Assembly: GCF_013141865.1 (NCBI RefSeq)
Contig: NZ_RCST01000001.1
Location: 4,092,001-4,156,000 of the forward strand
DNA length: 64,000 nucleotides
Direction: 5' to 3'
DNA from: Methylomonas sp. ZR1
GTDB taxonomy: Bacteria > Pseudomonadota > Gammaproteobacteria > Methylococcales > Methylomonadaceae
In this document: in pieces, positions 1 through 64,000 of the stretch
Position numbering within the stretch: the first letter of the stretch is position 1
Layout of the letters: each line of letters begins with the position of its first letter
Position numbers and translations under genes: made by a program
The notes under the pieces: generated by a model
Database searches by the model: none
Told to the model about the DNA's origin: nothing
Seen by the model: only the letters and a program-made list of their open reading frames with translations

Positions 1-2
1 AA

Positions 3-791
3 CAGGCGCAAGTAGAGCAGGCACAGAGCGAATGGCAAGCATTGGGCGAAGGCGAACCTACTGCGTTGGCGCTACGCAAGCCGCAACTCGCCGAGGCGCA
101 AGCCAAGCTCAAGGCCGCCGAAGCCGATCTGGCCAAGGCCAAACTCAATCGCAGCCGCTGCGAATTGAGGGCACCGTTTGCCGGGCGGGTGCTCAGCAAG
201 CAAGCAGGCTTGGGTCAATATCTGCCATCAGGCGCAGTGATAGCACGGATTTATGCCAGCGATGTCGCCGAGGTACGTCTACCCATAAGCACCGAGCAAC
301 TGGCCTTTTTGGAGCTGCCTTTGGGGCAACATGGCAAGACCGGCCACTGGCCGGCGGTGACTTTGCGCGCGGAACTGGCCGGCAAACCGCATAGCTGGCA
401 AGGCCGCATCGTCCGCAGCGAAGCGGCGCTGGACGACAACAGCGGCCAGCTTTATCTGGTCGCGCAAGTCGCCGAGCCGTTCCGGGAAAGCGCGGATAGG
501 CCGCCCTTGCTGAGCGGATTATTCGTGCAAGCCGAGATCGAAGGCGTGTTCCGGGAAGGTTTGTTTAGCTTGCCGCGCACGGCTTTGAACGGCTTGCAAC
601 AAGCCAAATTGGTCGACGCCGAGCAACGCTTGGAAATCCGCCAGCTGCAAGTGCTGCGCCACGACGCCGAGCGTGTCGTCGTCAAGGCCGGATTAAATCC
701 CGGCGAGCGGGTAGTGGTGTCGGAATTGCCGGTGGCGGTGGCCGGCATGAAAGTCACCGCAGTCGAAGCGCAGCCTGACGCTGCCCCATGA
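3..791 (+). CDS. RND efflux periplasmic adaptor (HlyD/MFP family), 5' truncated by window edge
   Basis: The reading frame is open from the first complete codon, so the N-terminus lies outside the window. The visible 262 residues begin in an Ala/Gln/Lys-rich alpha-helical hairpin, followed by the second half of a lipoyl-type domain (CELRAPFAGRV) and a beta-barrel/membrane-proximal region ending in PGERVVVSELPVAVAGMKV, the usual end of membrane-fusion proteins. Such adaptors link an inner-membrane RND pump to an outer-membrane channel. The stop overlaps the start of the permease gene (ATGA at 788-791), so the two are translationally coupled. The substrate cannot be read from the sequence. Confidence 0.9.
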   Translation, partial: QAQVEQAQSEWQALGEGEPTALALRKPQLAEAQAKLKAAEADLAKAKLNRSRCELRAPFAGRVLSKQAGLGQYLPSGAVIARIYASDVAEVRLPISTEQLAFLELPLGQHGKTGHWPAVTLRAELAGKPHSWQGRIVRSEAALDDNSGQLYLVAQVAEPFRESADRPPLLSGLFVQAEIEGVFREGLFSLPRTALNGLQQAKLVDAEQRLEIRQLQVLRHDAERVVVKAGLNPGERVVVSELPVAVAGMKVTAVEAQPDAAP

Positions 792-3700
792 TGCCCACCA
801 ACCAGCGATTGGGTTTATTGGCTTGGTTCGCCGGCAATCCGGTCGCGGCCAATCTATTGATGCTGCTGATTCTGACCGGCGGCGTGCTGGGTGTGCTCGG
901 TATCGATAAAGAAGTATTTCCGCGTTTCAGCCCTAATATCATCGTGATCGAAGCTGTATTCCCTGGCGCTGGCCCCTCGGAAGTCGAGGAATCGGTATGC
1001 GTACCCATTGAGGAAGCGATCCATGATGTACCGGGCGTTAAACATCTGCACGCCGAGATTAGGGGCGATAACTGCAAGATCGAAGTTGAAATTCTGCCGG
1101 ACCATGACCGAAACCAGATGATGGCAACCCTGCAAAGCCGGGTGGAAGCTATTCCGCGCCTGCCGAAACAGCTGGAAAAAATCCAGGTGTTGCCGGCTGG
1201 CCGGGACGACGACGACGGTGTGATCTGGCTGGCCTTGCACGGGGCCACCGATGCCGCCACCTTGCAACGCTACGGCGACCGGATTCAGGAACAACTAGCG
1301 GCGATTCCGGGCGTCAGCCGCGCGCGTAACTACGGTGAGCTGGCCTATGAAATCGACATCGAAGTGTTGCCGCACCAATTACGCAAATATCAGCTGACGC
1401 TGGACGACGTAGCACAAGCCTTGCGTAAGGCCTCGGTCGATCTGCCGGGCGGCCTGATCAAGAATCCCGACGGCGAGTTGCAACTGCGAGTCAGCGGCCG
1501 GGCCCGCGATGCCGACGCCGTCGGCGCGTTGATCCTCAAGACTTTGCCGGACGGCAACCGGGTGCGGCTTGAGCAAATCGCCACCATCAAAGACGGCCTG
1601 GAAGAACGCTTATGGGCCTGGCATCACAATGGCCAAACCGCGCAGGGTTGGGAGATTCACGCCGAACAGGACAGCGTGGCGGTGGCGCGGCGCGTCAAAG
1701 CGTATGTCGAAGAAATGCGCGGGCAATTGCCGGACGGCTTGCGTCTGATTACCTGGTGGGACGATTCACAAGCTTACGACGAGCGCATCGGCACGCTATT
1801 GGAAGATGGCTTGAGCGGCTTTGTGCTGGTCTGTTTGGTGCTGACCTTGTTCTTAAGGCTGCGGGTGGCGCTGTGGGCCGGCGTCGGCATTTTTACTTCG
1901 GTGCTGGGTGCGTTTTGGCTGATGCCGGCCCTGGATATTTCCTTGAATATGCTGTCCTTATTCGGTTTCTTGCTGGCGATGGGCATCTTGGTGGACGACG
2001 CCATCATCATCGGCGAAAGTGTGCATAGCCGGCAGATAGAAGGCCGGTATTCGCCGCTGCAAGCTACGATAAAGGGGGTACAGGAGGTAGCGCTGCCGGT
2101 GAGCCTGTCGGTATTAATCGTACTGGTAGCGTTTTTGCCCGGCCTATTTTTACCGGGTTGGGCAGGGCAACTGATGCGGCCGATTTGCCTGGTGATGATC
2201 TTGACGCTGGTGTTCTCGCTAATCGAAGCCTTGCTGATTTTGCCGTCGCATCTGGTCGGCGACATCGATACCCAGGCCAAACCCGGCCGTTTACAACGCT
2301 TGCGCGAGCGAATGAATCAGAGCTTGGATCGTTTCGTCGTGCGTGTTTACCAGCCGCTGTTGGAAACGGCACTGGCTTGGCGCTATTTGACCGTGGCCTT
2401 GTTCATCGCCCTGCTGGCAATTTGCACGGCCTTGGTGCTGAGCGACCGGGTGCGGCAGTCGATTAATCCGGACGTCACCAAGGATAGTTTTTGGGTATCG
2501 ATGCAATTGCCGCAGAGTGCGCCTTACAGCGAGGCTCAAGCACTGGCAACCCAAGTGGAAAAAGCCCTGTTTGCTTTACGCGACGAACTGGACGGCGTGG
2601 ATCCAGCAGGCCGGCAAAATATGCACGCCGCTCATGCCAACGACCAGAGTGTGATCGTCGGTGTGGAAACGATTATTTGGGAGCATGGCGCCGGCATTTG
2701 GTTGGAGTTTTCGGCAGAAGGCCGCCGGCGTTTGAAAGTTGAAGACTTCATCCGCGACTGGCGGCAACGTATCGGCGATATTGGCCGGGGCAAGGTGGAT
2801 TTTATTTATAAAGAAGGCGATGTGCCTTACGACATCGAGTTGCTGCTGGGCGCCGGCGACCCAAGTCTGCTGCAACCCGCCGCCGAGCAACTCAAAACGG
2901 CATTGGCGGCGTTTCCCGGGGTTTACGATGTGATCGACTCGTCCGAACCGGGCAAACCGGAAGTACGGCTGGCGTTAAAGCCGGAAGCCGAACGCCTGGG
3001 CTTGCGCCTGGAACAACTGGCCGAGCAAGTTCGCCAGGGTTATTACGGCGAGGAGGTACACCGCTTCCTGCGCGGCCGCCGCGAAGTGAAAGTGATGGTG
3101 CGCTATCCTCTGGAACAACGGCAATCGCTGGATGCGTTGAAGGCGCAACCGGTGCGCCTGCCGAACGGCAGCAGCGTACCGCTGAACGATCTGGCCGAGA
3201 TCAAGCTGGTGCAAGGGTATTCCCGGCTGAATCGCGAAGACCGGCATCGGGTATTGAAGGTGCAGGCCCGCGTCGATCCGACCAAGGCCGATGTCAACGG
3301 CATTTACGCCGAGCTGGAGAACAGTGCCTTGCCGCGTCTGGAGCAGGCGTTTCCCGGCTTGAATGTGCAAATCGGCCAACAGCGCCAGGAACAGGAAGCG
3401 ATGCTGGCGGCCTTCGGTAAAAATACCTTGATCGCGCTGTTGGTGATCTATGCTTTGATCGCGGTGCCGTTTAAATCTTACAGCAAACCGCTGATCTTTC
3501 TGCTGGCCGCGCCGGTGGCCTGGAGCGGCGCGGTGCTGGCGCATTGGGCGGCCGGACTGCCCTTGTCGATGGAATCGTTAGTAGGCATGATTGCGGCTAG
3601 CGGCGTGGTGGTAAACGACAGCCTGGTGCTGCTGGATTATATTCGTCAGCACGGCGACGAGGATAGCTCGGTGGAACACCTGATCAGCGCCGCCTGTATC

Positions 3701-3895
3701 GCCCGTTTTCGGCCGATCTTGCTGGCCTTTCTAACCAACTTTGCCGGTTTTTTGCCGACCTTACTGGAAACCAGCCAGCAAGCGCAGTTCCTGATTCCGA
3801 TGACTTTGTCGCTGTCGGCCGGTCTGTTGATCGGCATGGCAGCCAGCTTGATTTTGACGCCGGTTTGTTATGCGATTTTGGGGGCCAGACGGTAG
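788..3895 (+). CDS. RND (AcrB/MMPL-type) efflux permease
   Basis: At 1035 residues this is full length for a resistance-nodulation-division inner-membrane pump. It has the N-terminal transmembrane segment (NPVAANLLMLLILTGG), two large periplasmic loops and two clusters of transmembrane helices. The proton-relay motif LVDDAII is present with Asp403 and Asp404, matching the paired Asp of TM4 in AcrB. The C-terminal half carries the mirrored motif GVVVNDSLVLLD. It overlaps the upstream adaptor by four bases. Family knowledge: proton-driven export of drugs, metals or lipophiles across the envelope as a trimer. No outer-membrane channel gene follows, so either it lies upstream of the window or a shared channel is used. 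The substrate is not assigned. Confidence 0.93.
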   Translation: MMPTNQRLGLLAWFAGNPVAANLLMLLILTGGVLGVLGIDKEVFPRFSPNIIVIEAVFPGAGPSEVEESVCVPIEEAIHDVPGVKHLHAEIRGDNCKIEVEILPDHDRNQMMATLQSRVEAIPRLPKQLEKIQVLPAGRDDDDGVIWLALHGATDAATLQRYGDRIQEQLAAIPGVSRARNYGELAYEIDIEVLPHQLRKYQLTLDDVAQALRKASVDLPGGLIKNPDGELQLRVSGRARDADAVGALILKTLPDGNRVRLEQIATIKDGLEERLWAWHHNGQTAQGWEIHAEQDSVAVARRVKAYVEEMRGQLPDGLRLITWWDDSQAYDERIGTLLEDGLSGFVLVCLVLTLFLRLRVALWAGVGIFTSVLGAFWLMPALDISLNMLSLFGFLLAMGILVDDAIIIGESVHSRQIEGRYSPLQATIKGVQEVALPVSLSVLIVLVAFLPGLFLPGWAGQLMRPICLVMILTLVFSLIEALLILPSHLVGDIDTQAKPGRLQRLRERMNQSLDRFVVRVYQPLLETALAWRYLTVALFIALLAICTALVLSDRVRQSINPDVTKDSFWVSMQLPQSAPYSEAQALATQVEKALFALRDELDGVDPAGRQNMHAAHANDQSVIVGVETIIWEHGAGIWLEFSAEGRRRLKVEDFIRDWRQRIGDIGRGKVDFIYKEGDVPYDIELLLGAGDPSLLQPAAEQLKTALAAFPGVYDVIDSSEPGKPEVRLALKPEAERLGLRLEQLAEQVRQGYYGEEVHRFLRGRREVKVMVRYPLEQRQSLDALKAQPVRLPNGSSVPLNDLAEIKLVQGYSRLNREDRHRVLKVQARVDPTKADVNGIYAELENSALPRLEQAFPGLNVQIGQQRQEQEAMLAAFGKNTLIALLVIYALIAVPFKSYSKPLIFLLAAPVAWSGAVLAHWAAGLPLSMESLVGMIAASGVVVNDSLVLLDYIRQHGDEDSSVEHLISAACIARFRPILLAFLTNFAGFLPTLLETSQQAQFLIPMTLSLSAGLLIGMAASLILTPVCYAILGARR

Positions 3896-4370
3896 GTGGT
3901 ATCGATGTAAAAACCAAAGCGGTAAGTTTGGCCTGATACATTGGTGGCGGGGGTTTTTGGCAGGTAGCGATGTTGCTACCGCTTACTAAATTAGCGGCGG
4001 ATTCGCGTTGTAAGACAATCCTATCAAGCCGGTGTTATGCTGCGAGGTACGGTGGCAGTGACGGGTATTTTCATTTACTAAAACATAGCTTTAGGGAGGT
4101 CTGAAAACATTTGTCATCGTTGTGTATGCGCGGATCTAGTAAGGTGATTGCAAAGGGCCCGCGCTTTCAGGGGAGGGGCGCTTAGGTGTTATTATGAGTT
4201 ACCTTGGGAAAGGTCGGCGCCGTTCAGTTTTTTCCGTTCTTTTTAAAATAGCCACTCTGATCTCAGAATTTTTGGACACATTGTTCTTTACTTTGTCGTC
4301 AGTATTACTCGCCTGTGCCTGCCGATTTTGAGAATGGGTACAGTGATCTTTCCATACACGGGAGTCCACC
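3896..4370. other. Intergenic region between efflux pump and peptidase
   Basis: There are 475 bases without a convincing gene. A short hairpin (GGTAGC, six-base loop, GCTACC at 3963-3980) lies 68 bases after the permease stop and may help end transcription, although no T run follows on the plus strand. The downstream gene has a Shine-Dalgarno-like GGGAG about ten bases ahead of its ATG. No other feature was recognised. Confidence 0.5.
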
Positions 4371-6668
4371 ATGAACAAACAGACATTCATCGCATCCGCC
4401 GTCATCACTACCTTAGTGGGTTGCGCCACGCCGCCGATTGAGCAGAAAGCGACCATCGAAAATGATTTGAGTACCGAATTACCCGCTTCAGCCGCCGGCA
4501 TATCTGCAGAGCCACTGTACTTTTCTTCGCAACAAGAAGCCGAAAGCGCTTTGATCGGTTATAACTACGGGCTGACCCTGCTTGCCGATGGCCGGGTTCA
4601 AGCATTTGTCTCGGGTTTAAACGGGTCGGGCATGGAAAACCCATTCGACGTGGTCAGGGCAAAATCGCAAAGTTCATCAGCCAAGATTACCGACCTGGCC
4701 GAGGCGGAAACTGAAATGGCATTTCCGCAAATTACCCTAACAGGCAAAAAGAACGGTCAGGCAGCTATCGACGCATTGGGCGACAAGCTGGGGGATGTGG
4801 CTAAAGCCTACGACATGTCCAGCGAACGCCTGGAAGATATATTGCGCACCGATGCGTCCGCCTGGATCGATGAAAGCGGCCGCCTGCTTTATATCGACGA
4901 GCATACCAAAATCACTCAAGGACAAGGCGAGCAAGAAACCGCCACGGTCACCAGCACAGGTAGCGGCGTAGCCAGTACGGCAACTGCCGACCCATTCGCC
5001 CTGCACAGCAAGCCTGATTCCAATCGGGTTATTTATTTGGACTTCAATGGCCACGTCGCAACCAACACGGCCTGGAGTATGACTACGCTTACCGCTCAAG
5101 CCTATGATATAGATGGCAACCCGGGCGCTTTCAGCACTACGGAATTAAATAACATTCGGGAAATATGGCAACGGGTAGCGGAAGACTACGCCCCCTTCGA
5201 TGTTGACGTGACGACCCAGGAGCCCACTTTGGATGCCTTGAGGCGCACTAGCACCAGTGACATTCAGTACGGCACTCGAGCCGTGGTTACCCGGTCTATG
5301 CCGGAACTTTGCAACCAAACTTGCGGCGGCGTCGCTTACGTTAATGTGTTTTCATATTATTCAGCCGCCTACCCGGAACGCTATCGGCCCGCCTGGGTAT
5401 TCTTCGACAAACTGGGCAACGGTTATCCCAAATATGTTGCAGAAGCTATTTCACACGAAGTAGGGCATAACTTAAACCTCAATCATGATGGCAATGCCAG
5501 CACCGGCTACTATGCCGGCCATGGTAGCGGTACTACCGGCTGGGCGCCGATCATGGGGGTGGGCTATTACAAACCTGTCGCACAATGGAGTAAAGGCGAG
5601 TATCCGGGCGCCAACAATCTGCAGGATGATCTTGCAGTAATAAACGCTGCGGGTGCTTCTGTGCGGCCCGATGACTTCCCTGACACAACTGCCAGTGCGG
5701 CACCATTAGCCGGCGACGCCAGTGCGGTTTCACAAAGTGGCATCATCGAGCGCACAACGGACGTCGACGTTTTCGTATTTTCAACCGGCGGGGGCAGCGC
5801 GCAGTTGAATGTTACACCCGATGCAATAGCGCCCAATTTGGATGTGTTGTTAACGTTAATTGACGCGCAAGGCAAAACGGTGGCCCAAGCCAATCCGGTG
5901 GACAGCTTGGCGGCATCCTTAAACGTCTCGCTCAACGCCGGAAAATATTTCCTGAAAATCGAAGGAGTAGGCAAAGGCGACTTAACTACGGGTTACTCTG
6001 ACTACGGCAGCCTTGGTCAATACCAAATTACCGGCAATTACCCGGTTGTAGCTTTGGTGCCACCCTCAGCGGTGATCACGGCCCTGCCAACTGTCGGCGA
6101 CGCTCCGCTTAATGTTACGTTGAATGGTGCCGGCTCAAGCACTAAAAACGGCTCGATCTCTTCATACGCCTGGAATTTCGGCGATGGTTCTGCGGCAACT
6201 ACTGGCACATCGGTCAGCCACATCTACAATACCCCAGGCGCCTATACCGCAACACTAACCGTTACCGATAGCAGCGGTTTGAAAACCAGCACCACACAAA
6301 GTATTCAGGCGGCGCAAAGTGTCGTAGCGATGAATATGAAAGTTGCCAGTACCGTGATGACTCGAAAATTGTTAAGCGGAGGTAAATCGCAATGTGTCGC
6401 CAACATTACCGTTAAATCCGGAACATCGACCATTACCGGTGCCGGCGTTTATGGTACTTGGAGTGGCTCAGTCACCTCGGGCACCAGCAAAACTAATGTG
6501 ACCGGGGCAAGCTATTCCATTACCGGTACAAAGGGCTCGACCAGTTTGAGCAGTGCCCTGTTACCTAGCAACAGCAAGGGTACTTGCGCGTTCACCGTCA
6601 CCAAGGTAGTTAAAAATGGCTACTTGTACGATGGTAGTGGCGCTATTTCACGCAGTTTGTCCTGGTAA
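4371..6668 (+). CDS. Secreted lipoprotein zinc peptidase with PPC-like and PKD domains
   Basis: This 765-residue protein begins with a lipoprotein signal; the lipobox LVGC puts the lipidated Cys at position 18. The catalytic region holds HEVGHNLNLNH at 362-372 followed by Asp, a metzincin-type HExxHxxxxxH zinc site in which the usual Gly is replaced by Asn. A Met-turn-like PIMGVGY lies about 30 residues later. After it come a pre-peptidase C-terminal-like beta region (about 455-550), one PKD domain (about 565-650, with SYAWNFGDGS) and a C-terminal beta-rich segment. Family knowledge suggests a cell-surface or released metalloprotease; its target is unknown. The gene stands alone, with a hairpin downstream. 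The N-terminal ~220 residues probably form a propeptide (inference). Confidence 0.82.
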   Translation: MNKQTFIASAVITTLVGCATPPIEQKATIENDLSTELPASAAGISAEPLYFSSQQEAESALIGYNYGLTLLADGRVQAFVSGLNGSGMENPFDVVRAKSQSSSAKITDLAEAETEMAFPQITLTGKKNGQAAIDALGDKLGDVAKAYDMSSERLEDILRTDASAWIDESGRLLYIDEHTKITQGQGEQETATVTSTGSGVASTATADPFALHSKPDSNRVIYLDFNGHVATNTAWSMTTLTAQAYDIDGNPGAFSTTELNNIREIWQRVAEDYAPFDVDVTTQEPTLDALRRTSTSDIQYGTRAVVTRSMPELCNQTCGGVAYVNVFSYYSAAYPERYRPAWVFFDKLGNGYPKYVAEAISHEVGHNLNLNHDGNASTGYYAGHGSGTTGWAPIMGVGYYKPVAQWSKGEYPGANNLQDDLAVINAAGASVRPDDFPDTTASAAPLAGDASAVSQSGIIERTTDVDVFVFSTGGGSAQLNVTPDAIAPNLDVLLTLIDAQGKTVAQANPVDSLAASLNVSLNAGKYFLKIEGVGKGDLTTGYSDYGSLGQYQITGNYPVVALVPPSAVITALPTVGDAPLNVTLNGAGSSTKNGSISSYAWNFGDGSAATTGTSVSHIYNTPGAYTATLTVTDSSGLKTSTTQSIQAAQSVVAMNMKVASTVMTRKLLSGGKSQCVANITVKSGTSTITGAGVYGTWSGSVTSGTSKTNVTGASYSITGTKGSTSLSSALLPSNSKGTCAFTVTKVVKNGYLYDGSGAISRSLSW

Positions 6669-6677
6669 TTTAATGCT

Positions 6678-6708
6678 CGGGGGCGGCTGGTTCTTGGCCG
6701 TCCCCGAC
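6678..6708 (+). terminator. Stem-loop after the peptidase gene
   Basis: An 11-bp stem with one G-U pair and a nine-base loop lies ten bases after the stop codon of the secreted peptidase. There is no T run behind it, so it may stabilise the mRNA end or act as a weak terminator. Confidence 0.45.
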
Positions 6709-6959
6709 GTATTCCGGAGTTGTCCCGGTTGACGATAATTCATCCGAAATCTGGATAACCTTAAAAACATTGCCGCTCCCGCTTACATCCCCTAGCGGCT
6801 TATCCCTCCTCTCCCAAAAGCTTCTATTGCCCTGCTCAACAACAAGCCCGCAAATAGTCGGCTCTGCGTCGTCATGTAAACTGCCAAAGACGCGCAACCC
6901 CCTGCCGCGCTAAAATTCCCCTATTGTGCGGCGTCGCACCCAGCCAACTTTTGACCATC

Positions 6960-8846
<1,887 letters not shown>

Positions 8847-8848
8847 TC

Positions 8849-9358
8849 ATGTACCAACTGATGGTGTTGTTTTTTGAGATTTGCATTATGCGCAAAGGCC
8901 CGCAGGATGTGCCGGCGTCGCCTTGGTTAATGCGGCTGATGTTCGTACCCTATTTGCTGGTTAATCTATTGATTTTGCTGCTGGATAGCGATTGGTCGCA
9001 TGCCCTGCTGCAAATTGCCGCCGAGACGGTGTTGATGATAGGTTTCTGCTATCCGCTACTCTATTTTTCCGGGAAAACCGCCCGTTTTCCGCAAACTCTG
9101 ACGGCATTACTGGGTTCCGATGTGGTGATTAGTCTGTGCGCCATTCCGGCGGTCGCCAGTCTGTATACCCAGATCAGTCAGGTGGCATATATCGCGATGA
9201 TAGCTCTGATGGGCTGGCATTGGCTGGTTAACGGCAATATTTTTCGGCATGCCCTGGATAGGCCGTTGATGTTCGGCTTGGCGTTGGCTTTTTTATATAT
9301 ACTGATTTCCACACAGGTCATGACTTTGTTGTTTACCGAGATCGCTGTTAGCGATTAG
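8849..9358 (+). CDS. Small multi-pass inner-membrane protein, unknown function
   Basis: The 169-residue protein has about four hydrophobic helices and short polar ends. I do not recognise a characterised family. The start at 8849 is chosen because it is the first ATG after the yheS stop, two bases away; an in-frame extension to 8807 would overlap yheS. It is followed after eight bases by a universal stress gene with a strong Shine-Dalgarno, so the three genes probably form one transcript. Confidence 0.7.
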   Translation: MYQLMVLFFEICIMRKGPQDVPASPWLMRLMFVPYLLVNLLILLLDSDWSHALLQIAAETVLMIGFCYPLLYFSGKTARFPQTLTALLGSDVVISLCAIPAVASLYTQISQVAYIAMIALMGWHWLVNGNIFRHALDRPLMFGLALAFLYILISTQVMTLLFTEIAVSD

Positions 9359-9366
9359 GAGGAATT

Positions 9367-9810
9367 ATGTCGATTTATAAACATGTTTTATTGGCGGCCG
9401 ATTTTTTTGAACATGGCGGTCAAGTTGCGGAAAAAGCCAGGCAAATGGCCGCGCAAAACGCTGCCCAACTGAGCTTGGTACATGTGGTCGATAATTTGCC
9501 GATTACCGATCCGGCCTATGGCCCCATCATTCCCTTCGATGTGGATCTGACCCAGGAACTGATGGATGCCACCAAGAAACGCCTGCACGAGCTGGGCGAA
9601 AAACTGAATGTCCCCGCCGAACGCCAATATTTGGAAATGGGTAGCCCCAAATTGGAAATCGTCCGGGTAGCCGAAGAAAATCAGGCCGATTTAATCGTCG
9701 TAGGTTCTCATGGCCGTCATGGTTTTGCCTTGTTGCTAGGTTCGACTGCCAACGGGGTGCTGCATCACGCCAAATGCGACGTACTGGCGGTGCGCTTAGC
9801 GGATGATTGA
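9367..9810 (+). CDS. Universal stress protein, UspA family
   Basis: A single Usp domain of 147 residues. It starts with the strand YKHVLLAAD and ends with the ATP-binding signature GSHGRHGFALLLGSTANGV, which fits the G-2x-G-9x-G(S/T) pattern of nucleotide-binding Usp proteins. AGGAGG lies immediately upstream at a good distance from the ATG. The stop overlaps the cobU start by eight bases, which links this stress gene physically to the cobalamin genes; a functional link is not implied. Cytoplasmic; precise role unknown. Confidence 0.92.
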   Translation: MSIYKHVLLAADFFEHGGQVAEKARQMAAQNAAQLSLVHVVDNLPITDPAYGPIIPFDVDLTQELMDATKKRLHELGEKLNVPAERQYLEMGSPKLEIVRVAEENQADLIVVGSHGRHGFALLLGSTANGVLHHAKCDVLAVRLADD

Positions 9811-10330
9811 GCTGGTTTTAGGCGGCGCCCGTTCCGGTAAAAGCCGCTATGCCGAGCAACAGGCCTTGGCCTCCGGCCTGCCCGTGGTCTACATCGCCAC
9901 CGCTGAAGCCGGCGACGACGAAATGCACAGCCGCATCCAGCACCATCAACAACGCCGGCCGTCGCATTGGTTAACCGTTGAAGAACCCATCGCCTTGGCG
10001 GATGTGATTAACGAATATGCCGGCAAACAACATTGCTTGCTGGTGGACTGTCTGACGTTGTGGTTATGCAATGTGTTGTTCGATAAACAAGGCAATCTGC
10101 AAGAACAGCGCTATCAGCAACAAGCCGATGCCTTATGCGCCGTACTGGCGGCCGGCAGGCAACGGGTGATTATGGTCAGCAACGAAGTGGGCCTGGGTGT
10201 CGTAGCCGCCGACGCCACGACGCGCCGATTCGTCGATGAAGCCGGCTTTTTACATCAAAGACTCGCGCAAATCAGCGACAAGGTGGTGCTGGTCACCGCC
10301 GGTTTGCCGCAAATCCTCAAAACCCTGTAA
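9803..10330 (+). CDS. cobU: Adenosylcobinamide kinase / adenosylcobinamide-phosphate guanylyltransferase
   Basis: CobU phosphorylates adenosylcobinamide and then transfers GMP to it, activating the corrinoid for attachment of the lower ligand. The P-loop GGARSGKS is at residues 7-14, and the conserved His pair for guanylylation lies near 47-48 in RIQHHQQRRP. The length of 175 residues is typical. VSNEVGLGVV is the other family hallmark. It overlaps the preceding stress gene and is followed after seven bases by cobT, as expected for a lower-ligand assembly operon. Confidence 0.95.
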   Translation: MIELVLGGARSGKSRYAEQQALASGLPVVYIATAEAGDDEMHSRIQHHQQRRPSHWLTVEEPIALADVINEYAGKQHCLLVDCLTLWLCNVLFDKQGNLQEQRYQQQADALCAVLAAGRQRVIMVSNEVGLGVVAADATTRRFVDEAGFLHQRLAQISDKVVLVTAGLPQILKTL

Positions 10331-10337
10331 TTTGATT

Positions 10338-11378
10338 ATGAACAGTTTATCCGCGCCGATTGCCGCGCCTGATGCCGCTTATTACCAACAAGCTTTAAGC
10401 AGGCAAGCGCAATTAACCAAGCCGCCCGGCTCCCTAGGGTTGCTGGAGGATTGCGCGGTCAGGTTGGCGGCGATGCAGCGCCGGGCAATGCCTAAACTGG
10501 AAAAAATCCATATCAGCGTATTTGCCGCCGATCACGGCATTGCCGAGGAAGGCGTCTCGGCATTTCCGCAAGTGGTAACGATGGAAATGGTCAAAAACTT
10601 CGCGGCCGGCGGTGCCGCGGTGAATGTGCTGGCCCGGCATGTCGATGCCTATTTCGAAGTCGTCGATGTCGGTCTATTGCAGCCAATGGCCTTACCCAAT
10701 GTAATCAGCCATCGAGCCGGTGCCGGCACCGCCAATTTCTCCCGGACAGCGGCGATGAACGACGAACAGTTAACTATCGCCTTGGCCGCCGGCCGGGCTG
10801 CCGTCGAGCGGGCGGTGGCGAACGGCGCCGATTTGTTTATCGGCGGGGAAATGGGCATCGCCAATACCACCAGCGCCAGCGCTTTGGCGGCCGCCAGTTT
10901 GCGGATACCGGCCGCCGAGATTACCGGTGCCGGCACCGGTTTGAACGCTGGACAAATCGACCACAAAGCCGGTGTTATCGACTCGGCCTTGCAGCACCAC
11001 CAAGCTGCTTTGCAGACGCCTTTGGATATTTTAAAAACCTTGGGCGGTTTTGAAATCGCCGCTCTCACCGCAGCCTATATCAGCGCCGCCCAGCAAGGTT
11101 TGCCGGTGTTGATAGATGGCTTTATCAGCAGTGTCGCGGCGTTGCTGGCGGTGGGAATCAATCCCGGCTGCGTGGACTGGTTTTTTTACGGCCATTGTTC
11201 TGCGGAAAAAGGCCATGCCCGCATCCTGCAAGCCTTGAACGCTCAGCCGTTGTTGAATCTACAGATGCGCCTGGGCGAGGGTAGCGGCGCGGTGTTGGCG
11301 GTACCCTTACTGCAAATGGCCTGTCGTTTACACAATGAAATGGCCACATTCAGTCAAGCGCAAGTCTCTACTGCCTGA
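10338..11378 (+). CDS. cobT: Nicotinate-nucleotide:dimethylbenzimidazole phosphoribosyltransferase
   Basis: CobT makes alpha-ribazole phosphate from nicotinate mononucleotide and 5,6-dimethylbenzimidazole. The 346-residue protein shows TKPPGSLG near the N-terminus, GEMGIANTTSAS in the centre and RLGEGSGA near the C-terminus, the last holding the catalytic Glu of the family. The start at 10338 (seven bases after cobU) is chosen over an upstream in-frame start at 10236 that lies inside cobU. Its product feeds CobS, encoded downstream. BluB, encoded 1.3 kb downstream, supplies the base. Confidence 0.95.
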   Translation: MNSLSAPIAAPDAAYYQQALSRQAQLTKPPGSLGLLEDCAVRLAAMQRRAMPKLEKIHISVFAADHGIAEEGVSAFPQVVTMEMVKNFAAGGAAVNVLARHVDAYFEVVDVGLLQPMALPNVISHRAGAGTANFSRTAAMNDEQLTIALAAGRAAVERAVANGADLFIGGEMGIANTTSASALAAASLRIPAAEITGAGTGLNAGQIDHKAGVIDSALQHHQAALQTPLDILKTLGGFEIAALTAAYISAAQQGLPVLIDGFISSVAALLAVGINPGCVDWFFYGHCSAEKGHARILQALNAQPLLNLQMRLGEGSGAVLAVPLLQMACRLHNEMATFSQAQVSTA

Positions 11379-11553
11379 AATAGGTTTTACGTTGGCAATC
11401 TGCGTCAGGCGCAATGGCGGGGCCTTGGGCTTTCCCGTATCATTAGCCGCGAAAAATAAGCTGGGCTGACGTCGAGCTTGCTTTGCGACCGGCAACTGTC
11501 CTAACGGCAGGTGCACATAATAATAAAAACATACAACTGATTTGGTAAACAAC

Positions 11554-11967
11554 ATGCTAGGACACATAGAAAGTTACGATGAAAGATGCCAGACCGGCGT
11601 GATCAAATACGAAGGTCAATTCTACGAATTCCACCTGGATCAATGGACATCGGAAGCGCCGCCCAAAGTCGGCGACGATGTAGATTTCGATCACGACGAA
11701 GATAAAGTCACCGACGTCAGCCTGGTCGGCGCATATTTGATGGAAGCCAAGCCAGTCAAAAGCAAGTTGGTCGCGGCTTTGTTGGGGATTGCGTTCGGCG
11801 CGATCGGCTTGCATCGCATTTATCTGGGCTTCTATTTCCTCGGCTTCACCCAAGCCGTAGTCACGCTGGTTACCGGCGGTTTTGGCGTCATGTGGGGCTT
11901 CATCGAAGGCGTGTTGATTGCAACCGGCCATATCTACAAAGATGCCAAGGGACGTCATCTTAAATAA
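11554..11967 (+). CDS. TM2-domain membrane protein with N-terminal cold-shock-like fold
   Basis: The first ~55 residues (GHIESYDERCQTGVIKYEG and following) resemble a short OB/cold-shock-like beta barrel of the kind seen fused to small bacterial membrane proteins. The rest carries two hydrophobic helices around GIGLHRIYLGFY-like residues (here FGAIGLHRIYLGFYFLG), the TM2 domain signature. The start at 11554 gives MLGHIES; an in-frame TTG lies 12 bases upstream. It sits between cobT and cobS, three bases ahead of cobS, so it may be co-transcribed with the cobalamin genes although no B12 role is known for TM2 proteins. Confidence 0.75.
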   Translation: MLGHIESYDERCQTGVIKYEGQFYEFHLDQWTSEAPPKVGDDVDFDHDEDKVTDVSLVGAYLMEAKPVKSKLVAALLGIAFGAIGLHRIYLGFYFLGFTQAVVTLVTGGFGVMWGFIEGVLIATGHIYKDAKGRHLK

Positions 11968-11969
11968 TC

Positions 11970-12692
11970 GTGGATGCTTTTCTGCTTGCCTTGCAATTCC
12001 TGACCCGCATACCTGTTAGCTGTCGTGACGCGGCTGGCGCTCCCTTGCTGGGGCGTTCGGTTTTGTACTATCCAGCGGTCGGCCTGCTACTGGGTGTTCT
12101 CCTAAGCCTGCCGCCGATACTGTTTGCCGGCAGTGCGCCCATGCTGTTGGCGGCTATCGTCTTGACCGGCTGGGTATTACTGACCGGCGGCCTGCATTTG
12201 GACGGTTTGGCCGATTGCGCCGATGCTTGGGTCGGCGGCTACGGCGACAAACAGCGTAGCCTGCAAATCATGAAAGACCCGGCCTCCGGGCCGATTGCGG
12301 TTAGTTTGCTGGTGCTGGTTTTAGTCCTGAAGTTTGCTGCACTGACCGCCATGTTCGAGCAAACTCGCCTCGCCCCCTTGCTGCTGGCCCCGGTTTTAGG
12401 CCGAACCGCAATTCTGGGTTTGATGCTGACAACTGACTATATTCGCCCAAAAGGCCTGGCCGAGGCACTATTGCAACAATTGCCAAGAGCGCATATCCAA
12501 GCGGTGTTGGTGATTAGCGTCCTGACTGCCGCGGTGTTTTTAGGTTTACCGGCTGTACTGTTCGCCGGTGGTGTACTATTTTGGGTACGGCAAACCGCGG
12601 TCTCGCGCTTGGGCGGGGTAACCGGCGACGTTTACGGTGCGGCGGTCGAGCTAACGGAAGCCGCCGTGCTAATGGTTGCCATGCTGCAATGA
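11970..12692 (+). CDS. cobS: Adenosylcobinamide-GDP ribazoletransferase (cobalamin synthase)
   Basis: CobS joins GDP-cobinamide to alpha-ribazole(-phosphate), the last nucleotide-loop step, in the inner membrane. This 240-residue protein is strongly hydrophobic with several helices and carries GGLHLDGLADCADAW (about 73-87), the acidic motif that binds metal and phosphate in the family. The start is a GTG three bases after the previous stop (TAA at 11965); MDAFLLALQFLTRIPV is the expected N-terminus. The stop overlaps the bluB start (ATGA). Confidence 0.93.
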   Translation: MDAFLLALQFLTRIPVSCRDAAGAPLLGRSVLYYPAVGLLLGVLLSLPPILFAGSAPMLLAAIVLTGWVLLTGGLHLDGLADCADAWVGGYGDKQRSLQIMKDPASGPIAVSLLVLVLVLKFAALTAMFEQTRLAPLLLAPVLGRTAILGLMLTTDYIRPKGLAEALLQQLPRAHIQAVLVISVLTAAVFLGLPAVLFAGGVLFWVRQTAVSRLGGVTGDVYGAAVELTEAAVLMVAMLQ

Positions 12693-13402
12693 CACAGCAA
12701 TCGCCGCGTTCGCCGGCAACTCCCGAGCACAAATCTGCACCGCAAGACGCCTCTGCCGCGCACCGCTTCCCTGACCAACAACTCGCCGGCGTCTATCGTG
12801 CCATCGCCGAACGCCGCGATATGCGGCATTTTCTTTCCGATCCGGTCGATGCCGAAGTCTTGGCTCGTCTGTTACAAGCCGCGCACCAGGCCGGTAGCGT
12901 CGGCTTAATGCAGCCTTGGCGCTTTATCCGCATTACTGATCGCCGCATACGTAACGATATTTACGCGCTGGTCGAACAGGAACGCAAACTTACCGCCGAA
13001 GCCCTCGCCGAACGGCACGACGAATTCATGAAGCTTAAAGTGGAAGGCATACTCGATTGCGGCGAATTGCTGATCGTCGCTTTACCTGATCGACGCGAGC
13101 AACACATTTTCGGCCGCCGGACCCTGCCGGAAATGGATCTGGCCTCGGCGGCCTGCGCGATTCAAAACCTGTGGCTGGCGGCCCGCGCCGAAGGCCTGGG
13201 ACTGGGCTGGGTATCGCTATTCGATCCGGGCGCATTGGCGCAACTATTGAAAATGCCTACCGGCAGCCGGCCGATTGCGGTGCTTTGTCTGGGCAATGTC
13301 GCCGAGTTTTATTCCAAACCCATGTTGGAACTGGAAAACTGGGCAACGCCGCAACCTTTATCGGCGTTTGTCTATGAAAACGGCTGGCCCGATGCATCCT
13401 AA
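12689..13402 (+). CDS. bluB: 5,6-dimethylbenzimidazole synthase
   Basis: BluB fragments reduced FMN with oxygen to give 5,6-dimethylbenzimidazole, the lower ligand of cobalamin, so this strain should make its own lower ligand aerobically. The 237-residue nitroreductase-fold protein has RRDMRHF near the N-terminus, [12 protein letters not shown] (flavin binding) and [11 protein letters not shown] ~35-residue low-complexity leader precedes the conserved region. The start at 12689 overlaps the cobS stop by ATGA; an earlier in-frame start at 12581 would overlap cobS widely and is not used. cobQ begins inside its 3' end. Confidence 0.93.
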
Positions 13403-14876
13403 ACCGCCTTTCCAGGCCCTGATGGTGCAAGGCACCACCTCCGATGCCGGCAAAAGTACCTTGGTGACGGCCTTGTGCCGTTATTACCGGCGTCAAGGCA
13501 TCGCCGTCGCGCCATTCAAACCGCAAAACATGGCATTGAATAGCGCGGTAACCATAGACGGCGGCGAGATCGGCCGCGCCCAAGCCGCGCAAGCCGCGGC
13601 CTGCGGTTTGCCGCCGCACAGCGATATGAATCCAGTGCTGCTCAAGCCCAATACCGATACCACCGCGCAAGTGATTATTCACGGCAAAGTCCTGCAAAAC
13701 CAATCGGCCAGCCAATACCACGATTATAAAAAAGTCGCCAAGCAAGCGGTTCTGGAATCATGGCAACGCTTGGGCGCTCAGTACCAGATGCTGATCGTCG
13801 AGGGTGCCGGCAGTCCGGCCGAAATCAATTTGCGCGCCGGCGACATCGCCAACATGGGCTTTGCCGAAGCAGTGGATTGTCCGGTGATTCTGATCGCCGA
13901 TATTGACCGTGGCGGCGTGTTTGCCCACTTGGTCGGCACACTGGAATTGCTATCAGCAAGCGAACAACAGCGCGTGATCGGTTTTGTCATCAACCGTTTC
14001 CGGGGCGATATTGCGTTGTTAAAACCCGGCTTGGATTGGCTGGAACAGCGTACCGGCAAGCCGGTGCTGGCCGTGCTACCGTATCTGCAAGATCTTTATC
14101 TGGAAGCCGAAGATGCTTTATCCACTCGGCATGCCCAACAAGGCCAAACCGGCGCGTTTCATATCGTCGTGCCGCATTTGCCCAGCTTCAGCAATCATAC
14201 CGACTTCGATCCATTGCAATTGCACCCCGGCGTTCAGGTCAGCTTTGCGAAAAGTCCGGACCAAGTTGCCGGCGCAGACTTGATTGTGCTGCCCGGCAGT
14301 AAATCGGTGCGTAGCGATTTAGCGCGTCTTAGAGAGCAAGGCTGGGACAAATTTATTGCTCGCCATTTGCGTTACGGCGGCAAACTGCTGGGGATTTGCG
14401 GCGGCTTTCAGATGCTGGGCAAAAGCATAGACGACCCACTCGGACTTGAAGGTCCGGCCGGTAGTGCTGCCGGTCTGGATTTGTTGGATATGCAGACGGT
14501 TTTGCAAGCGGAAAAATGCTTGAAACAAACTTCCGGCACGTTTTATGGGCAAGCGACACAGGTGGCGGGCTACGAGATTCATATGGGTGTCAGTAGTGGT
14601 CCGGCGCTGGCAAAACCCTTATTTTCGCTAGCGGATGGTCACGATGGCGCCGTTTCGGCAGACGGGCAGGTAGCGGGCAGTTATCTGCACGGTTTATTCG
14701 ATTTGCCCGCCGCCTGCGATGCGCTGTTGCATTGGGCAGGCTATCGGCAAGCGCAAGCCCTGGATTTCAACGCAGTGCGCGAAGCCGGCATCGAGCGTCT
14801 GGCTGATTGTCTGGCAACACATTGCAATTTCACCTTGCTGGAAGCGTTAGCGGCATCTACCCGACAAGCTTGCTGA
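13392..14876 (+). CDS. cobQ: Cobyric acid synthase
   Basis: CobQ amidates adenosylcobyrinic acid a,c-diamide at four side chains using glutamine and ATP. The N-terminal synthetase domain starts [14 protein letters not shown] (P-loop-like), and the C-terminal class I glutaminase domain has [10 protein letters not shown] with nucleophile Cys336 and the distal His in SYLHGLFD. The length of 494 residues is standard. The ATG at 13392 overlaps the bluB 3' end by 11 bases; an earlier in-frame codon at 13275 is rejected because it lies deep inside bluB. The genes for corrin ring assembly are not in this window. Confidence 0.95.
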
Positions 14877-14880
14877 CGCT

Positions 14881-14902
14881 CAGCCATTGCGGCGAATGGC
14901 TG
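14881..14902 (+). terminator. Hairpin at the end of the cobalamin operon
   Basis: A perfect 8-bp stem (CAGCCATT/AATGGCTG) with a six-base loop starts four bases after the cobQ stop. A run of seven T residues occurs only about 27 bases later, so termination efficiency is uncertain. Confidence 0.5.
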
Positions 14903-14957
14903 AAATATGTGCCATTTCCGACAGCGGTTTTTTTGCATAACCCCCTTTGTTTGATTA

Positions 14958-15013
14958 AGGCTGTTGCCGTTTTAACTGGGCAACCAAATAAAAGCGCAGG
15001 CCAAAGCGGCAAT
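14958..15013. mobile_element. Solo end fragment of an IS5-family element
   Basis: About 55 bases (GGCTGTTGCCGTTTT onward) match the left terminal region of the complete IS5 copy at 31480-32329 with only a few differences, including the inverted repeat and the adjacent GCGCAGGCCAAAGCG stretch. No transposase or opposite end is present. The fragment ends directly before the HxlR stop codon, at an ACCCCTAG that resembles the right IS end plus its CTAG target. Confidence 0.75.
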
Positions 15014-15018
15014 AACCC

Positions 15019-15462
15019 CTAGTCGCCATCCGGCTCGACAATGCGTATCGGCCGATCCCCAATCTTTATCCCGGTGACCTCATCCACAAGCACCGGTCTG
15101 ATTTCCGCCCCCGTTTCGGCATCCAAGATGCGCACCAGTTGGCCCTCGCCACGATATTGACGTCCCCAGGCACCCATCGTGAACAGCACCGGCAGAAAAT
15201 CGCGGCCTGCGGCAGTCAACACATACTCCTCGCGCGGCGGGCGCTCCGAATAAAGTCTTTTTTCCAACAATCCTTCTTCCGTTAGCGTCGTCAATCTTCG
15301 GGTCAGGATCGCGGGTCCGATACCCAGATTTTTCCGAAACTGGTCAAAGCGGGTGAGGCCGAAATGGGCGTCCCGCAGAATCAAAAGACTCCATGCGTCG
15401 CCCAGAAAAGCCAAGCAGCGCGCGATTGGACAAGGGTCATCACAAATATTTTTATCGTTCAT
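15019..15462 (-). CDS. HxlR/MarR-like winged-helix transcriptional regulator
   Basis: The 147-residue protein has the HxlR layout: an N-terminal Cys-Pro (DDPCPIARCL, Cys11, with Cys7 before it), the recognition region LTRFDQFRKNLGIGPAILTRRL and the wing LLEKRLYSERPPREEYVLT. HxlR proteins such as YodB and HypR sense electrophiles or oxidants through this N-terminal Cys and often control quinone or aldehyde reductases. It is transcribed away from a run of SDR/MDR oxidoreductase genes. The start at 15462 gives the family N-terminus; an in-frame ATG at 15546 would run through the putative operator. Confidence 0.88.
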   Translation of the reverse strand: MNDKNICDDPCPIARCLAFLGDAWSLLILRDAHFGLTRFDQFRKNLGIGPAILTRRLTTLTEEGLLEKRLYSERPPREEYVLTAAGRDFLPVLFTMGAWGRQYRGEGQLVRILDAETGAEIRPVLVDEVTGIKIGDRPIRIVEPDGD

Positions 15463-15470
15463 ACAATTTT

Positions 15471-15521
15471 GGTAGTGACTTGATTTCAAATTGGTAGTAA
15501 CATGACTACCGAAATGATAGT
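15471..15521. promoter_or_regulatory. Candidate HxlR operator in the divergent promoter region
   Basis: GGTAGT occurs at 15471 and 15493 and GATAGT at 15516, spaced 22-23 bases (about two helical turns). The middle copy is half of a perfect inverted repeat GGTAGT-N6-ACTACC at 15493-15510. The cluster lies between the HxlR start and the SDR start, as expected for an autoregulated operator. Confidence 0.55.
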
Positions 15522-15566
15522 AACACTTAGATGATAGACAATCCACCCCGCAAGGAGATTTGAGTT

Positions 15567-16412
15567 ATGAGTATTAAGCAAAATATTAGTGTCGCGCTGG
15601 TTACCGGCGCATCGTCGGGCATCGGCGAAGCAACCGCTCTGCGACTGACCGCGGCTGGCTACAAGGTCTATGGAACCAGCAGACGGGGCGCCGTCCAAAC
15701 GGGTCAACGTTCTTTTCAGATGCTGTCTCTCGACGTGACTAGCGATGCCTCCGTCGAAGCCGCCGTTAGCGAGGTGATACAACGGGAAGGCCGCATTGAC
15801 CTGCTTGTGAACAACGCAGGCTTCGGGGTTGCGCCTGCTGGCGCGGAAGAAAGTTCGATCGAACAGTCCCAGTCGGTTTTCGATACGAACTTTTTCGGTA
15901 TCGTCCGCATGACTCGCGCCGTTACACCCCATATGCGGCGCCAAGGCAGCGGTCGTATCATCAACATCGGCTCCGTGCTTGGCGTATTGCCGATGCCGTA
16001 TATGGCCATTTATGCCGCGAGTAAGCACGCGATCGAAGGCTATTCGGAATCGCTAGACCACGAGTTGCGTACCAGAGGCATCCGAGTCTCCGTCATCGAG
16101 CCCGCATACACAAAAACGAAGTTTGACGCGAACCTACTGGCGCCCGATTCGCAGCTTGAGGAGTATCACGAAACCCGCGCGGCCTTGGACAAGGTGCTGG
16201 AGGAAGTGATGGCGATTGCCGACGAGCCGAAAGTCGTGGCCGATGTTGTGCTGAAAGCAGCCAGAGCGGCTCGCCCGAAGCTCCGATATACCGCCGGCGG
16301 TCTCGCTAAGCGCTTGAGCTTACTGCGCAGATTTGCGCCTGCTCGCATGGTGGACGCAGGGCTCCGAAAAGATCTGCGGCTCGACGCAATAAAAAAACCA
16401 CAACTGTCATGA
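15567..16412 (+). CDS. Short-chain dehydrogenase/reductase
   Basis: A classical SDR of 281 residues: cofactor motif TGASSGIG at 13-20, NNAG in LLVNNAGFG, and catalytic Tyr149 with Lys153 in YAASK. AAGGAG stands upstream of the ATG. It is divergent from the HxlR gene, with a repeat-containing promoter region between them, and is probably its regulatory target. The stop overlaps the start of a degraded medium-chain reductase fragment (ATGA), indicating that the original operon continued into that gene. Substrate unknown; carbonyl or quinone detoxification is an inference from the regulator. Confidence 0.88.
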   Translation: MSIKQNISVALVTGASSGIGEATALRLTAAGYKVYGTSRRGAVQTGQRSFQMLSLDVTSDASVEAAVSEVIQREGRIDLLVNNAGFGVAPAGAEESSIEQSQSVFDTNFFGIVRMTRAVTPHMRRQGSGRIINIGSVLGVLPMPYMAIYAASKHAIEGYSESLDHELRTRGIRVSVIEPAYTKTKFDANLLAPDSQLEEYHETRAALDKVLEEVMAIADEPKVVADVVLKAARAARPKLRYTAGGLAKRLSLLRRFAPARMVDAGLRKDLRLDAIKKPQLS

Positions 16413-16535
16413 AGGCGTTTGTCGTCCAGCGTTATGGAAACAAAGTCGCATGACGGATAAGCGAAATATCCGAGCCCAAACTGGTCAATATCGAAGTACT
16501 GGTCCAGGTGCATGCCGTCGACGAACGTCCCCTAG
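16409..16535 (+). pseudogene. Degraded N-terminus of an MDR-type NADPH:quinone/zinc-less reductase
   Basis: The ATG overlaps the SDR stop by four bases. Translation gives MKAFVVQRYGNKVA, then a TGA stop, then RISEISEPK and EVLVQVHAVDE in the same frame, which matches the start of medium-chain NADP-dependent reductases (compare MKALTFKRYGK in the next gene). After about 42 codons the similarity ends. It is therefore a broken remnant with an internal stop and a large 3' deletion. Confidence 0.75.
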
Positions 16536-16609
16536 CCTGCGCCACGACTGCTTCCGCTCTATGCGAATCAACAACGATTTAGCCTGAACTTAGCAACAAG
16601 GAATTTTTT

Positions 16610-17557
16610 GTGAATAGCACCTTAACTATGAAAGCACTGACTTTCAAACGCTACGGCAAGTCGCCCGAGATCGGTTTTTCCGACATTTCTCGTCCCACAC
16701 CGAAGGCTGACGAACTGCTGGTAAAAGTCCACGCCGCGGGCCTGAACCCGATCGACAACATGATTCCAACGGGGATGTTCAAACCGGTCCTGCATTTCCA
16801 GTTGCCGGCTACGCTGGGTAGCGATCTTGCCGGGGTGGTGGTTGAGGTCGGCAGCCGCGTAACGCGCTTTAAGCCCGGCGATGCCGTCTTCGCCAGTATC
16901 TTCGATCTTGGCAAAGGATCGCTTGCCGAATTCGCGGTGGTGCCGGAGAGCGCCGCCGCGCTGAAGGAACGCGCCAATCTTCGGGCCGGCCAAAAGATTT
17001 TCATCCCGGCGGGATCGGGCGGGATCGGCACGTTTGCGATCCAGTTGGCAAAGCACCTTGGCGCCACGGTGGGAACCACCACCAGCACCGGCAACGTTGA
17101 ACTGGTGCGCAGCCTGGGTGCGGACGAAGTTGTCGATTACAAGAAGCAAGATTTCGAGAAAGTGCTGGGCGGCTACGATGCGGTGCTTGGCACGCTCAAA
17201 GGGGCCGAGCTCGAGAAATCGGTCGGCATCCTCAAGCCGGGAAGCAAGATCGTCTCTCTGATCGGGCCGCTGGATGCGGCGTTCGCGGATGCCAAGCGCT
17301 TGAATTTTTTCCTCAGGTTAGTATTCGGGCTGATGAGCCGCAAGATCATGAGGCTTGCCAGAAAACGGGCAGTCACTTACTCATTTCTGTTCGTGCGTCC
17401 CGATGGCGATCAACTCGGCGAAATCGGCAAACTCCTCGAAGCCGAGCGTATCAAGCCTGTGATCGACAAGGTGTTTCCGTTCGAGAAAGCCAAAGATGCG
17501 CTTGCCTACCTCGCCCAGGGACGTTCGAAGGGGAAAGTCGTCGTCAAGATGCTGTGA
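16610..17557 (+). CDS. NADP-dependent medium-chain oxidoreductase (quinone reductase-like)
   Basis: The 315-residue protein has the GroES-like N-terminal domain (HAAGLNPIDNMI) and a Rossmann domain with AGSGGIGTFAIQLAK, then the SLGADEVVDYK-type segment. No zinc-binding Cys cluster is seen, so it belongs to the zinc-independent MDR branch that reduces quinones, enones or similar. The GTG at 16610 has AAGGAA upstream; an ATG at 16628 giving MKALTFKRYG is an alternative start. It follows a broken paralogue, suggesting tandem replacement within the HxlR-linked cluster. Confidence 0.88.
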   Translation: MNSTLTMKALTFKRYGKSPEIGFSDISRPTPKADELLVKVHAAGLNPIDNMIPTGMFKPVLHFQLPATLGSDLAGVVVEVGSRVTRFKPGDAVFASIFDLGKGSLAEFAVVPESAAALKERANLRAGQKIFIPAGSGGIGTFAIQLAKHLGATVGTTTSTGNVELVRSLGADEVVDYKKQDFEKVLGGYDAVLGTLKGAELEKSVGILKPGSKIVSLIGPLDAAFADAKRLNFFLRLVFGLMSRKIMRLARKRAVTYSFLFVRPDGDQLGEIGKLLEAERIKPVIDKVFPFEKAKDALAYLAQGRSKGKVVVKML

Positions 17558-17611
17558 ACAAAAGACAACCCAAGCTCCACATTTTTCAAACACTTCCAAA
17601 GGTAAAAAACC

Positions 17612-18409
17612 ATGACTTCATCAAAAAAAATCGCTGTTGTAACAGGTGCTTCTTCCGGCATCGGATCAGTTTACGCCGATCGTCTAGCTCAGCGCGGATA
17701 CGACCTTTTGCTGGTCGCCCGGCGCGGCGACCGCTTGCAAAATCTCGCGGCCAAACTAGAGCGGGCTTATGGCATCAAGGCCGAAACGCGGATGGCTAAT
17801 CTTGAGAACGAAACAGATCTCGCGGGTCTTGAAGCCGTTCTCGCTGCCGATCCCGCCATCAGTCTATTGGTCAACAATGCCGGCATTGCCAGACTCAGCC
17901 CGGTGGCTGAAGCGCCAGTGAAAGACTCCTTGTCGCAGATCGCGTTGAATATCACGGCGCTGACGCGATTGACGCATGCCGTGCTGCCTGCGTTCAAGGC
18001 GCGCAACGAAGGTGTCATTATCAATATCGCCTCGGTATTGGCTGTTCATACGTTTCCGGTGAGCTCGGTATACAGCGGCACAAAAGCGTTCGTGCTCAAT
18101 TTCAGTCGCGGGCTACAGCAAGAACTGGCAAATACTGGGATTAGAGTGCAAGTGGTGTTGCCTTCCGCCACAGCCACCGAACTTTGGGATACCGCCGGGA
18201 TGCCACTGACCGCGTTTCCAGAAGAAGCGGTGATGACTACCGAGCATCTTGTCGATGCCGCGCTGGCTGGTTTCGACCAAGGCGAGCTGGTCACCTGGCC
18301 CTCCCTGGCTGACGCCGGGCACTGGGACCGATACGACGCTCAACGGACAGAACTCTTCGCGGCGACGCAAACCGGCCAGTCCGCGCCACGTCTAGCGACG
18401 CCGTCCTGA
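17612..18409 (+). CDS. Short-chain dehydrogenase/reductase
   Basis: A second SDR of 265 residues with VVTGASSGIG near the N-terminus, LLVNNAGIA, and catalytic Tyr154 and Lys158 in YSGTK. The internal pattern LLLVARRGDRLQNLAAKL is that of the YqjQ/DltE-like classical SDRs. It lies 54 bases after the MDR gene on the same strand and is probably part of the same HxlR-associated unit. Substrate not assigned. Confidence 0.87.
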   Translation: MTSSKKIAVVTGASSGIGSVYADRLAQRGYDLLLVARRGDRLQNLAAKLERAYGIKAETRMANLENETDLAGLEAVLAADPAISLLVNNAGIARLSPVAEAPVKDSLSQIALNITALTRLTHAVLPAFKARNEGVIINIASVLAVHTFPVSSVYSGTKAFVLNFSRGLQQELANTGIRVQVVLPSATATELWDTAGMPLTAFPEEAVMTTEHLVDAALAGFDQGELVTWPSLADAGHWDRYDAQRTELFAATQTGQSAPRLATPS

Positions 18410-18756
18410 TTGTTTTCCATGTGAATAACATGCGCCGTTTTTTGATAACGCCACAGACCACTATAAATCGCATCTGGAAAGGCACGGGGCTGGTTGGCGT
18501 ATGACAGACATTCTTCACAGATACAGGTAGGCTGAGCAACGAGTCGTTAGTCGCGCGGATTACCAAACAATCCGCGCCTAGCGGCGAGTTTCTATATCGC
18601 CATTAAACTTCATTAATTTATTACCAGGCGATTTTTAAAAATTTAGCATGCACCGTTGTTTCATGACAATTTTTACTCAAACTCCAGCGAACAAAGAATG
18701 AATGCAGAATTTTTATTGGGCGCCATAATGTAGCGTTTGATTTATATTGATTAAAA
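18410..18756. other. AT-rich intergenic region with a hairpin, ahead of the TetR gene
   Basis: These 347 bases hold no convincing gene. A perfect 9-bp stem with a seven-base loop at 18553-18577 (GCGCGGATT/AATCCGCGC) may terminate the upstream operon. The last ~150 bases are clearly AT-rich and presumably carry the TetR promoter. Confidence 0.55.
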
Positions 18757-19326
18757 ATGTCAAATAAAACTCAGGATAAAATTTTAGCCGCTACGACTCA
18801 TCTTTTTAATGAGCAAGGCATTCGCGCAACCGGAATAGATGGTATTTTGAAAGAAGCTGGAGTGTCTAAAATGAGTCTTTATAAATATTTTTCATCGAAA
18901 AATGACTTAATCGTTGCCTATCTTCTGCGTCAGGAAGCATTATTCATGTCCCGATACGAAAACATAGCCGTCGAAATGATTGATCCGAAAAATAAGTTAT
19001 TGGCGATGCTGGATGTTTATAATGATTTAATTCAAAGTGGAGAGTTCAAAGGCAGTCCGTTTTTGAATGCGCTTTCAGAATTTCCAATTAAGGACGATCC
19101 TGTGCATCAAGCGGCGATCAGGATAATTCATAATTTTTGGACGCATATACTAAACCTCGCCAATCAATGCGGGGTAAGTCAGCCAAAAAAATTAGCATCA
19201 CAAATTGCCATGTTAATGCATGGCTCAATACTATTTTCTCAAACGAGCTGCAATTCAGATTATATAGCTAACGCCAAAGAACTAGTTTATTCCCATCTGG
19301 ATTGCCTTGCTACGAATCAGCCATAA
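18757..19326 (+). CDS. TetR/AcrR family transcriptional regulator
   Basis: Residues 5-60 form a TetR HTH domain (ILAATTHLFNEQGIRATGIDGI, then SKMSLYKYFSSKNDLI). The C-terminal ligand domain is helical and not diagnostic. The gene is noticeably more AT-rich than its left-hand neighbours. Its target is not evident: it faces convergently the DUF1993 gene and follows the SDR cluster after 347 bases. Confidence 0.88.
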   Translation: MSNKTQDKILAATTHLFNEQGIRATGIDGILKEAGVSKMSLYKYFSSKNDLIVAYLLRQEALFMSRYENIAVEMIDPKNKLLAMLDVYNDLIQSGEFKGSPFLNALSEFPIKDDPVHQAAIRIIHNFWTHILNLANQCGVSQPKKLASQIAMLMHGSILFSQTSCNSDYIANAKELVYSHLDCLATNQP

Positions 19327-19381
19327 CTTGAGATCCAAGCCGTGATCAAGACTCTGCCTATTCCAGGCTAAGGAACAGCGC

Positions 19382-19416
19382 TTCCATAGGCAAAACGCCG
19401 CATTCTACCTATGGAA
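19382..19416. terminator. Hairpin between the convergent TetR and DUF1993 genes
   Basis: A perfect 9-bp inverted repeat (TTCCATAGG/CCTATGGAA) with a 17-base loop sits between two convergent genes and could serve both directions. No long T run accompanies it. Confidence 0.4.
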
Positions 19417-19447
19417 AACAAAAGACATGAATAATTCAAATGCGGAA

Positions 19448-19954
19448 TTAATCCACGCCCAAAAAATCCGATTTCCCTAATTCAACCCCGTTGTGGCGAA
19501 GTATCGCGTAGCTCATCGTGATGTGGAAATAAAAATTTGGCAAGACAAAATCTAACAAGTATGGAAGACCGACAAAGTTTTTCTCGGTGCCGCCAATCTT
19601 GAAATTAATAGCAAGGTTCTCATTGCCATTTATTTGCGCCGGGGTTACATCTTGGATAAAAGCGATGGTTTTGGATATACGAGCCTGCAAATCGGCAAAT
19701 GTGGTTTCATTGTCTTCGTAGCATGGAATCTCTAATCCCGCCAGGCGCGCGGCACAGCCTTTAACCATATCTGTTGCAATTTGCACTTGTTTGCTGAGCG
19801 GAAACATATCGGGGGCCAAACGGTAATTTATAAAGACCGATTGATCAATGTTTTTCGCTTCGGAATGGATTGCTGCTTTATCTAGTATTTTTGATAAATT
19901 GCCCAGCATTTTGATAAAAACTAATATTGACGCTTGATACATGTCGATTGACAT
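19448..19954 (-). CDS. DUF1993 family protein
   Basis: The 168-residue protein resembles DUF1993 members: MYQASILVFIKMLGNLSKIL at the start, a central LAPDMFPLSKQV and C-terminal FYFHITMSYAILRHNGVELGKSDF. The family is predicted to have a DinB-like helical bundle; its function is unknown. It lies 64 bases downstream of the tautomerase on the same strand and may be the last gene of the extended pxm locus. Confidence 0.8.
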   Translation of the reverse strand: MSIDMYQASILVFIKMLGNLSKILDKAAIHSEAKNIDQSVFINYRLAPDMFPLSKQVQIATDMVKGCAARLAGLEIPCYEDNETTFADLQARISKTIAFIQDVTPAQINGNENLAINFKIGGTEKNFVGLPYLLDFVLPNFYFHITMSYAILRHNGVELGKSDFLGVD

Positions 19955-20018
19955 AATAACCCCCTATTTTTAAAAACATTTAATCAGATTAATGAAACGC
20001 AGAAGCATTGACCGCTTA

Positions 20019-20399
20019 TTACGCATACTGCGCAATGCCATTCCCAAACGACCAATTTTCCTTTTTGACTTCAACTAGACTTATTAAGACATCTTCTCTG
20101 CGTATATCTAGCTGATTATGCAGGGTATCGGCTATGTTTTTATAAAGTGATTTCTTTAAATCGACACCTCTGCCTTCATTCAAGGTTATTTGGATAAAGA
20201 TGACGCCATCGCTTCGATGTATACCAAGATAATTGGAATCATAAATTAAAGAATTATTATCATGCTCGGTAATAACCTGAAAACAATCTTTTTCGGGTAC
20301 GCTGATGGTATGCACCATTTCCTGGTGAACGATTTTGCCAATCTTTCTCCCGAACTCTTTACTTTCTTGTTTCATTAACGATATTCGAACTAAAGGCAT
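20019..20399 (-). CDS. Tautomerase superfamily protein (4-oxalocrotonate tautomerase-like)
   Basis: The protein begins MPLVRISL, so removal of Met exposes Pro1, the catalytic base of the superfamily. At 126 residues it matches the longer YusQ-like/MSAD-like members made of two fused beta-alpha-beta units; the second starts around GVIFIQITLNEGRGVDLKK. The natural substrate is unknown. It is 20 bases behind the MFS gene and has GGAGG upstream, so it is likely in the same transcript. Confidence 0.83.
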   Translation of the reverse strand: MPLVRISLMKQESKEFGRKIGKIVHQEMVHTISVPEKDCFQVITEHDNNSLIYDSNYLGIHRSDGVIFIQITLNEGRGVDLKKSLYKNIADTLHNQLDIRREDVLISLVEVKKENWSFGNGIAQYA

Positions 20400-20419
20400 G
20401 TTATTCCTCCAAAATTAAG

Positions 20420-21682
20420 TTAAAACCGAACAGTTTGCGGTTCTCTGATAAAAAGAACGATGCCGGTTGCGACAAAAGCGAATAGGCCTGACGCCACAAA
20501 AGCCAGGTGGTAGTCACCCATCAGACTATGGACGTACCCGGCGCTGTAGGCGGCAATGGCCGCGCCGATTTGATGAGCGAAGCAAATCCAGCCGAACACC
20601 ACACCAACGTTTTGTTTTCCGAACAAATCGGCGGTCAAGGCCGAGGTTGCCGGAATCGTGGACAACCAATTCATGCCGTAAATAATCGAGAAAATCATTA
20701 ATTGTCCGGTGCTATCGATGCTGGGCAGTACTATCAGCGTCGCGCCTCTGACGACGTAATAAAACGCCAGCGGCCAACGCTTGCCGTACCGGTCGCATAA
20801 CCAACCGGATAAAATGGTGCCGAACACATCGGCCGCGCCCATGACGCCTAAGGACATGGCCATGGTCATTTCGGTGAAGCCGTGTTCGATGCCGTGCGGA
20901 ATCAAATGCGTCTGAAAAAGCCCGGAGGTGGTTAAACCACAAATGCCAAAACTCGAAGCCAACAACCAGAATTGCGGACTGCTCATGGCCGAGCGCATGG
21001 GATTTTGATCAGGCTTAAGCACTGCTCCATGAACGCCATGGTCGCCATAGGCCGACAGGCCTTTTGATTCGGGATCGTCTCTTAAAAATTTCAGCACCAA
21101 CGGTAGAGCCACCAGGCCTAAGCCTACGGCGATAAACAGCGTCGCCGCACGCCAGCCTTCATGCACATTGATCTGCATTAACACTGGGGTGAACACCAAC
21201 TGACCGGAGGAGAAGGCTGCCCCCAATATGCCTAATGCCAGCCCCCGGTGTTTATGAAACCAACGATTGATCAACGTCGAGCCCATAATCATGGACGTGC
21301 CGCCCGACCCTGCGCCTATCAGCAATCCCCAAAGCAAATACAGCTGCCAGGATTCCTGCATAAAAACGCTGCCACCGGCACCTGCCACCGACAAAATCAA
21401 GGTAATAACGCTGATCCGTTTAGCGCCGTAGACATCCATCAACCGGCCTAGAAAGGGGCCGGCAAGGCCAAATAACAGCAAATTTAGTGAGATGGCGCCG
21501 CTAATGGTTTCCCGGTTCCAGGCAAACTCCTGTTCCAGGGACAGCATGATGATCCCTGGAACGGAGCGCAGTGCCGATGCCATAAACAAGCATAAAAACG
21601 TCACCGCGAGTACGATCCAGGCATAATGAACTGAATCAGTTTGACTCTTTGGCATGGCGACATCGGACTTGGACTGAAACAT
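20420..21682 (-). CDS. MFS transporter (OxlT/monocarboxylate-like)
   Basis: A 420-residue protein with about twelve hydrophobic segments. The first half has a typical major-facilitator loop (FLGRLMDVYGAKR) and MGSTLINRWFHKHRGLALGI, the latter resembling the oxalate:formate antiporter/monocarboxylate-transporter branch. An internal start at 21655 (MPKSQTD) is possible. It begins 28 bases after the pxmC stop, so it probably travels on the pxm transcript. Export or uptake of a small organic acid linked to pXMO activity is only an inference. Confidence 0.88.
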   Translation of the reverse strand: MFQSKSDVAMPKSQTDSVHYAWIVLAVTFLCLFMASALRSVPGIIMLSLEQEFAWNRETISGAISLNLLLFGLAGPFLGRLMDVYGAKRISVITLILSVAGAGGSVFMQESWQLYLLWGLLIGAGSGGTSMIMGSTLINRWFHKHRGLALGILGAAFSSGQLVFTPVLMQINVHEGWRAATLFIAVGLGLVALPLVLKFLRDDPESKGLSAYGDHGVHGAVLKPDQNPMRSAMSSPQFWLLASSFGICGLTTSGLFQTHLIPHGIEHGFTEMTMAMSLGVMGAADVFGTILSGWLCDRYGKRWPLAFYYVVRGATLIVLPSIDSTGQLMIFSIIYGMNWLSTIPATSALTADLFGKQNVGVVFGWICFAHQIGAAIAAYSAGYVHSLMGDYHLAFVASGLFAFVATGIVLFIREPQTVRF

Positions 21683-21710
21683 GGTCTTTTGGGTTTATTT
21701 GAAAACAGAC

Positions 21711-22484
21711 CTATTCAGCGTCTTCGATTTTTTCCATGAGTTCGATCAGTCGAGTCACGCCTTGCAGCAGGATGCCGCCGACGCCCAAGGCAAACCAAAC
21801 CCCGATCACAAAGCCCCAATGAATCGGCGCGGCGAAGAATTCCTCTCTAAACCAGAAGGTATGTCCCCATTCGTTGAAGCCGACGCTGACCAAGATCATG
21901 AACGGCCCGAACACCGCCAGGGTCAAAGGCAAGGAGATGCCTTTGGCGTACAAGGGCAAGCGGGTTCTAGCATACAACCAGGCGCAGCCGCCCAGGATCA
22001 CGTACAGCGGGAAGTTGAAGTAAAACTCGATGATGTGATTAGCGGTAAACGGCGTATCGCGGATCGCCACCTGATGCCAGGAATTGTCCTGTTCGGCAAA
22101 ATAACTGCCCGCCCAGTACACCGCAAAGGTGTAAATGCTGATCCACATCGTCAAGGTGAAATAGCGGCGGATTTCTTCCTTGGGTGCCAGTTGCTCCAGA
22201 TTCCGGTCGCGTGTGGTCCATAAGTAACCCCAAAAGCCGCTGGCGACGGCAGCGATCACCACCAGTTCGATATAAAACAGCCGCATCCAGTATTGTTCGA
22301 ACGCCGGCTCCGAGGAATCCAAACCGTGTGCTATGGCAAAAGCACCCTGATACAGGCGTAAACTGATGTACATAACGGTTAAAAAGCCAAAGCCTTTTAA
22401 ATATTTGGGTAAGTCGGTCAAATACCAAGGCAATGATTTCGGGTTTTCGGTGCTTAAGCGCACGTGTTCTGTCGTGGTAGCCAT
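21711..22484 (-). CDS. pxmC: Particulate monooxygenase subunit C of pXMO
   Basis: The 257-residue membrane protein matches PmoC/AmoC from end to end (WGYLWTTRDRN, HIIEFYFNFPLYVILGG, GFNEWGHTFW). The metal ligands known from Methylococcus PmoC (Asp156, His160, His173) are all conserved as Asp133 and His137 in EQDNSWH and His150 in TANH, with identical spacing. It is the last of three subunit genes, placing C after A and B, the reverse of canonical pmoCAB. Sixteen bases separate it from pxmB. Confidence 0.95.
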   Translation of the reverse strand: MATTTEHVRLSTENPKSLPWYLTDLPKYLKGFGFLTVMYISLRLYQGAFAIAHGLDSSEPAFEQYWMRLFYIELVVIAAVASGFWGYLWTTRDRNLEQLAPKEEIRRYFTLTMWISIYTFAVYWAGSYFAEQDNSWHQVAIRDTPFTANHIIEFYFNFPLYVILGGCAWLYARTRLPLYAKGISLPLTLAVFGPFMILVSVGFNEWGHTFWFREEFFAAPIHWGFVIGVWFALGVGGILLQGVTRLIELMEKIEDAE

Positions 22485-22500
22485 GATGTGTGCTCCTGAA

Positions 22501-23739
22501 TTAATTGAATTTGGGAATGACGGCGGCGGAAATGCTGGAGATATAGCGTTTACCCATCACGTCGTCGTAAAGAAACAGCAGGCCACCCAGCCGGCTGTCC
22601 GCATCTTTGATCAGCCCATCCAGTTTTTCCGATTCCCAGGCCGCATCGCGCACTTCAACCGTGACGGTGCGCTGTTCGCCGGGCGCGATGGGCGCGTTGT
22701 CACTCAGGCTCATACCGTTATTACTGACGTCATCCTTGCCGGGTTTGCTGTTGACATTCGCTAAGTCAGCGTTTATGAAATGCACGTTGGAACTGGAAAA
22801 TTCGCCGATCCTAACCGCGCCTTGGCTGCGATTGTCGATACTGAACTGCAACAGCATCGCGCGTTGCGCCACGTTGTATTCGGCTTTTAGGGTGTCGACA
22901 TTGACCAGTCCGGCATTGACTTGCGCCGGCAGAGGCAAAATCCTATCCAAGCCCGCTTGTAATGGGATGGCGTCCGGGTACTGGTTGGCGGTAACGGCAT
23001 TCAGCGCCAATACCAATACCGGCACGCCCACTAACACGGCCTTGGCGATGGTTTTGTCCTGATCGGTGATCAACTCATGCTCCAAACCGGCATCCAGCAT
23101 GCGGTAGCGGCTGATGAACAACGGCCGACGCACCCACCACAACAACCAGGCAGCCGCCAACGCGCCCCAGAACAGATGCCAGAACACGCCATTGGCAAAG
23201 CCGAAGCTTTCCATGTCGATCATTTCACCGTTGATGGTTTGAATGGTATTGCTAAAGTCCGCGGGATCGCCGCCAATGTCCAGCCACACCCCAGGCCCCA
23301 TCACCTGACCGGCGTCTTTTAAATTAAAAAACGGATGGATGTGATAATGGCCCGGCAAGCGGCCTTTCATGACCACCTTGAACTCGTAATCGCCGCCCGG
23401 CTCCAGCGATACCGAGTTAGTCCAGGGCTTACCGTTCAGGTAGCGTTCGGTACGAATCAGCACCGGTCCTGGGGTGGAGATATTCAAGAAGCTGGCTTCC
23501 GGTTTCGGCACACTGATCGGCCAATCTTCGGCAACATGAAACTTGCCGCTGACGCTGACTTCATCGTTGACGTTGAATGTTTGCGTGGACCATTGCACGT
23601 CGTACCACTGGATGGTCCGCATCCTGATGAATGGCTCCAGGGCTTTTTCGCCATGGGCCTGCGCGGTGGGTACGGCAAATATCGACAATACGTTGATGCA
23701 AAGCACTGCCAACAGCCAAGGTTTAAAAAGTAATTTCAT
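22501..23739 (-). CDS. pxmB: Particulate monooxygenase subunit B of pXMO
   Basis: A 412-residue periplasmic cupredoxin-type subunit anchored by two helices. A signal peptide should be cut after AQA at 28, exposing His29, equivalent to the N-terminal His33 copper ligand of Methylococcus PmoB. His133 and His135 in GHYHIHPF match His137 and His139, so the CuB site is complete. The bis-His partner His48 of Methylococcus is replaced by Gln44 (TIQWYD), while His72 is kept as His68. The C-terminus carries the second cupredoxin domain. It lies 11 bases after pxmA. Confidence 0.95.
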   Translation of the reverse strand: MKLLFKPWLLAVLCINVLSIFAVPTAQAHGEKALEPFIRMRTIQWYDVQWSTQTFNVNDEVSVSGKFHVAEDWPISVPKPEASFLNISTPGPVLIRTERYLNGKPWTNSVSLEPGGDYEFKVVMKGRLPGHYHIHPFFNLKDAGQVMGPGVWLDIGGDPADFSNTIQTINGEMIDMESFGFANGVFWHLFWGALAAAWLLWWVRRPLFISRYRMLDAGLEHELITDQDKTIAKAVLVGVPVLVLALNAVTANQYPDAIPLQAGLDRILPLPAQVNAGLVNVDTLKAEYNVAQRAMLLQFSIDNRSQGAVRIGEFSSSNVHFINADLANVNSKPGKDDVSNNGMSLSDNAPIAPGEQRTVTVEVRDAAWESEKLDGLIKDADSRLGGLLFLYDDVMGKRYISSISAAVIPKFN

Positions 23740-23750
23740 GACTGTGCTCC

Positions 23751-24503
23751 TTAAATGCTTTTCAGATAACGGGTATCAGCGAACAATTTGCCGATTTTCC
23801 ACCACAGCGGATACATCAACGAGCACAACAACGCTGAACAAAATGCTGACAATGGCGTGGCGTACTGGCCATAGGTGCGCAAGGTGCCGCGTTCGATGAT
23901 GCGCAGGTATTCGGGCATGCCGGTGCGTATGTATTGGAAGCCAAACACGTCGGCCACCGAAAGCTGGCTATTGTGATAATCGACCGCTTGATGGAACATA
24001 CCGAAAATCGGCCAGTTGGTGGGGTAAAACAACAAGGCAAATGCAGCTCCACCAAAAATGGAGGTGATGGTCAGGCTATTGGTCAGCATCAACAAGGTGT
24101 CCAATACCAAGGCACCCGGCACCATGGTCGCTGGCAGCACCATGTTGATGGGGAAGAAGTTCCAGTAGTGGTAGGCAAACACACGGGTGACCCAGGTGCC
24201 GAGCAATAAGGCCGCGACGCACAGCGTGGCGCCCAAGGGCAGGCGGAATTTATCCCACAACACCGCCTGTACGGCGGCTGGAAAGGTAATACCGATCAAC
24301 GGCGTCACCAAAGGCCACCATTGCCGATCTTTCCAATCGACCCAGAAGTCCCAGTCGCCGACGGTCAGGGCAAAATGTAGATGGAACGAGCCGATGAATA
24401 AGAATAGGGCCAGCACCAGGATCAGATAATCGTAAGCCCTGGCTAACCGGGCTTTTTCGCCCCGATAAGGTTTGAATGTTGAAATTGGAATTTGTGCAGA
24501 CAT
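23751..24503 (-). CDS. pxmA: Particulate monooxygenase subunit A of pXMO
   Basis: This 250-residue integral membrane subunit aligns with PmoA/AmoA: LTVGDWDFWVDWKDRQWWP, then TFPAAVQAVLWDKFRLPLGA, a PINMVLPATMVPGALVLD helix, and IRTGMPEYLRIIERGTLRT near the C-terminus. It differs from methanotroph PmoA at many positions and is the first gene of the set, as in pxmABC of Methylomonas, Methylobacter and relatives. The upstream region is shared with a divergent LysR gene. Which hydrocarbon or ammonia it oxidises is unknown; pXMO has been linked to hypoxia and denitrification in Methylomonas. Confidence 0.94.
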   Translation of the reverse strand: MSAQIPISTFKPYRGEKARLARAYDYLILVLALFLFIGSFHLHFALTVGDWDFWVDWKDRQWWPLVTPLIGITFPAAVQAVLWDKFRLPLGATLCVAALLLGTWVTRVFAYHYWNFFPINMVLPATMVPGALVLDTLLMLTNSLTITSIFGGAAFALLFYPTNWPIFGMFHQAVDYHNSQLSVADVFGFQYIRTGMPEYLRIIERGTLRTYGQYATPLSAFCSALLCSLMYPLWWKIGKLFADTRYLKSI

Positions 24504-24656
24504 GGTAAGAATCCCCCGATATAGGTTTCAGTAAACGGCAATCGCCATTGAGTTTTGGGCGCGCCGCCAACCGAAAAGCTACCCTTGGGGGGAGTTAAAC
24601 CTTCTAGGCTTGGACGACGCGCTCGGGGTATAAGGTAGGGAGAAACGGCTTGGCTG

Positions 24657-24674
24657 TGAAATGGTGAAATTTCA
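24657..24674. promoter_or_regulatory. Inverted repeat in the pxmA-LysR divergent region
   Basis: A perfect TGAAAT-N6-ATTTCA palindrome lies 79 bases before the LysR start and 153 bases before pxmA. Position and symmetry fit a LysR-type or other dimeric operator. There is no direct evidence of binding. Confidence 0.45.
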
Positions 24675-24753
24675 TCCGCTACCATCAAGACTGTTCATAC
24701 CGGCCAGCAGCGATTTTGATTAGTATGCAGCCGATTTTTTTGAGGAACTCAGG

Positions 24754-25689
24754 ATGGCTAACCTACGCACTTTCGACTTAAACCTGTTACTGGCGTTCGA
24801 TGTTTTGATGCGGGAGCGCAATGTCACTCGCGCGGCGGAATGCATGTTCGTTACGCAGTCGGCGATGAGTCATACCTTGCATCGCTTACGCCAGCAACTG
24901 AACGATCCGGTCTTGGTTAAATCGCCCGCCGGTATGCAGCCGACCGCGCTGGCGCTGGCCTTGGTGGAACCGGTACGCAGTCTGTTACAGGAAATGGAAC
25001 GCTTGCTTGAAGCACCTCAAGCCTTCGATCCGGCCTCCAGTCAGCGCCGCTTCACCATCGCCGCGACCGATTACATGGAGTTTTTGATCTTGCCCGAGTT
25101 GTCGCAATTGATTGAGCAAACCGCGCCGGGCGTGGATATTCATGTCAAACGCACGGAATCTGCTTTTCCGTTGGCGCAGCTGGAAAACGGTAGTCTGGAT
25201 GTGGTGTTGGGCTTTGCCTCGGTACTGAATCCACCGGCGCATTTGTACTGCGAACATTTATTCATGGATCGCATGGCTTGCGTGGTCAGGCGGGATCATC
25301 CCAGCATTCAAGCCGCGCCATCGCTGGAGGACTATTTGGCGGCGACGCACATGCTGATCTCCCGAACCGGCGATAAATTAGGCGTGATAGACGAGAAGCT
25401 CGCCGAGTTGAATTTAGAGCGACGGATTAATTTCATCGTGCCGCATTTTCTATCGGCACCGTTGATCGTGACCCAGACCCATATGATTTTGTCTTTGCCT
25501 TATCGCTTGGCCATCGCCTTTCAGAAACTGGTGCCGCTGCAAGTATTGCCGGTGCCGGTAAGTTTGCCGGACTACGATTTGGCGATGATTTGGCACCCGT
25601 TATGGGAAAAAGACCCGGCCCATGGTTGGTTGCGCGAACAAATCAACGCCATAGGCCGGAAAATTGCCGAGAGTGAAATTCGGCTTTAA
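24754..25689 (+). CDS. LysR family transcriptional regulator, divergent from pxmABC
   Basis: The 311-residue protein has the LysR HTH (residues about 8-67: LRTFDLNLLLAFDVLMRER, AMSHTLHRLR, DPVLVK) and a NodD/NahR/LinR-like substrate-binding domain starting near residue 92. The N-terminal layout is that of the NahR/NodD branch. It is transcribed away from pxmA with 250 bases between and is therefore the likely local regulator (inference). Its stop overlaps the stop of the convergent secreted protein by four bases. Confidence 0.9.
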   Translation: MANLRTFDLNLLLAFDVLMRERNVTRAAECMFVTQSAMSHTLHRLRQQLNDPVLVKSPAGMQPTALALALVEPVRSLLQEMERLLEAPQAFDPASSQRRFTIAATDYMEFLILPELSQLIEQTAPGVDIHVKRTESAFPLAQLENGSLDVVLGFASVLNPPAHLYCEHLFMDRMACVVRRDHPSIQAAPSLEDYLAATHMLISRTGDKLGVIDEKLAELNLERRINFIVPHFLSAPLIVTQTHMILSLPYRLAIAFQKLVPLQVLPVPVSLPDYDLAMIWHPLWEKDPAHGWLREQINAIGRKIAESEIRL

Positions 25690-26780
25690 CGTCCCGGCAG
25701 GCCTGCGGCCAAGGCTTTGACCTTTAACAGGAAGTAAGGCGGTTTGGATTGATTATCGCCGCCGTTCAGTGTGGCCGAGCGATGCAAGCGATTCACTACC
25801 GCATAGAGTTGGCCGTTAGCGCCAAAACTGAAGGAATCGACCCATGACAGCCGCGGACATTGCGCCAATTGCCGGTATTGTCGGTTAGGCGCGATCACGC
25901 CAATCGCGTTATTGGCTAAATCCCCCAGATAAATATTGTTGTTTTCATCAATGCTGATGCCATCCGAAATCGGTTTGTCGCTGTAGCGTTCAACATGCTG
26001 AGCAAGTTCTTGCGGCGTTAAGGCCTCGTTGATCAAGTCGGTAGCTTTGATCCGGTAAAGGCTAAGGCCGTGCATCGGCCCGAAATAGACCCACTCATTG
26101 GCTAAATCCTCGGTAATCGGATTCACGCCAATATGCGGTTTCACCAATTCGCCGGACGGCGTTTTCACCTGAATCGGCACATTATCGATGACTAAATCGA
26201 CGTTTTCCGGCACCACACTTTTATGTCCTTCCAGCACCCGCCGCGCCGCGCCGGTGGACAAGTTGACCACGATCAAGCCGGCATTCGCGCCACCTGCCGG
26301 ATCGCTGATGAAGGCATGATTGTGTTTGATGTCCAACGCAAAATCATTGACGAACGCATCTTTCGGCGCAATCGGCGCCGGCAGATAAATCAAACGCTGG
26401 AGCTTGTTGGTTTTGGTATTCCAGCCGACCAGTTTGGGCGTCACCCCGCTACGCATGCCGTTGTCCAGCATCCAGACGATACCGTTGCTATCGGAGCGGA
26501 TACCCAGCACCGAGTCGAGTTTGATCGGCGCAGTTGAATCGGCCGCCGACATTTCCTTATTCGGAAAAGGTAGCAAGGCTTGATCCTTGTATTCCACCAC
26601 CGTGTATTGCGGCTGATAAAACTGATGCTGGCTCATGATGATCCGGCCGTTGGCGGTCGCCGTGACATTGCCGGGCCCGGTATCGAGGTTGGCGAATACA
26701 TCAAAATGAGAGTTGCCATCCGCCAAAGCCTCAAAGGCTGCAAACACCATGGCGGTGCAAAATAGGATTCCACGGTTCAT
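25686..26780 (-). CDS. Secreted yellow/major royal jelly-like beta-propeller protein
   Basis: The 364-residue protein has a signal peptide ending near ALA at 19-21 and a six-bladed propeller-like sequence typical of the bacterial major-royal-jelly/yellow and SMP-30-like group, often annotated as L-dopachrome tautomerase-related: NDFALDIKHNHAFISDPAGG, YFGPMHGLSLYRI, SDGISIDENNNIYLGDL, WVDSFSFGANGQLYAV. It is predicted to be periplasmic. It ends tail-to-tail with the LysR gene. The bacterial function is unknown. Confidence 0.82.
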   Translation of the reverse strand: MNRGILFCTAMVFAAFEALADGNSHFDVFANLDTGPGNVTATANGRIIMSQHQFYQPQYTVVEYKDQALLPFPNKEMSAADSTAPIKLDSVLGIRSDSNGIVWMLDNGMRSGVTPKLVGWNTKTNKLQRLIYLPAPIAPKDAFVNDFALDIKHNHAFISDPAGGANAGLIVVNLSTGAARRVLEGHKSVVPENVDLVIDNVPIQVKTPSGELVKPHIGVNPITEDLANEWVYFGPMHGLSLYRIKATDLINEALTPQELAQHVERYSDKPISDGISIDENNNIYLGDLANNAIGVIAPNRQYRQLAQCPRLSWVDSFSFGANGQLYAVVNRLHRSATLNGGDNQSKPPYFLLKVKALAAGLPGR

Positions 26781-27137
26781 TATTATCTCCAGTAAGTTGT
26801 TGGGTTAGGCAACACCATACTGGATCGTTAGAGCCCTGTTAAATGACATCCATTCATCACGAACCATTCAGTACATTGATGATGATTGGCGTATTCAATT
26901 TTGGAAACACAGCGACAGCGAGGTGAAGACTTTTAGTCCTAGATCGCCGCAGCGCCAAGTCGAGGGAGAATCTAAGCTAAACCCCTGGTTAGAGCGGAAT
27001 AATGTGACACGGGTGCCGTTCGAGCTGAGCCCGTCGAAGCCCAGGCTGGCGCCCCCTTCGATAGACTCAAGGCGAATGGTATTTAGGGGGCGAGTTAATA
27101 ATAACTCCCAGAAAAACGCCGTATTTGAATTTCTCCA
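26781..27137. other. Intergenic region with a dispersed imperfect inverted repeat
   Basis: No gene was found in these 357 bases. At about 27016-27088 there is CCGTTCGAGCTGAG...GTCGAAG followed by an inverted, diverged copy (CCCTTCGATAGACTCAAGGCGAATGG), the form of a common proteobacterial dispersed palindromic repeat. The remainder is the promoter region of the upstream minus-strand gene. Confidence 0.5.
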
Positions 27138-27359
27138 TTACATTTCAACATCCAATACATTCAAAACATCCGGCCTTTGTTGCACGAACACTTCTGGTCG
27201 CTGAAGTATTCGATGCCAATTGCGGCGAGTCATTTGTTCAATCCAGTCCAACACATCATCAAACTCGTCATCGCTCCATGATTCGATAATCGCCAGGGTG
27301 ACGGGAGGCGCGTATAAAAATTCGAGCGCACTTTTCATATTTGCGTAACGTAAATTCAT
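27138..27359 (-). CDS. Small acidic hypothetical protein
   Basis: The 73-residue ORF has AGGAGA six bases ahead of its ATG. Its composition (SWSDDEFDDVLDWIEQMTRRNWHRIL) is soluble and helical, and it shows no motif I recognise. The good ribosome site and lack of overlap support a real gene. Confidence 0.55.
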   Translation of the reverse strand: MNLRYANMKSALEFLYAPPVTLAIIESWSDDEFDDVLDWIEQMTRRNWHRILQRPEVFVQQRPDVLNVLDVEM

Positions 27360-27525
27360 GGTATTTCTCCTATGGCTTTATGCTTGGCAGTGAATGACAG
27401 TAAGGATCTTTAATGTTTCTGCCATTTGGCTTTGTTTATAAAACTTCCAATAAGGTTCCGCCAATGATTAGCAATGCCCGCATTTAAGTCTGCACGACAC
27501 GTTGCCTAGCGGTCGACCTATACTC

Positions 27526-27687
27526 TTAAACCCGCGCCGGTGTTGCTTGATTCAAGTTACTGGCCAATGATGCGGAACCAAATAAGAGTGTGGATAGGAT
27601 AAATTGACCGGAGACGAAGCTGAGCACGCCGGTGACAAAAAACAAGCCAATCATCACGTCTCTATATTTGTTTTTTGAAATATTCAT
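27526..27687 (-). CDS. Small single-pass membrane protein, hypothetical
   Basis: Starting at 27687 the ORF encodes 53 residues, MNISKNKYRD followed by a hydrophobic stretch (VMIGLFFVTGVLSFVSGQF). An AAGGTGGA ribosome site lies about six bases upstream, which favours this start over in-frame codons at 27777 and 27852. No family was recognised. Confidence 0.45.
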   Translation of the reverse strand: MNISKNKYRDVMIGLFFVTGVLSFVSGQFILSTLLFGSASLASNLNQATPARV

Positions 27688-28076
27688 GGGGTCCACCTTG
27701 ACTATGTTTAGTCGCTTTGTAAGTACGACTTCACTATATACCTGCCAAAAATATTTACAATCAGGCATTTTATTCATGATTTGTTTCCTTAATGGAAACA
27801 AATTACCCGGAACTTTTGTAATCTGTAGCGCAAAATAGCTACCGTCATTCAAATTCGCGGAATTGTGTGGGTGGTCGGAAGGGTTAGCGGCTTGTTTGAC
27901 GTGGGATTTTTGACCTTAGCGTGGCTGGGTTTGCGTTCCCAATTTGCCGAAGCTCAAGATTGCCAGCTGATTAGGTTATCAACGGATAAGAATAATTTTT
28001 CGGCGCGACGGTTCCGCGGGCGGGATTTGAGATTTCGGGGATGATGCCAATGCGGTCAGTGTTATAGGTGTCGCTA
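27688..28076. other. Intergenic region without a recognised feature
   Basis: About 390 bases follow upstream of the small membrane gene. I see no credible gene, repeat or hairpin here; the dispersed repeat begins near 28077. Confidence 0.4.
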
Positions 28077-28440
28077 GCGCGACGGCTGGTTTTAATGTCG
28101 GGTCTCGGCCCGACGGCCGAGTAACTTTTCTTTGTTTGGCCAAAGAAAAGTCACCAAAAGAAAGGCCACCCGGATACCGCTTAGCTCACTCGGCACATCC
28201 CAGTGCCTCGCCCTTCGGGTGCGATGCATGCAAATCGGCTATCCTGCCGATTTGTCCTGCGATCCAAAGCTTTTATCGAGGGTCGGCAGAAGGGGCTTCC
28301 CAGCCCCTCTGCCGACGTGCGGCATCCCTGCCGCACCCCTTCGGGCAATTCTCGCCAAAAGCTCCGGTGCTCGGCGCGGCATACGGGAGAAAACCCTCGC
28401 GCGATTTGCAAGTTTTGAGTTTGCAAAAATATAGCCTTAC
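28077..28440. repeat. Dispersed palindrome-rich repeat region
   Basis: This stretch contains several nested inverted repeats: CTCGGCC-N4-GGCCGAG near 28104-28121 and a perfect 10-bp repeat CTTTTCTTTG-N6-CAAAGAAAAG at 28125-28150. The combination with AAGTCACCAAAAGAAAGGCC is a sequence seen many times in proteobacterial genomes. The overlapping short ORFs in several frames on both strands (Arg/Pro/Ser-rich) look like non-coding translation of the repeat. Confidence 0.55.
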
Positions 28441-28463
28441 TGGAGTAGATACTGTTATCCAAG

Positions 28464-29889
<1,426 letters not shown>

Positions 29890-31074
29890 TGATCTGACAG
29901 TTACCGTTTTTGCGGGGTGTCTGTCAGATTAGATTTGGTTCAGATTTTTTTGAGCCCAAATCTGTTTTCCATCCAGCAAGGTATCCATCGGCGTTCTGCC
30001 GTTGCACATTTTGCCCTGATGAGTTCGGTCATTGTTGTAATAAACCAGCCATTCGTCCAGATCTTTTTGGAGTTCATCCAGGTCGCTATAGAGCTTTTTG
30101 CGGAACGTGACCTGATAGAACTCCTGCAAGATGGTCTTGTGGAAGCGTTCGCAAATCCCATTGGTTTGCGGCGACATGGCCTTGGTTTTGGTATGGTCGA
30201 TGTCGTTGATCGCCAGGTATAGCTGATAATCATGCTGTTCGACCTTGCCACAATATTCGGTGCCGCGATCCGTCAGAATGCGTAGCACAGGTAATGCATT
30301 GGCTTCATAGAACGGCAATACTTTGTCATTCAGGATGTCCGCGGCAGTAATCGGCGTTTTGGTGGTGTACAGTTTGCAGTGAGCGACTTTGCTGTAGGTG
30401 TCCACGTAAGTCTGCTGGTAAATCCGCCCAACCCCTTTGAGGTTGCCAACGTAAAAGGTATCCTGCGAACCCAGGTAACCGGGATACCCACAGGGCACAA
30501 GTGGGCTGTTTCGATTTCGCCGCAGGCTTGATCATCCTGCTGCTTTTTCTCCAACGCCGCAATCTGCGCATCGCTCAGCATTAACCCTTCGGCGGCTACC
30601 TTGGCTTCCAGCGCTTTAAGCCTCTTTTTAAAGTTCTCCAGGTCATGCCGTAACCAGATAGAGCGAACGCCGCTGCCGGATACGAATACCCCTTGTTTAC
30701 GCAGTTCATTACTGGTTCGATGCTGTCCATGCGCCGGATACTCAACCGCATAGGACTTCACCGCCCGTTCAATGCTTTCATCGACGCGATTCTTCAGATT
30801 CGGAGACCGGCGTTTTTTGTCGATTAAGGCATCAATGCCACCTTCGGCCACAAGCTCTTGATAACGATAAAATGTATCGCGCGAGACACCCATCACCTTG
30901 CAGGCTCTGGAGACGTTATTCAGTTCTTGGGCTAAATTTAACAGCCCCGCTTTGTGTTTAATGATCGGATTGTTTGTATGGATCATGAGAGTTACCTTTT
31001 GTGTTTTGTGTAAGGATTCGACACCCCTATCAAAACCGGTAACTCTCATCTTTTCAAGTCGATGTGTCAGATCA
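29890..31074 (-). mobile_element. IS481-like insertion sequence, inactivated
   Basis: Candidate ends are the inverted ten-mers TGATCTGACA (29890-29899) and TGTCAGATCA (31065-31074). A second inverted pair, AGTTACCGTTTTTGCGGGGTGTC near 29899-29921 and its diverged counterpart near 31020-31045, lies inside them, so the true ends are uncertain by about 30 bases. The element carries one transposase gene broken by a frameshift. Confidence 0.6.
29929..30986 (-). pseudogene. IS481-like transposase, frameshifted
   Basis: The N-terminal part (from 30986: HTH-type region SRACKVMGVSRDTFYRYQELV, then IDALIDKKRRSPNLKNRV) runs in one frame to GEIETAH at about 30510. The integrase core (GYLGSQDTFYVGNLKGVG, ILTDRGTEYCG, SPQTNGICERFHKT, YYNNDRTHQGK) continues in another frame to 29929. 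Between them about 17 extra bases (TTGTGCCCTGTGGGTAT) separate sequences that would join as AH-PGYLG. The DDE residues appear intact in the second part, so the break is probably a small insertion. Confidence 0.8.
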
Positions 31075-31174
31075 AGTCGTGACTAATACAGTTTAGCGCA
31101 GTTCCCTGGCGCGTTGAATTAGACGACTACTCAAAACCAATGGAGTCTGGCCCCCATTGGTTTCTACACACCGA

Positions 31175-31451
31175 TTATTTTTCCTTTTGTACCTCGGCAG
31201 GCGCCTTGTTCTCCGCGGGCACTACCGCCTCAGTCGGCACTTGTGCCTCAGCTGCCTTTTTTGCCTCTCTCTGCCGCCTTTTTTGCCAGCGCGGCCTTCT
31301 GATCAGCAGCCTGTCTTGCAGCTACCGACCCGGTTTCTGCCGCAGCCAATAACATTACTGTGTCTGCCTGGGTTGGCACTGGAGTTAACAGTACTGATAG
31401 TGTGCAAAGACATACCACCAATCCTCTTTCTTTTGATTTAATACTCAACAT
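31175..31451 (-). pseudogene. Small secreted Ala/Lys-rich protein with frameshift
   Basis: From 31451 the ORF encodes a signal peptide (VVCLCTLSVLLTPVPTQA) and an Ala/Lys-rich tail, and stops at 31248 after 67 residues. Two extra bases in a GAGAGAGG tract shift the frame. In the alternative frame the KAAE-type repeat pattern continues (AAEAQVPTEAVVPAE, then VQKEK) to a stop at 31175. AGCGAGG lies upstream of the ATG. It may be a recently broken gene or one that switches by slippage. Confidence 0.45.
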
Positions 31452-31479
31452 AACGACCTCGCTGTAATAGTTATTCTAG

Positions 31480-32329
31480 GGGCTGTTGCCGTTTTACATG
31501 GGTAACCAAATAAAAGCGCAGGCCAAAGCGACAACGCCTTCAAAATTGCGTTTCAATTTGTCATATCGCGTCGCGATGGCTCTGAAATGTTTCAATCGCG
31601 CAAAGACATTTTCAACGAGGTGGCGATATTGGTAGAGGCACCAATCCATTCCGTCATTCCCGACGATTGAATTTTGTTTTCTAGGAATGATAGGGACACT
31701 CCCTTTCTCTCGAATTTGAATCCGTAGAGGTTCACTGTCATAGCCTTTGTCAGCGACCGTGTAGTCAGCCAAAGGCAGTTTAGCCACTAATTCCGGCGCT
31801 TCTTTGCAGTCATGGACTTCACCACCGGTGATTGAGAAATGAATAGGCAGCCCACAGGCATCAACGGCCATATGGATTTTCGTGGTGTTACCCGCAACGG
31901 ATTTCCCAATCGCGGCATCCTGTTCATGAGCCGCACCGCTACTATGCTGATGCGCTTTCACGATACTGCCGTCAATAAAGGTCCATTCCAAATCCGGTGC
32001 CACAACCAGGCCTCGAAAGATGCCCATCAGTTTTTCTTGCAGTGACCACGCATTAAACCGTTTGTAGACTGCATTCCACTTACCAAACGTGGCAGGCAGG
32101 TCTCGCCAGGGGCAGCCGACTCGCATGCGATAAAAAATCCCTTCTACCGTTTGCCTGAGCGAAGGCTTGTCATAAATCCCCAGGCTTAACAGGATGGCTT
32201 TGAATTTATTCCAGTATGCATCCGTAAACATTTGTCGCGGCATAGCTCACTTGTCTTCTGATTGAAAAATCAATCAATGAGGCAGAGCCGTTCGATTTCA
32301 AGGCTATCGTTTCAAAATGGCAACAGCCC
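31480..32329 (-). mobile_element. Complete IS5-family insertion sequence
   Basis: The ends are GGGCTGTTGCC at 31480 and its inverted copy GGCAACAGCCC ending at 32329, giving 850 bases. The element is flanked by a direct repeat CTAG (31476-31479 and 32330-32333), the YTAR-type four-base target site of IS5 elements. The right end lies 20 bases beyond the flanking CTAG from the glmS stop. An older partial copy of the left end is at 14958. Confidence 0.92.
31494..32243 (-). CDS. IS5 family transposase
   Basis: A single 249-residue ORF with the DDE transposase_11/DUF4096 layout: an N-terminal helical region (SLRQTVEGIFYRMRVGCPWRDLP), the first Asp in FIDGSIVKAHQ, the second in VADKGYDSE and the Glu region in HLVENVFARLK. 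It appears uninterrupted and is framed by intact inverted repeats, so the element could be active. Confidence 0.93.
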   Translation of the reverse strand: MPRQMFTDAYWNKFKAILLSLGIYDKPSLRQTVEGIFYRMRVGCPWRDLPATFGKWNAVYKRFNAWSLQEKLMGIFRGLVVAPDLEWTFIDGSIVKAHQHSSGAAHEQDAAIGKSVAGNTTKIHMAVDACGLPIHFSITGGEVHDCKEAPELVAKLPLADYTVADKGYDSEPLRIQIREKGSVPIIPRKQNSIVGNDGMDWCLYQYRHLVENVFARLKHFRAIATRYDKLKRNFEGVVALACAFIWLPM

Positions 32330-32353
32330 CTAGTAGATCCTTCCAACTGTCTG

Positions 32354-34183
32354 CTATTCCACCGTCACCGACTTGGCTAAGTTGCGCGGCTGATCGACGT
32401 CGGTGCCTTTCAGCACGGCGACGTGGTAGGACAGCAGTTGCAGCGGTATCGTGTAGACGATAGGCGAGATGATGTTGGCGACACTGGGCATTTTGACGAT
32501 TTGCACGTTTTCGTCGCTGCTTTCCGCCAGCTCTTCATCCATGAATACGATCAACTGGCCGCCGCGGGCGCTGACTTCCTGAATATTTGATTTTAGTTTT
32601 TCCAGCAGGTTGTTGTTTGGCGCCACGGTCACGACAGGCATTTCCGCGTCGATCAAAGCCAGGGGACCGTGTTTCAACTCGCCGGCTGGGTAGGCTTCGG
32701 CGTGGATGTAGGAAATCTCCTTCAGCTTCAATGCCCCTTCCATCGCGATCGGGTAATGGGTACCACGACCGAGGAAGAGCGCGTTGTGCTTGTCGGCAAA
32801 GCGCTGCGACAGCAATTCGATAGCATTGTCGAGTTTCAGCACTTTTTCGATGTGGCCGGGTAAGCTGAATAACTCGGAGACGATTTCCTCTTCCGCTTCC
32901 TTGGTCAACGCAAAGCGGCGGCCGACCGCAATGATCAACATCAACAAGGCCACCAATTGGGTAGTGAAGGCTTTGGTCGAAGCCACACCAATCTCCGGGC
33001 CGGCGCGGGTCATCATGACCAGATCGGATTCGCGCACCAGCGAGCTTTCCGGTGCGTTGCAAATCACCAGCGAATGTTTGACGCCCAGGCGTTTGGCTTC
33101 CAATAGCGCCGCCAGGGTATCGGCAGTTTCCCCGGATTGGGAAATGGTGACGACCAGGGTATCCGGGGAAATAACCGGATTGCGATACCTGAATTCGCTA
33201 GCCACTTCTATGGAGCATGGCACCCGTGCCAGTTTCTCGAACCAGTAACGTGCCACCAAGCCGGAATGATAGCTAGTACCGCAAGCCAGAATCTGTACCG
33301 ATTTGATTTGGTCGAATACTTCGGCGGCGTTATGGCCAAACGCATTGTCCTGCAAACGGTTGTCGATGAACCGGCCTTCCAGCGTTTCGGACACCGCCCA
33401 GGCTTGCTCGTAAATTTCCTTGAGCATGTAGTGGCGGTATTTGCCTTTGTCGACCGAATCGGCTTTTAATTGGCTTTCGACGATAGGGCGTTCAACGCGG
33501 TGATCGTTTTCATCATAAATCACCAGACTGTCGATTTTCAGTTCGGCAATATCGCCGTCTTCCAGGAAAATGAAACGCTGGGTAACCGGCAATAGGGCGG
33601 CGATGTCGGACGCTATGAAATATTCGCCGATACCGACGCCAATCACCAAGGGGCTGCCCTTACGGCAAGCGATCAAGATATCCGGGCAGTCGATGAATAC
33701 CACGCCCAGTGCATACGCACCCCGCAAAGTGGCGACCGTGGCTTTTACCGCGCTTAATAGGCTGTCGGTGGTTTGCAGGTCTTCGGCTATTTTATGCACG
33801 ATGACTTCGGTATCAGTTTCTGATGTGAATTCGAAGCCGTTCTGTTGCAAGGCCGTACGCAGATGATCGTGATTTTCGATAATACCATTGTGCACTACCG
33901 CCACTTTGTCGCAGCTAACATGGGGATGAGCGTTGCGGGTGCTGGGTTTGCCGTGGGTGGCCCAGCGGGTATGAGCGATACCGATAGTGCCTTCTATAGG
34001 ATCGGCGGCGATTAAGGCTTCCAGCCCTTTAACTTTGCCTAACTCACGTTTTCGGAATATTTCGCCCTGACTTACCACGGCCAAACCGGCTGAGTCATAG
34101 CCGCGATATTCCAGGCGCTTCAGGCCTTCCAGCAAAATCGGCACGACATTACGCTGGGCAACGCCCGCGACTATCCCACACAT
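32354..34183 (-). CDS. glmS: Glutamine:fructose-6-phosphate aminotransferase (isomerizing)
   Basis: GlmS makes glucosamine-6-phosphate, the first step towards UDP-GlcNAc for peptidoglycan and LPS. The 609-residue protein starts [10 protein letters not shown], with Cys2 as glutaminase nucleophile, followed by GYDSAG, two SIS domains ([21 protein letters not shown]) and the usual C-terminus LAKSVTVE. It lies one base after glmU on the same strand. Its 3' flank has been invaded by an IS5 element 20 bases away, so any native terminator may have been displaced. Confidence 0.97.
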
Positions 34184-34184
34184 A

Positions 34185-35606
34185 CTATTTCTCCGACTGA
34201 CTAGGAGCTAACGAGTGCGGAGAATTGTCGGGAACAATCTCCGCCAGTTTGACCGGACGCTGCCAGCTAGGCACGCTAAGCTGTTTACTCCGGCTAAGGG
34301 TTAATTGATTTTCCGGCGTATCCCGGGTAATGGTCGAACCGGCGCCGATTGTCGCGTTTTTTCCGACCGTTACCGGTGCCACCAATTGGGTATCGGAGCC
34401 GATAAACGCGCCGTCTTCGATGATGGTTTTAAATTTATTCACGCCGTCGTAATTGCACGTGATGGTGCCGGCGCCGATATTGACCTTGCTACCCACTTCG
34501 CTATCGCCAATATAGCTTAAATGGTTAATTTTGCTGCCGGTAGCGACAGTGGATTTTTTGATTTCTACGAAATTGCCGATATGCACATGATCGGCCAGCT
34601 CGGTTTGCGGCCGCAGCCGGGCGAACGGGCCTATGCGGCTGCCGGCGCCGACCGAGGCGTCCTCGATCACGCTGTTAGCCAGAATTTCGACATCGTTGGC
34701 GATGCTGGCGTTTTTAATCAGACAATTGGGACCGATTTTGACGTTTGAGCCGATGCGATTAACGCCTTCGAAAATCACGTTGATGTCCACATCAATATCC
34801 TGACCCAGTTCGGCAAAATTGCCTCTGACATCCACCCGAGCCGGATCGCGCAGTGTCACGCCTTTTTCCATCAGCGCTTGCGCCTGTTCCGCTTGATACA
34901 CGCGCTCTAGATGCGCCAATTGGCTGCGATTATTTACACCCAGCACTTCATCCTGGCTACCGGCTTGAGTGGTTTCGACGGTAAGGCCATCTTCCACGGC
35001 CATTTCGATAATATCGGTTAAATAATATTCGTTTTGCGCGTTGTTATTGCTCAGCCTGGACAACCATTGCTTCAACTGGCTGCCTTTGCAGGCCAGGATA
35101 CCGGTATTGCCTTCGCTGATTTGCAATTCCACTTCGTTGGCATCTTTTTGCTCGACTATTTTGACAACGGCATGATCTTTATCGCGGACTATGCGGCCGT
35201 AGCCGGTGGGGTCGTCCAGGTTAACCGTCAGCAATGCCAAGGACGTCAAGCTAACCTTGTGCAATAAGGTTTGGATGGTTTTGGCCTTTAATAAAGGTAC
35301 ATCGCCGTATAGAATCAATACGGTGTCCGGATCGTCGACGTGGTGAATGGCTTGCTGTACCGCGTGCCCGGTGCCTAGTTGCTGCTTTTGCTCTATCCAG
35401 GTAGCGTCCAAGCTACTCAAAGCTTGTTTGACAGTCTCGCCGCCGTGGCCGTAGATGATAAAAATCTGATTATTTTCCAGCGAAAGACTTGTTTCGTAGA
35501 CATGCTGCAACAACGCTTTATTGGCGATTTCGTGCAGTACTTTAGGCCGCGACGAACGCATTCTGGTGCCTTGGCCGGCCGCCAAGATGATGGTTTTAAT
35601 CGACAT
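34185..35606 (-). CDS. glmU: Bifunctional N-acetylglucosamine-1-phosphate uridyltransferase / glucosamine-1-phosphate acetyltransferase
   Basis: The 473-residue enzyme has the nucleotidyltransferase start [20 protein letters not shown] and a C-terminal left-handed beta helix of hexapeptide repeats ([39 protein letters not shown]). It produces UDP-GlcNAc from the GlmS branch. It is separated from atpC by a strong terminator and is directly followed by glmS, a common pairing downstream of the atp operon. Confidence 0.97.
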
Positions 35607-35621
35607 TGCTATTCCTTAAAA

Positions 35622-35656
35622 CAAAAAAAGCCCGATAACGTTGCGTCATCGGGCTT
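35622..35656 (-). terminator. Intrinsic terminator of the atp operon
   Basis: On the minus strand, 22 bases after the atpC stop, a 9-bp perfect stem AAGCCCGAT/ATCGGGCTT with an 11-base loop is followed by a run of T residues. This is a textbook Rho-independent terminator. Confidence 0.88.
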
Positions 35657-35678
35657 ATATTTTTACGCGATAAATGGT

Positions 35679-36101
35679 TTACGCACCACGTTTTCTTAAT
35701 CTTTCCAAGGTTCTTAATTGGTTTACAGCTTGCGCCAATTCGGCTTGCGCAATCGCGTAATCGTATTTACCCGATTTATCGCTGAGCATTTCTTCCGCTC
35801 TGGCTTTGGCTTGTAACGCCGCCGCTTCGTCAATGTCTTTTGCTCTGATCGCGGTATCCGCCAAAACGGTCACCAAATGCGGCTGCACTTCCAGAAAGCC
35901 ACCGGACACGTAAAACGCTTGATAGTCCTTATCGCTCAGCTTAACCCGAACTTCACCGGGCTTAAGCTTGGTGATTAACGGCGCATGGCGCGGCGCAATG
36001 CCTACATCACCCATTTCCGCCGGTGCAAAGACCATTTCAGCCAAGCCGGAAAAAATTTCCTGCTCCGCGCTGACGATGTCCACATGAATTGTCATTGCCA
36101 T
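35679..36101 (-). CDS. atpC: F1F0 ATP synthase epsilon subunit
   Basis: The 140-residue protein has the epsilon N-terminal beta sandwich ([33 protein letters not shown]) and a C-terminal helical hairpin. It couples and restrains rotation in the F1 stalk. It is the last gene of atpIBEFHAGDC, 24 bases after atpD, and is followed by an intrinsic terminator. Confidence 0.96.
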
Positions 36102-36125
36102 GTTAAAACTCTCCTATGAGGTGGT

Positions 36126-37541
<1,416 letters not shown>

Positions 37542-38405
37542 CTAAACAGCGGCAGCGCCGGCCACGATTTCGGAAATCTCTTGCGTAATTGCCGCCTGTC
37601 TGGCTTTGTTATAAACCAGTTGCAATTCTTTAATGATATTCCCGGCGTTATCGGATGCGCTTTTCATTGCCACCATTCGGGCAGCCTGCTCGCAGGCGTT
37701 GTTTTCCACTAAACCTTGGAAAACCGCGGATTCCACATATCGGATCAATAAACTGTCCAATACTTCTTTAGCATCAGGTTCGTATAAGTAATCCCAGCGA
37801 CCTTTGGACTCTTCAGCCAAATCACCCACGGCAACCGGCAACAATTTTTGCACCACCGGTTTTTGTGTCATGGTGTTTACAAAGTCATTACTAATCAAAA
37901 ACAACTCGTCAATTTCACCAGCGGCAAACGCATCCAGCATGATTTTGATCGTGCCGATAATTTCGCTCTGATGCGGTGTATCCCCCAATTTCGAGACTTG
38001 TCCTATCAGGTTAGCTTTGATCATGCTGAAAAAACCCGCCGCTTTGCTACCGATGGTGCAGACGTCTACTTCGATCTGGCGGCTTTGCCATTGCTGCATT
38101 TCGCCTAAAACTTTTCGAAACAAGTTGGCATTCAGACCACCGCACAAACCTCTATCGGAGCTCACTACGATGATGCCGATGCGCTTCACTTCGCGTTCGA
38201 TCAAAAAAGGATGCTTGTATTCGGGATTGGCATAAGCCAGATGTTTGATTATCTGGCCTATCTTCTTCGCGTAAGGCCGGGTGGCCTGCATTCTGTCTTT
38301 GGTTTTACGCATCTTGCTCGCTGCCACCATTTCCATGGCCCGAGTAATCTTCTGAGTATTCTTAATACTCGCGATCTTGGTACGTATCTCTTTGCCAACA
38401 GCCAT
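37542..38405 (-). CDS. atpG: F1F0 ATP synthase gamma subunit
   Basis: A 287-residue central-shaft subunit: [32 protein letters not shown] at the start (quoted here in part as [19 protein letters not shown]) and [18 protein letters not shown] at the end form the two long helices of the rotor. The middle contains [11 protein letters not shown]. It lies 11 bases after atpA. Confidence 0.97.
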
Positions 38406-38416
38406 GTGCGGACCCT

Positions 38417-39958
38417 TTACCAGCTACCGGTCTTGACGAAACGTTCAATGGCACTGTGAATGCCTTTTTGAATCTCGTCGTTATAGTCGCCTTTCTCGTT
38501 GATTTTAGCCATCAAAGCAGATTCGTCGGCGTGCATGAAGTCCAGCAAAGCCGCTTCGAAATCGCGGACCTTTTTAACTTCCAGGCTGTCCAGGAATCCA
38601 GCATTTGCCGCGTACAAGGAAACACTCATGTCCGCAACCGACATCGGCGCGTATTGATTTTGTTTCATCAGCTCGGTAACCCGTTGGCCGCGTTCGATTT
38701 GCTTGCGTGTACTTTCGTCCAAATCGGAAGCGAACTGCGCAAAAGCCGCCAATTCGCGAAACTGCGCCAAATCCAGACGAATACCGCCGCCCAGCTTTTT
38801 GATGATCTTGGTTTGTGCCGCGCCGCCAACCCGAGATACTGACAGACCGGCGTTAACCGCAGGACGAATACCCGAATTGAACAGACCGGTTTCCAGGAAG
38901 ATCTGGCCGTCGGTGATGGAGATTACGTTGGTCGGTACGAAAGCCGATACGTCGCCGCCTTGGGTTTCGATAATCGGCAATGCAGTTAATGAACCGGTTT
39001 TGCCTTTTACTTTTCCGTTGGTCAGTTTTTCGACTTCAACCGCGTTAATACGCGCAGCGCGTTCCAGCAAACGTGAGTGGATGTAAAACACGTCACCAGG
39101 GTAGGCTTCACGACCTGGCGGACGACGCAACAGCAAGGAAATTTGGCGATACGCCCAAGCTTGCTTGGTCAAATCGTCATAAATGATCAGCGCATCTTCA
39201 CCAATGTCGCGGAAATATTCGCCCATTGAGCAACCGGTGTAGGGTGCAATAAATTGCAGCGCTGCCGATTCAGAAGCCGAAGCCACCACGATGATAGTGT
39301 GCTCCATCGCGCCGTGTTCTTCCAGTTTGCGAACCACGTTGGCAATAGAAGAACGCTTCTGACCGATAGCCACATAAATACATTTGATGCCGGTGCCTTT
39401 TTGATTGATGATCGCATCAATCGCAATGGCGGTTTTACCGGTTTGTCTGTCACCGATGATCAACTCACGTTGACCGCGACCAACGGGAATCATCGAGTCA
39501 ATCGCTTTCAAACCAATTTGCACCGGTTGATCAACCGATTGTCTGGCGATAACGCCTGGAGCAATTTTTTCGATAGGCGAACTTAATTTAGTTTCGATGG
39601 CGCCTTTGCCGTCGATAGGGTTACCCAAGGCATCGACCACACGGCCCAACAATGCCTCACCCACCGGCACTTCTAAAATTCTACCGGTACATTTAACAGT
39701 ATCGCCTTCGGTGATGTGTTGATAAGCACCGAGCATTACCACACCGACCGAGTCTCTTTCCAGGTTCAAAGCCATGCCGTAAGAGCCGCCAGGGAATTCC
39801 AGCATTTCGCCTTGCATTGCTTCCGACAGACCGTGAACCCGAACAATACCGTCGGTGACACTGACTACGGTGCCTTCGGTATGTGCCTCAACATGGGCGT
39901 CGAAGTTCTCGATCTTCTTTTTGATCAGATCACTTATTTCTGATGGATTTAATTGCAT
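38417..39958 (-). CDS. atpA: F1F0 ATP synthase alpha subunit
   Basis: The 513-residue regulatory F1 subunit has the P-loop [15 protein letters not shown], the alpha N-terminus [19 protein letters not shown] and the C-terminal [10 protein letters not shown]. Length and order (after atpH) are canonical for proteobacteria. Confidence 0.98.
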
Positions 39959-39979
39959 TTTATTTTCCCGCTCTAACTC

Positions 39980-40510
39980 TTAAAGTCTTTTAGCTAATTG
40001 ATGAAGCTGGCCTTTGATAGAACCGTCGATGACTTTATCGCCCGCTTTAGCGAGGATGCCCCCAATTAACGATTTATCGACAGAAACGGATACATTGACC
40101 TTTTTATGCAAAAGCTTTTCCAGCATGGCGACATACTTGCCTTGCTCGGCTTTTGTCAGAGAATACGCGCTGTATAAATCCACATTGGCGTAGCCTTCAT
40201 CGTCCGCTTTGTACTGCTCGAACATCACCGAAATTTGCGGCAGTAGGGGCAGCTTGTCATTTTCTATCAACACTTTCAGAAGATTCTTGGCTTCGTCATG
40301 TATTTGATCCTGGCAAATATCCAGAATCAGCTGTGCTGTATGCTGTTTGCCAACCCGAGGATTTTTGACAATGGCAGCCAATGCCTCATCCTGGATGACC
40401 AAAGACAAAAACGTCAACGAATCGGACCATTGTTTGGACGACCCCGTTTCCTTGGCACGCTTGAAAGCTGCTTCCGCGTAAGGTCTTGCTAATGTCGATA
40501 ACTCAGCCAT
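39980..40510 (-). CDS. atpH: F1F0 ATP synthase delta subunit
   Basis: The 176-residue peripheral-stalk subunit starts LARPYAEAAFKRA, the OSCP/delta signature, and ends DKVIDGSIKGQLHQLAKRL, both typical. It ties the b subunits to the top of F1. Three bases separate it from atpF. Confidence 0.96.
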   Translation of the reverse strand: MAELSTLARPYAEAAFKRAKETGSSKQWSDSLTFLSLVIQDEALAAIVKNPRVGKQHTAQLILDICQDQIHDEAKNLLKVLIENDKLPLLPQISVMFEQYKADDEGYANVDLYSAYSLTKAEQGKYVAMLEKLLHKKVNVSVSVDKSLIGGILAKAGDKVIDGSIKGQLHQLAKRL

Positions 40511-40513
40511 TGC

Positions 40514-40987
40514 TTAACCCAATTGATCCGCTGCTTTGCTGAGAATGTCTTGATGCTTGGCTTTGTCGATTTCTTCTTTCAAAATCTGTTCAGCGGCACG
40601 CAAAGCCAGTGAGGATACTTCCTTGCGCAAGCTCTCTTTGGCTTGCAGCATTTCCTGCTCTATCTGGGCTTTTGCTGCTTCAAGCAAACGCTCGCCTTCT
40701 TTTTTGGCTTGATCTTTCGACTCTTCAACCAGCTGATTGGCGCGTTTTTGCGCTGCACTGACGATTTCCGCCGATTGTTCTTTTGCTTCCTTCAGCAGGC
40801 TCTTGGCTTTTTTCTCGGCCAATTTAATCTCTTCCTGGCCCTTCTCGGCCGCGGCCAAACCTTCGGAAATTTTGGTTTTGCGCTCTTCCAGAGCGGCAAT
40901 GATCGGTGGCCAGACATACTTCATGGTAAACCAAACCAGAAGTGTGAAAGTTATCATCTGCCCGATCAGAGTAGCATTGATGCTCAT
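40514..40987 (-). CDS. atpF: F1F0 ATP synthase b subunit
   Basis: One N-terminal membrane helix ([20 protein letters not shown]) is followed by a long charged helix rich in Lys, Glu and Ala, the dimeric stator stalk. The length of 157 residues is usual for gammaproteobacteria. It lies between atpE and atpH. Confidence 0.96.
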
Positions 40988-41071
40988 TGATGCTTTCCTC
41001 GTAATGCCGTTGTCATTCTATCGGTATGCGAATAAGGCTTAGCTTATTCAAATGAATCCGATAATTGCTAA

Positions 41072-41395
<324 letters not shown>

Positions 41396-41398
41396 CTA

Positions 41399-42172
<774 letters not shown>

Positions 42173-42180
42173 CTAAAAAA

Positions 42181-42549
42181 CTAATCACGCCACCAAAACA
42201 GCGCAAACCAAAAAACCGACAACACTGCGATGTAACCCACCATCAGCGTTAAGAAATCAACAGAGGGAATCTGTAAAACAATTGAAAACAGGGCTACCGT
42301 CAAAATTAACTTAACCGTTTCGCCTGCATAAAATGCATTAACGATACCCTGCGCGCCCAAATCCTTGGCCAGATAGATTTTGTAGGCAAAATACAGATTG
42401 GGCAGTAAAGCCACAAACCCTCCGAATAACGGAGACACTGCACTTTTCCAACCGCCTATCAATAAAAATCCCGACGCCACTAATGCAGCCATCAGGACCT
42501 GTCCAAAAACTACTTTTCTGACAGTAGAAAAATCATTTCTAGCTGTCAT
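42181..42549 (-). CDS. atpI: ATP synthase accessory protein I
   Basis: The 122-residue protein has about four hydrophobic helices and begins the operon, the usual position of atpI, which assists c-ring/F0 assembly or cation supply and is poorly conserved. AGGGGAA lies ahead of the ATG, and a sigma-70 promoter lies 30-58 bases upstream. Confidence 0.9.
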   Translation of the reverse strand: MTARNDFSTVRKVVFGQVLMAALVASGFLLIGGWKSAVSPLFGGFVALLPNLYFAYKIYLAKDLGAQGIVNAFYAGETVKLILTVALFSIVLQIPSVDFLTLMVGYIAVLSVFWFALFWWRD

Positions 42550-42859
42550 GTACTTCCCCTTTCGTCTTGAGCTGGGCGATTATATCCAGCCAGCACGTCT
42601 AAAGCAAGGTAAGCACGTTCAGCAAGAAGCAATCAGCGTCGCCACCTTGTTGATTTGGCAAGACTATCCCAACGAGCCCACTGTCCACACCTAGCCAATA
42701 CAGACGCATTCCAAACGCTCAATCCCAACGCTTATAGCAATACGCATGCCATTTCGTAACATATTGATTTTCTGCAATGTTACCCAAAACGGCATTGTAG
42801 CAAATCCGACAAAGCACCGAACCATGACCGAAATACGACATTTGCCAGCCCCGAAGCAC
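42550..42859. other. Intergenic region between parB and atpI
   Basis: These 310 bases hold the atp promoter at 42579-42607. Apart from that I see no gene, and no clear terminator after parB. Confidence 0.5.
42579..42607 (-). promoter_or_regulatory. Sigma-70 promoter of the atp operon
   Basis: On the minus strand TTGCTT (-35, 42602-42607) and TATAAT (-10, 42579-42584) are separated by exactly 17 bases. The -10 is a perfect consensus, placed about 30 bases ahead of the atpI start. Confidence 0.72.
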
Positions 42860-43708
42860 TCAATTGATTTTCTTTATGATGCCTTCCAGCTCTTCCAAAC
42901 TGGTGTAAGTAAAAATCAATTTACCTTTGCCGCTGCTCTGATGATTGATTTCCACCTTGGCACCGGTTCGTTCGCTCAGATCGCGTTGCAAACGCAAGGT
43001 ATCCGGATCTATTTTTTTTACTACCGCAGGCTTATCTTCATGCTGTTCGCGCACCAGCTTTTCTACCGCTCTGACGGTCAAGCCTTGTTTCACAGCTTTG
43101 TTGGCAATTTCCACTTGCTTGGCTTCGTCCAACCCCAGCAAGGCGCGGGCATGTCCCATTTCCAGCAAACCCTTGCCCAACATGCCTTTCACTTCGCCAG
43201 CCAGTTCCAGCAAGCGTAATAAGTTAGTGACCGTAGTGCGCGACTTGCCTACCGCAGTAGCGATCTGCTGATGGGTGAGTTCGAATTCGTCCTGCAAGCG
43301 GTGCAAAGCCTCGGCTTCTTCCAGCGCATTCAAATCCTCGCGCTGAATGTTCTCGATCAAGGCGATTGCCATCACCGAACGATCATCCAAATCCTTGATT
43401 AATACCGGCACGTCCTGTAACTCGGCCAATTGCGCCGCTCGCCACCGGCGCTCTCCGGCAATAATTTCGTATTTCTCGCCGTTTATTTTGCGGACGATGA
43501 TGGGCTGGATAATGCCTTGCGCAGCAATCGAATCGGATAACTCCTTCAGCTTCTCCGGATCCATATCCTTGCGCGGCTGATACTTGCCGCGCTGTAAAAA
43601 CTCGATAGGCAAACTTTGCGTGTCTTGAGATTTTTCCGGCACCGGCGCGCTCACGTCGCCCAGCAACTCGCTCAAACCTCGCCCTAAACCGCGTTTTTTT
43701 TGCATCAT
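42860..43708 (-). CDS. parB: Chromosome partitioning protein ParB
   Basis: The 282-residue CTPase/DNA-binding protein begins KRGLGRGLSELLGD and has the ParB motifs QPRKDMDPEKL, GERRWRAAQLA (CTP-binding GERRxRA box) and the HTH LTHQQIATAVGKSRTTVTNLLRL. It loads at parS sites and works with ParA in origin segregation. It overlaps parA by four bases. Confidence 0.97.
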   Translation of the reverse strand: MMQKKRGLGRGLSELLGDVSAPVPEKSQDTQSLPIEFLQRGKYQPRKDMDPEKLKELSDSIAAQGIIQPIIVRKINGEKYEIIAGERRWRAAQLAELQDVPVLIKDLDDRSVMAIALIENIQREDLNALEEAEALHRLQDEFELTHQQIATAVGKSRTTVTNLLRLLELAGEVKGMLGKGLLEMGHARALLGLDEAKQVEIANKAVKQGLTVRAVEKLVREQHEDKPAVVKKIDPDTLRLQRDLSERTGAKVEINHQSSGKGKLIFTYTSLEELEGIIKKIN

Positions 43709-44481
43709 TTTTTTGCCGCTTTTTCTTTTCTGATCATTTCACCCGCCAACGCGATGTATGCCATCGCGCCGCGTGAAGCTTTATCGTAAGCCAACACCGG
43801 CACGCCATGGCTAGGTGCCTCAGCCAGACGAATGTTTCTGGGGATAGTAGTCCTAAAGACTTTGTCACCGAAATATTCGATTAACTGGTCGGAAACATCC
43901 TTACCCAAGCGGCTACGGCTATCCACCATGGTTCGCAATATGCCTTCCAGATACAAACCGGGATTCACACTATCGCGGATACTGCGTAAGGTCGACATTA
44001 ATGACGACAGACCTTCCAGCGAATAATATTCGCACTGCATCGGAATCAACACACTGTTGGCGGCGACCATCGCGTTTAGGGTCAGCATATTTAGGGACGG
44101 AGGACAGTCGATCAAGATGTAGTCGTACTGATCTTTTATAGCCAATAAAGCGTCTGCCAGGCGCCGTTCACGATGCTGTGCGCTCATCAATTGCACTTCG
44201 GCAGCGGTTAAATCGGCATTGCCGGGGATCAAATCAAACCCCAGTTGCTTGTTTTTCACGACAATCTCGGAAACCGGCACTTCTTCCAGCAACAGCTCGC
44301 AGCTGGAATATTCGATTTCTTCCTTATTCACGCCACAACCCATCGCCGCATTGCCTTGCGGGTCCAGATCGATTAACAACACCTTGCGCTTGGTTGCCGC
44401 CAAAGCCGCCGCCAGATTGACGCTAGTGGTGGTTTTGCCGACGCCGCCTTTTTGGTTGGTAATCGCGATAATCTTAGCCAT
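43705..44481 (-). CDS. parA: Chromosome partitioning ATPase ParA (Soj)
   Basis: The deviant Walker A NQKGGVGKTTT appears at the N-terminus (IAITNQKGGVGKTTTSVNLA), followed by DLDPQGNAAMG and DCPPSLNMLTLNA. The length of 258 residues fits chromosomal ParA. It overlaps rsmG upstream and parB downstream, forming a tight mnmG-rsmG-parA-parB unit. Confidence 0.97.
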   Translation of the reverse strand: MAKIIAITNQKGGVGKTTTSVNLAAALAATKRKVLLIDLDPQGNAAMGCGVNKEEIEYSSCELLLEEVPVSEIVVKNKQLGFDLIPGNADLTAAEVQLMSAQHRERRLADALLAIKDQYDYILIDCPPSLNMLTLNAMVAANSVLIPMQCEYYSLEGLSSLMSTLRSIRDSVNPGLYLEGILRTMVDSRSRLGKDVSDQLIEYFGDKVFRTTIPRNIRLAEAPSHGVPVLAYDKASRGAMAYIALAGEMIRKEKAAKK

Positions 44482-45103
44482 GCTTGGGTTTCTCCAGTCG
44501 AATCAGGCAGCGTTCGGCGTCTATGCCGGGCACCGTCAGCGAAATCACGCTGTATGTTGCGGCCAAGTCTATCAGCTCTTGCTCGGGCTGCTGACCTTTC
44601 ATCGCCAGCAGCACACCATCCTCCGCCAACAAATGCCCGGTGAGTTGCAGAATGTCGGGCATGCTGGCAAACGCCCGGCAAAGCACCGTGGAAAATAATT
44701 CTGCCGGCTCCAGCAGTTCAACTCGGCTATGCACGACCTCGACATTTTTCAGCTTTAACTCAAGTACGGCCTGCTGAACGAAGCGGGTTTTTTTGGAATT
44801 AGAGTCAACTAAGGTGAAATGACAATCCGGCCGGCAAATCGCCAGAGGAATGCCCGGCAAGCCGGCACCTGTACCGATGTCGGCAACACGCGAACCATGA
44901 AGATACGGCAGAATCGCCAAACTATCCAGAATGTGTAGACTGACCATCTCCAGCGGATCGCGCACCGCCGTTAGGTTATAGGCTTTGTTCCACTTGACGA
45001 TTAATTTGACGAAATTGAGCAGCGCGTCGATTCGCTCGCCACCAATCTCCAGCGACAAGGCCCTTAAGCCTTGCTCCAGTTTTTCGCGACAGACGTCCAT
45101 CAA
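44474..45103 (-). CDS. rsmG: 16S rRNA (guanine-527 N7)-methyltransferase
   Basis: A 209-residue SAM-dependent methyltransferase with [14 protein letters not shown], the SAM-binding [17 protein letters not shown] and [22 protein letters not shown]. It modifies G527 in the decoding region. The start is TTG at 45103 or the following ATG at 45100; it overlaps the mnmG stop. Confidence 0.96.
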
Positions 45104-46974
45104 GCGCTTTTCTTTTTCAAATGCACCAACAACAACGAAATCGCCGCCGGGGTAATACCCGGAATCCGCGAGGCTTGCCCTAAGGTTTCCGGGCGTTGTT
45201 TTTTGAGCTTTTCGCTGACCTCATTGGAGAGCCCAGAGACCAGGCTGTAATCGACATTTTCCGGCAACTTCAAGTGTTCGTAACGTTGAGTACGGTTGAT
45301 TTCGGTTTTCTGACGATCGATATAACCGGCATATTTGGCTTGGATCGCCACCTGCTCCGCGACTTGCTCATCCACTTCGGTTTCGTCGCTGAAACGCAGC
45401 AGATTCTCGACATCCACTTCCGGCCGGCGCAGCATTTCCATCAGGCTGGCTTCTTTCAACAGTTTTTTGCCCCACAACTCTTCTGCCAACGCTGCTTCGT
45501 CGGATTCGGTGCGTATCCATTTTTTCGCCAGCTTGCCCTGCAGATTGGCGATGGCTTCGCGCTTTTCCTCGAAGCGCCGCCAGCGTTCGTCGTCGACCAA
45601 ACCCAACTCCCGACCTTGTTCGGTCAAGCGCAAATCGGCATTGTCCTCGCGCAGTTGCAAACGATATTCGGCGCGACTGGTGAACATCCGGTAAGGCTCG
45701 GCAGTGCCGCGCGTGATCAAATCATCGATCATCACGCCGATGTAGGCTTCGTCACGGCCGGGACACCAACTTTCCAGGCCTTTGGCCAGACGCGCCGCAT
45801 TCAAACCGGCGATCAAGCCTTGGGCAGCAGCTTCTTCGTAGCCAGTGGTGCCATTGATCTGGCCGGCGAAGAACAGTGCGTTCATATGCTTGGTTTCCAG
45901 CGAGGTTTTCAAATCGCGCGGATCGAAAAAATCGTATTCGATGGCATAACCGGGACGGACGATTTCGGCATTTTCAAAACCGAGCATGGTCCTGATAAAC
46001 CGATACTGAATATCGAACGGCAAGCTGGTGGAAATGCCGTTCGGGTAAACTTCATTGGTCGTCAAGCCTTCCGGTTCGACGAAAATCTGGTGTGAATCGC
46101 GGTCGGCAAAACGCACTACCTTATCTTCAATGGACGGACAGTAACGTGGCCCCACGCCTTCGATAATGCCGGAATACATTGGCGACCGATCCAGACCGGA
46201 GCGAATGATGTCGTGGGTTTCTTGATTAGTGCGGGTAATATGGCAGCAAATTTGTCGTGGATGCTGTTCGCGGCTACCCATGAACGAAAATACCGGCAGC
46301 GGCGTGTCGCCGTGCTGTTCCTGCAACTTGCTGTAATCGATAGTGCGGCCGTCGATGCGCGCCGGGGTGCCGGTTTTCAGGCGGCCAATCCGAAACGGCA
46401 ACTCACGTAAACGTTCTGCCAACGCAATCGATGCCGCGTCGCCGGCGCGGCCGCCGCTGTAATTTTCCAGACCGATATGAATGCGGCCAGCCAAGAAGGT
46501 ACCGGCGGTCAACACCACCGCCCGGGCGTTGAACTCCAGACCCATCTGGGTTTTGACCCCAGTCACCCGGTCACCCTGCACGATCAAATCGGATACGGTT
46601 TGTTGAAACAGCGCCAGGTTGGACTGATTTTCCAATGCAGTACGCACCGCTTGCTTATAAAGCATCCGGTCCGCCTGCGCCCGGGTCGCCCGTACCGCTG
46701 GACCTTTGCTGGCATTCAGAATGCGGAACTGGATGCCGCCTTTATCGATGGCCTGCGCCATGATGCCGCCCAGCGCATCCACTTCTTTGACCAGATGTCC
46801 CTTACCAATCCCGCCTATCGCCGGGTTGCAACTCATCTGCCCCAAGGTCTCAATGTTTTGCGATAACAACAGAGTTTGCGCACCAGAACGGGCAGCAGCC
46901 AAGGCTGCCTCGGTACCGGCATGGCCGCCACCCACTACGATCACATCAAAGTCTTTCTGGAATTTCACAGGCAA
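45100..46974 (-). CDS. mnmG: tRNA uridine-5-carboxymethylaminomethyl modification enzyme MnmG
   Basis: The 624-residue FAD enzyme starts with the dinucleotide fold [20 protein letters not shown] and carries [16 protein letters not shown] and the redox Cys region NPAIGG. With MnmE it installs cmnm5U34 in tRNAs. The start is TTG at 46974 or GTG at 46968; the former gives [10 protein letters not shown]. Divergently transcribed, 48 bases upstream, is a small basic protein gene, so there is no room for an origin between them. Confidence 0.96.
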
Positions 46975-47022
46975 TCTATGTTCAAATAAAACGTTATTTT
47001 AATAGCTTGCGGAGAAAAAAGC

Positions 47023-47262
47023 ATGAGAAAACAAAACCCCAACAAGGACTTGCAAGACAAGCCCAATAAAAACCCGGTGGCGAAATTCGCCCATCAGTTC
47101 AACAAAGCGCAGGTTTTCGCCGACAAAACTCGCTATCGCCGCAAAGCCAAACACGCTGGCCTGGAGCCTTTCGTAATCGTTGCCAACTCAGCAATTACGA
47201 AAGGCTCCAGGCATATGAACATCGCTTCTGCCGCTAAGCAGTCGCGGGCAATTGCCGCTTAA
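47023..47262 (+). CDS. Small basic protein (DUF7230-like) with hairpin-derived C-terminus
   Basis: The first ~50 residues (NPVAKFAHQFNKAQVFADKTRYRRKAKH) resemble a family of short, strongly basic uncharacterised gammaproteobacterial proteins. The last ~30 residues are encoded by and beyond a 19-bp perfect inverted repeat and look unrelated, so the frame may have been extended by insertion of the repeat. GGAGA lies upstream of the ATG. Function unknown; family name from memory and therefore tentative. Confidence 0.6.
   Translation: MRKQNPNKDLQDKPNKNPVAKFAHQFNKAQVFADKTRYRRKAKHAGLEPFVIVANSAITKGSRHMNIASAAKQSRAIAA
47159..47212. repeat. 19-bp perfect inverted repeat inside a small gene
   Basis: Two arms, 47159-47177 and 47194-47212 (GCCTGGAGCCTTTCGTAAT and its exact complement), enclose 16 bases. 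The structure lies in the 3' part of the small basic gene and has no T run, so it is not a standard terminator. Confidence 0.85.
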
Positions 47263-47271
47263 TGCCGCAGA

Positions 47272-47898
47272 TTGAGGACTCCCACAGCAGTGAAAGCAAG
47301 CATAGAAGATAAAGTTCAAACCCGAATTCCCACCAAGCACGGCGAATTCATCCTGCACTACTACAGCAATAGCCTCGACAAAAAAGAACATGTCGCCTTT
47401 GTGAAAGGCGAGGTAGCCGGCAAGGAAGACGTTCCGGTACGCATCCATTCCGAGTGTTTCACCGGCGATGTGCTGGGCTCACGGCGTTGCGATTGCGGCG
47501 AACAGCTGGACATGGCCCTGGATTTGATCAACACCGCCGGCTGCGGCGTTTTGATTTATCTACGCCAGGAAGGCCGCGGCATCGGCTTGCTGAAAAAGCT
47601 CCAGGCTTACAATCTGCAAGACCAGGGGCTGGATACCGTCGATGCCAACATCAAGCTTGGCCACCTGGCCGACGAACGCCAATACGACATTGCCGCGCTG
47701 ATTTTGAATAGCCTACAAGTCCGCTCTATCGAATTGATCACCAACAATCCATTGAAAATCGACGAACTGACCAAGTTGGGCATCAAGGTGAACAACCGCA
47801 TCGCCATCGAAACCCGCATTCATCAAGACAATCTTGAATATCTGAAAACCAAAGCCGAACGCATGAGCCACATGCTGTCGATGCCTAACAGCAAATAA
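47272..47898 (+). CDS. ribA: GTP cyclohydrolase II
   Basis: RibA opens GTP to begin riboflavin synthesis. The 208-residue protein has the zinc site Cys62, Cys73 and Cys75 in ECFTGDVLGSRRCDCGEQL and the catalytic RQEGRGIGL. The annotated start is TTG at 47272; a GTG at 47290 (VKASIEDKVQ) is an alternative. It is eight bases from the following protease gene. Riboflavin supply also feeds BluB, which consumes FMN. Confidence 0.94.
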   Translation: MRTPTAVKASIEDKVQTRIPTKHGEFILHYYSNSLDKKEHVAFVKGEVAGKEDVPVRIHSECFTGDVLGSRRCDCGEQLDMALDLINTAGCGVLIYLRQEGRGIGLLKKLQAYNLQDQGLDTVDANIKLGHLADERQYDIAALILNSLQVRSIELITNNPLKIDELTKLGIKVNNRIAIETRIHQDNLEYLKTKAERMSHMLSMPNSK

Positions 47899-47906
47899 CC
47901 CGCATC

Positions 47907-50294
47907 ATGCTTGAACAACTGAAATTGCCGGTCTCGGCCCTGAAGCTGGCAATTGACTTGCCCAGCGCAGCGCCAAGCGCACAATACAACGTCATCCTCG
48001 GCCAAACTCGCGCTCAATCCGCTTTAGCGTTTGGCATTGCGATGAAGGCGCCGGGCTACAACATCTTCGTGATGGGCGACCCCGGCACCGGCCGCTTGTC
48101 GATGGTCAGCCATTACCTCAACATCTACGCCGAACAGCAGGAATCACCGCTGTCCTACGCTTACGTCGATAATTTCGAGAATCAGCGCGAGCCAGTGGCT
48201 ATCGAACTGCCATCCGGGGAAGGGCATGCTTTTGCCAAGGACATCGAAAAGCTGATCGACGACGTGCTGGCCACCTTTCCCGCCGCCTTCGAAAGCCCGA
48301 GTTACCAACAAAAGAAAACCGCGATAGAGCGCCGCTTTAACCAGCGTTACAACGCCGCCATCGACCTGGTCGACGCCAAAGCCCGCGAGATGAGCGTGGC
48401 GCTGTATCGTGACAGCGACACCATCACTTTTCTACCAATCCGCAACGACAAGGCGCTGGACGAAGACCAATTCACTCTACTGCCGCAAGCGGAGCGCGAT
48501 GCCTTCCACCAACACACTGAAGAGTTGGAAGAATTTCTCGGCGACGTATTGCTGGAACTGCCGCAGTGGCGGCGTACGCTGGTGGAAGAAACCCGCCAGC
48601 TCGACAACGACACCATCAAGCAAGCGTTGGAGCCGCTGCTGGCCGAGCTGAACGACAAATACCAAAATGTCGATGACGTCATTACTTACTTGGCGGAAAT
48701 CGAAAAAAGCCTGAGCAACACCATCGGCGAATTGCTGATGCCTAGCCGCAGCCAGGATAGCCGCGAGATCATCGCCAAGCGTCTAGCACTGATCGAGCAA
48801 TACCTGCCCAACATCCTGGTGGATTGCAAACACGACGGCAACGGCGCGCCGGTGATCTACGAACCGCACCCCATTTACCAAAACCTGTTCGGCCGCATCG
48901 AATATATCAGTGACCAAGGCACCTTGGTGACCAGTTACCGGCGCATCTGCCCCGGCTCCTTGCACCGCGCCAACGGCGGTTACCTGATCCTGGATGCGGA
49001 AAAAGTGCTGACCTATCCCTTCGTTTGGGAAGGCCTGAAGCGAGCCCTGCAAGCTGGGCGTGTCGAAATCGAATCACCTTATTCCGAGCTGGGCATAAAT
49101 ACCATCACCCTGAAACCCGGCGTGATTCCACTGAATGTCAAAGTCATTCTGGTCGGCTCGCGTGATATTTATTACCTCTTGGAAGAACTGGATAGCGAGT
49201 TCAACGAGATGTTTCGGGTGCTGGCCGACTTTGACGACCACATCAAACGCAGCCCTGACAATGTCAGCCAATTCGTGCAATTGCTGAAGCGCCACGCCAA
49301 CGACTCCGGCGCCAAAACCTTAACCGACGGCGCATTGTTACGACTGATCGAATACAGCTGCCGGCTGGCGGAAAACCAACAACGCCTGTCCGCGCACGTT
49401 AATAGCTGCCTGGAAATCATCGCCGAAGCCAATCTGTTGGCCAGCCAAACCAACGCTACCAACATTGATAAAACCGAAATTGAACTGGCTTTAGCCGCCC
49501 GCGCACAACGCAATGGCCGCATCGCCGAAGCGATTCTGGAAGAAATGCTGGAAGGCACGATCCTGATCGATACCGAAGGCCAAGCCATCGGCAAGGTGAA
49601 CGGCCTGACCGTGATGGACATCGGCGGCAGCAGCTTCGGTGCGCCGGCGCGGATCACCGCCACCGTGCACCCCGGCTCCAGAGGCATTGTCGATATTGAG
49701 CGCGAAGTGGAACTGGGCCAACCCATCCATTCCAAGGGCGTGATGATTTTGAGCGGTTACCTGGGGCACTGTTACGCTCAGCAATTTCCACTAGCCATTT
49801 CCGCCAGCATTGCCATGGAACAATCCTATGGCCACATAGACGGCGACAGCGCCTCCTTGGCCGAGTTGTGCTGTCTGATTTCGGCACTGACGCGCACGCC
49901 GATTCAACAAGGCTTTGCGATGACCGGCTCGATCAATCAGTACGGCGAAGTACAAGCCATCGGCGGCGTTAACGAGAAAATTGAAGGCTTCTTTGAGCTC
50001 TGTGCGGCGCGCGGTTTGACCGGCAAACAAGCAGTGATCATTCCGGCATCGAACAAACGCAATTTGATGCTGAAACAGCAAGTGGTGGATGCCGTCGAGC
50101 AAGGCCTATTTGCCATTTACAGTGTTTCCAGCGTCGATGAAGCCTTGAGCCTGCTCACCGGACAAGAAGCCGGCACTATCAATGCGGAAGGCCAGTACCC
50201 GGAAGGCAGCGTCAATTTCAAAGCCGTCGCCCGTTTAAAGGAAATTTCCGATATGTCGGTGGACGAGGATAAGGAAACCGAGACCGGGGCATAA
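47907..50294 (+). CDS. Lon-like ATP-dependent protease (LonB/YcbZ-related)
   Basis: The 795-residue protein has an AAA-type ATPase region and a C-terminal Lon protease domain. The catalytic Ser648 (GDSASLAE) and Lys691 (GGVNEKIEG) are 43 residues apart, exactly as in Lon. The Walker A-like GDPGTGRLS at 57-65 has Arg63 where Lys is usual; I believe this occurs in other family members but cannot verify it. Insertions with coiled-coil character follow residue ~100. It is soluble, without the transmembrane segment of archaeal LonB. Substrates unknown. Confidence 0.9.
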   Translation: MLEQLKLPVSALKLAIDLPSAAPSAQYNVILGQTRAQSALAFGIAMKAPGYNIFVMGDPGTGRLSMVSHYLNIYAEQQESPLSYAYVDNFENQREPVAIELPSGEGHAFAKDIEKLIDDVLATFPAAFESPSYQQKKTAIERRFNQRYNAAIDLVDAKAREMSVALYRDSDTITFLPIRNDKALDEDQFTLLPQAERDAFHQHTEELEEFLGDVLLELPQWRRTLVEETRQLDNDTIKQALEPLLAELNDKYQNVDDVITYLAEIEKSLSNTIGELLMPSRSQDSREIIAKRLALIEQYLPNILVDCKHDGNGAPVIYEPHPIYQNLFGRIEYISDQGTLVTSYRRICPGSLHRANGGYLILDAEKVLTYPFVWEGLKRALQAGRVEIESPYSELGINTITLKPGVIPLNVKVILVGSRDIYYLLEELDSEFNEMFRVLADFDDHIKRSPDNVSQFVQLLKRHANDSGAKTLTDGALLRLIEYSCRLAENQQRLSAHVNSCLEIIAEANLLASQTNATNIDKTEIELALAARAQRNGRIAEAILEEMLEGTILIDTEGQAIGKVNGLTVMDIGGSSFGAPARITATVHPGSRGIVDIEREVELGQPIHSKGVMILSGYLGHCYAQQFPLAISASIAMEQSYGHIDGDSASLAELCCLISALTRTPIQQGFAMTGSINQYGEVQAIGGVNEKIEGFFELCAARGLTGKQAVIIPASNKRNLMLKQQVVDAVEQGLFAIYSVSSVDEALSLLTGQEAGTINAEGQYPEGSVNFKAVARLKEISDMSVDEDKETETGA

Positions 50295-50774
50295 CGCCGC
50301 GTCGCTCGGCTCATCAACCAAGATTGCAGCAAGATACAACCCGTGCAGTCGGTGGCAACCGATTGAAAATGCTCACTACAGCTGAGACATGCGTGAGGGC
50401 TAGATCTTAAAAACGCGGGCTTCAATAAACCTGGTTAGCCTTAATCGAAGACATTCGGATAAGGCTAACCAAGCAGCTTAGAATACAAAAGAGTTATCGC
50501 AAGCTAGGCCATATCGCGCTTGCGATTCAACCATGACAGGCCAAACAGGGCCGCACCAAAAGCAAGCGGCATTTTTGCCCGTATGCTTTTGTGATTCGTT
50601 TAACATATATTTGAAAAATCGCAAAAATAAATTATCGATACTCACTGTGTGGGCAAAATGGGGATTGGCCGCTAAACTTTGTTTCGAAACGCTATTTTCT
50701 ATCACAGCAGACTGTCTATGAGGCCAGGGCTACTAAAATGTTTGTATTATCCGTAGCCTCAAGGAGATTTGGCG
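50295..50774. other. Intergenic region with a 12-bp hairpin
   Basis: These 480 bases lack a credible gene. At 50432-50443 and 50460-50471 a perfect 12-bp inverted repeat TGGTTAGCCTTA encloses 16 bases, about 140 bases after the protease gene. An AT-rich stretch around 50590-50640 could hold the promoter of the next gene. Confidence 0.55.
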
Positions 50775-51686
50775 TTGAAATCCAATTCCGACTATAAAGC
50801 CAGCATCCTCATCGCCGACGATGTGAAACTGATGCGGGACATCCTCCGCACATATCTGCAATCTGCCGGTTACGAAGTTCAATCCGCCGAGGACGGGCTC
50901 GAAGCCTGGCAGATGTTGAACAGCAGCGAAAAGCCGTTTGACATTGTGGTTACCGACCGCAACATGCCGCAGATGGATGGCATGGCCTTATTGGCCAAGA
51001 TCAAAGCTGACCCGCGCTTTAGCGATCTGCCGGTTATTTTCCAGACCGGTGAATCATCGCGGGAGTCGATCGTAGAAGGCATTCAAGCCGGGGTTTACCA
51101 TTACCTTACCAAGCCCTACGACGAAAAAATTTTACTGGCTTTCGTAGCGGCAGCGCTGGAAGACAGCCGCCGCCACAAGACTTTGAGAACCCGGATTAGC
51201 AACAAAAAGGTGGCGCTGGGTTTATTGAGAAAAGCGGAGTTTTCTTTCCGGACCTTGAGCGAGGTCAATGGCTTGACCGCACTGCTGACCGGGTTATCAT
51301 GCAACCCGGAAAAGGTCGCCACCGGGCTTTCCGAATTGCTGCTCAACGCCGTCGAGCATGGCAATCTGGGCATTAGTTATCAAGAAAAAACCGAATTGGT
51401 AGGTCAAGGTTGTTGGCGGGAAGAAATCGAGCGCCGATTGGGTTTGCCCGAATATAAAAACAAATTCGTGCAGGTTAAAATCGTTAGAACACCCACTCAG
51501 ACCATCTTTACCATCAAAGACCAGGGCAAAGGCTTCGATCCATCTCCTTACCTGGATTTCTCCCCGGAACGCGCCTCCGATCTGCATGGCCGCGGCATAG
51601 CCTTGTCGCGAATGCTGAGTTTCGACTCACTGGAATACCTTGGAAACGGCAATCAAGTGATTGCCACCCTTAGTTTACCGACCTAG
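50775..51686 (+). CDS. Response regulator fused to a HATPase (anti-sigma-like) domain
   Basis: The receiver domain (residues ~9-125) has the acidic pair Asp15/Asp16, phosphoacceptor Asp61 in VVTDRNMPQMDG, Thr in QTGESS and Lys in LTKPYD. The C-terminal half is a GHKL ATPase of the RsbW type: SELLLNAVEHGNLGI (N box), DQGKGFDP (G1) and LHGRGIALSRML (G2). Such fusions often regulate sigma factors or anti-anti-sigma partners by partner switching; no partner gene is adjacent. The TTG at 50775 is chosen as start because AAGGAG lies eight bases upstream; the TTG at 50769 is too close. Confidence 0.85.
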   Translation: MKSNSDYKASILIADDVKLMRDILRTYLQSAGYEVQSAEDGLEAWQMLNSSEKPFDIVVTDRNMPQMDGMALLAKIKADPRFSDLPVIFQTGESSRESIVEGIQAGVYHYLTKPYDEKILLAFVAAALEDSRRHKTLRTRISNKKVALGLLRKAEFSFRTLSEVNGLTALLTGLSCNPEKVATGLSELLLNAVEHGNLGISYQEKTELVGQGCWREEIERRLGLPEYKNKFVQVKIVRTPTQTIFTIKDQGKGFDPSPYLDFSPERASDLHGRGIALSRMLSFDSLEYLGNGNQVIATLSLPT

Positions 51687-51709
51687 GTTCTGCGCTTAAA
51701 CAAGCTGGC

Positions 51710-52231
51710 TTACAGGCACTTTTCCAATAACTCCAGAGACAAATCCGCCACTTTTGGCGTCCACATCTCGGGATTTATCGGAAACGCTTTGCTGATGCCG
51801 GTACGCCGATAGCCGCGCCGTTCGTAAAACGCCATCAGCTCGGCCCGACAAGGGATCACCGCCATCACCAAATGATTAACCCCCCAAGTTTGCACGGCCT
51901 CTGCTTCCGCCGCCGCCAACAAACGCTTGCCAATCCCCAAACCTTGCATAGCCGGCGCGACCGCCAACATGCCGATATGCCCCTGTTGATCGACTTTTTG
52001 TAAATGCACCGAACCTAACAAATCTCCCTGCCGCCGACACTGCAAAATCATAGACCCCGCACCGGCGATTAAGTCCAGAATATCCGCCGCATCGGTGCGT
52101 CGGCCATCCAGCAAATCGGCTTCGGTGGTCCAACCCTGCCGGCTGGATTCGCCGCGATACGCCGCATTGATAAACTCCGCCAATTGCTCGGCATCAGCCG
52201 GTTCGGCTCTGGTAAATGTCAGTTCCAACAT
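51710..52231 (-). CDS. GNAT family N-acetyltransferase
   Basis: A single acetyltransferase domain with the acetyl-CoA motif GMLAVAPAMQGLGIGKRLL and C-terminal FYERRGYRRTG. The start at 52231 (MLELTFTRAEPADAEQL) is favoured; a TTG or ATG-like extension to 52243 adds four residues. Substrate unknown. It is convergent with the receiver-HATPase gene. Confidence 0.88.
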   Translation of the reverse strand: MLELTFTRAEPADAEQLAEFINAAYRGESSRQGWTTEADLLDGRRTDAADILDLIAGAGSMILQCRRQGDLLGSVHLQKVDQQGHIGMLAVAPAMQGLGIGKRLLAAAEAEAVQTWGVNHLVMAVIPCRAELMAFYERRGYRRTGISKAFPINPEMWTPKVADLSLELLEKCL

Positions 52232-52377
52232 GATTAACCTCAAAAAACTCGCTGCTTCGGCAAATTAACTTACGCACAAATAAAACCTTGCCGAAGCAGA
52301 AAAAACCCAGCCTTGCTGCTAAGGTTTATGGGCACTAAGCTGCGTTCATCTTCCCCCACCAAGCCTGGAGCCCCAAC

Positions 52378-53127
52378 ATGAAGCCATGCCCCAAGTGTCA
52401 TCGGGATGTGCTGCCCGCGGAGGAAACCTGCCCGCACTGCGGCATCGTCTTTGCCAAATATTACAAATACCACGGCGATACACCTATGCCGGCGGCGGAA
52501 CGCTCGCAAGTTGTCATTATTCTTGAAGACCCCGCAGACACGCTATTTGGCGACGACGCCTACCGGGACAACGAAGCCGTTTTTCTGGGCCGTTGCCTAT
52601 TATTACCAGGATTTTTGCTGTGGAGCTGGTTGCTGATTACGCCGGGCCTGACCAGCAACGCGGTCGGCGCATCGTTTCTGCATCTGGTCAACCTGCCGTT
52701 TCACGAAGCCGGCCATGTGATTTTCCGGCCGTTCGGGCAATTTATCACCTCGCTGGGCGGCACCCTCGGCCAAATTCTGATGCCGACGATTTGCATGTTG
52801 ACCTTGCTGCTAAAAACCCGCGATCCATTCGGCGCCGGCTTGTGTTTATGGTGGGTGGGCGAGAACTTCTTGGACATTGCCCCATATATCAATGACGCTC
52901 GCGCCGGGCAACTGCCCTTGCTGGGCGGCAATTTCGGCCATTCCGCCCCTTACGGTTTTCACGATTGGGAATATTTACTGACCGAATCCGGCCTATTGGC
53001 CCAGGATCATGCGCTGGCTAAACTCGCGCAGTTACTCGGTGCAATGTTGATGATAGCGGCGCTGATCAGCTGCGGTTATGTGTTGTTCAAACAGCGGCAA
53101 AAGCTGACGAGCCCGAAACCCGATTAG
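52378..53127 (+). CDS. Zinc-ribbon membrane protein with HEAGH metalloprotease-like motif
   Basis: Residues 4-21 form a zinc ribbon (CPKC...CPHC). After a linker come hydrophobic helices beginning near residue 72. HEAGH at 109-113 in PFHEAGHVIF is the HExxH zinc motif of intramembrane or membrane-bound metallopeptidases (M50-like), and ENFLDIAPY at 162-170 could supply a third ligand. The order ribbon-membrane-HExxH is unusual. Family membership is tentative; regulated membrane proteolysis would be an inference. Confidence 0.7.
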   Translation: MKPCPKCHRDVLPAEETCPHCGIVFAKYYKYHGDTPMPAAERSQVVIILEDPADTLFGDDAYRDNEAVFLGRCLLLPGFLLWSWLLITPGLTSNAVGASFLHLVNLPFHEAGHVIFRPFGQFITSLGGTLGQILMPTICMLTLLLKTRDPFGAGLCLWWVGENFLDIAPYINDARAGQLPLLGGNFGHSAPYGFHDWEYLLTESGLLAQDHALAKLAQLLGAMLMIAALISCGYVLFKQRQKLTSPKPD

Positions 53128-53138
53128 CCACCAAGAAT

Positions 53139-53609
53139 TTAGCCCAACCACGCTTTCACTTTCGCCTTCACCTGCGCTTTTACCTGCCGCGACCAACGGT
53201 AAATCTCGGTATCGACAATCTTGGCGTGCGCCCATTGCAGCCAACCCATCACGGCGTGATAAACAAAAGCGATAAGCCCGAAGGTCAGCAACTGCGGCTT
53301 GGTCAATTTAAACACCCGCGACACCAGCAAGGTACCGAGTAACTTGGCGAACACCTCTAATAAAATGCCTTGCAACAACAGGCCATGTACTATCAAAGAC
53401 AGCGCAGCCAGATTCAGCGGAGTGACGATCAATACCGGAATCGTAAATGCCAGCAAAGCCATGGCCGGCGAAGTTTGCGCCAACCAACGCTCAACACTTT
53501 CCAGCCTCAGTATTAGCGCCAGATAGTGCCCGCAAGCCGACAGAAAATCCCACAACCATTCCTCGATGATCAGCAGGATGGCCAGCAGCGTAAGCAGGAG
53601 TTTTTTCAT
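53139..53609 (-). CDS. Hypothetical membrane protein
   Basis: From the ATG at 53609 the 156-residue protein has about four hydrophobic segments and a Lys-rich C-terminal helix (QVKAQVKAKVKAWLG). A longer frame to 53717 lacks membrane character at its start and is not preferred. No known family was recognised. Confidence 0.6.
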   Translation of the reverse strand: MKKLLLTLLAILLIIEEWLWDFLSACGHYLALILRLESVERWLAQTSPAMALLAFTIPVLIVTPLNLAALSLIVHGLLLQGILLEVFAKLLGTLLVSRVFKLTKPQLLTFGLIAFVYHAVMGWLQWAHAKIVDTEIYRWSRQVKAQVKAKVKAWLG

Positions 53610-53729
53610 GGTGATTTCCCGATAGTAGACGCAGACACTATACCCAAGCGCACTTGCGCTTGTCGCCAATTTAAGTCTTAAAGGATTTGAATAGCCGGAA
53701 GCGTAGCTTAGCGGCAATCCGCTAACAGC

Positions 53730-54137
53730 CTAAGCAACAGTATGATTTGATTCCGTTTGCGCCGACAACTGGGCAATCATCTCGGCAAATCGGCGCAAGG
53801 TTTCATTGTCAGCTTGCAACATTTGTAACAGACTGAGCATGCCACGCGCTTCTTGCCAATCCTGCCGGCCCAAATTTTCGTACAGCGCCCGATACAACTG
53901 CTGGACCAAGAAGCCATTTAATAGCTTGGCTGCCGGCGTTTGCTTGAAACTCAAGGAGCGCAGCACCGCCGGCACCGCGATAGCCAAGCGTCCGGCCCGC
54001 GTGGTTTGTAATGCGACGCCTAGCCACTGCTCGGCCAAGCGTTGGCTACGGAAGATGTACTGCAACTCGGCGCCGCAGCGAGGACACAGCGTGTCAGCAC
54101 CGAGCCGGGCGTTGCAAGCCGGGCAGCGCGGTATCAC
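53730..54137 (-). CDS. Zinc-ribbon protein of the accessory Hsp70 operon
   Basis: The 135-residue protein begins with a zinc ribbon CPACNARLGADTLCPRCGAEL; the rest is a helical region (residues ~30-125) without a known motif. Its ATG overlaps the stop of the Hsp70 gene by four bases, so translation is coupled and a role with that chaperone is likely. Function unknown; a substrate- or partner-binding adaptor is inferred only from the operon. Confidence 0.8.
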   Translation of the reverse strand: MIPRCPACNARLGADTLCPRCGAELQYIFRSQRLAEQWLGVALQTTRAGRLAIAVPAVLRSLSFKQTPAAKLLNGFLVQQLYRALYENLGRQDWQEARGMLSLLQMLQADNETLRRFAEMIAQLSAQTESNHTVA

Positions 54138-55873
54138 GATTCCAGGTAATAAATGATGTCGTTCAAGCGCTCGACCGGCTCACTTAGCCCTGCTTCGTCG
54201 CCGTTTTCCAGGCAAGTCGAGATGGTTTCGATCAAATCGACCATGTCTTCCTTGTCTTCGGCGGAAACGGTTTCGAATAAGGCTTCGGCCTTCTTGATGA
54301 CTTGCCGCGCGGCAGCCACGGCCGGGCTTTCCGGAACCGAATCCGCCTCGCCACCGGCCGAATCGCCGAACAAGCCGTCGATACGCTGTTTGGCGCTGCT
54401 CAGTTCGCCGCTATCGAAGCGGGAAATCGCGTTGTTGATGGTAATGGCTTTTTCCTTGCCGGAGGCTTTTTCCCGGGCCGACACATGCAAGATGCCGTTC
54501 AAATCCAGGTCCAGCGTCAAGGTGATGATGTTGCCGGCCGGCACGTCCAACAAGCCTTCGACCAAAAATTCGCCGATTTCGACGTTGTTCAACGCATCCG
54601 GGTCCTCGCCTTGAAAAATCCGCACGTTCACTTCGCGTTGATTGTCGGTAAAGGTTTCGAAAGCTTCGGACTTGCGCACCGGCAACACGCTGTTTTTATG
54701 CACGATGGGGATGTACTGATACGGATACGGCATGCCGTCAAGATTACCAACTGCGCAGGTGCCGAAGGTATAGGGCGTCACATCGACCAAGACCGTGCCG
54801 ATGTCCTCGCCGTTGATCATCGCCGCCTGCATTGCAGCGCCCATTGCCACGCACAGATCGGGATCGACTTCGCCGTGCGGCTCGAAACCGAATTCGTCGA
54901 ACAAGCGCTCGCGGATGCACGGCATGCGCGTCGAGCCGCCGACCAGTATGATTTCGTCGATGTCGGAGGCGATCAGTTTCGCGCCCTTCAGCGCGATGTG
55001 GGTAGCGTCCAGCGTGGCATTTATGTGGTCGGCAATTAGGTCTTCGTATTCCGAACGCGCCAGTTCCAGCGTCAAATGCAGCGGCGTGCCTTGGCGCTCC
55101 AGCAAATATTCTTCCTCTATCATCGCGTAGGGTTCGTCGGATAATTGTAATTTTGCCTGCTCCGCCGCCCTTACGATGCGCGCCATCGCCTTGCCGTGTG
55201 GCTCGACTTCGAGGCCGAATTGCTGGCGAATATGCGCCAGGATGCGATCGACGATCAGTTGATCGAAATCGTCGCCGCCCAGGTGATTGTCGCCATGGCT
55301 AGCCAGCACCTCGACGACACCGCTCTGCACGCTGACCGCCGACACATCGAAGGTACCGCCGCCCAAGTCGTAAACCAGCATGCGTTTGGCTTCGAGCTGG
55401 CCGGCGCCGTAAACCAGCGCGGCGGCGGTCGGCTCGTTGATCATCCGCACCACCTGCAATCCGGCGATTTCCCCGGCTTCGCGGGTCGCCTGGCGCTGAG
55501 CATCGGAAAAATAGGCCGGTACGGTAATCACTGCCTTGGCTATAGGCCGGCCGACATAGGCTTCTGCGATGCTTTTCAAGCGCTTCAGGATGATCGCGGA
55601 AATTTCCTGCGGCGTGTAGGCCTGACCGGCCATCGTGACTCGGGTATCCTGGCCCATCAGGCGCTTGATCGACTTGACGGTGCGCTCCGGATAAATCAGG
55701 TATTGATTGCGGGCGCTGGCGCCGACCAGAATCTCGCCGTTATCGTCCAGCCCGACGAAAGACGGCAATATTTTTGTGCCGCTGTCGGCGATCACGGTGA
55801 CCTTGCCGTTTTCGACGATGGCGACTTCCGAGTTGGTGGTCCCTAGATCGATGCCGATGATGATGTCGTTCAT
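54134..55873 (-). CDS. Hsp70 chaperone, HscC-like
   Basis: The 579-residue ATPase has IIGIDLGTTNS, VPAYFSDAQRQATREAG, NEPTAAALVYG, DLGGGTFDVSAV and VGGSTRMPCIR, i.e. a complete actin-like nucleotide domain. A beta-sandwich substrate domain follows (GILHVSAREKASGKE) with a helical lid. It is shorter than DnaK (~640) and close to E. coli HscC, with a divergent C-terminus rich in Ser/Gly/Ala/Glu and no EEVD-type end. It is preceded by GrpE-like and J-domain genes and followed by a zinc-ribbon gene. It appears to be a specialised second Hsp70, not the main DnaK. Confidence 0.92.
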   Translation of the reverse strand: MNDIIIGIDLGTTNSEVAIVENGKVTVIADSGTKILPSFVGLDDNGEILVGASARNQYLIYPERTVKSIKRLMGQDTRVTMAGQAYTPQEISAIILKRLKSIAEAYVGRPIAKAVITVPAYFSDAQRQATREAGEIAGLQVVRMINEPTAAALVYGAGQLEAKRMLVYDLGGGTFDVSAVSVQSGVVEVLASHGDNHLGGDDFDQLIVDRILAHIRQQFGLEVEPHGKAMARIVRAAEQAKLQLSDEPYAMIEEEYLLERQGTPLHLTLELARSEYEDLIADHINATLDATHIALKGAKLIASDIDEIILVGGSTRMPCIRERLFDEFGFEPHGEVDPDLCVAMGAAMQAAMINGEDIGTVLVDVTPYTFGTCAVGNLDGMPYPYQYIPIVHKNSVLPVRKSEAFETFTDNQREVNVRIFQGEDPDALNNVEIGEFLVEGLLDVPAGNIITLTLDLDLNGILHVSAREKASGKEKAITINNAISRFDSGELSSAKQRIDGLFGDSAGGEADSVPESPAVAAARQVIKKAEALFETVSAEDKEDMVDLIETISTCLENGDEAGLSEPVERLNDIIYYLES

Positions 55874-55890
55874 ATGTGTTCCCTGAATGC

Positions 55891-56541
55891 TTAAAGTTTA
55901 TTGACCTTGACTTCCGCCAAGCGCAGCACTTGATCGTCGATTAAAAAGCCCTTGCGCAGTTCTTCCAGCACGACGGCGTTTGCCTGCGCGGGATCGTTGC
56001 CGATGGCGATGGTCGCCATGGTCCGTGCGTCGAAGGGCTGACCGACGCAATCGATGGCAAACACCCGCCGGCGTTGCAGCATCTGTTCCAAGCGCTTCAA
56101 TGTAATTTCCTGGCCTTCGCCGACGCTGGCGATAAAGCGCACGTCCTGTGGTTTGGAATGCCGGAACAAGCCATCGACCGGCCGATACTGCCGCACGGCC
56201 CGATTGCCGGCATCGAGCCGGTCGTAAATATCCAGCCATTCCAGCAGCAGGGCTCGCTCGTCCTCCCGGCGTTGTTGCTGCAGGCGTTCGTTGGCTTTCG
56301 CCAATTCGTCCGCCAGGGCTCGATTGTCGGCTTTCAAGGTTTCGACGGCATCGCTCAAGCTGTCCAGCGTAGCCTTGAATTGCCGCGACTCGGCCTTGAC
56401 TTCGGTTTTCAAGCCGGCCAAATCGCTGAATAGGGCAGTCAAATCCGGTTGGTCGATTGCGGTCAGATGGGCGAAGTCGGTTTCCTGTAGATAGTGCTGC
56501 AAGGCTGTCAGCAACTCGCCTTGCGGGGTTTCTGTGGTCAT
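55891..56541 (-). CDS. GrpE-like nucleotide exchange factor
   Basis: A 216-residue protein with a long coiled coil (residues ~45-95, AETLKADNRALADELAKAN-like) followed by the GrpE core (LLLEWLDIYDRLD) and beta wing with IDCVGQPFDARTMATIAIG. It would release ADP from the linked Hsp70. The start overlaps the J-protein stop by four bases; the stop is 17 bases ahead of the Hsp70 start. Confidence 0.88.
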   Translation of the reverse strand: MTTETPQGELLTALQHYLQETDFAHLTAIDQPDLTALFSDLAGLKTEVKAESRQFKATLDSLSDAVETLKADNRALADELAKANERLQQQRREDERALLLEWLDIYDRLDAGNRAVRQYRPVDGLFRHSKPQDVRFIASVGEGQEITLKRLEQMLQRRRVFAIDCVGQPFDARTMATIAIGNDPAQANAVVLEELRKGFLIDDQVLRLAEVKVNKL

Positions 56542-56873
56542 GATGGCATTTTAGTCAATTGAGCGAGCGATTTTTCGATGGTCAGCGTGCTCGCCAGCTT
56601 TAGGAAATCGTCCGCGGGCATAGTCTCGCCAGTAGCCGATTGGCCGAAGGCTTGCGCCAGCAACGTGTCGAATTCGACACGCGGCACGGCAAACAATGCG
56701 TGGCGTAGCCGACTGTCTTGGTCCTTGATCGCTTCGAAAGCCTCCTGGATTTCGCGAAAGCGCGCGGGATCGCGGTCGGGCGGATTGTCCTTGACCCGCT
56801 GCAAATAGGCTTGTTTGATGTCGGCGTCGCTAGTTTGTTCGGGCACGCCCAGAATGTCATACGGTGAAATCAT
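56538..56873 (-). CDS. J-domain protein with PPD in place of HPD
   Basis: The N-terminal ~65 residues follow the J-domain layout (SPYDILGVPEQTSDADIKQAY, FREIQEAFEAIKD). The invariant HPD triad that triggers Hsp70 ATPase is PPD at residues 31-33 (VKDNPPDRDP). The remaining ~45 residues are helical. At 111 residues it lacks zinc-finger and substrate domains. It sits between the TPR and GrpE-like genes and is coupled to the latter. Whether it stimulates Hsp70 is uncertain given the missing His. Confidence 0.85.
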   Translation of the reverse strand: MISPYDILGVPEQTSDADIKQAYLQRVKDNPPDRDPARFREIQEAFEAIKDQDSRLRHALFAVPRVEFDTLLAQAFGQSATGETMPADDFLKLASTLTIEKSLAQLTKMPS

Positions 56874-56879
56874 AAGCAG

Positions 56880-59375
56880 TTAATTAAAAGGCAGCGAATA
56901 CTGCGGTGAGTCGTGGTTGAAGCGGGCGACGATGTCGTCGAAACCGACGCCGATCTCGAGTTTCAGCTCCTCTGCGGCGGCGCATACCGTCACACACCAT
57001 AGGAAGTCTTGATTCATGAACAAGATCGCCAGGTTTTGCTCATCGCGGCCGTTGCCGTATTGACGCATGATTTGGGCGACGAACTGCTCGGGACCGCGTT
57101 TTCGCACCAGTTCCTCGATTTTCTTTTCGATACGCTTGAACACGGCGTCCGGAATGTGGCCGAACAAATCTTCAATCGGATCGTCGCTAAGCGGCGGCTG
57201 GTCGAAGTCGTCCGCTTCATCCTGCATCGGCAAATACTCAGGCACGCCTCTGGCCCGTTCGAGCAGGCGCGCGATCAACCCGGCGGTCCTGTTGTCGTTA
57301 TCCGCCCGCGCATCTGCCAACCCGATTTCCAAGCGGTATAAGCTCATTAAGTCTAAATGGCTGGCATCGCCTTGGCATTCGGCCAGCGTCCGGTAATACA
57401 TCAAGGCCGGCGTATGTCGGCGAGCCTGAGCCATTTTGGCGCAGTGCTTCAATAGCTCGAAATGACCGACCTTCTCTAAAGCCTCGCACCAAGCGAGCAA
57501 CAGCGCTTCATGGTCCAGTAGCCATTCCACCGACTTTTTCAGCGGCGCTTTGACTTTGTCCAAGGCTTTCAGCACGAGGCTGTTATCGTCCAATTGCTCG
57601 TCGTAATAATTCAGCAAGCCGATCAGCCGCTGCAATTGCGGGGCGGACAGCAGATAGTCCTTAAACGCCGGCAGCGCGCGGCTAAGCCCCTGTGTCGGCA
57701 GTTCCAGCAATCCGGCTTCGATCTGCGCCTGCACATGCATATTGACCGGATCGTCATACAGGCTTGCCAGCGTATCGGCGATGCGTTGCAAGCCTTGGGC
57801 TTTGTCCTCGGCCTGCCACAGATAAAAACCGCGTAACAACTCGGCTTGGCGGCGCAGGCTTTTATCGATGGTTAATTGTTCCGCTGCTTGAATCTCCTTT
57901 TCCACCAAATGAAATTTTTCGGCTTTCAGCAAGCGGCGGGCATGGGCCATATGATTGGCAAACAATAGCTGTTTAGCCAAGGTATTAACGGGGTCTATCT
58001 GCAACAAGGCTTTGGCATAGGCCGCCGCCTTTTTAAAGGCTTTTCGGGCGGCGGCCGATTTGGCTGCCCGCACCAACAAGTCGGTATCGGCGGGAAAACG
58101 TTGCAGGCCACGTTCCAACCAGTGCTCGTACTGAGCCGCATTCGGCCGCTGTTCCTGGTAAACCGTTAACAGTTTTAGATAGCTTTGCCGGTCGTCGGGG
58201 TCGTACTCCAGGCTGTCGGCCAACATTGCGGCCGCTTCGCCGGAATAAGTCTTGTCGGCCATGCGCCTGAGGATCAACGCAATTTTTCGGTCATTGGCCG
58301 GCCGGTCTTGTTTCAGAATATCGATGCAGCGTTGCCAAAAAAAACCGGCGTCGTAGGCGTTTTCGGCTTGCTCGTGCAACAAGGCCTGCAAGCGGTTTTC
58401 CTCGAACGGGTCCTTGCTGGCGAAGTGTTTGAAATAGTCTTTTTCACCGCCCGGATACTCGGCCAACGCGCCCAGGCAATAGACTTGCGCGGCGTCGTTG
58501 CCGAATACGTCGCGATATTGCAGGACCAGATTGAAGCGGGTCTTGGTGTCCGGCTGGCCGTTGAGTTTGACCAGCGCTTCCAATAACTGGCTTTGACGGG
58601 CATTGAGACTTTTGGCCTGAGCAACGATGCGGCGCTGATTGTGTTCCAGACTCGACAGGCTGGCGACGAAATCCGCGCCGGATTGCCGATAAGCCAAGCA
58701 GGCCTTAGCCAGCGGTTGATAAGGCGATTCATCGGGGATTTTGGCTAACAGGGCCGGGGCTTGTTCGATGTCCGAGCCCTCCAGCAATTGGGCTTTCAGC
58801 ACGGTGCGCAAATCGCGAAACGCCGAACGAAACGGCAATGGTTTCAAGGCCTGCTCGCAAGGTTCCCGCTCGCCGTTGCGATAAGCCGCCAGCGCCGCGC
58901 TGACCCATTCCCAATGTTTGCGTAGCGCGGAATCCTCGGGCAAATGCGGCAACAGCTCCGTGTCCCCGGAGACCAGTAGCATCCCCAGATATGCCGAAAG
59001 CACTGGAAACTCTTCGTCCAACTGCCGAGCATTCAACCCATCCAATATGGCGTAAGCTTTGCGCTCGTTTTTGCCGGCCAACAGCCACAACAGGTAAGCG
59101 TCTTGCGCTTGCAGCGGCGGTTGCGCGTTAGCCGCGTAATTTTCCCAAAGCACGCAGGCTTCCTTGAACATGGCCTTGGCCGCCATTCCCCAAGCACGTT
59201 GCAGATAACAATCGGCCAAGCAGCGTTTGGTTTCGGCGTCGGCCGATTGCTTCAGCAGTTCCTTGAATAAATCGCCTGCCTCCTTATAGCGCCCGGCGGC
59301 ATAGTGCGCCTGCGCTTTTTCCGGTAACGACAATTCCGAGAGCCCGGCGGAAATTTTCTGGATGATTTTTTTCAT
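56880..59375 (-). CDS. Large TPR-like repeat protein of the accessory Hsp70 operon
   Basis: The 831-residue protein is almost all helical. A TPR pair appears near residues 18-85 (AQAHYAAGRYKEAGDLFKELL, AKAMFKEACVLWENY), with further repeats in the centre (ALILRRMADKTYSGEAAAML, AAAYAKALLQIDPVNTLAKQL). The C-terminal ~110 residues (FGHIPDAVFKRIEKKIEEL onward) form a separate conserved-looking module. No signal peptide or membrane segment. It begins the operon, six bases ahead of the J-domain gene. A scaffold or client adaptor role is inferred from context. Confidence 0.8.
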   Translation of the reverse strand: MKKIIQKISAGLSELSLPEKAQAHYAAGRYKEAGDLFKELLKQSADAETKRCLADCYLQRAWGMAAKAMFKEACVLWENYAANAQPPLQAQDAYLLWLLAGKNERKAYAILDGLNARQLDEEFPVLSAYLGMLLVSGDTELLPHLPEDSALRKHWEWVSAALAAYRNGEREPCEQALKPLPFRSAFRDLRTVLKAQLLEGSDIEQAPALLAKIPDESPYQPLAKACLAYRQSGADFVASLSSLEHNQRRIVAQAKSLNARQSQLLEALVKLNGQPDTKTRFNLVLQYRDVFGNDAAQVYCLGALAEYPGGEKDYFKHFASKDPFEENRLQALLHEQAENAYDAGFFWQRCIDILKQDRPANDRKIALILRRMADKTYSGEAAAMLADSLEYDPDDRQSYLKLLTVYQEQRPNAAQYEHWLERGLQRFPADTDLLVRAAKSAAARKAFKKAAAYAKALLQIDPVNTLAKQLLFANHMAHARRLLKAEKFHLVEKEIQAAEQLTIDKSLRRQAELLRGFYLWQAEDKAQGLQRIADTLASLYDDPVNMHVQAQIEAGLLELPTQGLSRALPAFKDYLLSAPQLQRLIGLLNYYDEQLDDNSLVLKALDKVKAPLKKSVEWLLDHEALLLAWCEALEKVGHFELLKHCAKMAQARRHTPALMYYRTLAECQGDASHLDLMSLYRLEIGLADARADNDNRTAGLIARLLERARGVPEYLPMQDEADDFDQPPLSDDPIEDLFGHIPDAVFKRIEKKIEELVRKRGPEQFVAQIMRQYGNGRDEQNLAILFMNQDFLWCVTVCAAAEELKLEIGVGFDDIVARFNHDSPQYSLPFN

Positions 59376-59787
59376 GGCTGTACAGGCAATAGCCCATGCT
59401 TCAAAATGGCATTATAAAACAGCGGGGGCATGAGGTGACCGGTTATGCTTTTGTTTCCAGTCTTCTGTATGAGCTATAATTATCGACTTTTCAGAGGATA
59501 CCTGGCGCGGATTTGCGCCTTTTAGAGAGGCGGAAAGTCGACTATTGGCCTAGCCGACATCAGTCATAATCGAAAATCGGCATTGCCTCCAGCTTTGCCG
59601 AGTTCCACAAATTGATATAGTCTGGTGCGAGTTTGCATTACCGCTGCTGGGCTCAATGACAAATAAACCCAGCTGAGAAGCGGATAAATTTTTCTAATGC
59701 AAATAGCTGTGACGATGGAAATAAACTCGGTTATTTCAAAGAGTTCACTGGGTTTCTCGTTGCTATATCCAGCCTATGGCTCTTAAC
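59376..59787. other. Intergenic region with nested inverted repeats
   Basis: There is no gene in these 412 bases. TCGACTTT (59483-59490) and its complement AAAGTCGA (59534-59541) enclose a second hairpin GGCGC-N6-GCGCC followed by TTTT (about 59503-59523), which could terminate plus-strand transcription. The part nearest 59376 should hold the Hsp70 operon promoter. Confidence 0.5.
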
Positions 59788-61347
59788 TCAGGCCACCCCA
59801 GCAGATCGGCGCTTTAATGCTACAAAAACGCCGAGACCACTCAACAGCATTAGCCAAGATTGTGGCAATGGTACTGCGGCAATATTTAACCGTACGACAT
59901 CTAAATCACCATCAAAATCGGCGAGATAGGCAATATTCCATCTGAGATTCGATGATAAATCATCAAAAGTGACGTCGTCAAAGGCCCCACTAATAGCCAC
60001 CGCTGTCAATATGTCAAAGCTGTGACCAGCCTGCAATACATAGCCATTTTCCAAACCGAATAGACTTAATCTCAGCCTACCACCCAGGCTTGCACGACCG
60101 CTAACATTCAAAACATCATATTCAGAGCCTGCCTGCAACCCTCCTATCTCTACGGCATAGGTACCATCGATAGATTGGCTAAAATCACCTTGAACCGTCG
60201 TGATTCCAGGGGAGTTTCCCGGTCCTAGCACACCTCCATTGTTTACTAGGTTACCAATGAAAGTATCCACTGCGAGCCTTCCACCAGTAAAGTTGAAATT
60301 GGCATTTCCTTCATTCGCCGCATTAATAGTAGAAACATCCAGTAAGCCGCCTTGTAAGTTGTAGGTCCCAGAGCTACCGACGTTTAGACCGAGTATAAGT
60401 TGGTTGCTCACAATGTGAGTCCCACCAAGTTGTGTAAAAACACCATCCCCAAAAATACCGATATATTCATTGGAGGCTGAAACTAATCCATCATTCAAAG
60501 TATAACTACCGCTTGTATGAAACCCCACTACAAGACGTTCATTCACAGTATTTAAACCACCGTTTTGGATAAATGTGCCGCTAACGCCGGTGTTACCAAT
60601 ATATTCATTATTAGCCAATAATTGACCTGGACCATTTAGCAAATAGCTACCTGAACCACCACCACTTTGCGCAATCCCTAATACTCCTACTGTATTCACA
60701 CCACCGTTTTGTTCAAACCTTCCTGTCCCAGCGTCGCCTATATTTTCAAAATCAGCCTTAAGAAGGCCGGAATTTTGAATATAGATGCCATTGTTACCAT
60801 AGTAAGATCCTAAAGTAAGGAAATGCTCAACGTCATGTACACCACCATTTTGGGTAAACTCACCAAAACCTACTATACCAATATTTTCCTGAGAAACTAT
60901 CAGATTTCCATCGTTAAGCGTGTAATAACCAGGAGTGGAATTGCTAGTATAAAGGCCTACATCAAGTTGATTTGTAACTCTATTTGTTCCACCATGCTGA
61001 GTGAATATACCACTTTCTAAATAACCGATAATTTCCTGTTCCGCCAGCAACTCAGCATTACCACTTAAGGCATATCGCCCGGTATTTATTAAGTTATGAG
61101 CTATAGAATTATACCCGCCGGTATGGGAGATAGCCCCCGGATGACTTACATATACCGAATTACTTGAAATATTAGCCCCGGAGGAAATCAATATATTATC
61201 GTCCGCATTCGGTATATTATTGGGAGCCCAACATTCAGCGTTGTCCCAACTACCACTTTCACACTGCCAGCTCAAGTCTCTAGCTTGAACGGATGAACCA
61301 AGGGAAGCTAATAGAATTAAGCTAAAATTGATATGTTTGATCAACAT
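59788..61347 (-). CDS. Secreted beta-helix-like repeat protein with PEP-CTERM-type sorting tail
   Basis: The 519-residue protein has a signal peptide (ILLASLGSSVQA) and then five to six repeats of about 47 residues, starting near 114, 163, 210, 257, 303 and 349, each with F(T/E)QNGG and Y(T)LNDG-like strands and an EYIG turn. This resembles extracellular parallel beta-helix proteins. The C-terminus reads VPLPQSWLMLLSGLG followed by a basic cluster KRR, a VPLP-type variant of the PEP-CTERM exosortase signal. The gene is AT-rich compared with its neighbours. It is probably an exported surface or matrix protein. Confidence 0.78.
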   Translation of the reverse strand: MLIKHINFSLILLASLGSSVQARDLSWQCESGSWDNAECWAPNNIPNADDNILISSGANISSNSVYVSHPGAISHTGGYNSIAHNLINTGRYALSGNAELLAEQEIIGYLESGIFTQHGGTNRVTNQLDVGLYTSNSTPGYYTLNDGNLIVSQENIGIVGFGEFTQNGGVHDVEHFLTLGSYYGNNGIYIQNSGLLKADFENIGDAGTGRFEQNGGVNTVGVLGIAQSGGGSGSYLLNGPGQLLANNEYIGNTGVSGTFIQNGGLNTVNERLVVGFHTSGSYTLNDGLVSASNEYIGIFGDGVFTQLGGTHIVSNQLILGLNVGSSGTYNLQGGLLDVSTINAANEGNANFNFTGGRLAVDTFIGNLVNNGGVLGPGNSPGITTVQGDFSQSIDGTYAVEIGGLQAGSEYDVLNVSGRASLGGRLRLSLFGLENGYVLQAGHSFDILTAVAISGAFDDVTFDDLSSNLRWNIAYLADFDGDLDVVRLNIAAVPLPQSWLMLLSGLGVFVALKRRSAGVA

Positions 61348-61675
61348 AATTTCTTCATGTCCTTTATTAAATTTTGTATCTGATAATCCTTGGTAACAGA
61401 GGATAAAACTATCCTCAGGGAGCCTTCAGATGGTAAAGAAAAATTACAGTAATATGTAACCAAAAGCCGATCTGACACCAAACCGGCAATCTAAACTAGT
61501 AAAGGTAGGCAATCGAATAGCCTTCAATCTCGTGCATTTATAAGCCATATAAATCTACCATAATAAGTTATGCCTTTGAACAAACACAGATGATACCTGA
61601 ACGTATTTTTAGAAACCTCAGTAATTGACGCCTAGGCCGCGATCGCCGAAGATCAAGGCTTTTTCGGGAGCTGTG

Positions 61676-62524
61676 ATGAGTGACAACGACTTTATTCTCT
61701 CCGCCGCCGGGGTGCGCATGCCGGGGATTATTTACGGCACGGCCTGGAAGCAGGAGCGTACCGCCGCGCTGGTGGAACAGGCGCTAACGCTGGGGTTTCG
61801 CGGCATCGACACGGCTTGCCAGCCCAAGCATTACCACGAGGCCGGGGTTGGCGAAGGTGTACTGGCGGCTTGCCGGACGTTGGGCTTGGCGCGGTCCGAG
61901 CTATATTTGCAAACCAAGTTCACGCCGCTGAACGGCCACGATCCGTTACGCATCCCTTACGACCCCAAAGCCAGTCTGCCCGAGCAAGTCGCGCAATCCT
62001 TCCAGGTTTCGTTAAACAATCTGCAAACCGATCATCTGGATGGTCTGGTGCTGCATTCGCCGCTGGCGGACCGCAAGCAATTGCTGGAGGTTTGGCAAGC
62101 ATTGGAAGCGATTCAGCAAAGCGGCGGTGCCAAGCAACTGGGCATCAGCAATTGCTATGATCCTAAATTATTCGAATTTTTGTACGATAACGCCACGGTT
62201 AAACCCGCTGTGTTGCAGAACCGGTTTTATGCCGATACCGGCTACGACAAACAGCTGCGGGCGTTTTGCCGGCAGCGGCAGATCGTCTATCAAAGCTTTT
62301 GGACGCTGACGGCCAACCCCAAAGTCCTGGCTGACACGGCTGTAAAAACGCTGGCGGAAAAATACCAGCGTGGCCCGGCGCAAATATTCTTCCGCTATTT
62401 AACGCAGATAGGCATCGTGCCTTTAACCGGCACCACATCCGCCGAGCATATCCGCGAGGATTTGGCTATTTTCGAGTTTGAATTGACTAGCGCGGAATGC
62501 GCGGCGGTGGAAGCCTTGCTTTAA
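61676..62524 (+). CDS. Aldo/keto reductase
   Basis: A TIM-barrel AKR of 282 residues. The catalytic set appears as Asp in RGIDTACQ, Tyr in KHYHEAG, Lys in LQTKF and His in VLHSPL, with C-terminal VPLTGTTSAEHI. The Tyr segment is slightly offset from the textbook DTAxxYGNE. The start at 61676 has CGGGAG upstream; an in-frame start 51 bases earlier is less likely. It acts on an unknown carbonyl with NAD(P)H. Confidence 0.87.
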   Translation: MSDNDFILSAAGVRMPGIIYGTAWKQERTAALVEQALTLGFRGIDTACQPKHYHEAGVGEGVLAACRTLGLARSELYLQTKFTPLNGHDPLRIPYDPKASLPEQVAQSFQVSLNNLQTDHLDGLVLHSPLADRKQLLEVWQALEAIQQSGGAKQLGISNCYDPKLFEFLYDNATVKPAVLQNRFYADTGYDKQLRAFCRQRQIVYQSFWTLTANPKVLADTAVKTLAEKYQRGPAQIFFRYLTQIGIVPLTGTTSAEHIREDLAIFEFELTSAECAAVEALL

Positions 62525-62829
62525 GCGTGGTTCGACGTCGCTAAGAATCAATAGCCAATTCCCAAAAAAAAGCCTCTCCCCCGGCAGAGGCTTATAGAAC
62601 GGCGGTAAGCCACTGATTTATAACCCTCATCCTAACCTTCTCCCGAAGGGAGAAGGAACAAAACCCCTCTTTTACGATACCCCCGAGGAGAGAAGCTTTT
62701 CTTAAAGCCCACAAGCTGCCAAGTTTGTAATGGATCTCTATTGACCTGACCCATCATCAACTGATTTGCCCAGTTAACGGTTAAGGCTTTTATAATAACG
62801 GGAACCTTGCCTCTTCAAGCCCAAATGTC
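62525..62829. other. Intergenic region with terminator hairpin and dispersed palindrome
   Basis: An 8-bp stem AGCCTCT/AGAGGCT at 62570-62593 is preceded by eight A residues, so it would terminate minus-strand transcription and may also act on the AKR transcript. At 62636-62656 is a perfect 9-bp palindrome CCTTCTCCC-GAA-GGGAGAAGG, typical of dispersed repeats. No gene is present. Confidence 0.6.
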
Positions 62830-64000
62830 ATGCTGATTAACCGTTATCTGCGTCAATTTGCCTACCTATGCAGCGGGCTTTGCCTGGTGCATGCCAACGT
62901 GCTTGCTCAAGGAAACCCGGCCGACATCGAAGCGACCAACGAATTGCTGCCGCTAAGTTGGGAGGAACTCACCGAACTGGAAGTATCCAGCCTGGCGCGG
63001 CAAGAACAAACGGTTAAAGACAGCCCGGCCGCCGCGTTCGTGATTACCTCGGAAGACATCCGCCGCTCCGGCGCCACCAGCCTCCCGGAAGTGCTGCGCA
63101 TGGTGCCAGGCATGAATGTAGCGAAAATCAATGCTTGGAATTGGGCGGTCAGCGCGCGCGGCTTTAACGATTTATACGCCAACAAACTGCAAGTGATGAT
63201 AGACGGCCGCAGCATCTACGATCCGTTGATCAGCGGCGTGTATTGGGGCCAGCAAAACCCGTCGCTGCCGGATATAGAGCGCATCGAAGTATTGCGCGGC
63301 CCAAGCGGCAGTTTGTGGGGCGCCAATGCCGTGAACGGCACTATCAACATCATCACCCGTTCGGCCCGCGATACCCAGGGTGGCTTGCTCAATGCCGGCG
63401 GCGGCACCGAGGAACGCGGTTTCGGCGGGATTCGTTACGGCCAGAAATTGTCGGAATCCACTTTCCTGCGCGGTACGATCAGCACGATGGTGCGCGACGC
63501 CAGTATCGATCTGGCCGGCCAGCAAGACACTCACGACACCGGCGATACCGAAACCGCTAATTTCCGCCTGGACAGCCAGCTCAGCGCCCAGGATAAATTG
63601 ATGCTGGAAGCCAATGTCTCCCGTTACCGGCTGGGCGGTTACTATATCGGCAAAACCTCGACGAACGCGCCGCTGTGGCAAAACGATGATTTCGGCAGGG
63701 ACGGCGTGACGGGCAGTTTGCAGGGCAATTGGTCTCATCGCACCGACAGCGGCCACGACTGGCGACTGAATATGGCGTTTACCCAAACCGAATGGCAACT
63801 GGCGGTGAATCGGATGAGCCGCTCGCATTACGATTTGGACTTTCAACACACCCTGCCGGCCATCATCGACAACCACAAACTGATGTGGGGGGTGAACTAT
63901 CAAAATATCTCCGATAGTTTCGATAACACGCTGACCCTGGGTTTTGAACCCGAGCAATTAACGCAGCACAATGTCGGGGTATTTTTACAGGATCAAATCG
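62830..64000 (+). CDS. TonB-dependent receptor, 3' truncated by window edge
   Basis: An open frame runs from the ATG at 62830 to the window end (390 codons). A signal peptide (SGLCLVHANVLAQG) is followed by a region ending in the plug domain: FVITSEDIRRSGA, LPEVLRMVPGMNVAK, ARGFNDLYANKLQVMIDGR, IERIEVLRGPSGSLWGANAVNGTINIIT, all standard for outer-membrane TonB receptors. The barrel has begun. The ligand is not known; no TonB box was assigned, and no cobalamin riboswitch was found upstream. Confidence 0.92.
   Translation, partial: MLINRYLRQFAYLCSGLCLVHANVLAQGNPADIEATNELLPLSWEELTELEVSSLARQEQTVKDSPAAAFVITSEDIRRSGATSLPEVLRMVPGMNVAKINAWNWAVSARGFNDLYANKLQVMIDGRSIYDPLISGVYWGQQNPSLPDIERIEVLRGPSGSLWGANAVNGTINIITRSARDTQGGLLNAGGGTEERGFGGIRYGQKLSESTFLRGTISTMVRDASIDLAGQQDTHDTGDTETANFRLDSQLSAQDKLMLEANVSRYRLGGYYIGKTSTNAPLWQNDDFGRDGVTGSLQGNWSHRTDSGHDWRLNMAFTQTEWQLAVNRMSRSHYDLDFQHTLPAIIDNHKLMWGVNYQNISDSFDNTLTLGFEPEQLTQHNVGVFLQDQI

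Follow-up and report, generated by a model that had tools for sequence, protein, structure and literature searches.

Putative LysR-type boxes at two promoters of the pxmABC locus of Methylomonas sp. ZR1 and a possible inducible pathway around pXMO

pXMO, the product of pxmABC, was reportedly described by Tavormina et al. in 2011, and pxm is often counted as a gene of low-oxygen methane oxidation. The locus raises the question of what this enzyme acts on and whether the genes beside it belong to the same process; its substrate or function is described as unknown in the available portions of three papers (PMC4594100, PMC8630023, PMC12662621). The question is addressed here from the window, i.e., the whole 64,000-nt stretch of the Methylomonas sp. 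ZR1 genome that was analysed, and from related loci in other genomes.

Layout of the locus and identity of the enzyme

The genes in and beside the locus are the following, with the Pfam family or other evidence in brackets.

15019..19326, no strand assigned: accessory cluster HxlR, SDR, Zn-ADH, SDR, TetR (Pfam)
19448..19954, minus: DUF1993 gene, end of the run (DUF1993)
20019..20399, minus: tautomerase of the Tautomerase_2 family (Tautomerase_2; Pro1 after Met, Asp37, Arg76)
20420..21682, minus: MFS transporter (MFS_1)
21711..22484, minus: pxmC (AmoC; D133, H137, H150 and N204, H208, H222 kept)
22501..23739, minus: pxmB (Monooxygenase_B; Cu-site His29, His133, His135 kept)
23751..24503, minus: pxmA, CuMMO subunit A of the pxm1 lineage (AMO, 7.5e-117)
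24754..25689, plus: LysR-type regulator, divergent from pxmA (HTH_1 and LysR_substrate)
25686..26780, minus: MRJP-family six-bladed beta-propeller gene (MRJP)

By ORF coordinates, pxmA and pxmB are separated by 11 nt, pxmB and pxmC by 16 nt, and LysR and pxmA by 250 nt. The distances reported in the initial annotation for the genes that follow on the same strand (pxmC-MFS 28, MFS-tautomerase 20 and tautomerase-DUF1993 64 nt) are exact, and the LysR frame (24754-25689, plus) does diverge from that of pxmA (23751-24503, minus), as was stated there. That annotation ended at 26780, the start of the MRJP ORF, which its text passes over, and missed both MRJP and the LysR boxes described below. An Rfam scan of the window at gathering scores returned no match, and a tRNA search of the window found none. 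Relatives of some accessory-cluster genes occur, differently placed, at five other pxm loci (L062, L064, L096, L098 and L111); that the cluster is functionally tied to pxm is our guess.

The enzyme had been recognized as pXMO from its subunit order and its divergence from PmoCAB, and this identity holds: the order is A-B-C, and the PxmA clade is separate from PmoA and AmoA. In a quick tree, pxm1 PxmA proteins form one clade (SH-aLRT 96), which includes the named pxm carriers Methylomonas LW13, Methylobacter tundripaludum and Methylocystis rosea. Among the pxm1 rows long enough to align, the three Cu-site His of PxmB are kept in 48/48 and the CuC and CuD ligands of PxmC in 46/46, where we take CuC to be D133, H137 and H150, and CuD to be N204, H208 and H222. 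The position of PmoB His48 is occupied by Gln in PxmB. The alphaproteobacterial loci group with two gammaproteobacterial ones, L092 and L093, in the trees of LysR, PxmC, PxmA and PxmB (SH-aLRT 100, 98, 92 and 84, respectively); in the MRJP tree these sequences do not form one clade, the starred branches being still compatible with one.

Conservation of the neighbourhood

The set of pxm1 loci comprises 52 named loci, 45 gammaproteobacterial and 7 alphaproteobacterial, and co-occurrence was counted in 237 genomes of the family; many loci are identical or closely related, so that co-occurrence p values are not valid probabilities. LysR is found at 49 of the 52 loci and MRJP at 45, with one copy cut (L095) and five of the seven misses being contig ends. 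The MFS gene is present at 34/45 gammaproteobacterial loci, and 7 of the remaining 11 end before its position; the tautomerase gene is present at 14/52 pxm1 loci. By genome, MRJP and pxmA occur together in 50 of the 237, pxmA alone in 4 (whose contigs, 3-6.5 kb long, stop short of MRJP), MRJP alone in 11 and neither in 172, and the corresponding numbers for MFS and pxmA are 48, 6, 9 and 174. Besides A, B, C, LysR, MRJP, MFS and tautomerase, no neighbour family is found in more than 6/58 loci. The gene set persists despite insertions and inversions (e.g., L079, L090, L102 and L105), it is present in two proteobacterial classes, and MRJP and pxm have decayed together in L143 and L144.

LysR, MRJP, MFS and, where present, tautomerase are thus associated with pxm beyond chance, DUF1993 as a rule is not, and the closest partner of pxm1 is the MRJP gene. 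The initial annotation had made much depend on whether the neighbours are conserved near pxm in other genomes. LysR and MFS are, and well outside the genus too, but DUF1993 is mostly unlinked: it occurs in 107/237 genomes, about 8 of which have it no more than 10 kb from pxmA (coordinates read by eye), and it was rejected as a general clue to the pathway.

Two other lineages differ in their neighbours. No MRJP, LysR or MFS relative was found near pxm2 (five loci in stretches of 3-17 kb, one cut). At both pxm3 loci MRJP lies directly before pxmA and LysR is not between the two; no MFS was found in these two loci.

The neighbouring proteins

The nearest solved relative of the MFS protein is the L-lactate transporter SfMCT (6G9X), matched over most of its length; in the NCBIfam comparison the MFS protein scores 141 bits, below the cut-off of 320. 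SfMCT Arg280 in TM8, presumably the substrate-binding Arg, corresponds to Thr289 in 34/34 pxm-linked MFS proteins. Because of this replacement, the MFS gene does not imply a plain monocarboxylate and was rejected as a sign of such a substrate.

The tautomerase is closest, among solved structures, to FG41 malonate semialdehyde decarboxylase (3MJZ, 75 bits), and Pro1, Asp37 and Arg76 are present in 14/14 pxm-linked tautomerases. It is encoded in 12/237 genomes, each having one copy beside pxm or its MFS gene. In the alphaproteobacterial loci it directly follows pxmC in 6/7, the seventh being cut, and is succeeded by a gene for a mandelate-racemase-like enzyme, closest in the enolase superfamily to mandelate racemase (1MDL) and 3UGV. 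The linkage of tautomerase to pxm and the racemase-like neighbour strengthen the case for an organic pathway. To this extent the earlier hint at a small organic acid or unsaturated carboxylate, drawn from the neighbours, finds support, with DUF1993 and MFS as its weaker parts.

The MRJP protein matches Pfam PF03022, the MRJP/Yellow family, with 54 bits (cut-off 19.8), and its structure model (pLDDT 84.8) has a six-bladed propeller fold. A signal-like helix, judged by eye, is present at its N-terminus, and the protein is probably periplasmic. Its best PDB match is 2qe8 (53% identity). Eight residues, H52, N145, D146, D273, G274, W313, D315 and H333, are invariant in 20 rows, and all eight recur in 2QE8 in the alignment, which suggests a shared active site and not a new binding role.

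Putative LysR boxes at two promoters

LysR-type binding sites are dyads of the T-N11-A type. Candidate sites, with promoter-like hexamers, lie before pxmA and before MRJP, all on the minus strand.

24684..24698, minus: putative LysR box 1 at pxmA, ATGAACAGTCTTGAT (sequence and conservation)
24655..24675, minus: putative LysR box 2 at pxmA, ATGAAATTTCACCATTTCACA (conservation; perfect pattern match)
24660-24655, minus: -35-like hexamer of pxmA, TTCACA (terminal part of putative box 2)
24632..24637, minus: -10-like hexamer of pxmA, TACCTT (17 nt after the -35-like hexamer; 3/6 to consensus)
26866..26880, minus: putative LysR box 1 at MRJP, ATCAATGTACTGAAT (weak, 1.6 bits)
26837..26857, minus: putative LysR box 2 at MRJP, ATGAATGGATGTCATTTAACA (perfect pattern match)
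26842-26837, minus: -35-like hexamer of MRJP, TTAACA (terminal part of putative box 2; in the promoter scan)
26814..26819, minus: -10-like hexamer of MRJP, TATGGT (17 nt after the -35-like hexamer; 9/12 in all)

At pxmA the conserved LysR-type box coincides in part with the putative -35, and it is found again about 78 nt upstream of MRJP. The putative boxes come in pairs, show partial dyad symmetry and are placed ahead of their target genes, close to the -35, and the 17-nt spacing between the pxmA -35 and -10 is the same in relatives. In the 5.18-Mb genome the box pattern has two perfect matches, at pxmA and MRJP, and the backward control has 0. When up to one mismatch is allowed there are 8 sites, of which six have one mismatch; as further members of the regulon these six were rejected, only L166 having a positive box-1 score and several lying inside reading frames.

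A LysR-box model was built from 22 gammaproteobacterial loci. In 6/6 alphaproteobacterial loci scanned with it, the top site of the whole locus falls in the LysR-pxmA gap; with a 21-nt-spaced model the top hit is outside the pxm gap in 3/4 other loci (L092, L062 and L066). Under the gammaproteobacterial pxm-gap model, the region before MRJP tops all other 400-nt windows in 33/42 loci (0.57 expected) and is outscored by the pxm gap alone in 4 further loci, and this box before MRJP points to a regulator common with pxm. No MRJP-side box stood out under this model in the alphaproteobacterial loci L094, L099 and L115; in L100 and L109 it led, but with negative scores. The pxm3 lineage was rejected as a LysR target, as no box stood out in the two pxm3 loci. 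Single loci match the 24-base window motif with values of 15-24, a range into which the best of the shuffled gaps also reach (16 in 3/960). A simple promoter scan lists the MRJP promoter and not that of pxmA (TACCTT, 3/6), and, being at chance level (11 vs 13.1, sd 3.6), says nothing on internal promoters either way. Judged from these patterns, a two-promoter arrangement with LysR-type boxes at pxm and MRJP is supported.

A possible pathway and its alternatives

The reading that we hold to be, by a narrow balance, probable is a LysR-controlled regulon with two promoters around pXMO, which would probably form an inducible pathway acting on a small organic compound. lysR sits between its two putative targets, pxmABC-MFS(-tautomerase-DUF1993) and MRJP, each promoter carrying a conserved LysR-type box that ends in a -35-like hexamer, and its product would switch both on upon binding a small organic molecule. 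pXMO, with its Cu ligands intact, would hydroxylate a small organic compound, either in place of methane or in addition to it. MRJP may be an isomerase or hydrolase acting on the product or the substrate, which the MFS protein may carry across the membrane. Optional isomerases, i.e., the tautomerase and in alphaproteobacteria also the mandelate-racemase-like enzyme, might process, together with the oxidoreductases, an enolisable carbonyl or hydroxy-acid intermediate. Because the extra enzymes vary (tautomerase at 14/52 pxm1 loci and racemase in alphaproteobacteria only), there is no fixed pathway, and the substrate class, a small organic compound, is inferred. A bolder version, put forward tentatively, gives pXMO of pxm1 and pxm3 a main role other than methane oxidation: it would open an inducible pathway for a small organic compound, oxygenated or unsaturated, and secreted MRJP would regularly follow as the second enzyme, in the periplasm, the CuMMO-MRJP pair being under different regulators (LysR in pxm1 and probably TetR in pxm3). 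On the other side of the account for the regulon stand this variation of the extra enzymes, the published transcripts and the pxmABC-only MAG given below, the cyanobacterial member of the MRJP family, the pxm2 stretches covered, with no MRJP, LysR or MFS relative, and the MFS protein without Arg.

Methane oxidation under hypoxia is a serious rival to an organic substrate. pXMO would then be a back-up methane (or ammonia) monooxygenase under hypoxia or denitrification, LysR would sense a redox or nitrogen-stress metabolite, and MFS, tautomerase and oxidoreductases would export or detoxify reactive by-products. The pMMO copper ligands kept in pXMO speak for it, as do the accessory HxlR, SDR and Zn-ADH genes, which we take to resemble electrophile defence. 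The available portions of the literature add that pxmA transcripts in M. album BG8 go up under hypoxia with nitrite (PMC4594100) and those in FJG1 under denitrification (as cited in PMC4594100), that pXMO is commonly taken for a methane enzyme (PMC6215863, PMC7285482) and that a Lake Kinneret MAG has pxmABC without pmoCAB (PMC11218250). However, this explanation accounts neither for the secreted-looking propeller that accompanies the oxygenase in gammaproteobacterial pxm1, alphaproteobacterial pxm1 and pxm3, nor for the racemase and tautomerase of alphaproteobacteria. In addition, a hypoxia or nitrite regulator is more often FNR- or NsrR-like than LysR, and we regard a back-up methane enzyme as possible but rather doubtful.

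A periplasmic role of MRJP as a partner of pXMO in assembly, copper loading or docking, apart from the substrate chemistry, would agree with the presence of MRJP at pxm3, where LysR does not separate it from pxmA and the search gave no MFS, and with the periplasmic copper site of PmoB-type subunits; it seems improbable, however, as the closest solved structure is that of a putative hydrolase from a cyanobacterium (53% identity), the eight invariant residues are shared with 2QE8, and no MRJP was found near pxm2. Least of all do we expect the neighbours to be passengers kept by shared ancestry and slow rearrangement with no functional meaning. DUF1993 mostly fits such an account, many loci come from one genus, and pxm2 is without partners in the stretches covered, but it is already disfavoured: conservation ends at the borders of the unit, whose own genes stay together through insertions and inversions and in alphaproteobacteria; the LysR, PxmC, PxmA and PxmB trees all join the alphaproteobacteria to L092/L093; MRJP and pxm decayed together (L143 and L144); and the MRJP-side box suggests a common regulator.

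With a conserved regulator, a pair of putative promoter sites and, in two lineages, a partner that looks secreted, the function of pXMO becomes testable, and the questions are now simple: which inducer of LysR acts on both promoters, and which compound is converted by MRJP. If the substrate is organic, pxm is no longer readable as evidence of methane oxidation.

Comparison with known systems

The locus shares with the pxmABC/pXMO of Tavormina et al. 2011, which gammaproteobacterial methanotrophs and some alphaproteobacterial ones carry, the A-B-C order and a clade separate from PmoCAB and AmoCAB. The portions of the pxmABC literature searched describe no MRJP partner, LysR boxes or MFS, tautomerase or racemase neighbours; Tavormina et al. 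2011 and Kits et al. 2015 (FJG1), outside this search, may describe the neighbourhood. Among the individual proteins, the MFS protein lacks the TM8 Arg of the SfMCT/OFA monocarboxylate transporters and is not assigned to them. The tautomerase aligns with FG41 MSAD (3MJZ) at Pro1, Asp37, Arg76 and the WSFG motif; no haloacrylate pathway is seen here, and on this sequence evidence it is not classed as an MSAD. The relative of mandelate racemase (1MDL) and 3UGV belongs to the alphaproteobacterial loci and lies outside the window. MRJP resembles 2QE8 (Ava_4197, a putative hydrolase of Anabaena variabilis) in its six-bladed propeller and 53% identity, and we know of no CuMMO context for 2QE8.

The acetone monooxygenase cluster pmoCAB3 of Methylacidiphilum, as far as the available portion of its description goes, has features of its own, namely the C-A-B order and pmoD, and its neighbours are lactate dehydrogenase, GMC oxidoreductase, lactoylglutathione lyase and PEP synthase, with no MRJP or LysR listed (PMC8630023). 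GMC oxidoreductase, lactate dehydrogenase and glyoxalase of the PMO3 type and pmoD are absent among the recurring pxm neighbours and the named genes of the window. The same portion presents a divergent copper membrane monooxygenase in a gene cluster for an oxygenated organic compound (PMC8630023), which is the likeness to the pxm locus. The proposed regulon may therefore be compared with pmoCAB3 in its working only, and not classed as a member: pmoCAB3 encodes a divergent pMMO surrounded by genes of its own pathway, and pXMO would be placed likewise.

Organization of the locus

The genes of pXMO, a copper membrane monooxygenase (CuMMO) encoded by pxmABC, are arranged in the window as follows, each identified by ORF call and Pfam match:

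19448-19954, minus strand: DUF1993 gene, the last of the run
20019-20399, minus strand: tautomerase gene
20420-21682, minus strand: MFS transporter gene
21711-22484, minus strand: pxmC
22501-23739, minus strand: pxmB
23751-24503, minus strand: pxmA
24754-25689, plus strand: LysR gene
25686-26780, minus strand: MRJP (Pfam MRJP), a beta-propeller gene facing LysR

The gaps are 11 nt between pxmA and pxmB, 16 nt between pxmB and pxmC, and then exactly the 28, 20 and 64 nt that the initial annotation had given after pxmC, MFS and tautomerase; its gene identities (pxmABC, MFS, tautomerase, DUF1993, LysR) were each confirmed by Pfam. A distance of 250 nt separates pxmA from LysR, whose end overlaps that of MRJP by 4 nt on the opposite strand. 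The locus is bordered at 28464-32243 by an IS110-type transposase gene (28464-29525, by Pfam) and more transposase-like ORFs (by eye), and two ATP synthase alpha/beta-type genes, perhaps of an extra ATP synthase operon, lie at 36126-39958.

Identity of the oxygenase

In a quick tree of 87 rows, PxmA of the window's lineage (pxm1) forms a single clade of 51 rows (SH-aLRT 96), separate from PmoA and AmoA and including Methylomonas, Methylobacter, Crenothrix, Methyloglobulus and Methylocystis copies; two more lineages are pxm2 (4 rows) and pxm3 (2 rows). NCBIfam models for bacterial AMO score above cut-off for all three window proteins, but this identity was rejected on the tree and the A-B-C gene order, which indicate pXMO as proposed initially. 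Among rows long enough to align, the three PmoB-type His are kept in 48/48 pxm1 PxmB rows, and Asp/His/His of the CuC site and Asn/His/His of the CuD site in 46/46 pxm1 PxmC rows; the position of PmoB His48 is Gln in aligned PxmB.

Besides the window copy, the genome has two more PmoA-like matches, a pxm2 copy (65%) and PmoA (47%). The A gene of this pxm2 operon (L059, contig C1, ~2904246-2904971) is interrupted by an in-frame TAA; what remains of a pxmC-like gene lies upstream, as does a TetR-type gene. Copies free of the stop are present in G031 and G028, which belong to the same genus. AmoA/PmoA-like genes of two gammaproteobacterial MAGs (L118, L119), 52-53% to PxmA, occupy a long branch of their own in the PxmA tree.

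Conservation of the neighbouring genes

Loci were collected with a six-sequence PxmA alignment as query against the named genome collection (best 80 of 197 relatives) and divided into pxm1 (n=52: L062-L111, L115 and the window), pxm2 (L112, L113) and pxm3 (L114, L116); L117-L141, AOB or other loci, entered only the tree and metal-ligand alignments. Neighbours were called by tblastn and ORF clustering. The closest partner of pxm is the MRJP gene, which the initial annotation did not mention. It is found at 45/52 pxm1 loci, counting L095, where it is cut by the contig end; five others (L075, L080, L084, L101, L107) end before reaching it, and L081 and L104 are without it there. LysR is present at 49/52; L084 and L101 are truncated immediately ahead of pxmA, and L081 lacks LysR there. 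Gene order is not fixed throughout: several loci have inserted genes or longer gaps (e.g. L079, L090, L096, L098, L105, L111), L102 has MRJP in the opposite orientation, and L108 shows a rearrangement of the block. Both pxm3 loci have MRJP upstream of pxmA in the same orientation, at a distance of 55-57 nt, and a divergent TetR-type gene; within the 3-17 kb stretches of the pxm2 loci, relatives of MRJP, LysR and MFS were not found. On one contig, L114 (1536-9038) carries the pxm3 operon (MRJP-pxmABC-CMD-like) followed by an SDR gene, a DUF1993 gene and the beginning (LysR-pxmA) of a pxm1 operon.

MFS is intact at 34/45 gammaproteobacterial pxm1 loci; of the remaining 11, seven end before it, L105 has it in pieces, and L090, L091 and L093 are without it. 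As an internal control, neighbour families other than A, B, C, LysR, MRJP, MFS and tautomerase each occur in at most 6/58 loci.

Co-occurrence was counted in 237 genomes of Methylomonadaceae (E thresholds: pxmA of all three lineages 1e-87, MRJP 1e-30, MFS 1e-60, tautomerase and DUF1993 1e-15), in which pxmA was found in 54, MRJP in 61, MFS in 57, tautomerase in 12 and DUF1993 in 107; Fisher values are descriptive only, relatives being counted as independent. MRJP and pxmA occur together in 50 genomes, pxmA only in 4, MRJP only in 11 and neither in 172. The four pxmA-only cases (L147-L150) are contigs of 3-6.5 kb ending before MRJP. The 11 MRJP-only cases include two distant homologues (31-33%) and four fragments; MRJP is broken along with the rest of the locus in G181 and G246, the contig ends within LysR in G029 (L155), and G110 has an intact MRJP with pxm absent. 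In G063 (L142), MRJP, MFS and a shortened LysR remain, and unrelated ORFs take the place of pxmABC; those at 2260-6900 appear by eye to encode a protein like DNA methylases and one with leucine-rich repeats. The decaying pxm locus L143 has readable LysR, pxmC and MFS, a short pxmB, a split MRJP and no pxmA found.

For MFS and pxmA the counts are 48 both, 6 pxmA only, 9 MFS only and 174 neither. One tautomerase copy adjoins MFS or pxm genes in 12/12 genomes carrying the gene; in G089 it adjoins MFS with pxmA on a different contig, in G120 (no pxmA match) its neighbour is the terminal part of MFS on a truncated contig (L151), and G128 has an additional partial match, unplaced, at a contig edge. 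Of the downstream genes attached to pxm by the initial annotation, MFS holds generally and tautomerase where present, and DUF1993 does not hold as a rule.

Putative LysR sites

LysR-pxmA gaps were taken from 53 of 58 loci, and the 48 shorter than 420 nt, once aligned, share two blocks (box 1, box 2) spaced by roughly two turns of the helix; the second resembles ATGAANNNNNNNCATTTMACA, and its last bases are the -35-like hexamer TTMACA. In loci inspected by eye, a -10-like hexamer follows 17 nt later; the window has TTCACA-17-TACCTT, in which TACCTT is only 3/6 to consensus. Taken one by one, loci match the window's 24-mer with scores of 15-24, and since shuffled gaps reach 16 in 3/960 (0 higher), the weakest loci, alphaproteobacterial ones included, are borderline alone. 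A 48-column model built on 22 gammaproteobacterial loci has its top match of the entire locus in the LysR-pxmA gap, at the same position, in 6/6 alphaproteobacterial loci. Among four other loci, the top match lies likewise in this gap in L093, directly before MRJP in L092, and elsewhere in L062 and L066, whose boxes are 23, not 21, nt apart.

A second, two-box model from gammaproteobacterial pxm gaps, allowing both spacings, was applied to the 42 loci in which the MRJP start could be read, some Methylomonas loci among them being identical copies. With the pxm gap masked, the best window falls directly before MRJP in 33/42 (0.57 expected), including L100 and L109, where this leading score is negative. 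The sites lie mostly 72-84 nt before the MRJP start (134-135 nt in L088, L089). In L064, L079, L090 and L110 the single better window is the unmasked pxm gap; the model failed before MRJP in 5/42 (alphaproteobacterial L094, L099, L115; pxm3 L114, L116). At MRJP in the window the site closes with TTAACA-17-TATGGT, which is among the 11 promoter-like sites of a simple scan (13.1 expected by chance). Across the 5.18 Mb genome, only the pxmA and MRJP sites match the pattern ATKAAWNNNNNNCATTTMACA perfectly, six further sites differ from it by one mismatch, and the backward control has 0 matches.

This recurrence of boxes before both pxmA and MRJP makes it most likely that LysR would control both units through these putative sites. 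The locus is thus very probably a two-promoter LysR regulon, as predicted from sequence, and this is the new, testable result of the analysis.

MRJP and the alphaproteobacterial loci

An AlphaFold2 model of MRJP (20-row alignment) is a propeller (pLDDT 84.8, pTM 0.86) with a low-confidence, signal-like N-terminal helix (8-22). Its best Foldseek match is a putative hydrolase of Anabaena variabilis (2qe8, TM 0.87, 53% identity), followed by royal jelly protein 1, an SMP-30-like putative lactonase and a mosquito dopachrome conversion enzyme; the family extends beyond methanotrophs.

The order MRJP-LysR-pxmABC-tautomerase-enolase-superfamily enzyme is found in Methylocystis, a Methylocapsa MAG and a Methylocystaceae MAG. 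Tautomerase and the enolase-superfamily gene (Pfam MR_MLE; closest to 3ugv, then mandelate racemase) are present in 6/7 alphaproteobacterial loci (L094, L095, L099, L100, L103, L109); the seventh, L115, ends inside pxmA. These loci cluster with gammaproteobacterial L092/L093 for LysR (SH-aLRT 100), PxmC (98), PxmA (92) and PxmB (84), a grouping not clear in the MRJP tree. The four groupings fit, and do not prove, a transfer of the unit.

The substrate

The recurring extra genes would suit carbonyl or hydroxy-acid chemistry. Tautomerase_2 Pro1, Asp37 and Arg76 are kept in 14/14 pxm-linked copies, and the other extras include a racemase-like enzyme and SDR and Zn-ADH genes. Six loci encode a small protein weakly like peroxidase-related/CMD proteins; it scores under the NCBIfam cut-off and has no Pfam match in the two copies tested. 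An organic substrate other than methane is possible and, on balance, slightly doubtful: against it count the response of pxmA transcripts to nitrite and hypoxia (PMC4594100), a MAG reported with pxmABC alone (PMC11218250) and the variation of the extra enzymes between pxm loci. The nearest solved relative of MFS is the lactate transporter SfMCT, yet Thr289 replaces SfMCT Arg280 in all 34 MFS proteins, in which Asp285 is also present. PMO3, the pmoCAB3 cluster of Methylacidiphilum, shows that a divergent pMMO, identified via its gene cluster, can be an acetone monooxygenase (PMC8630023).
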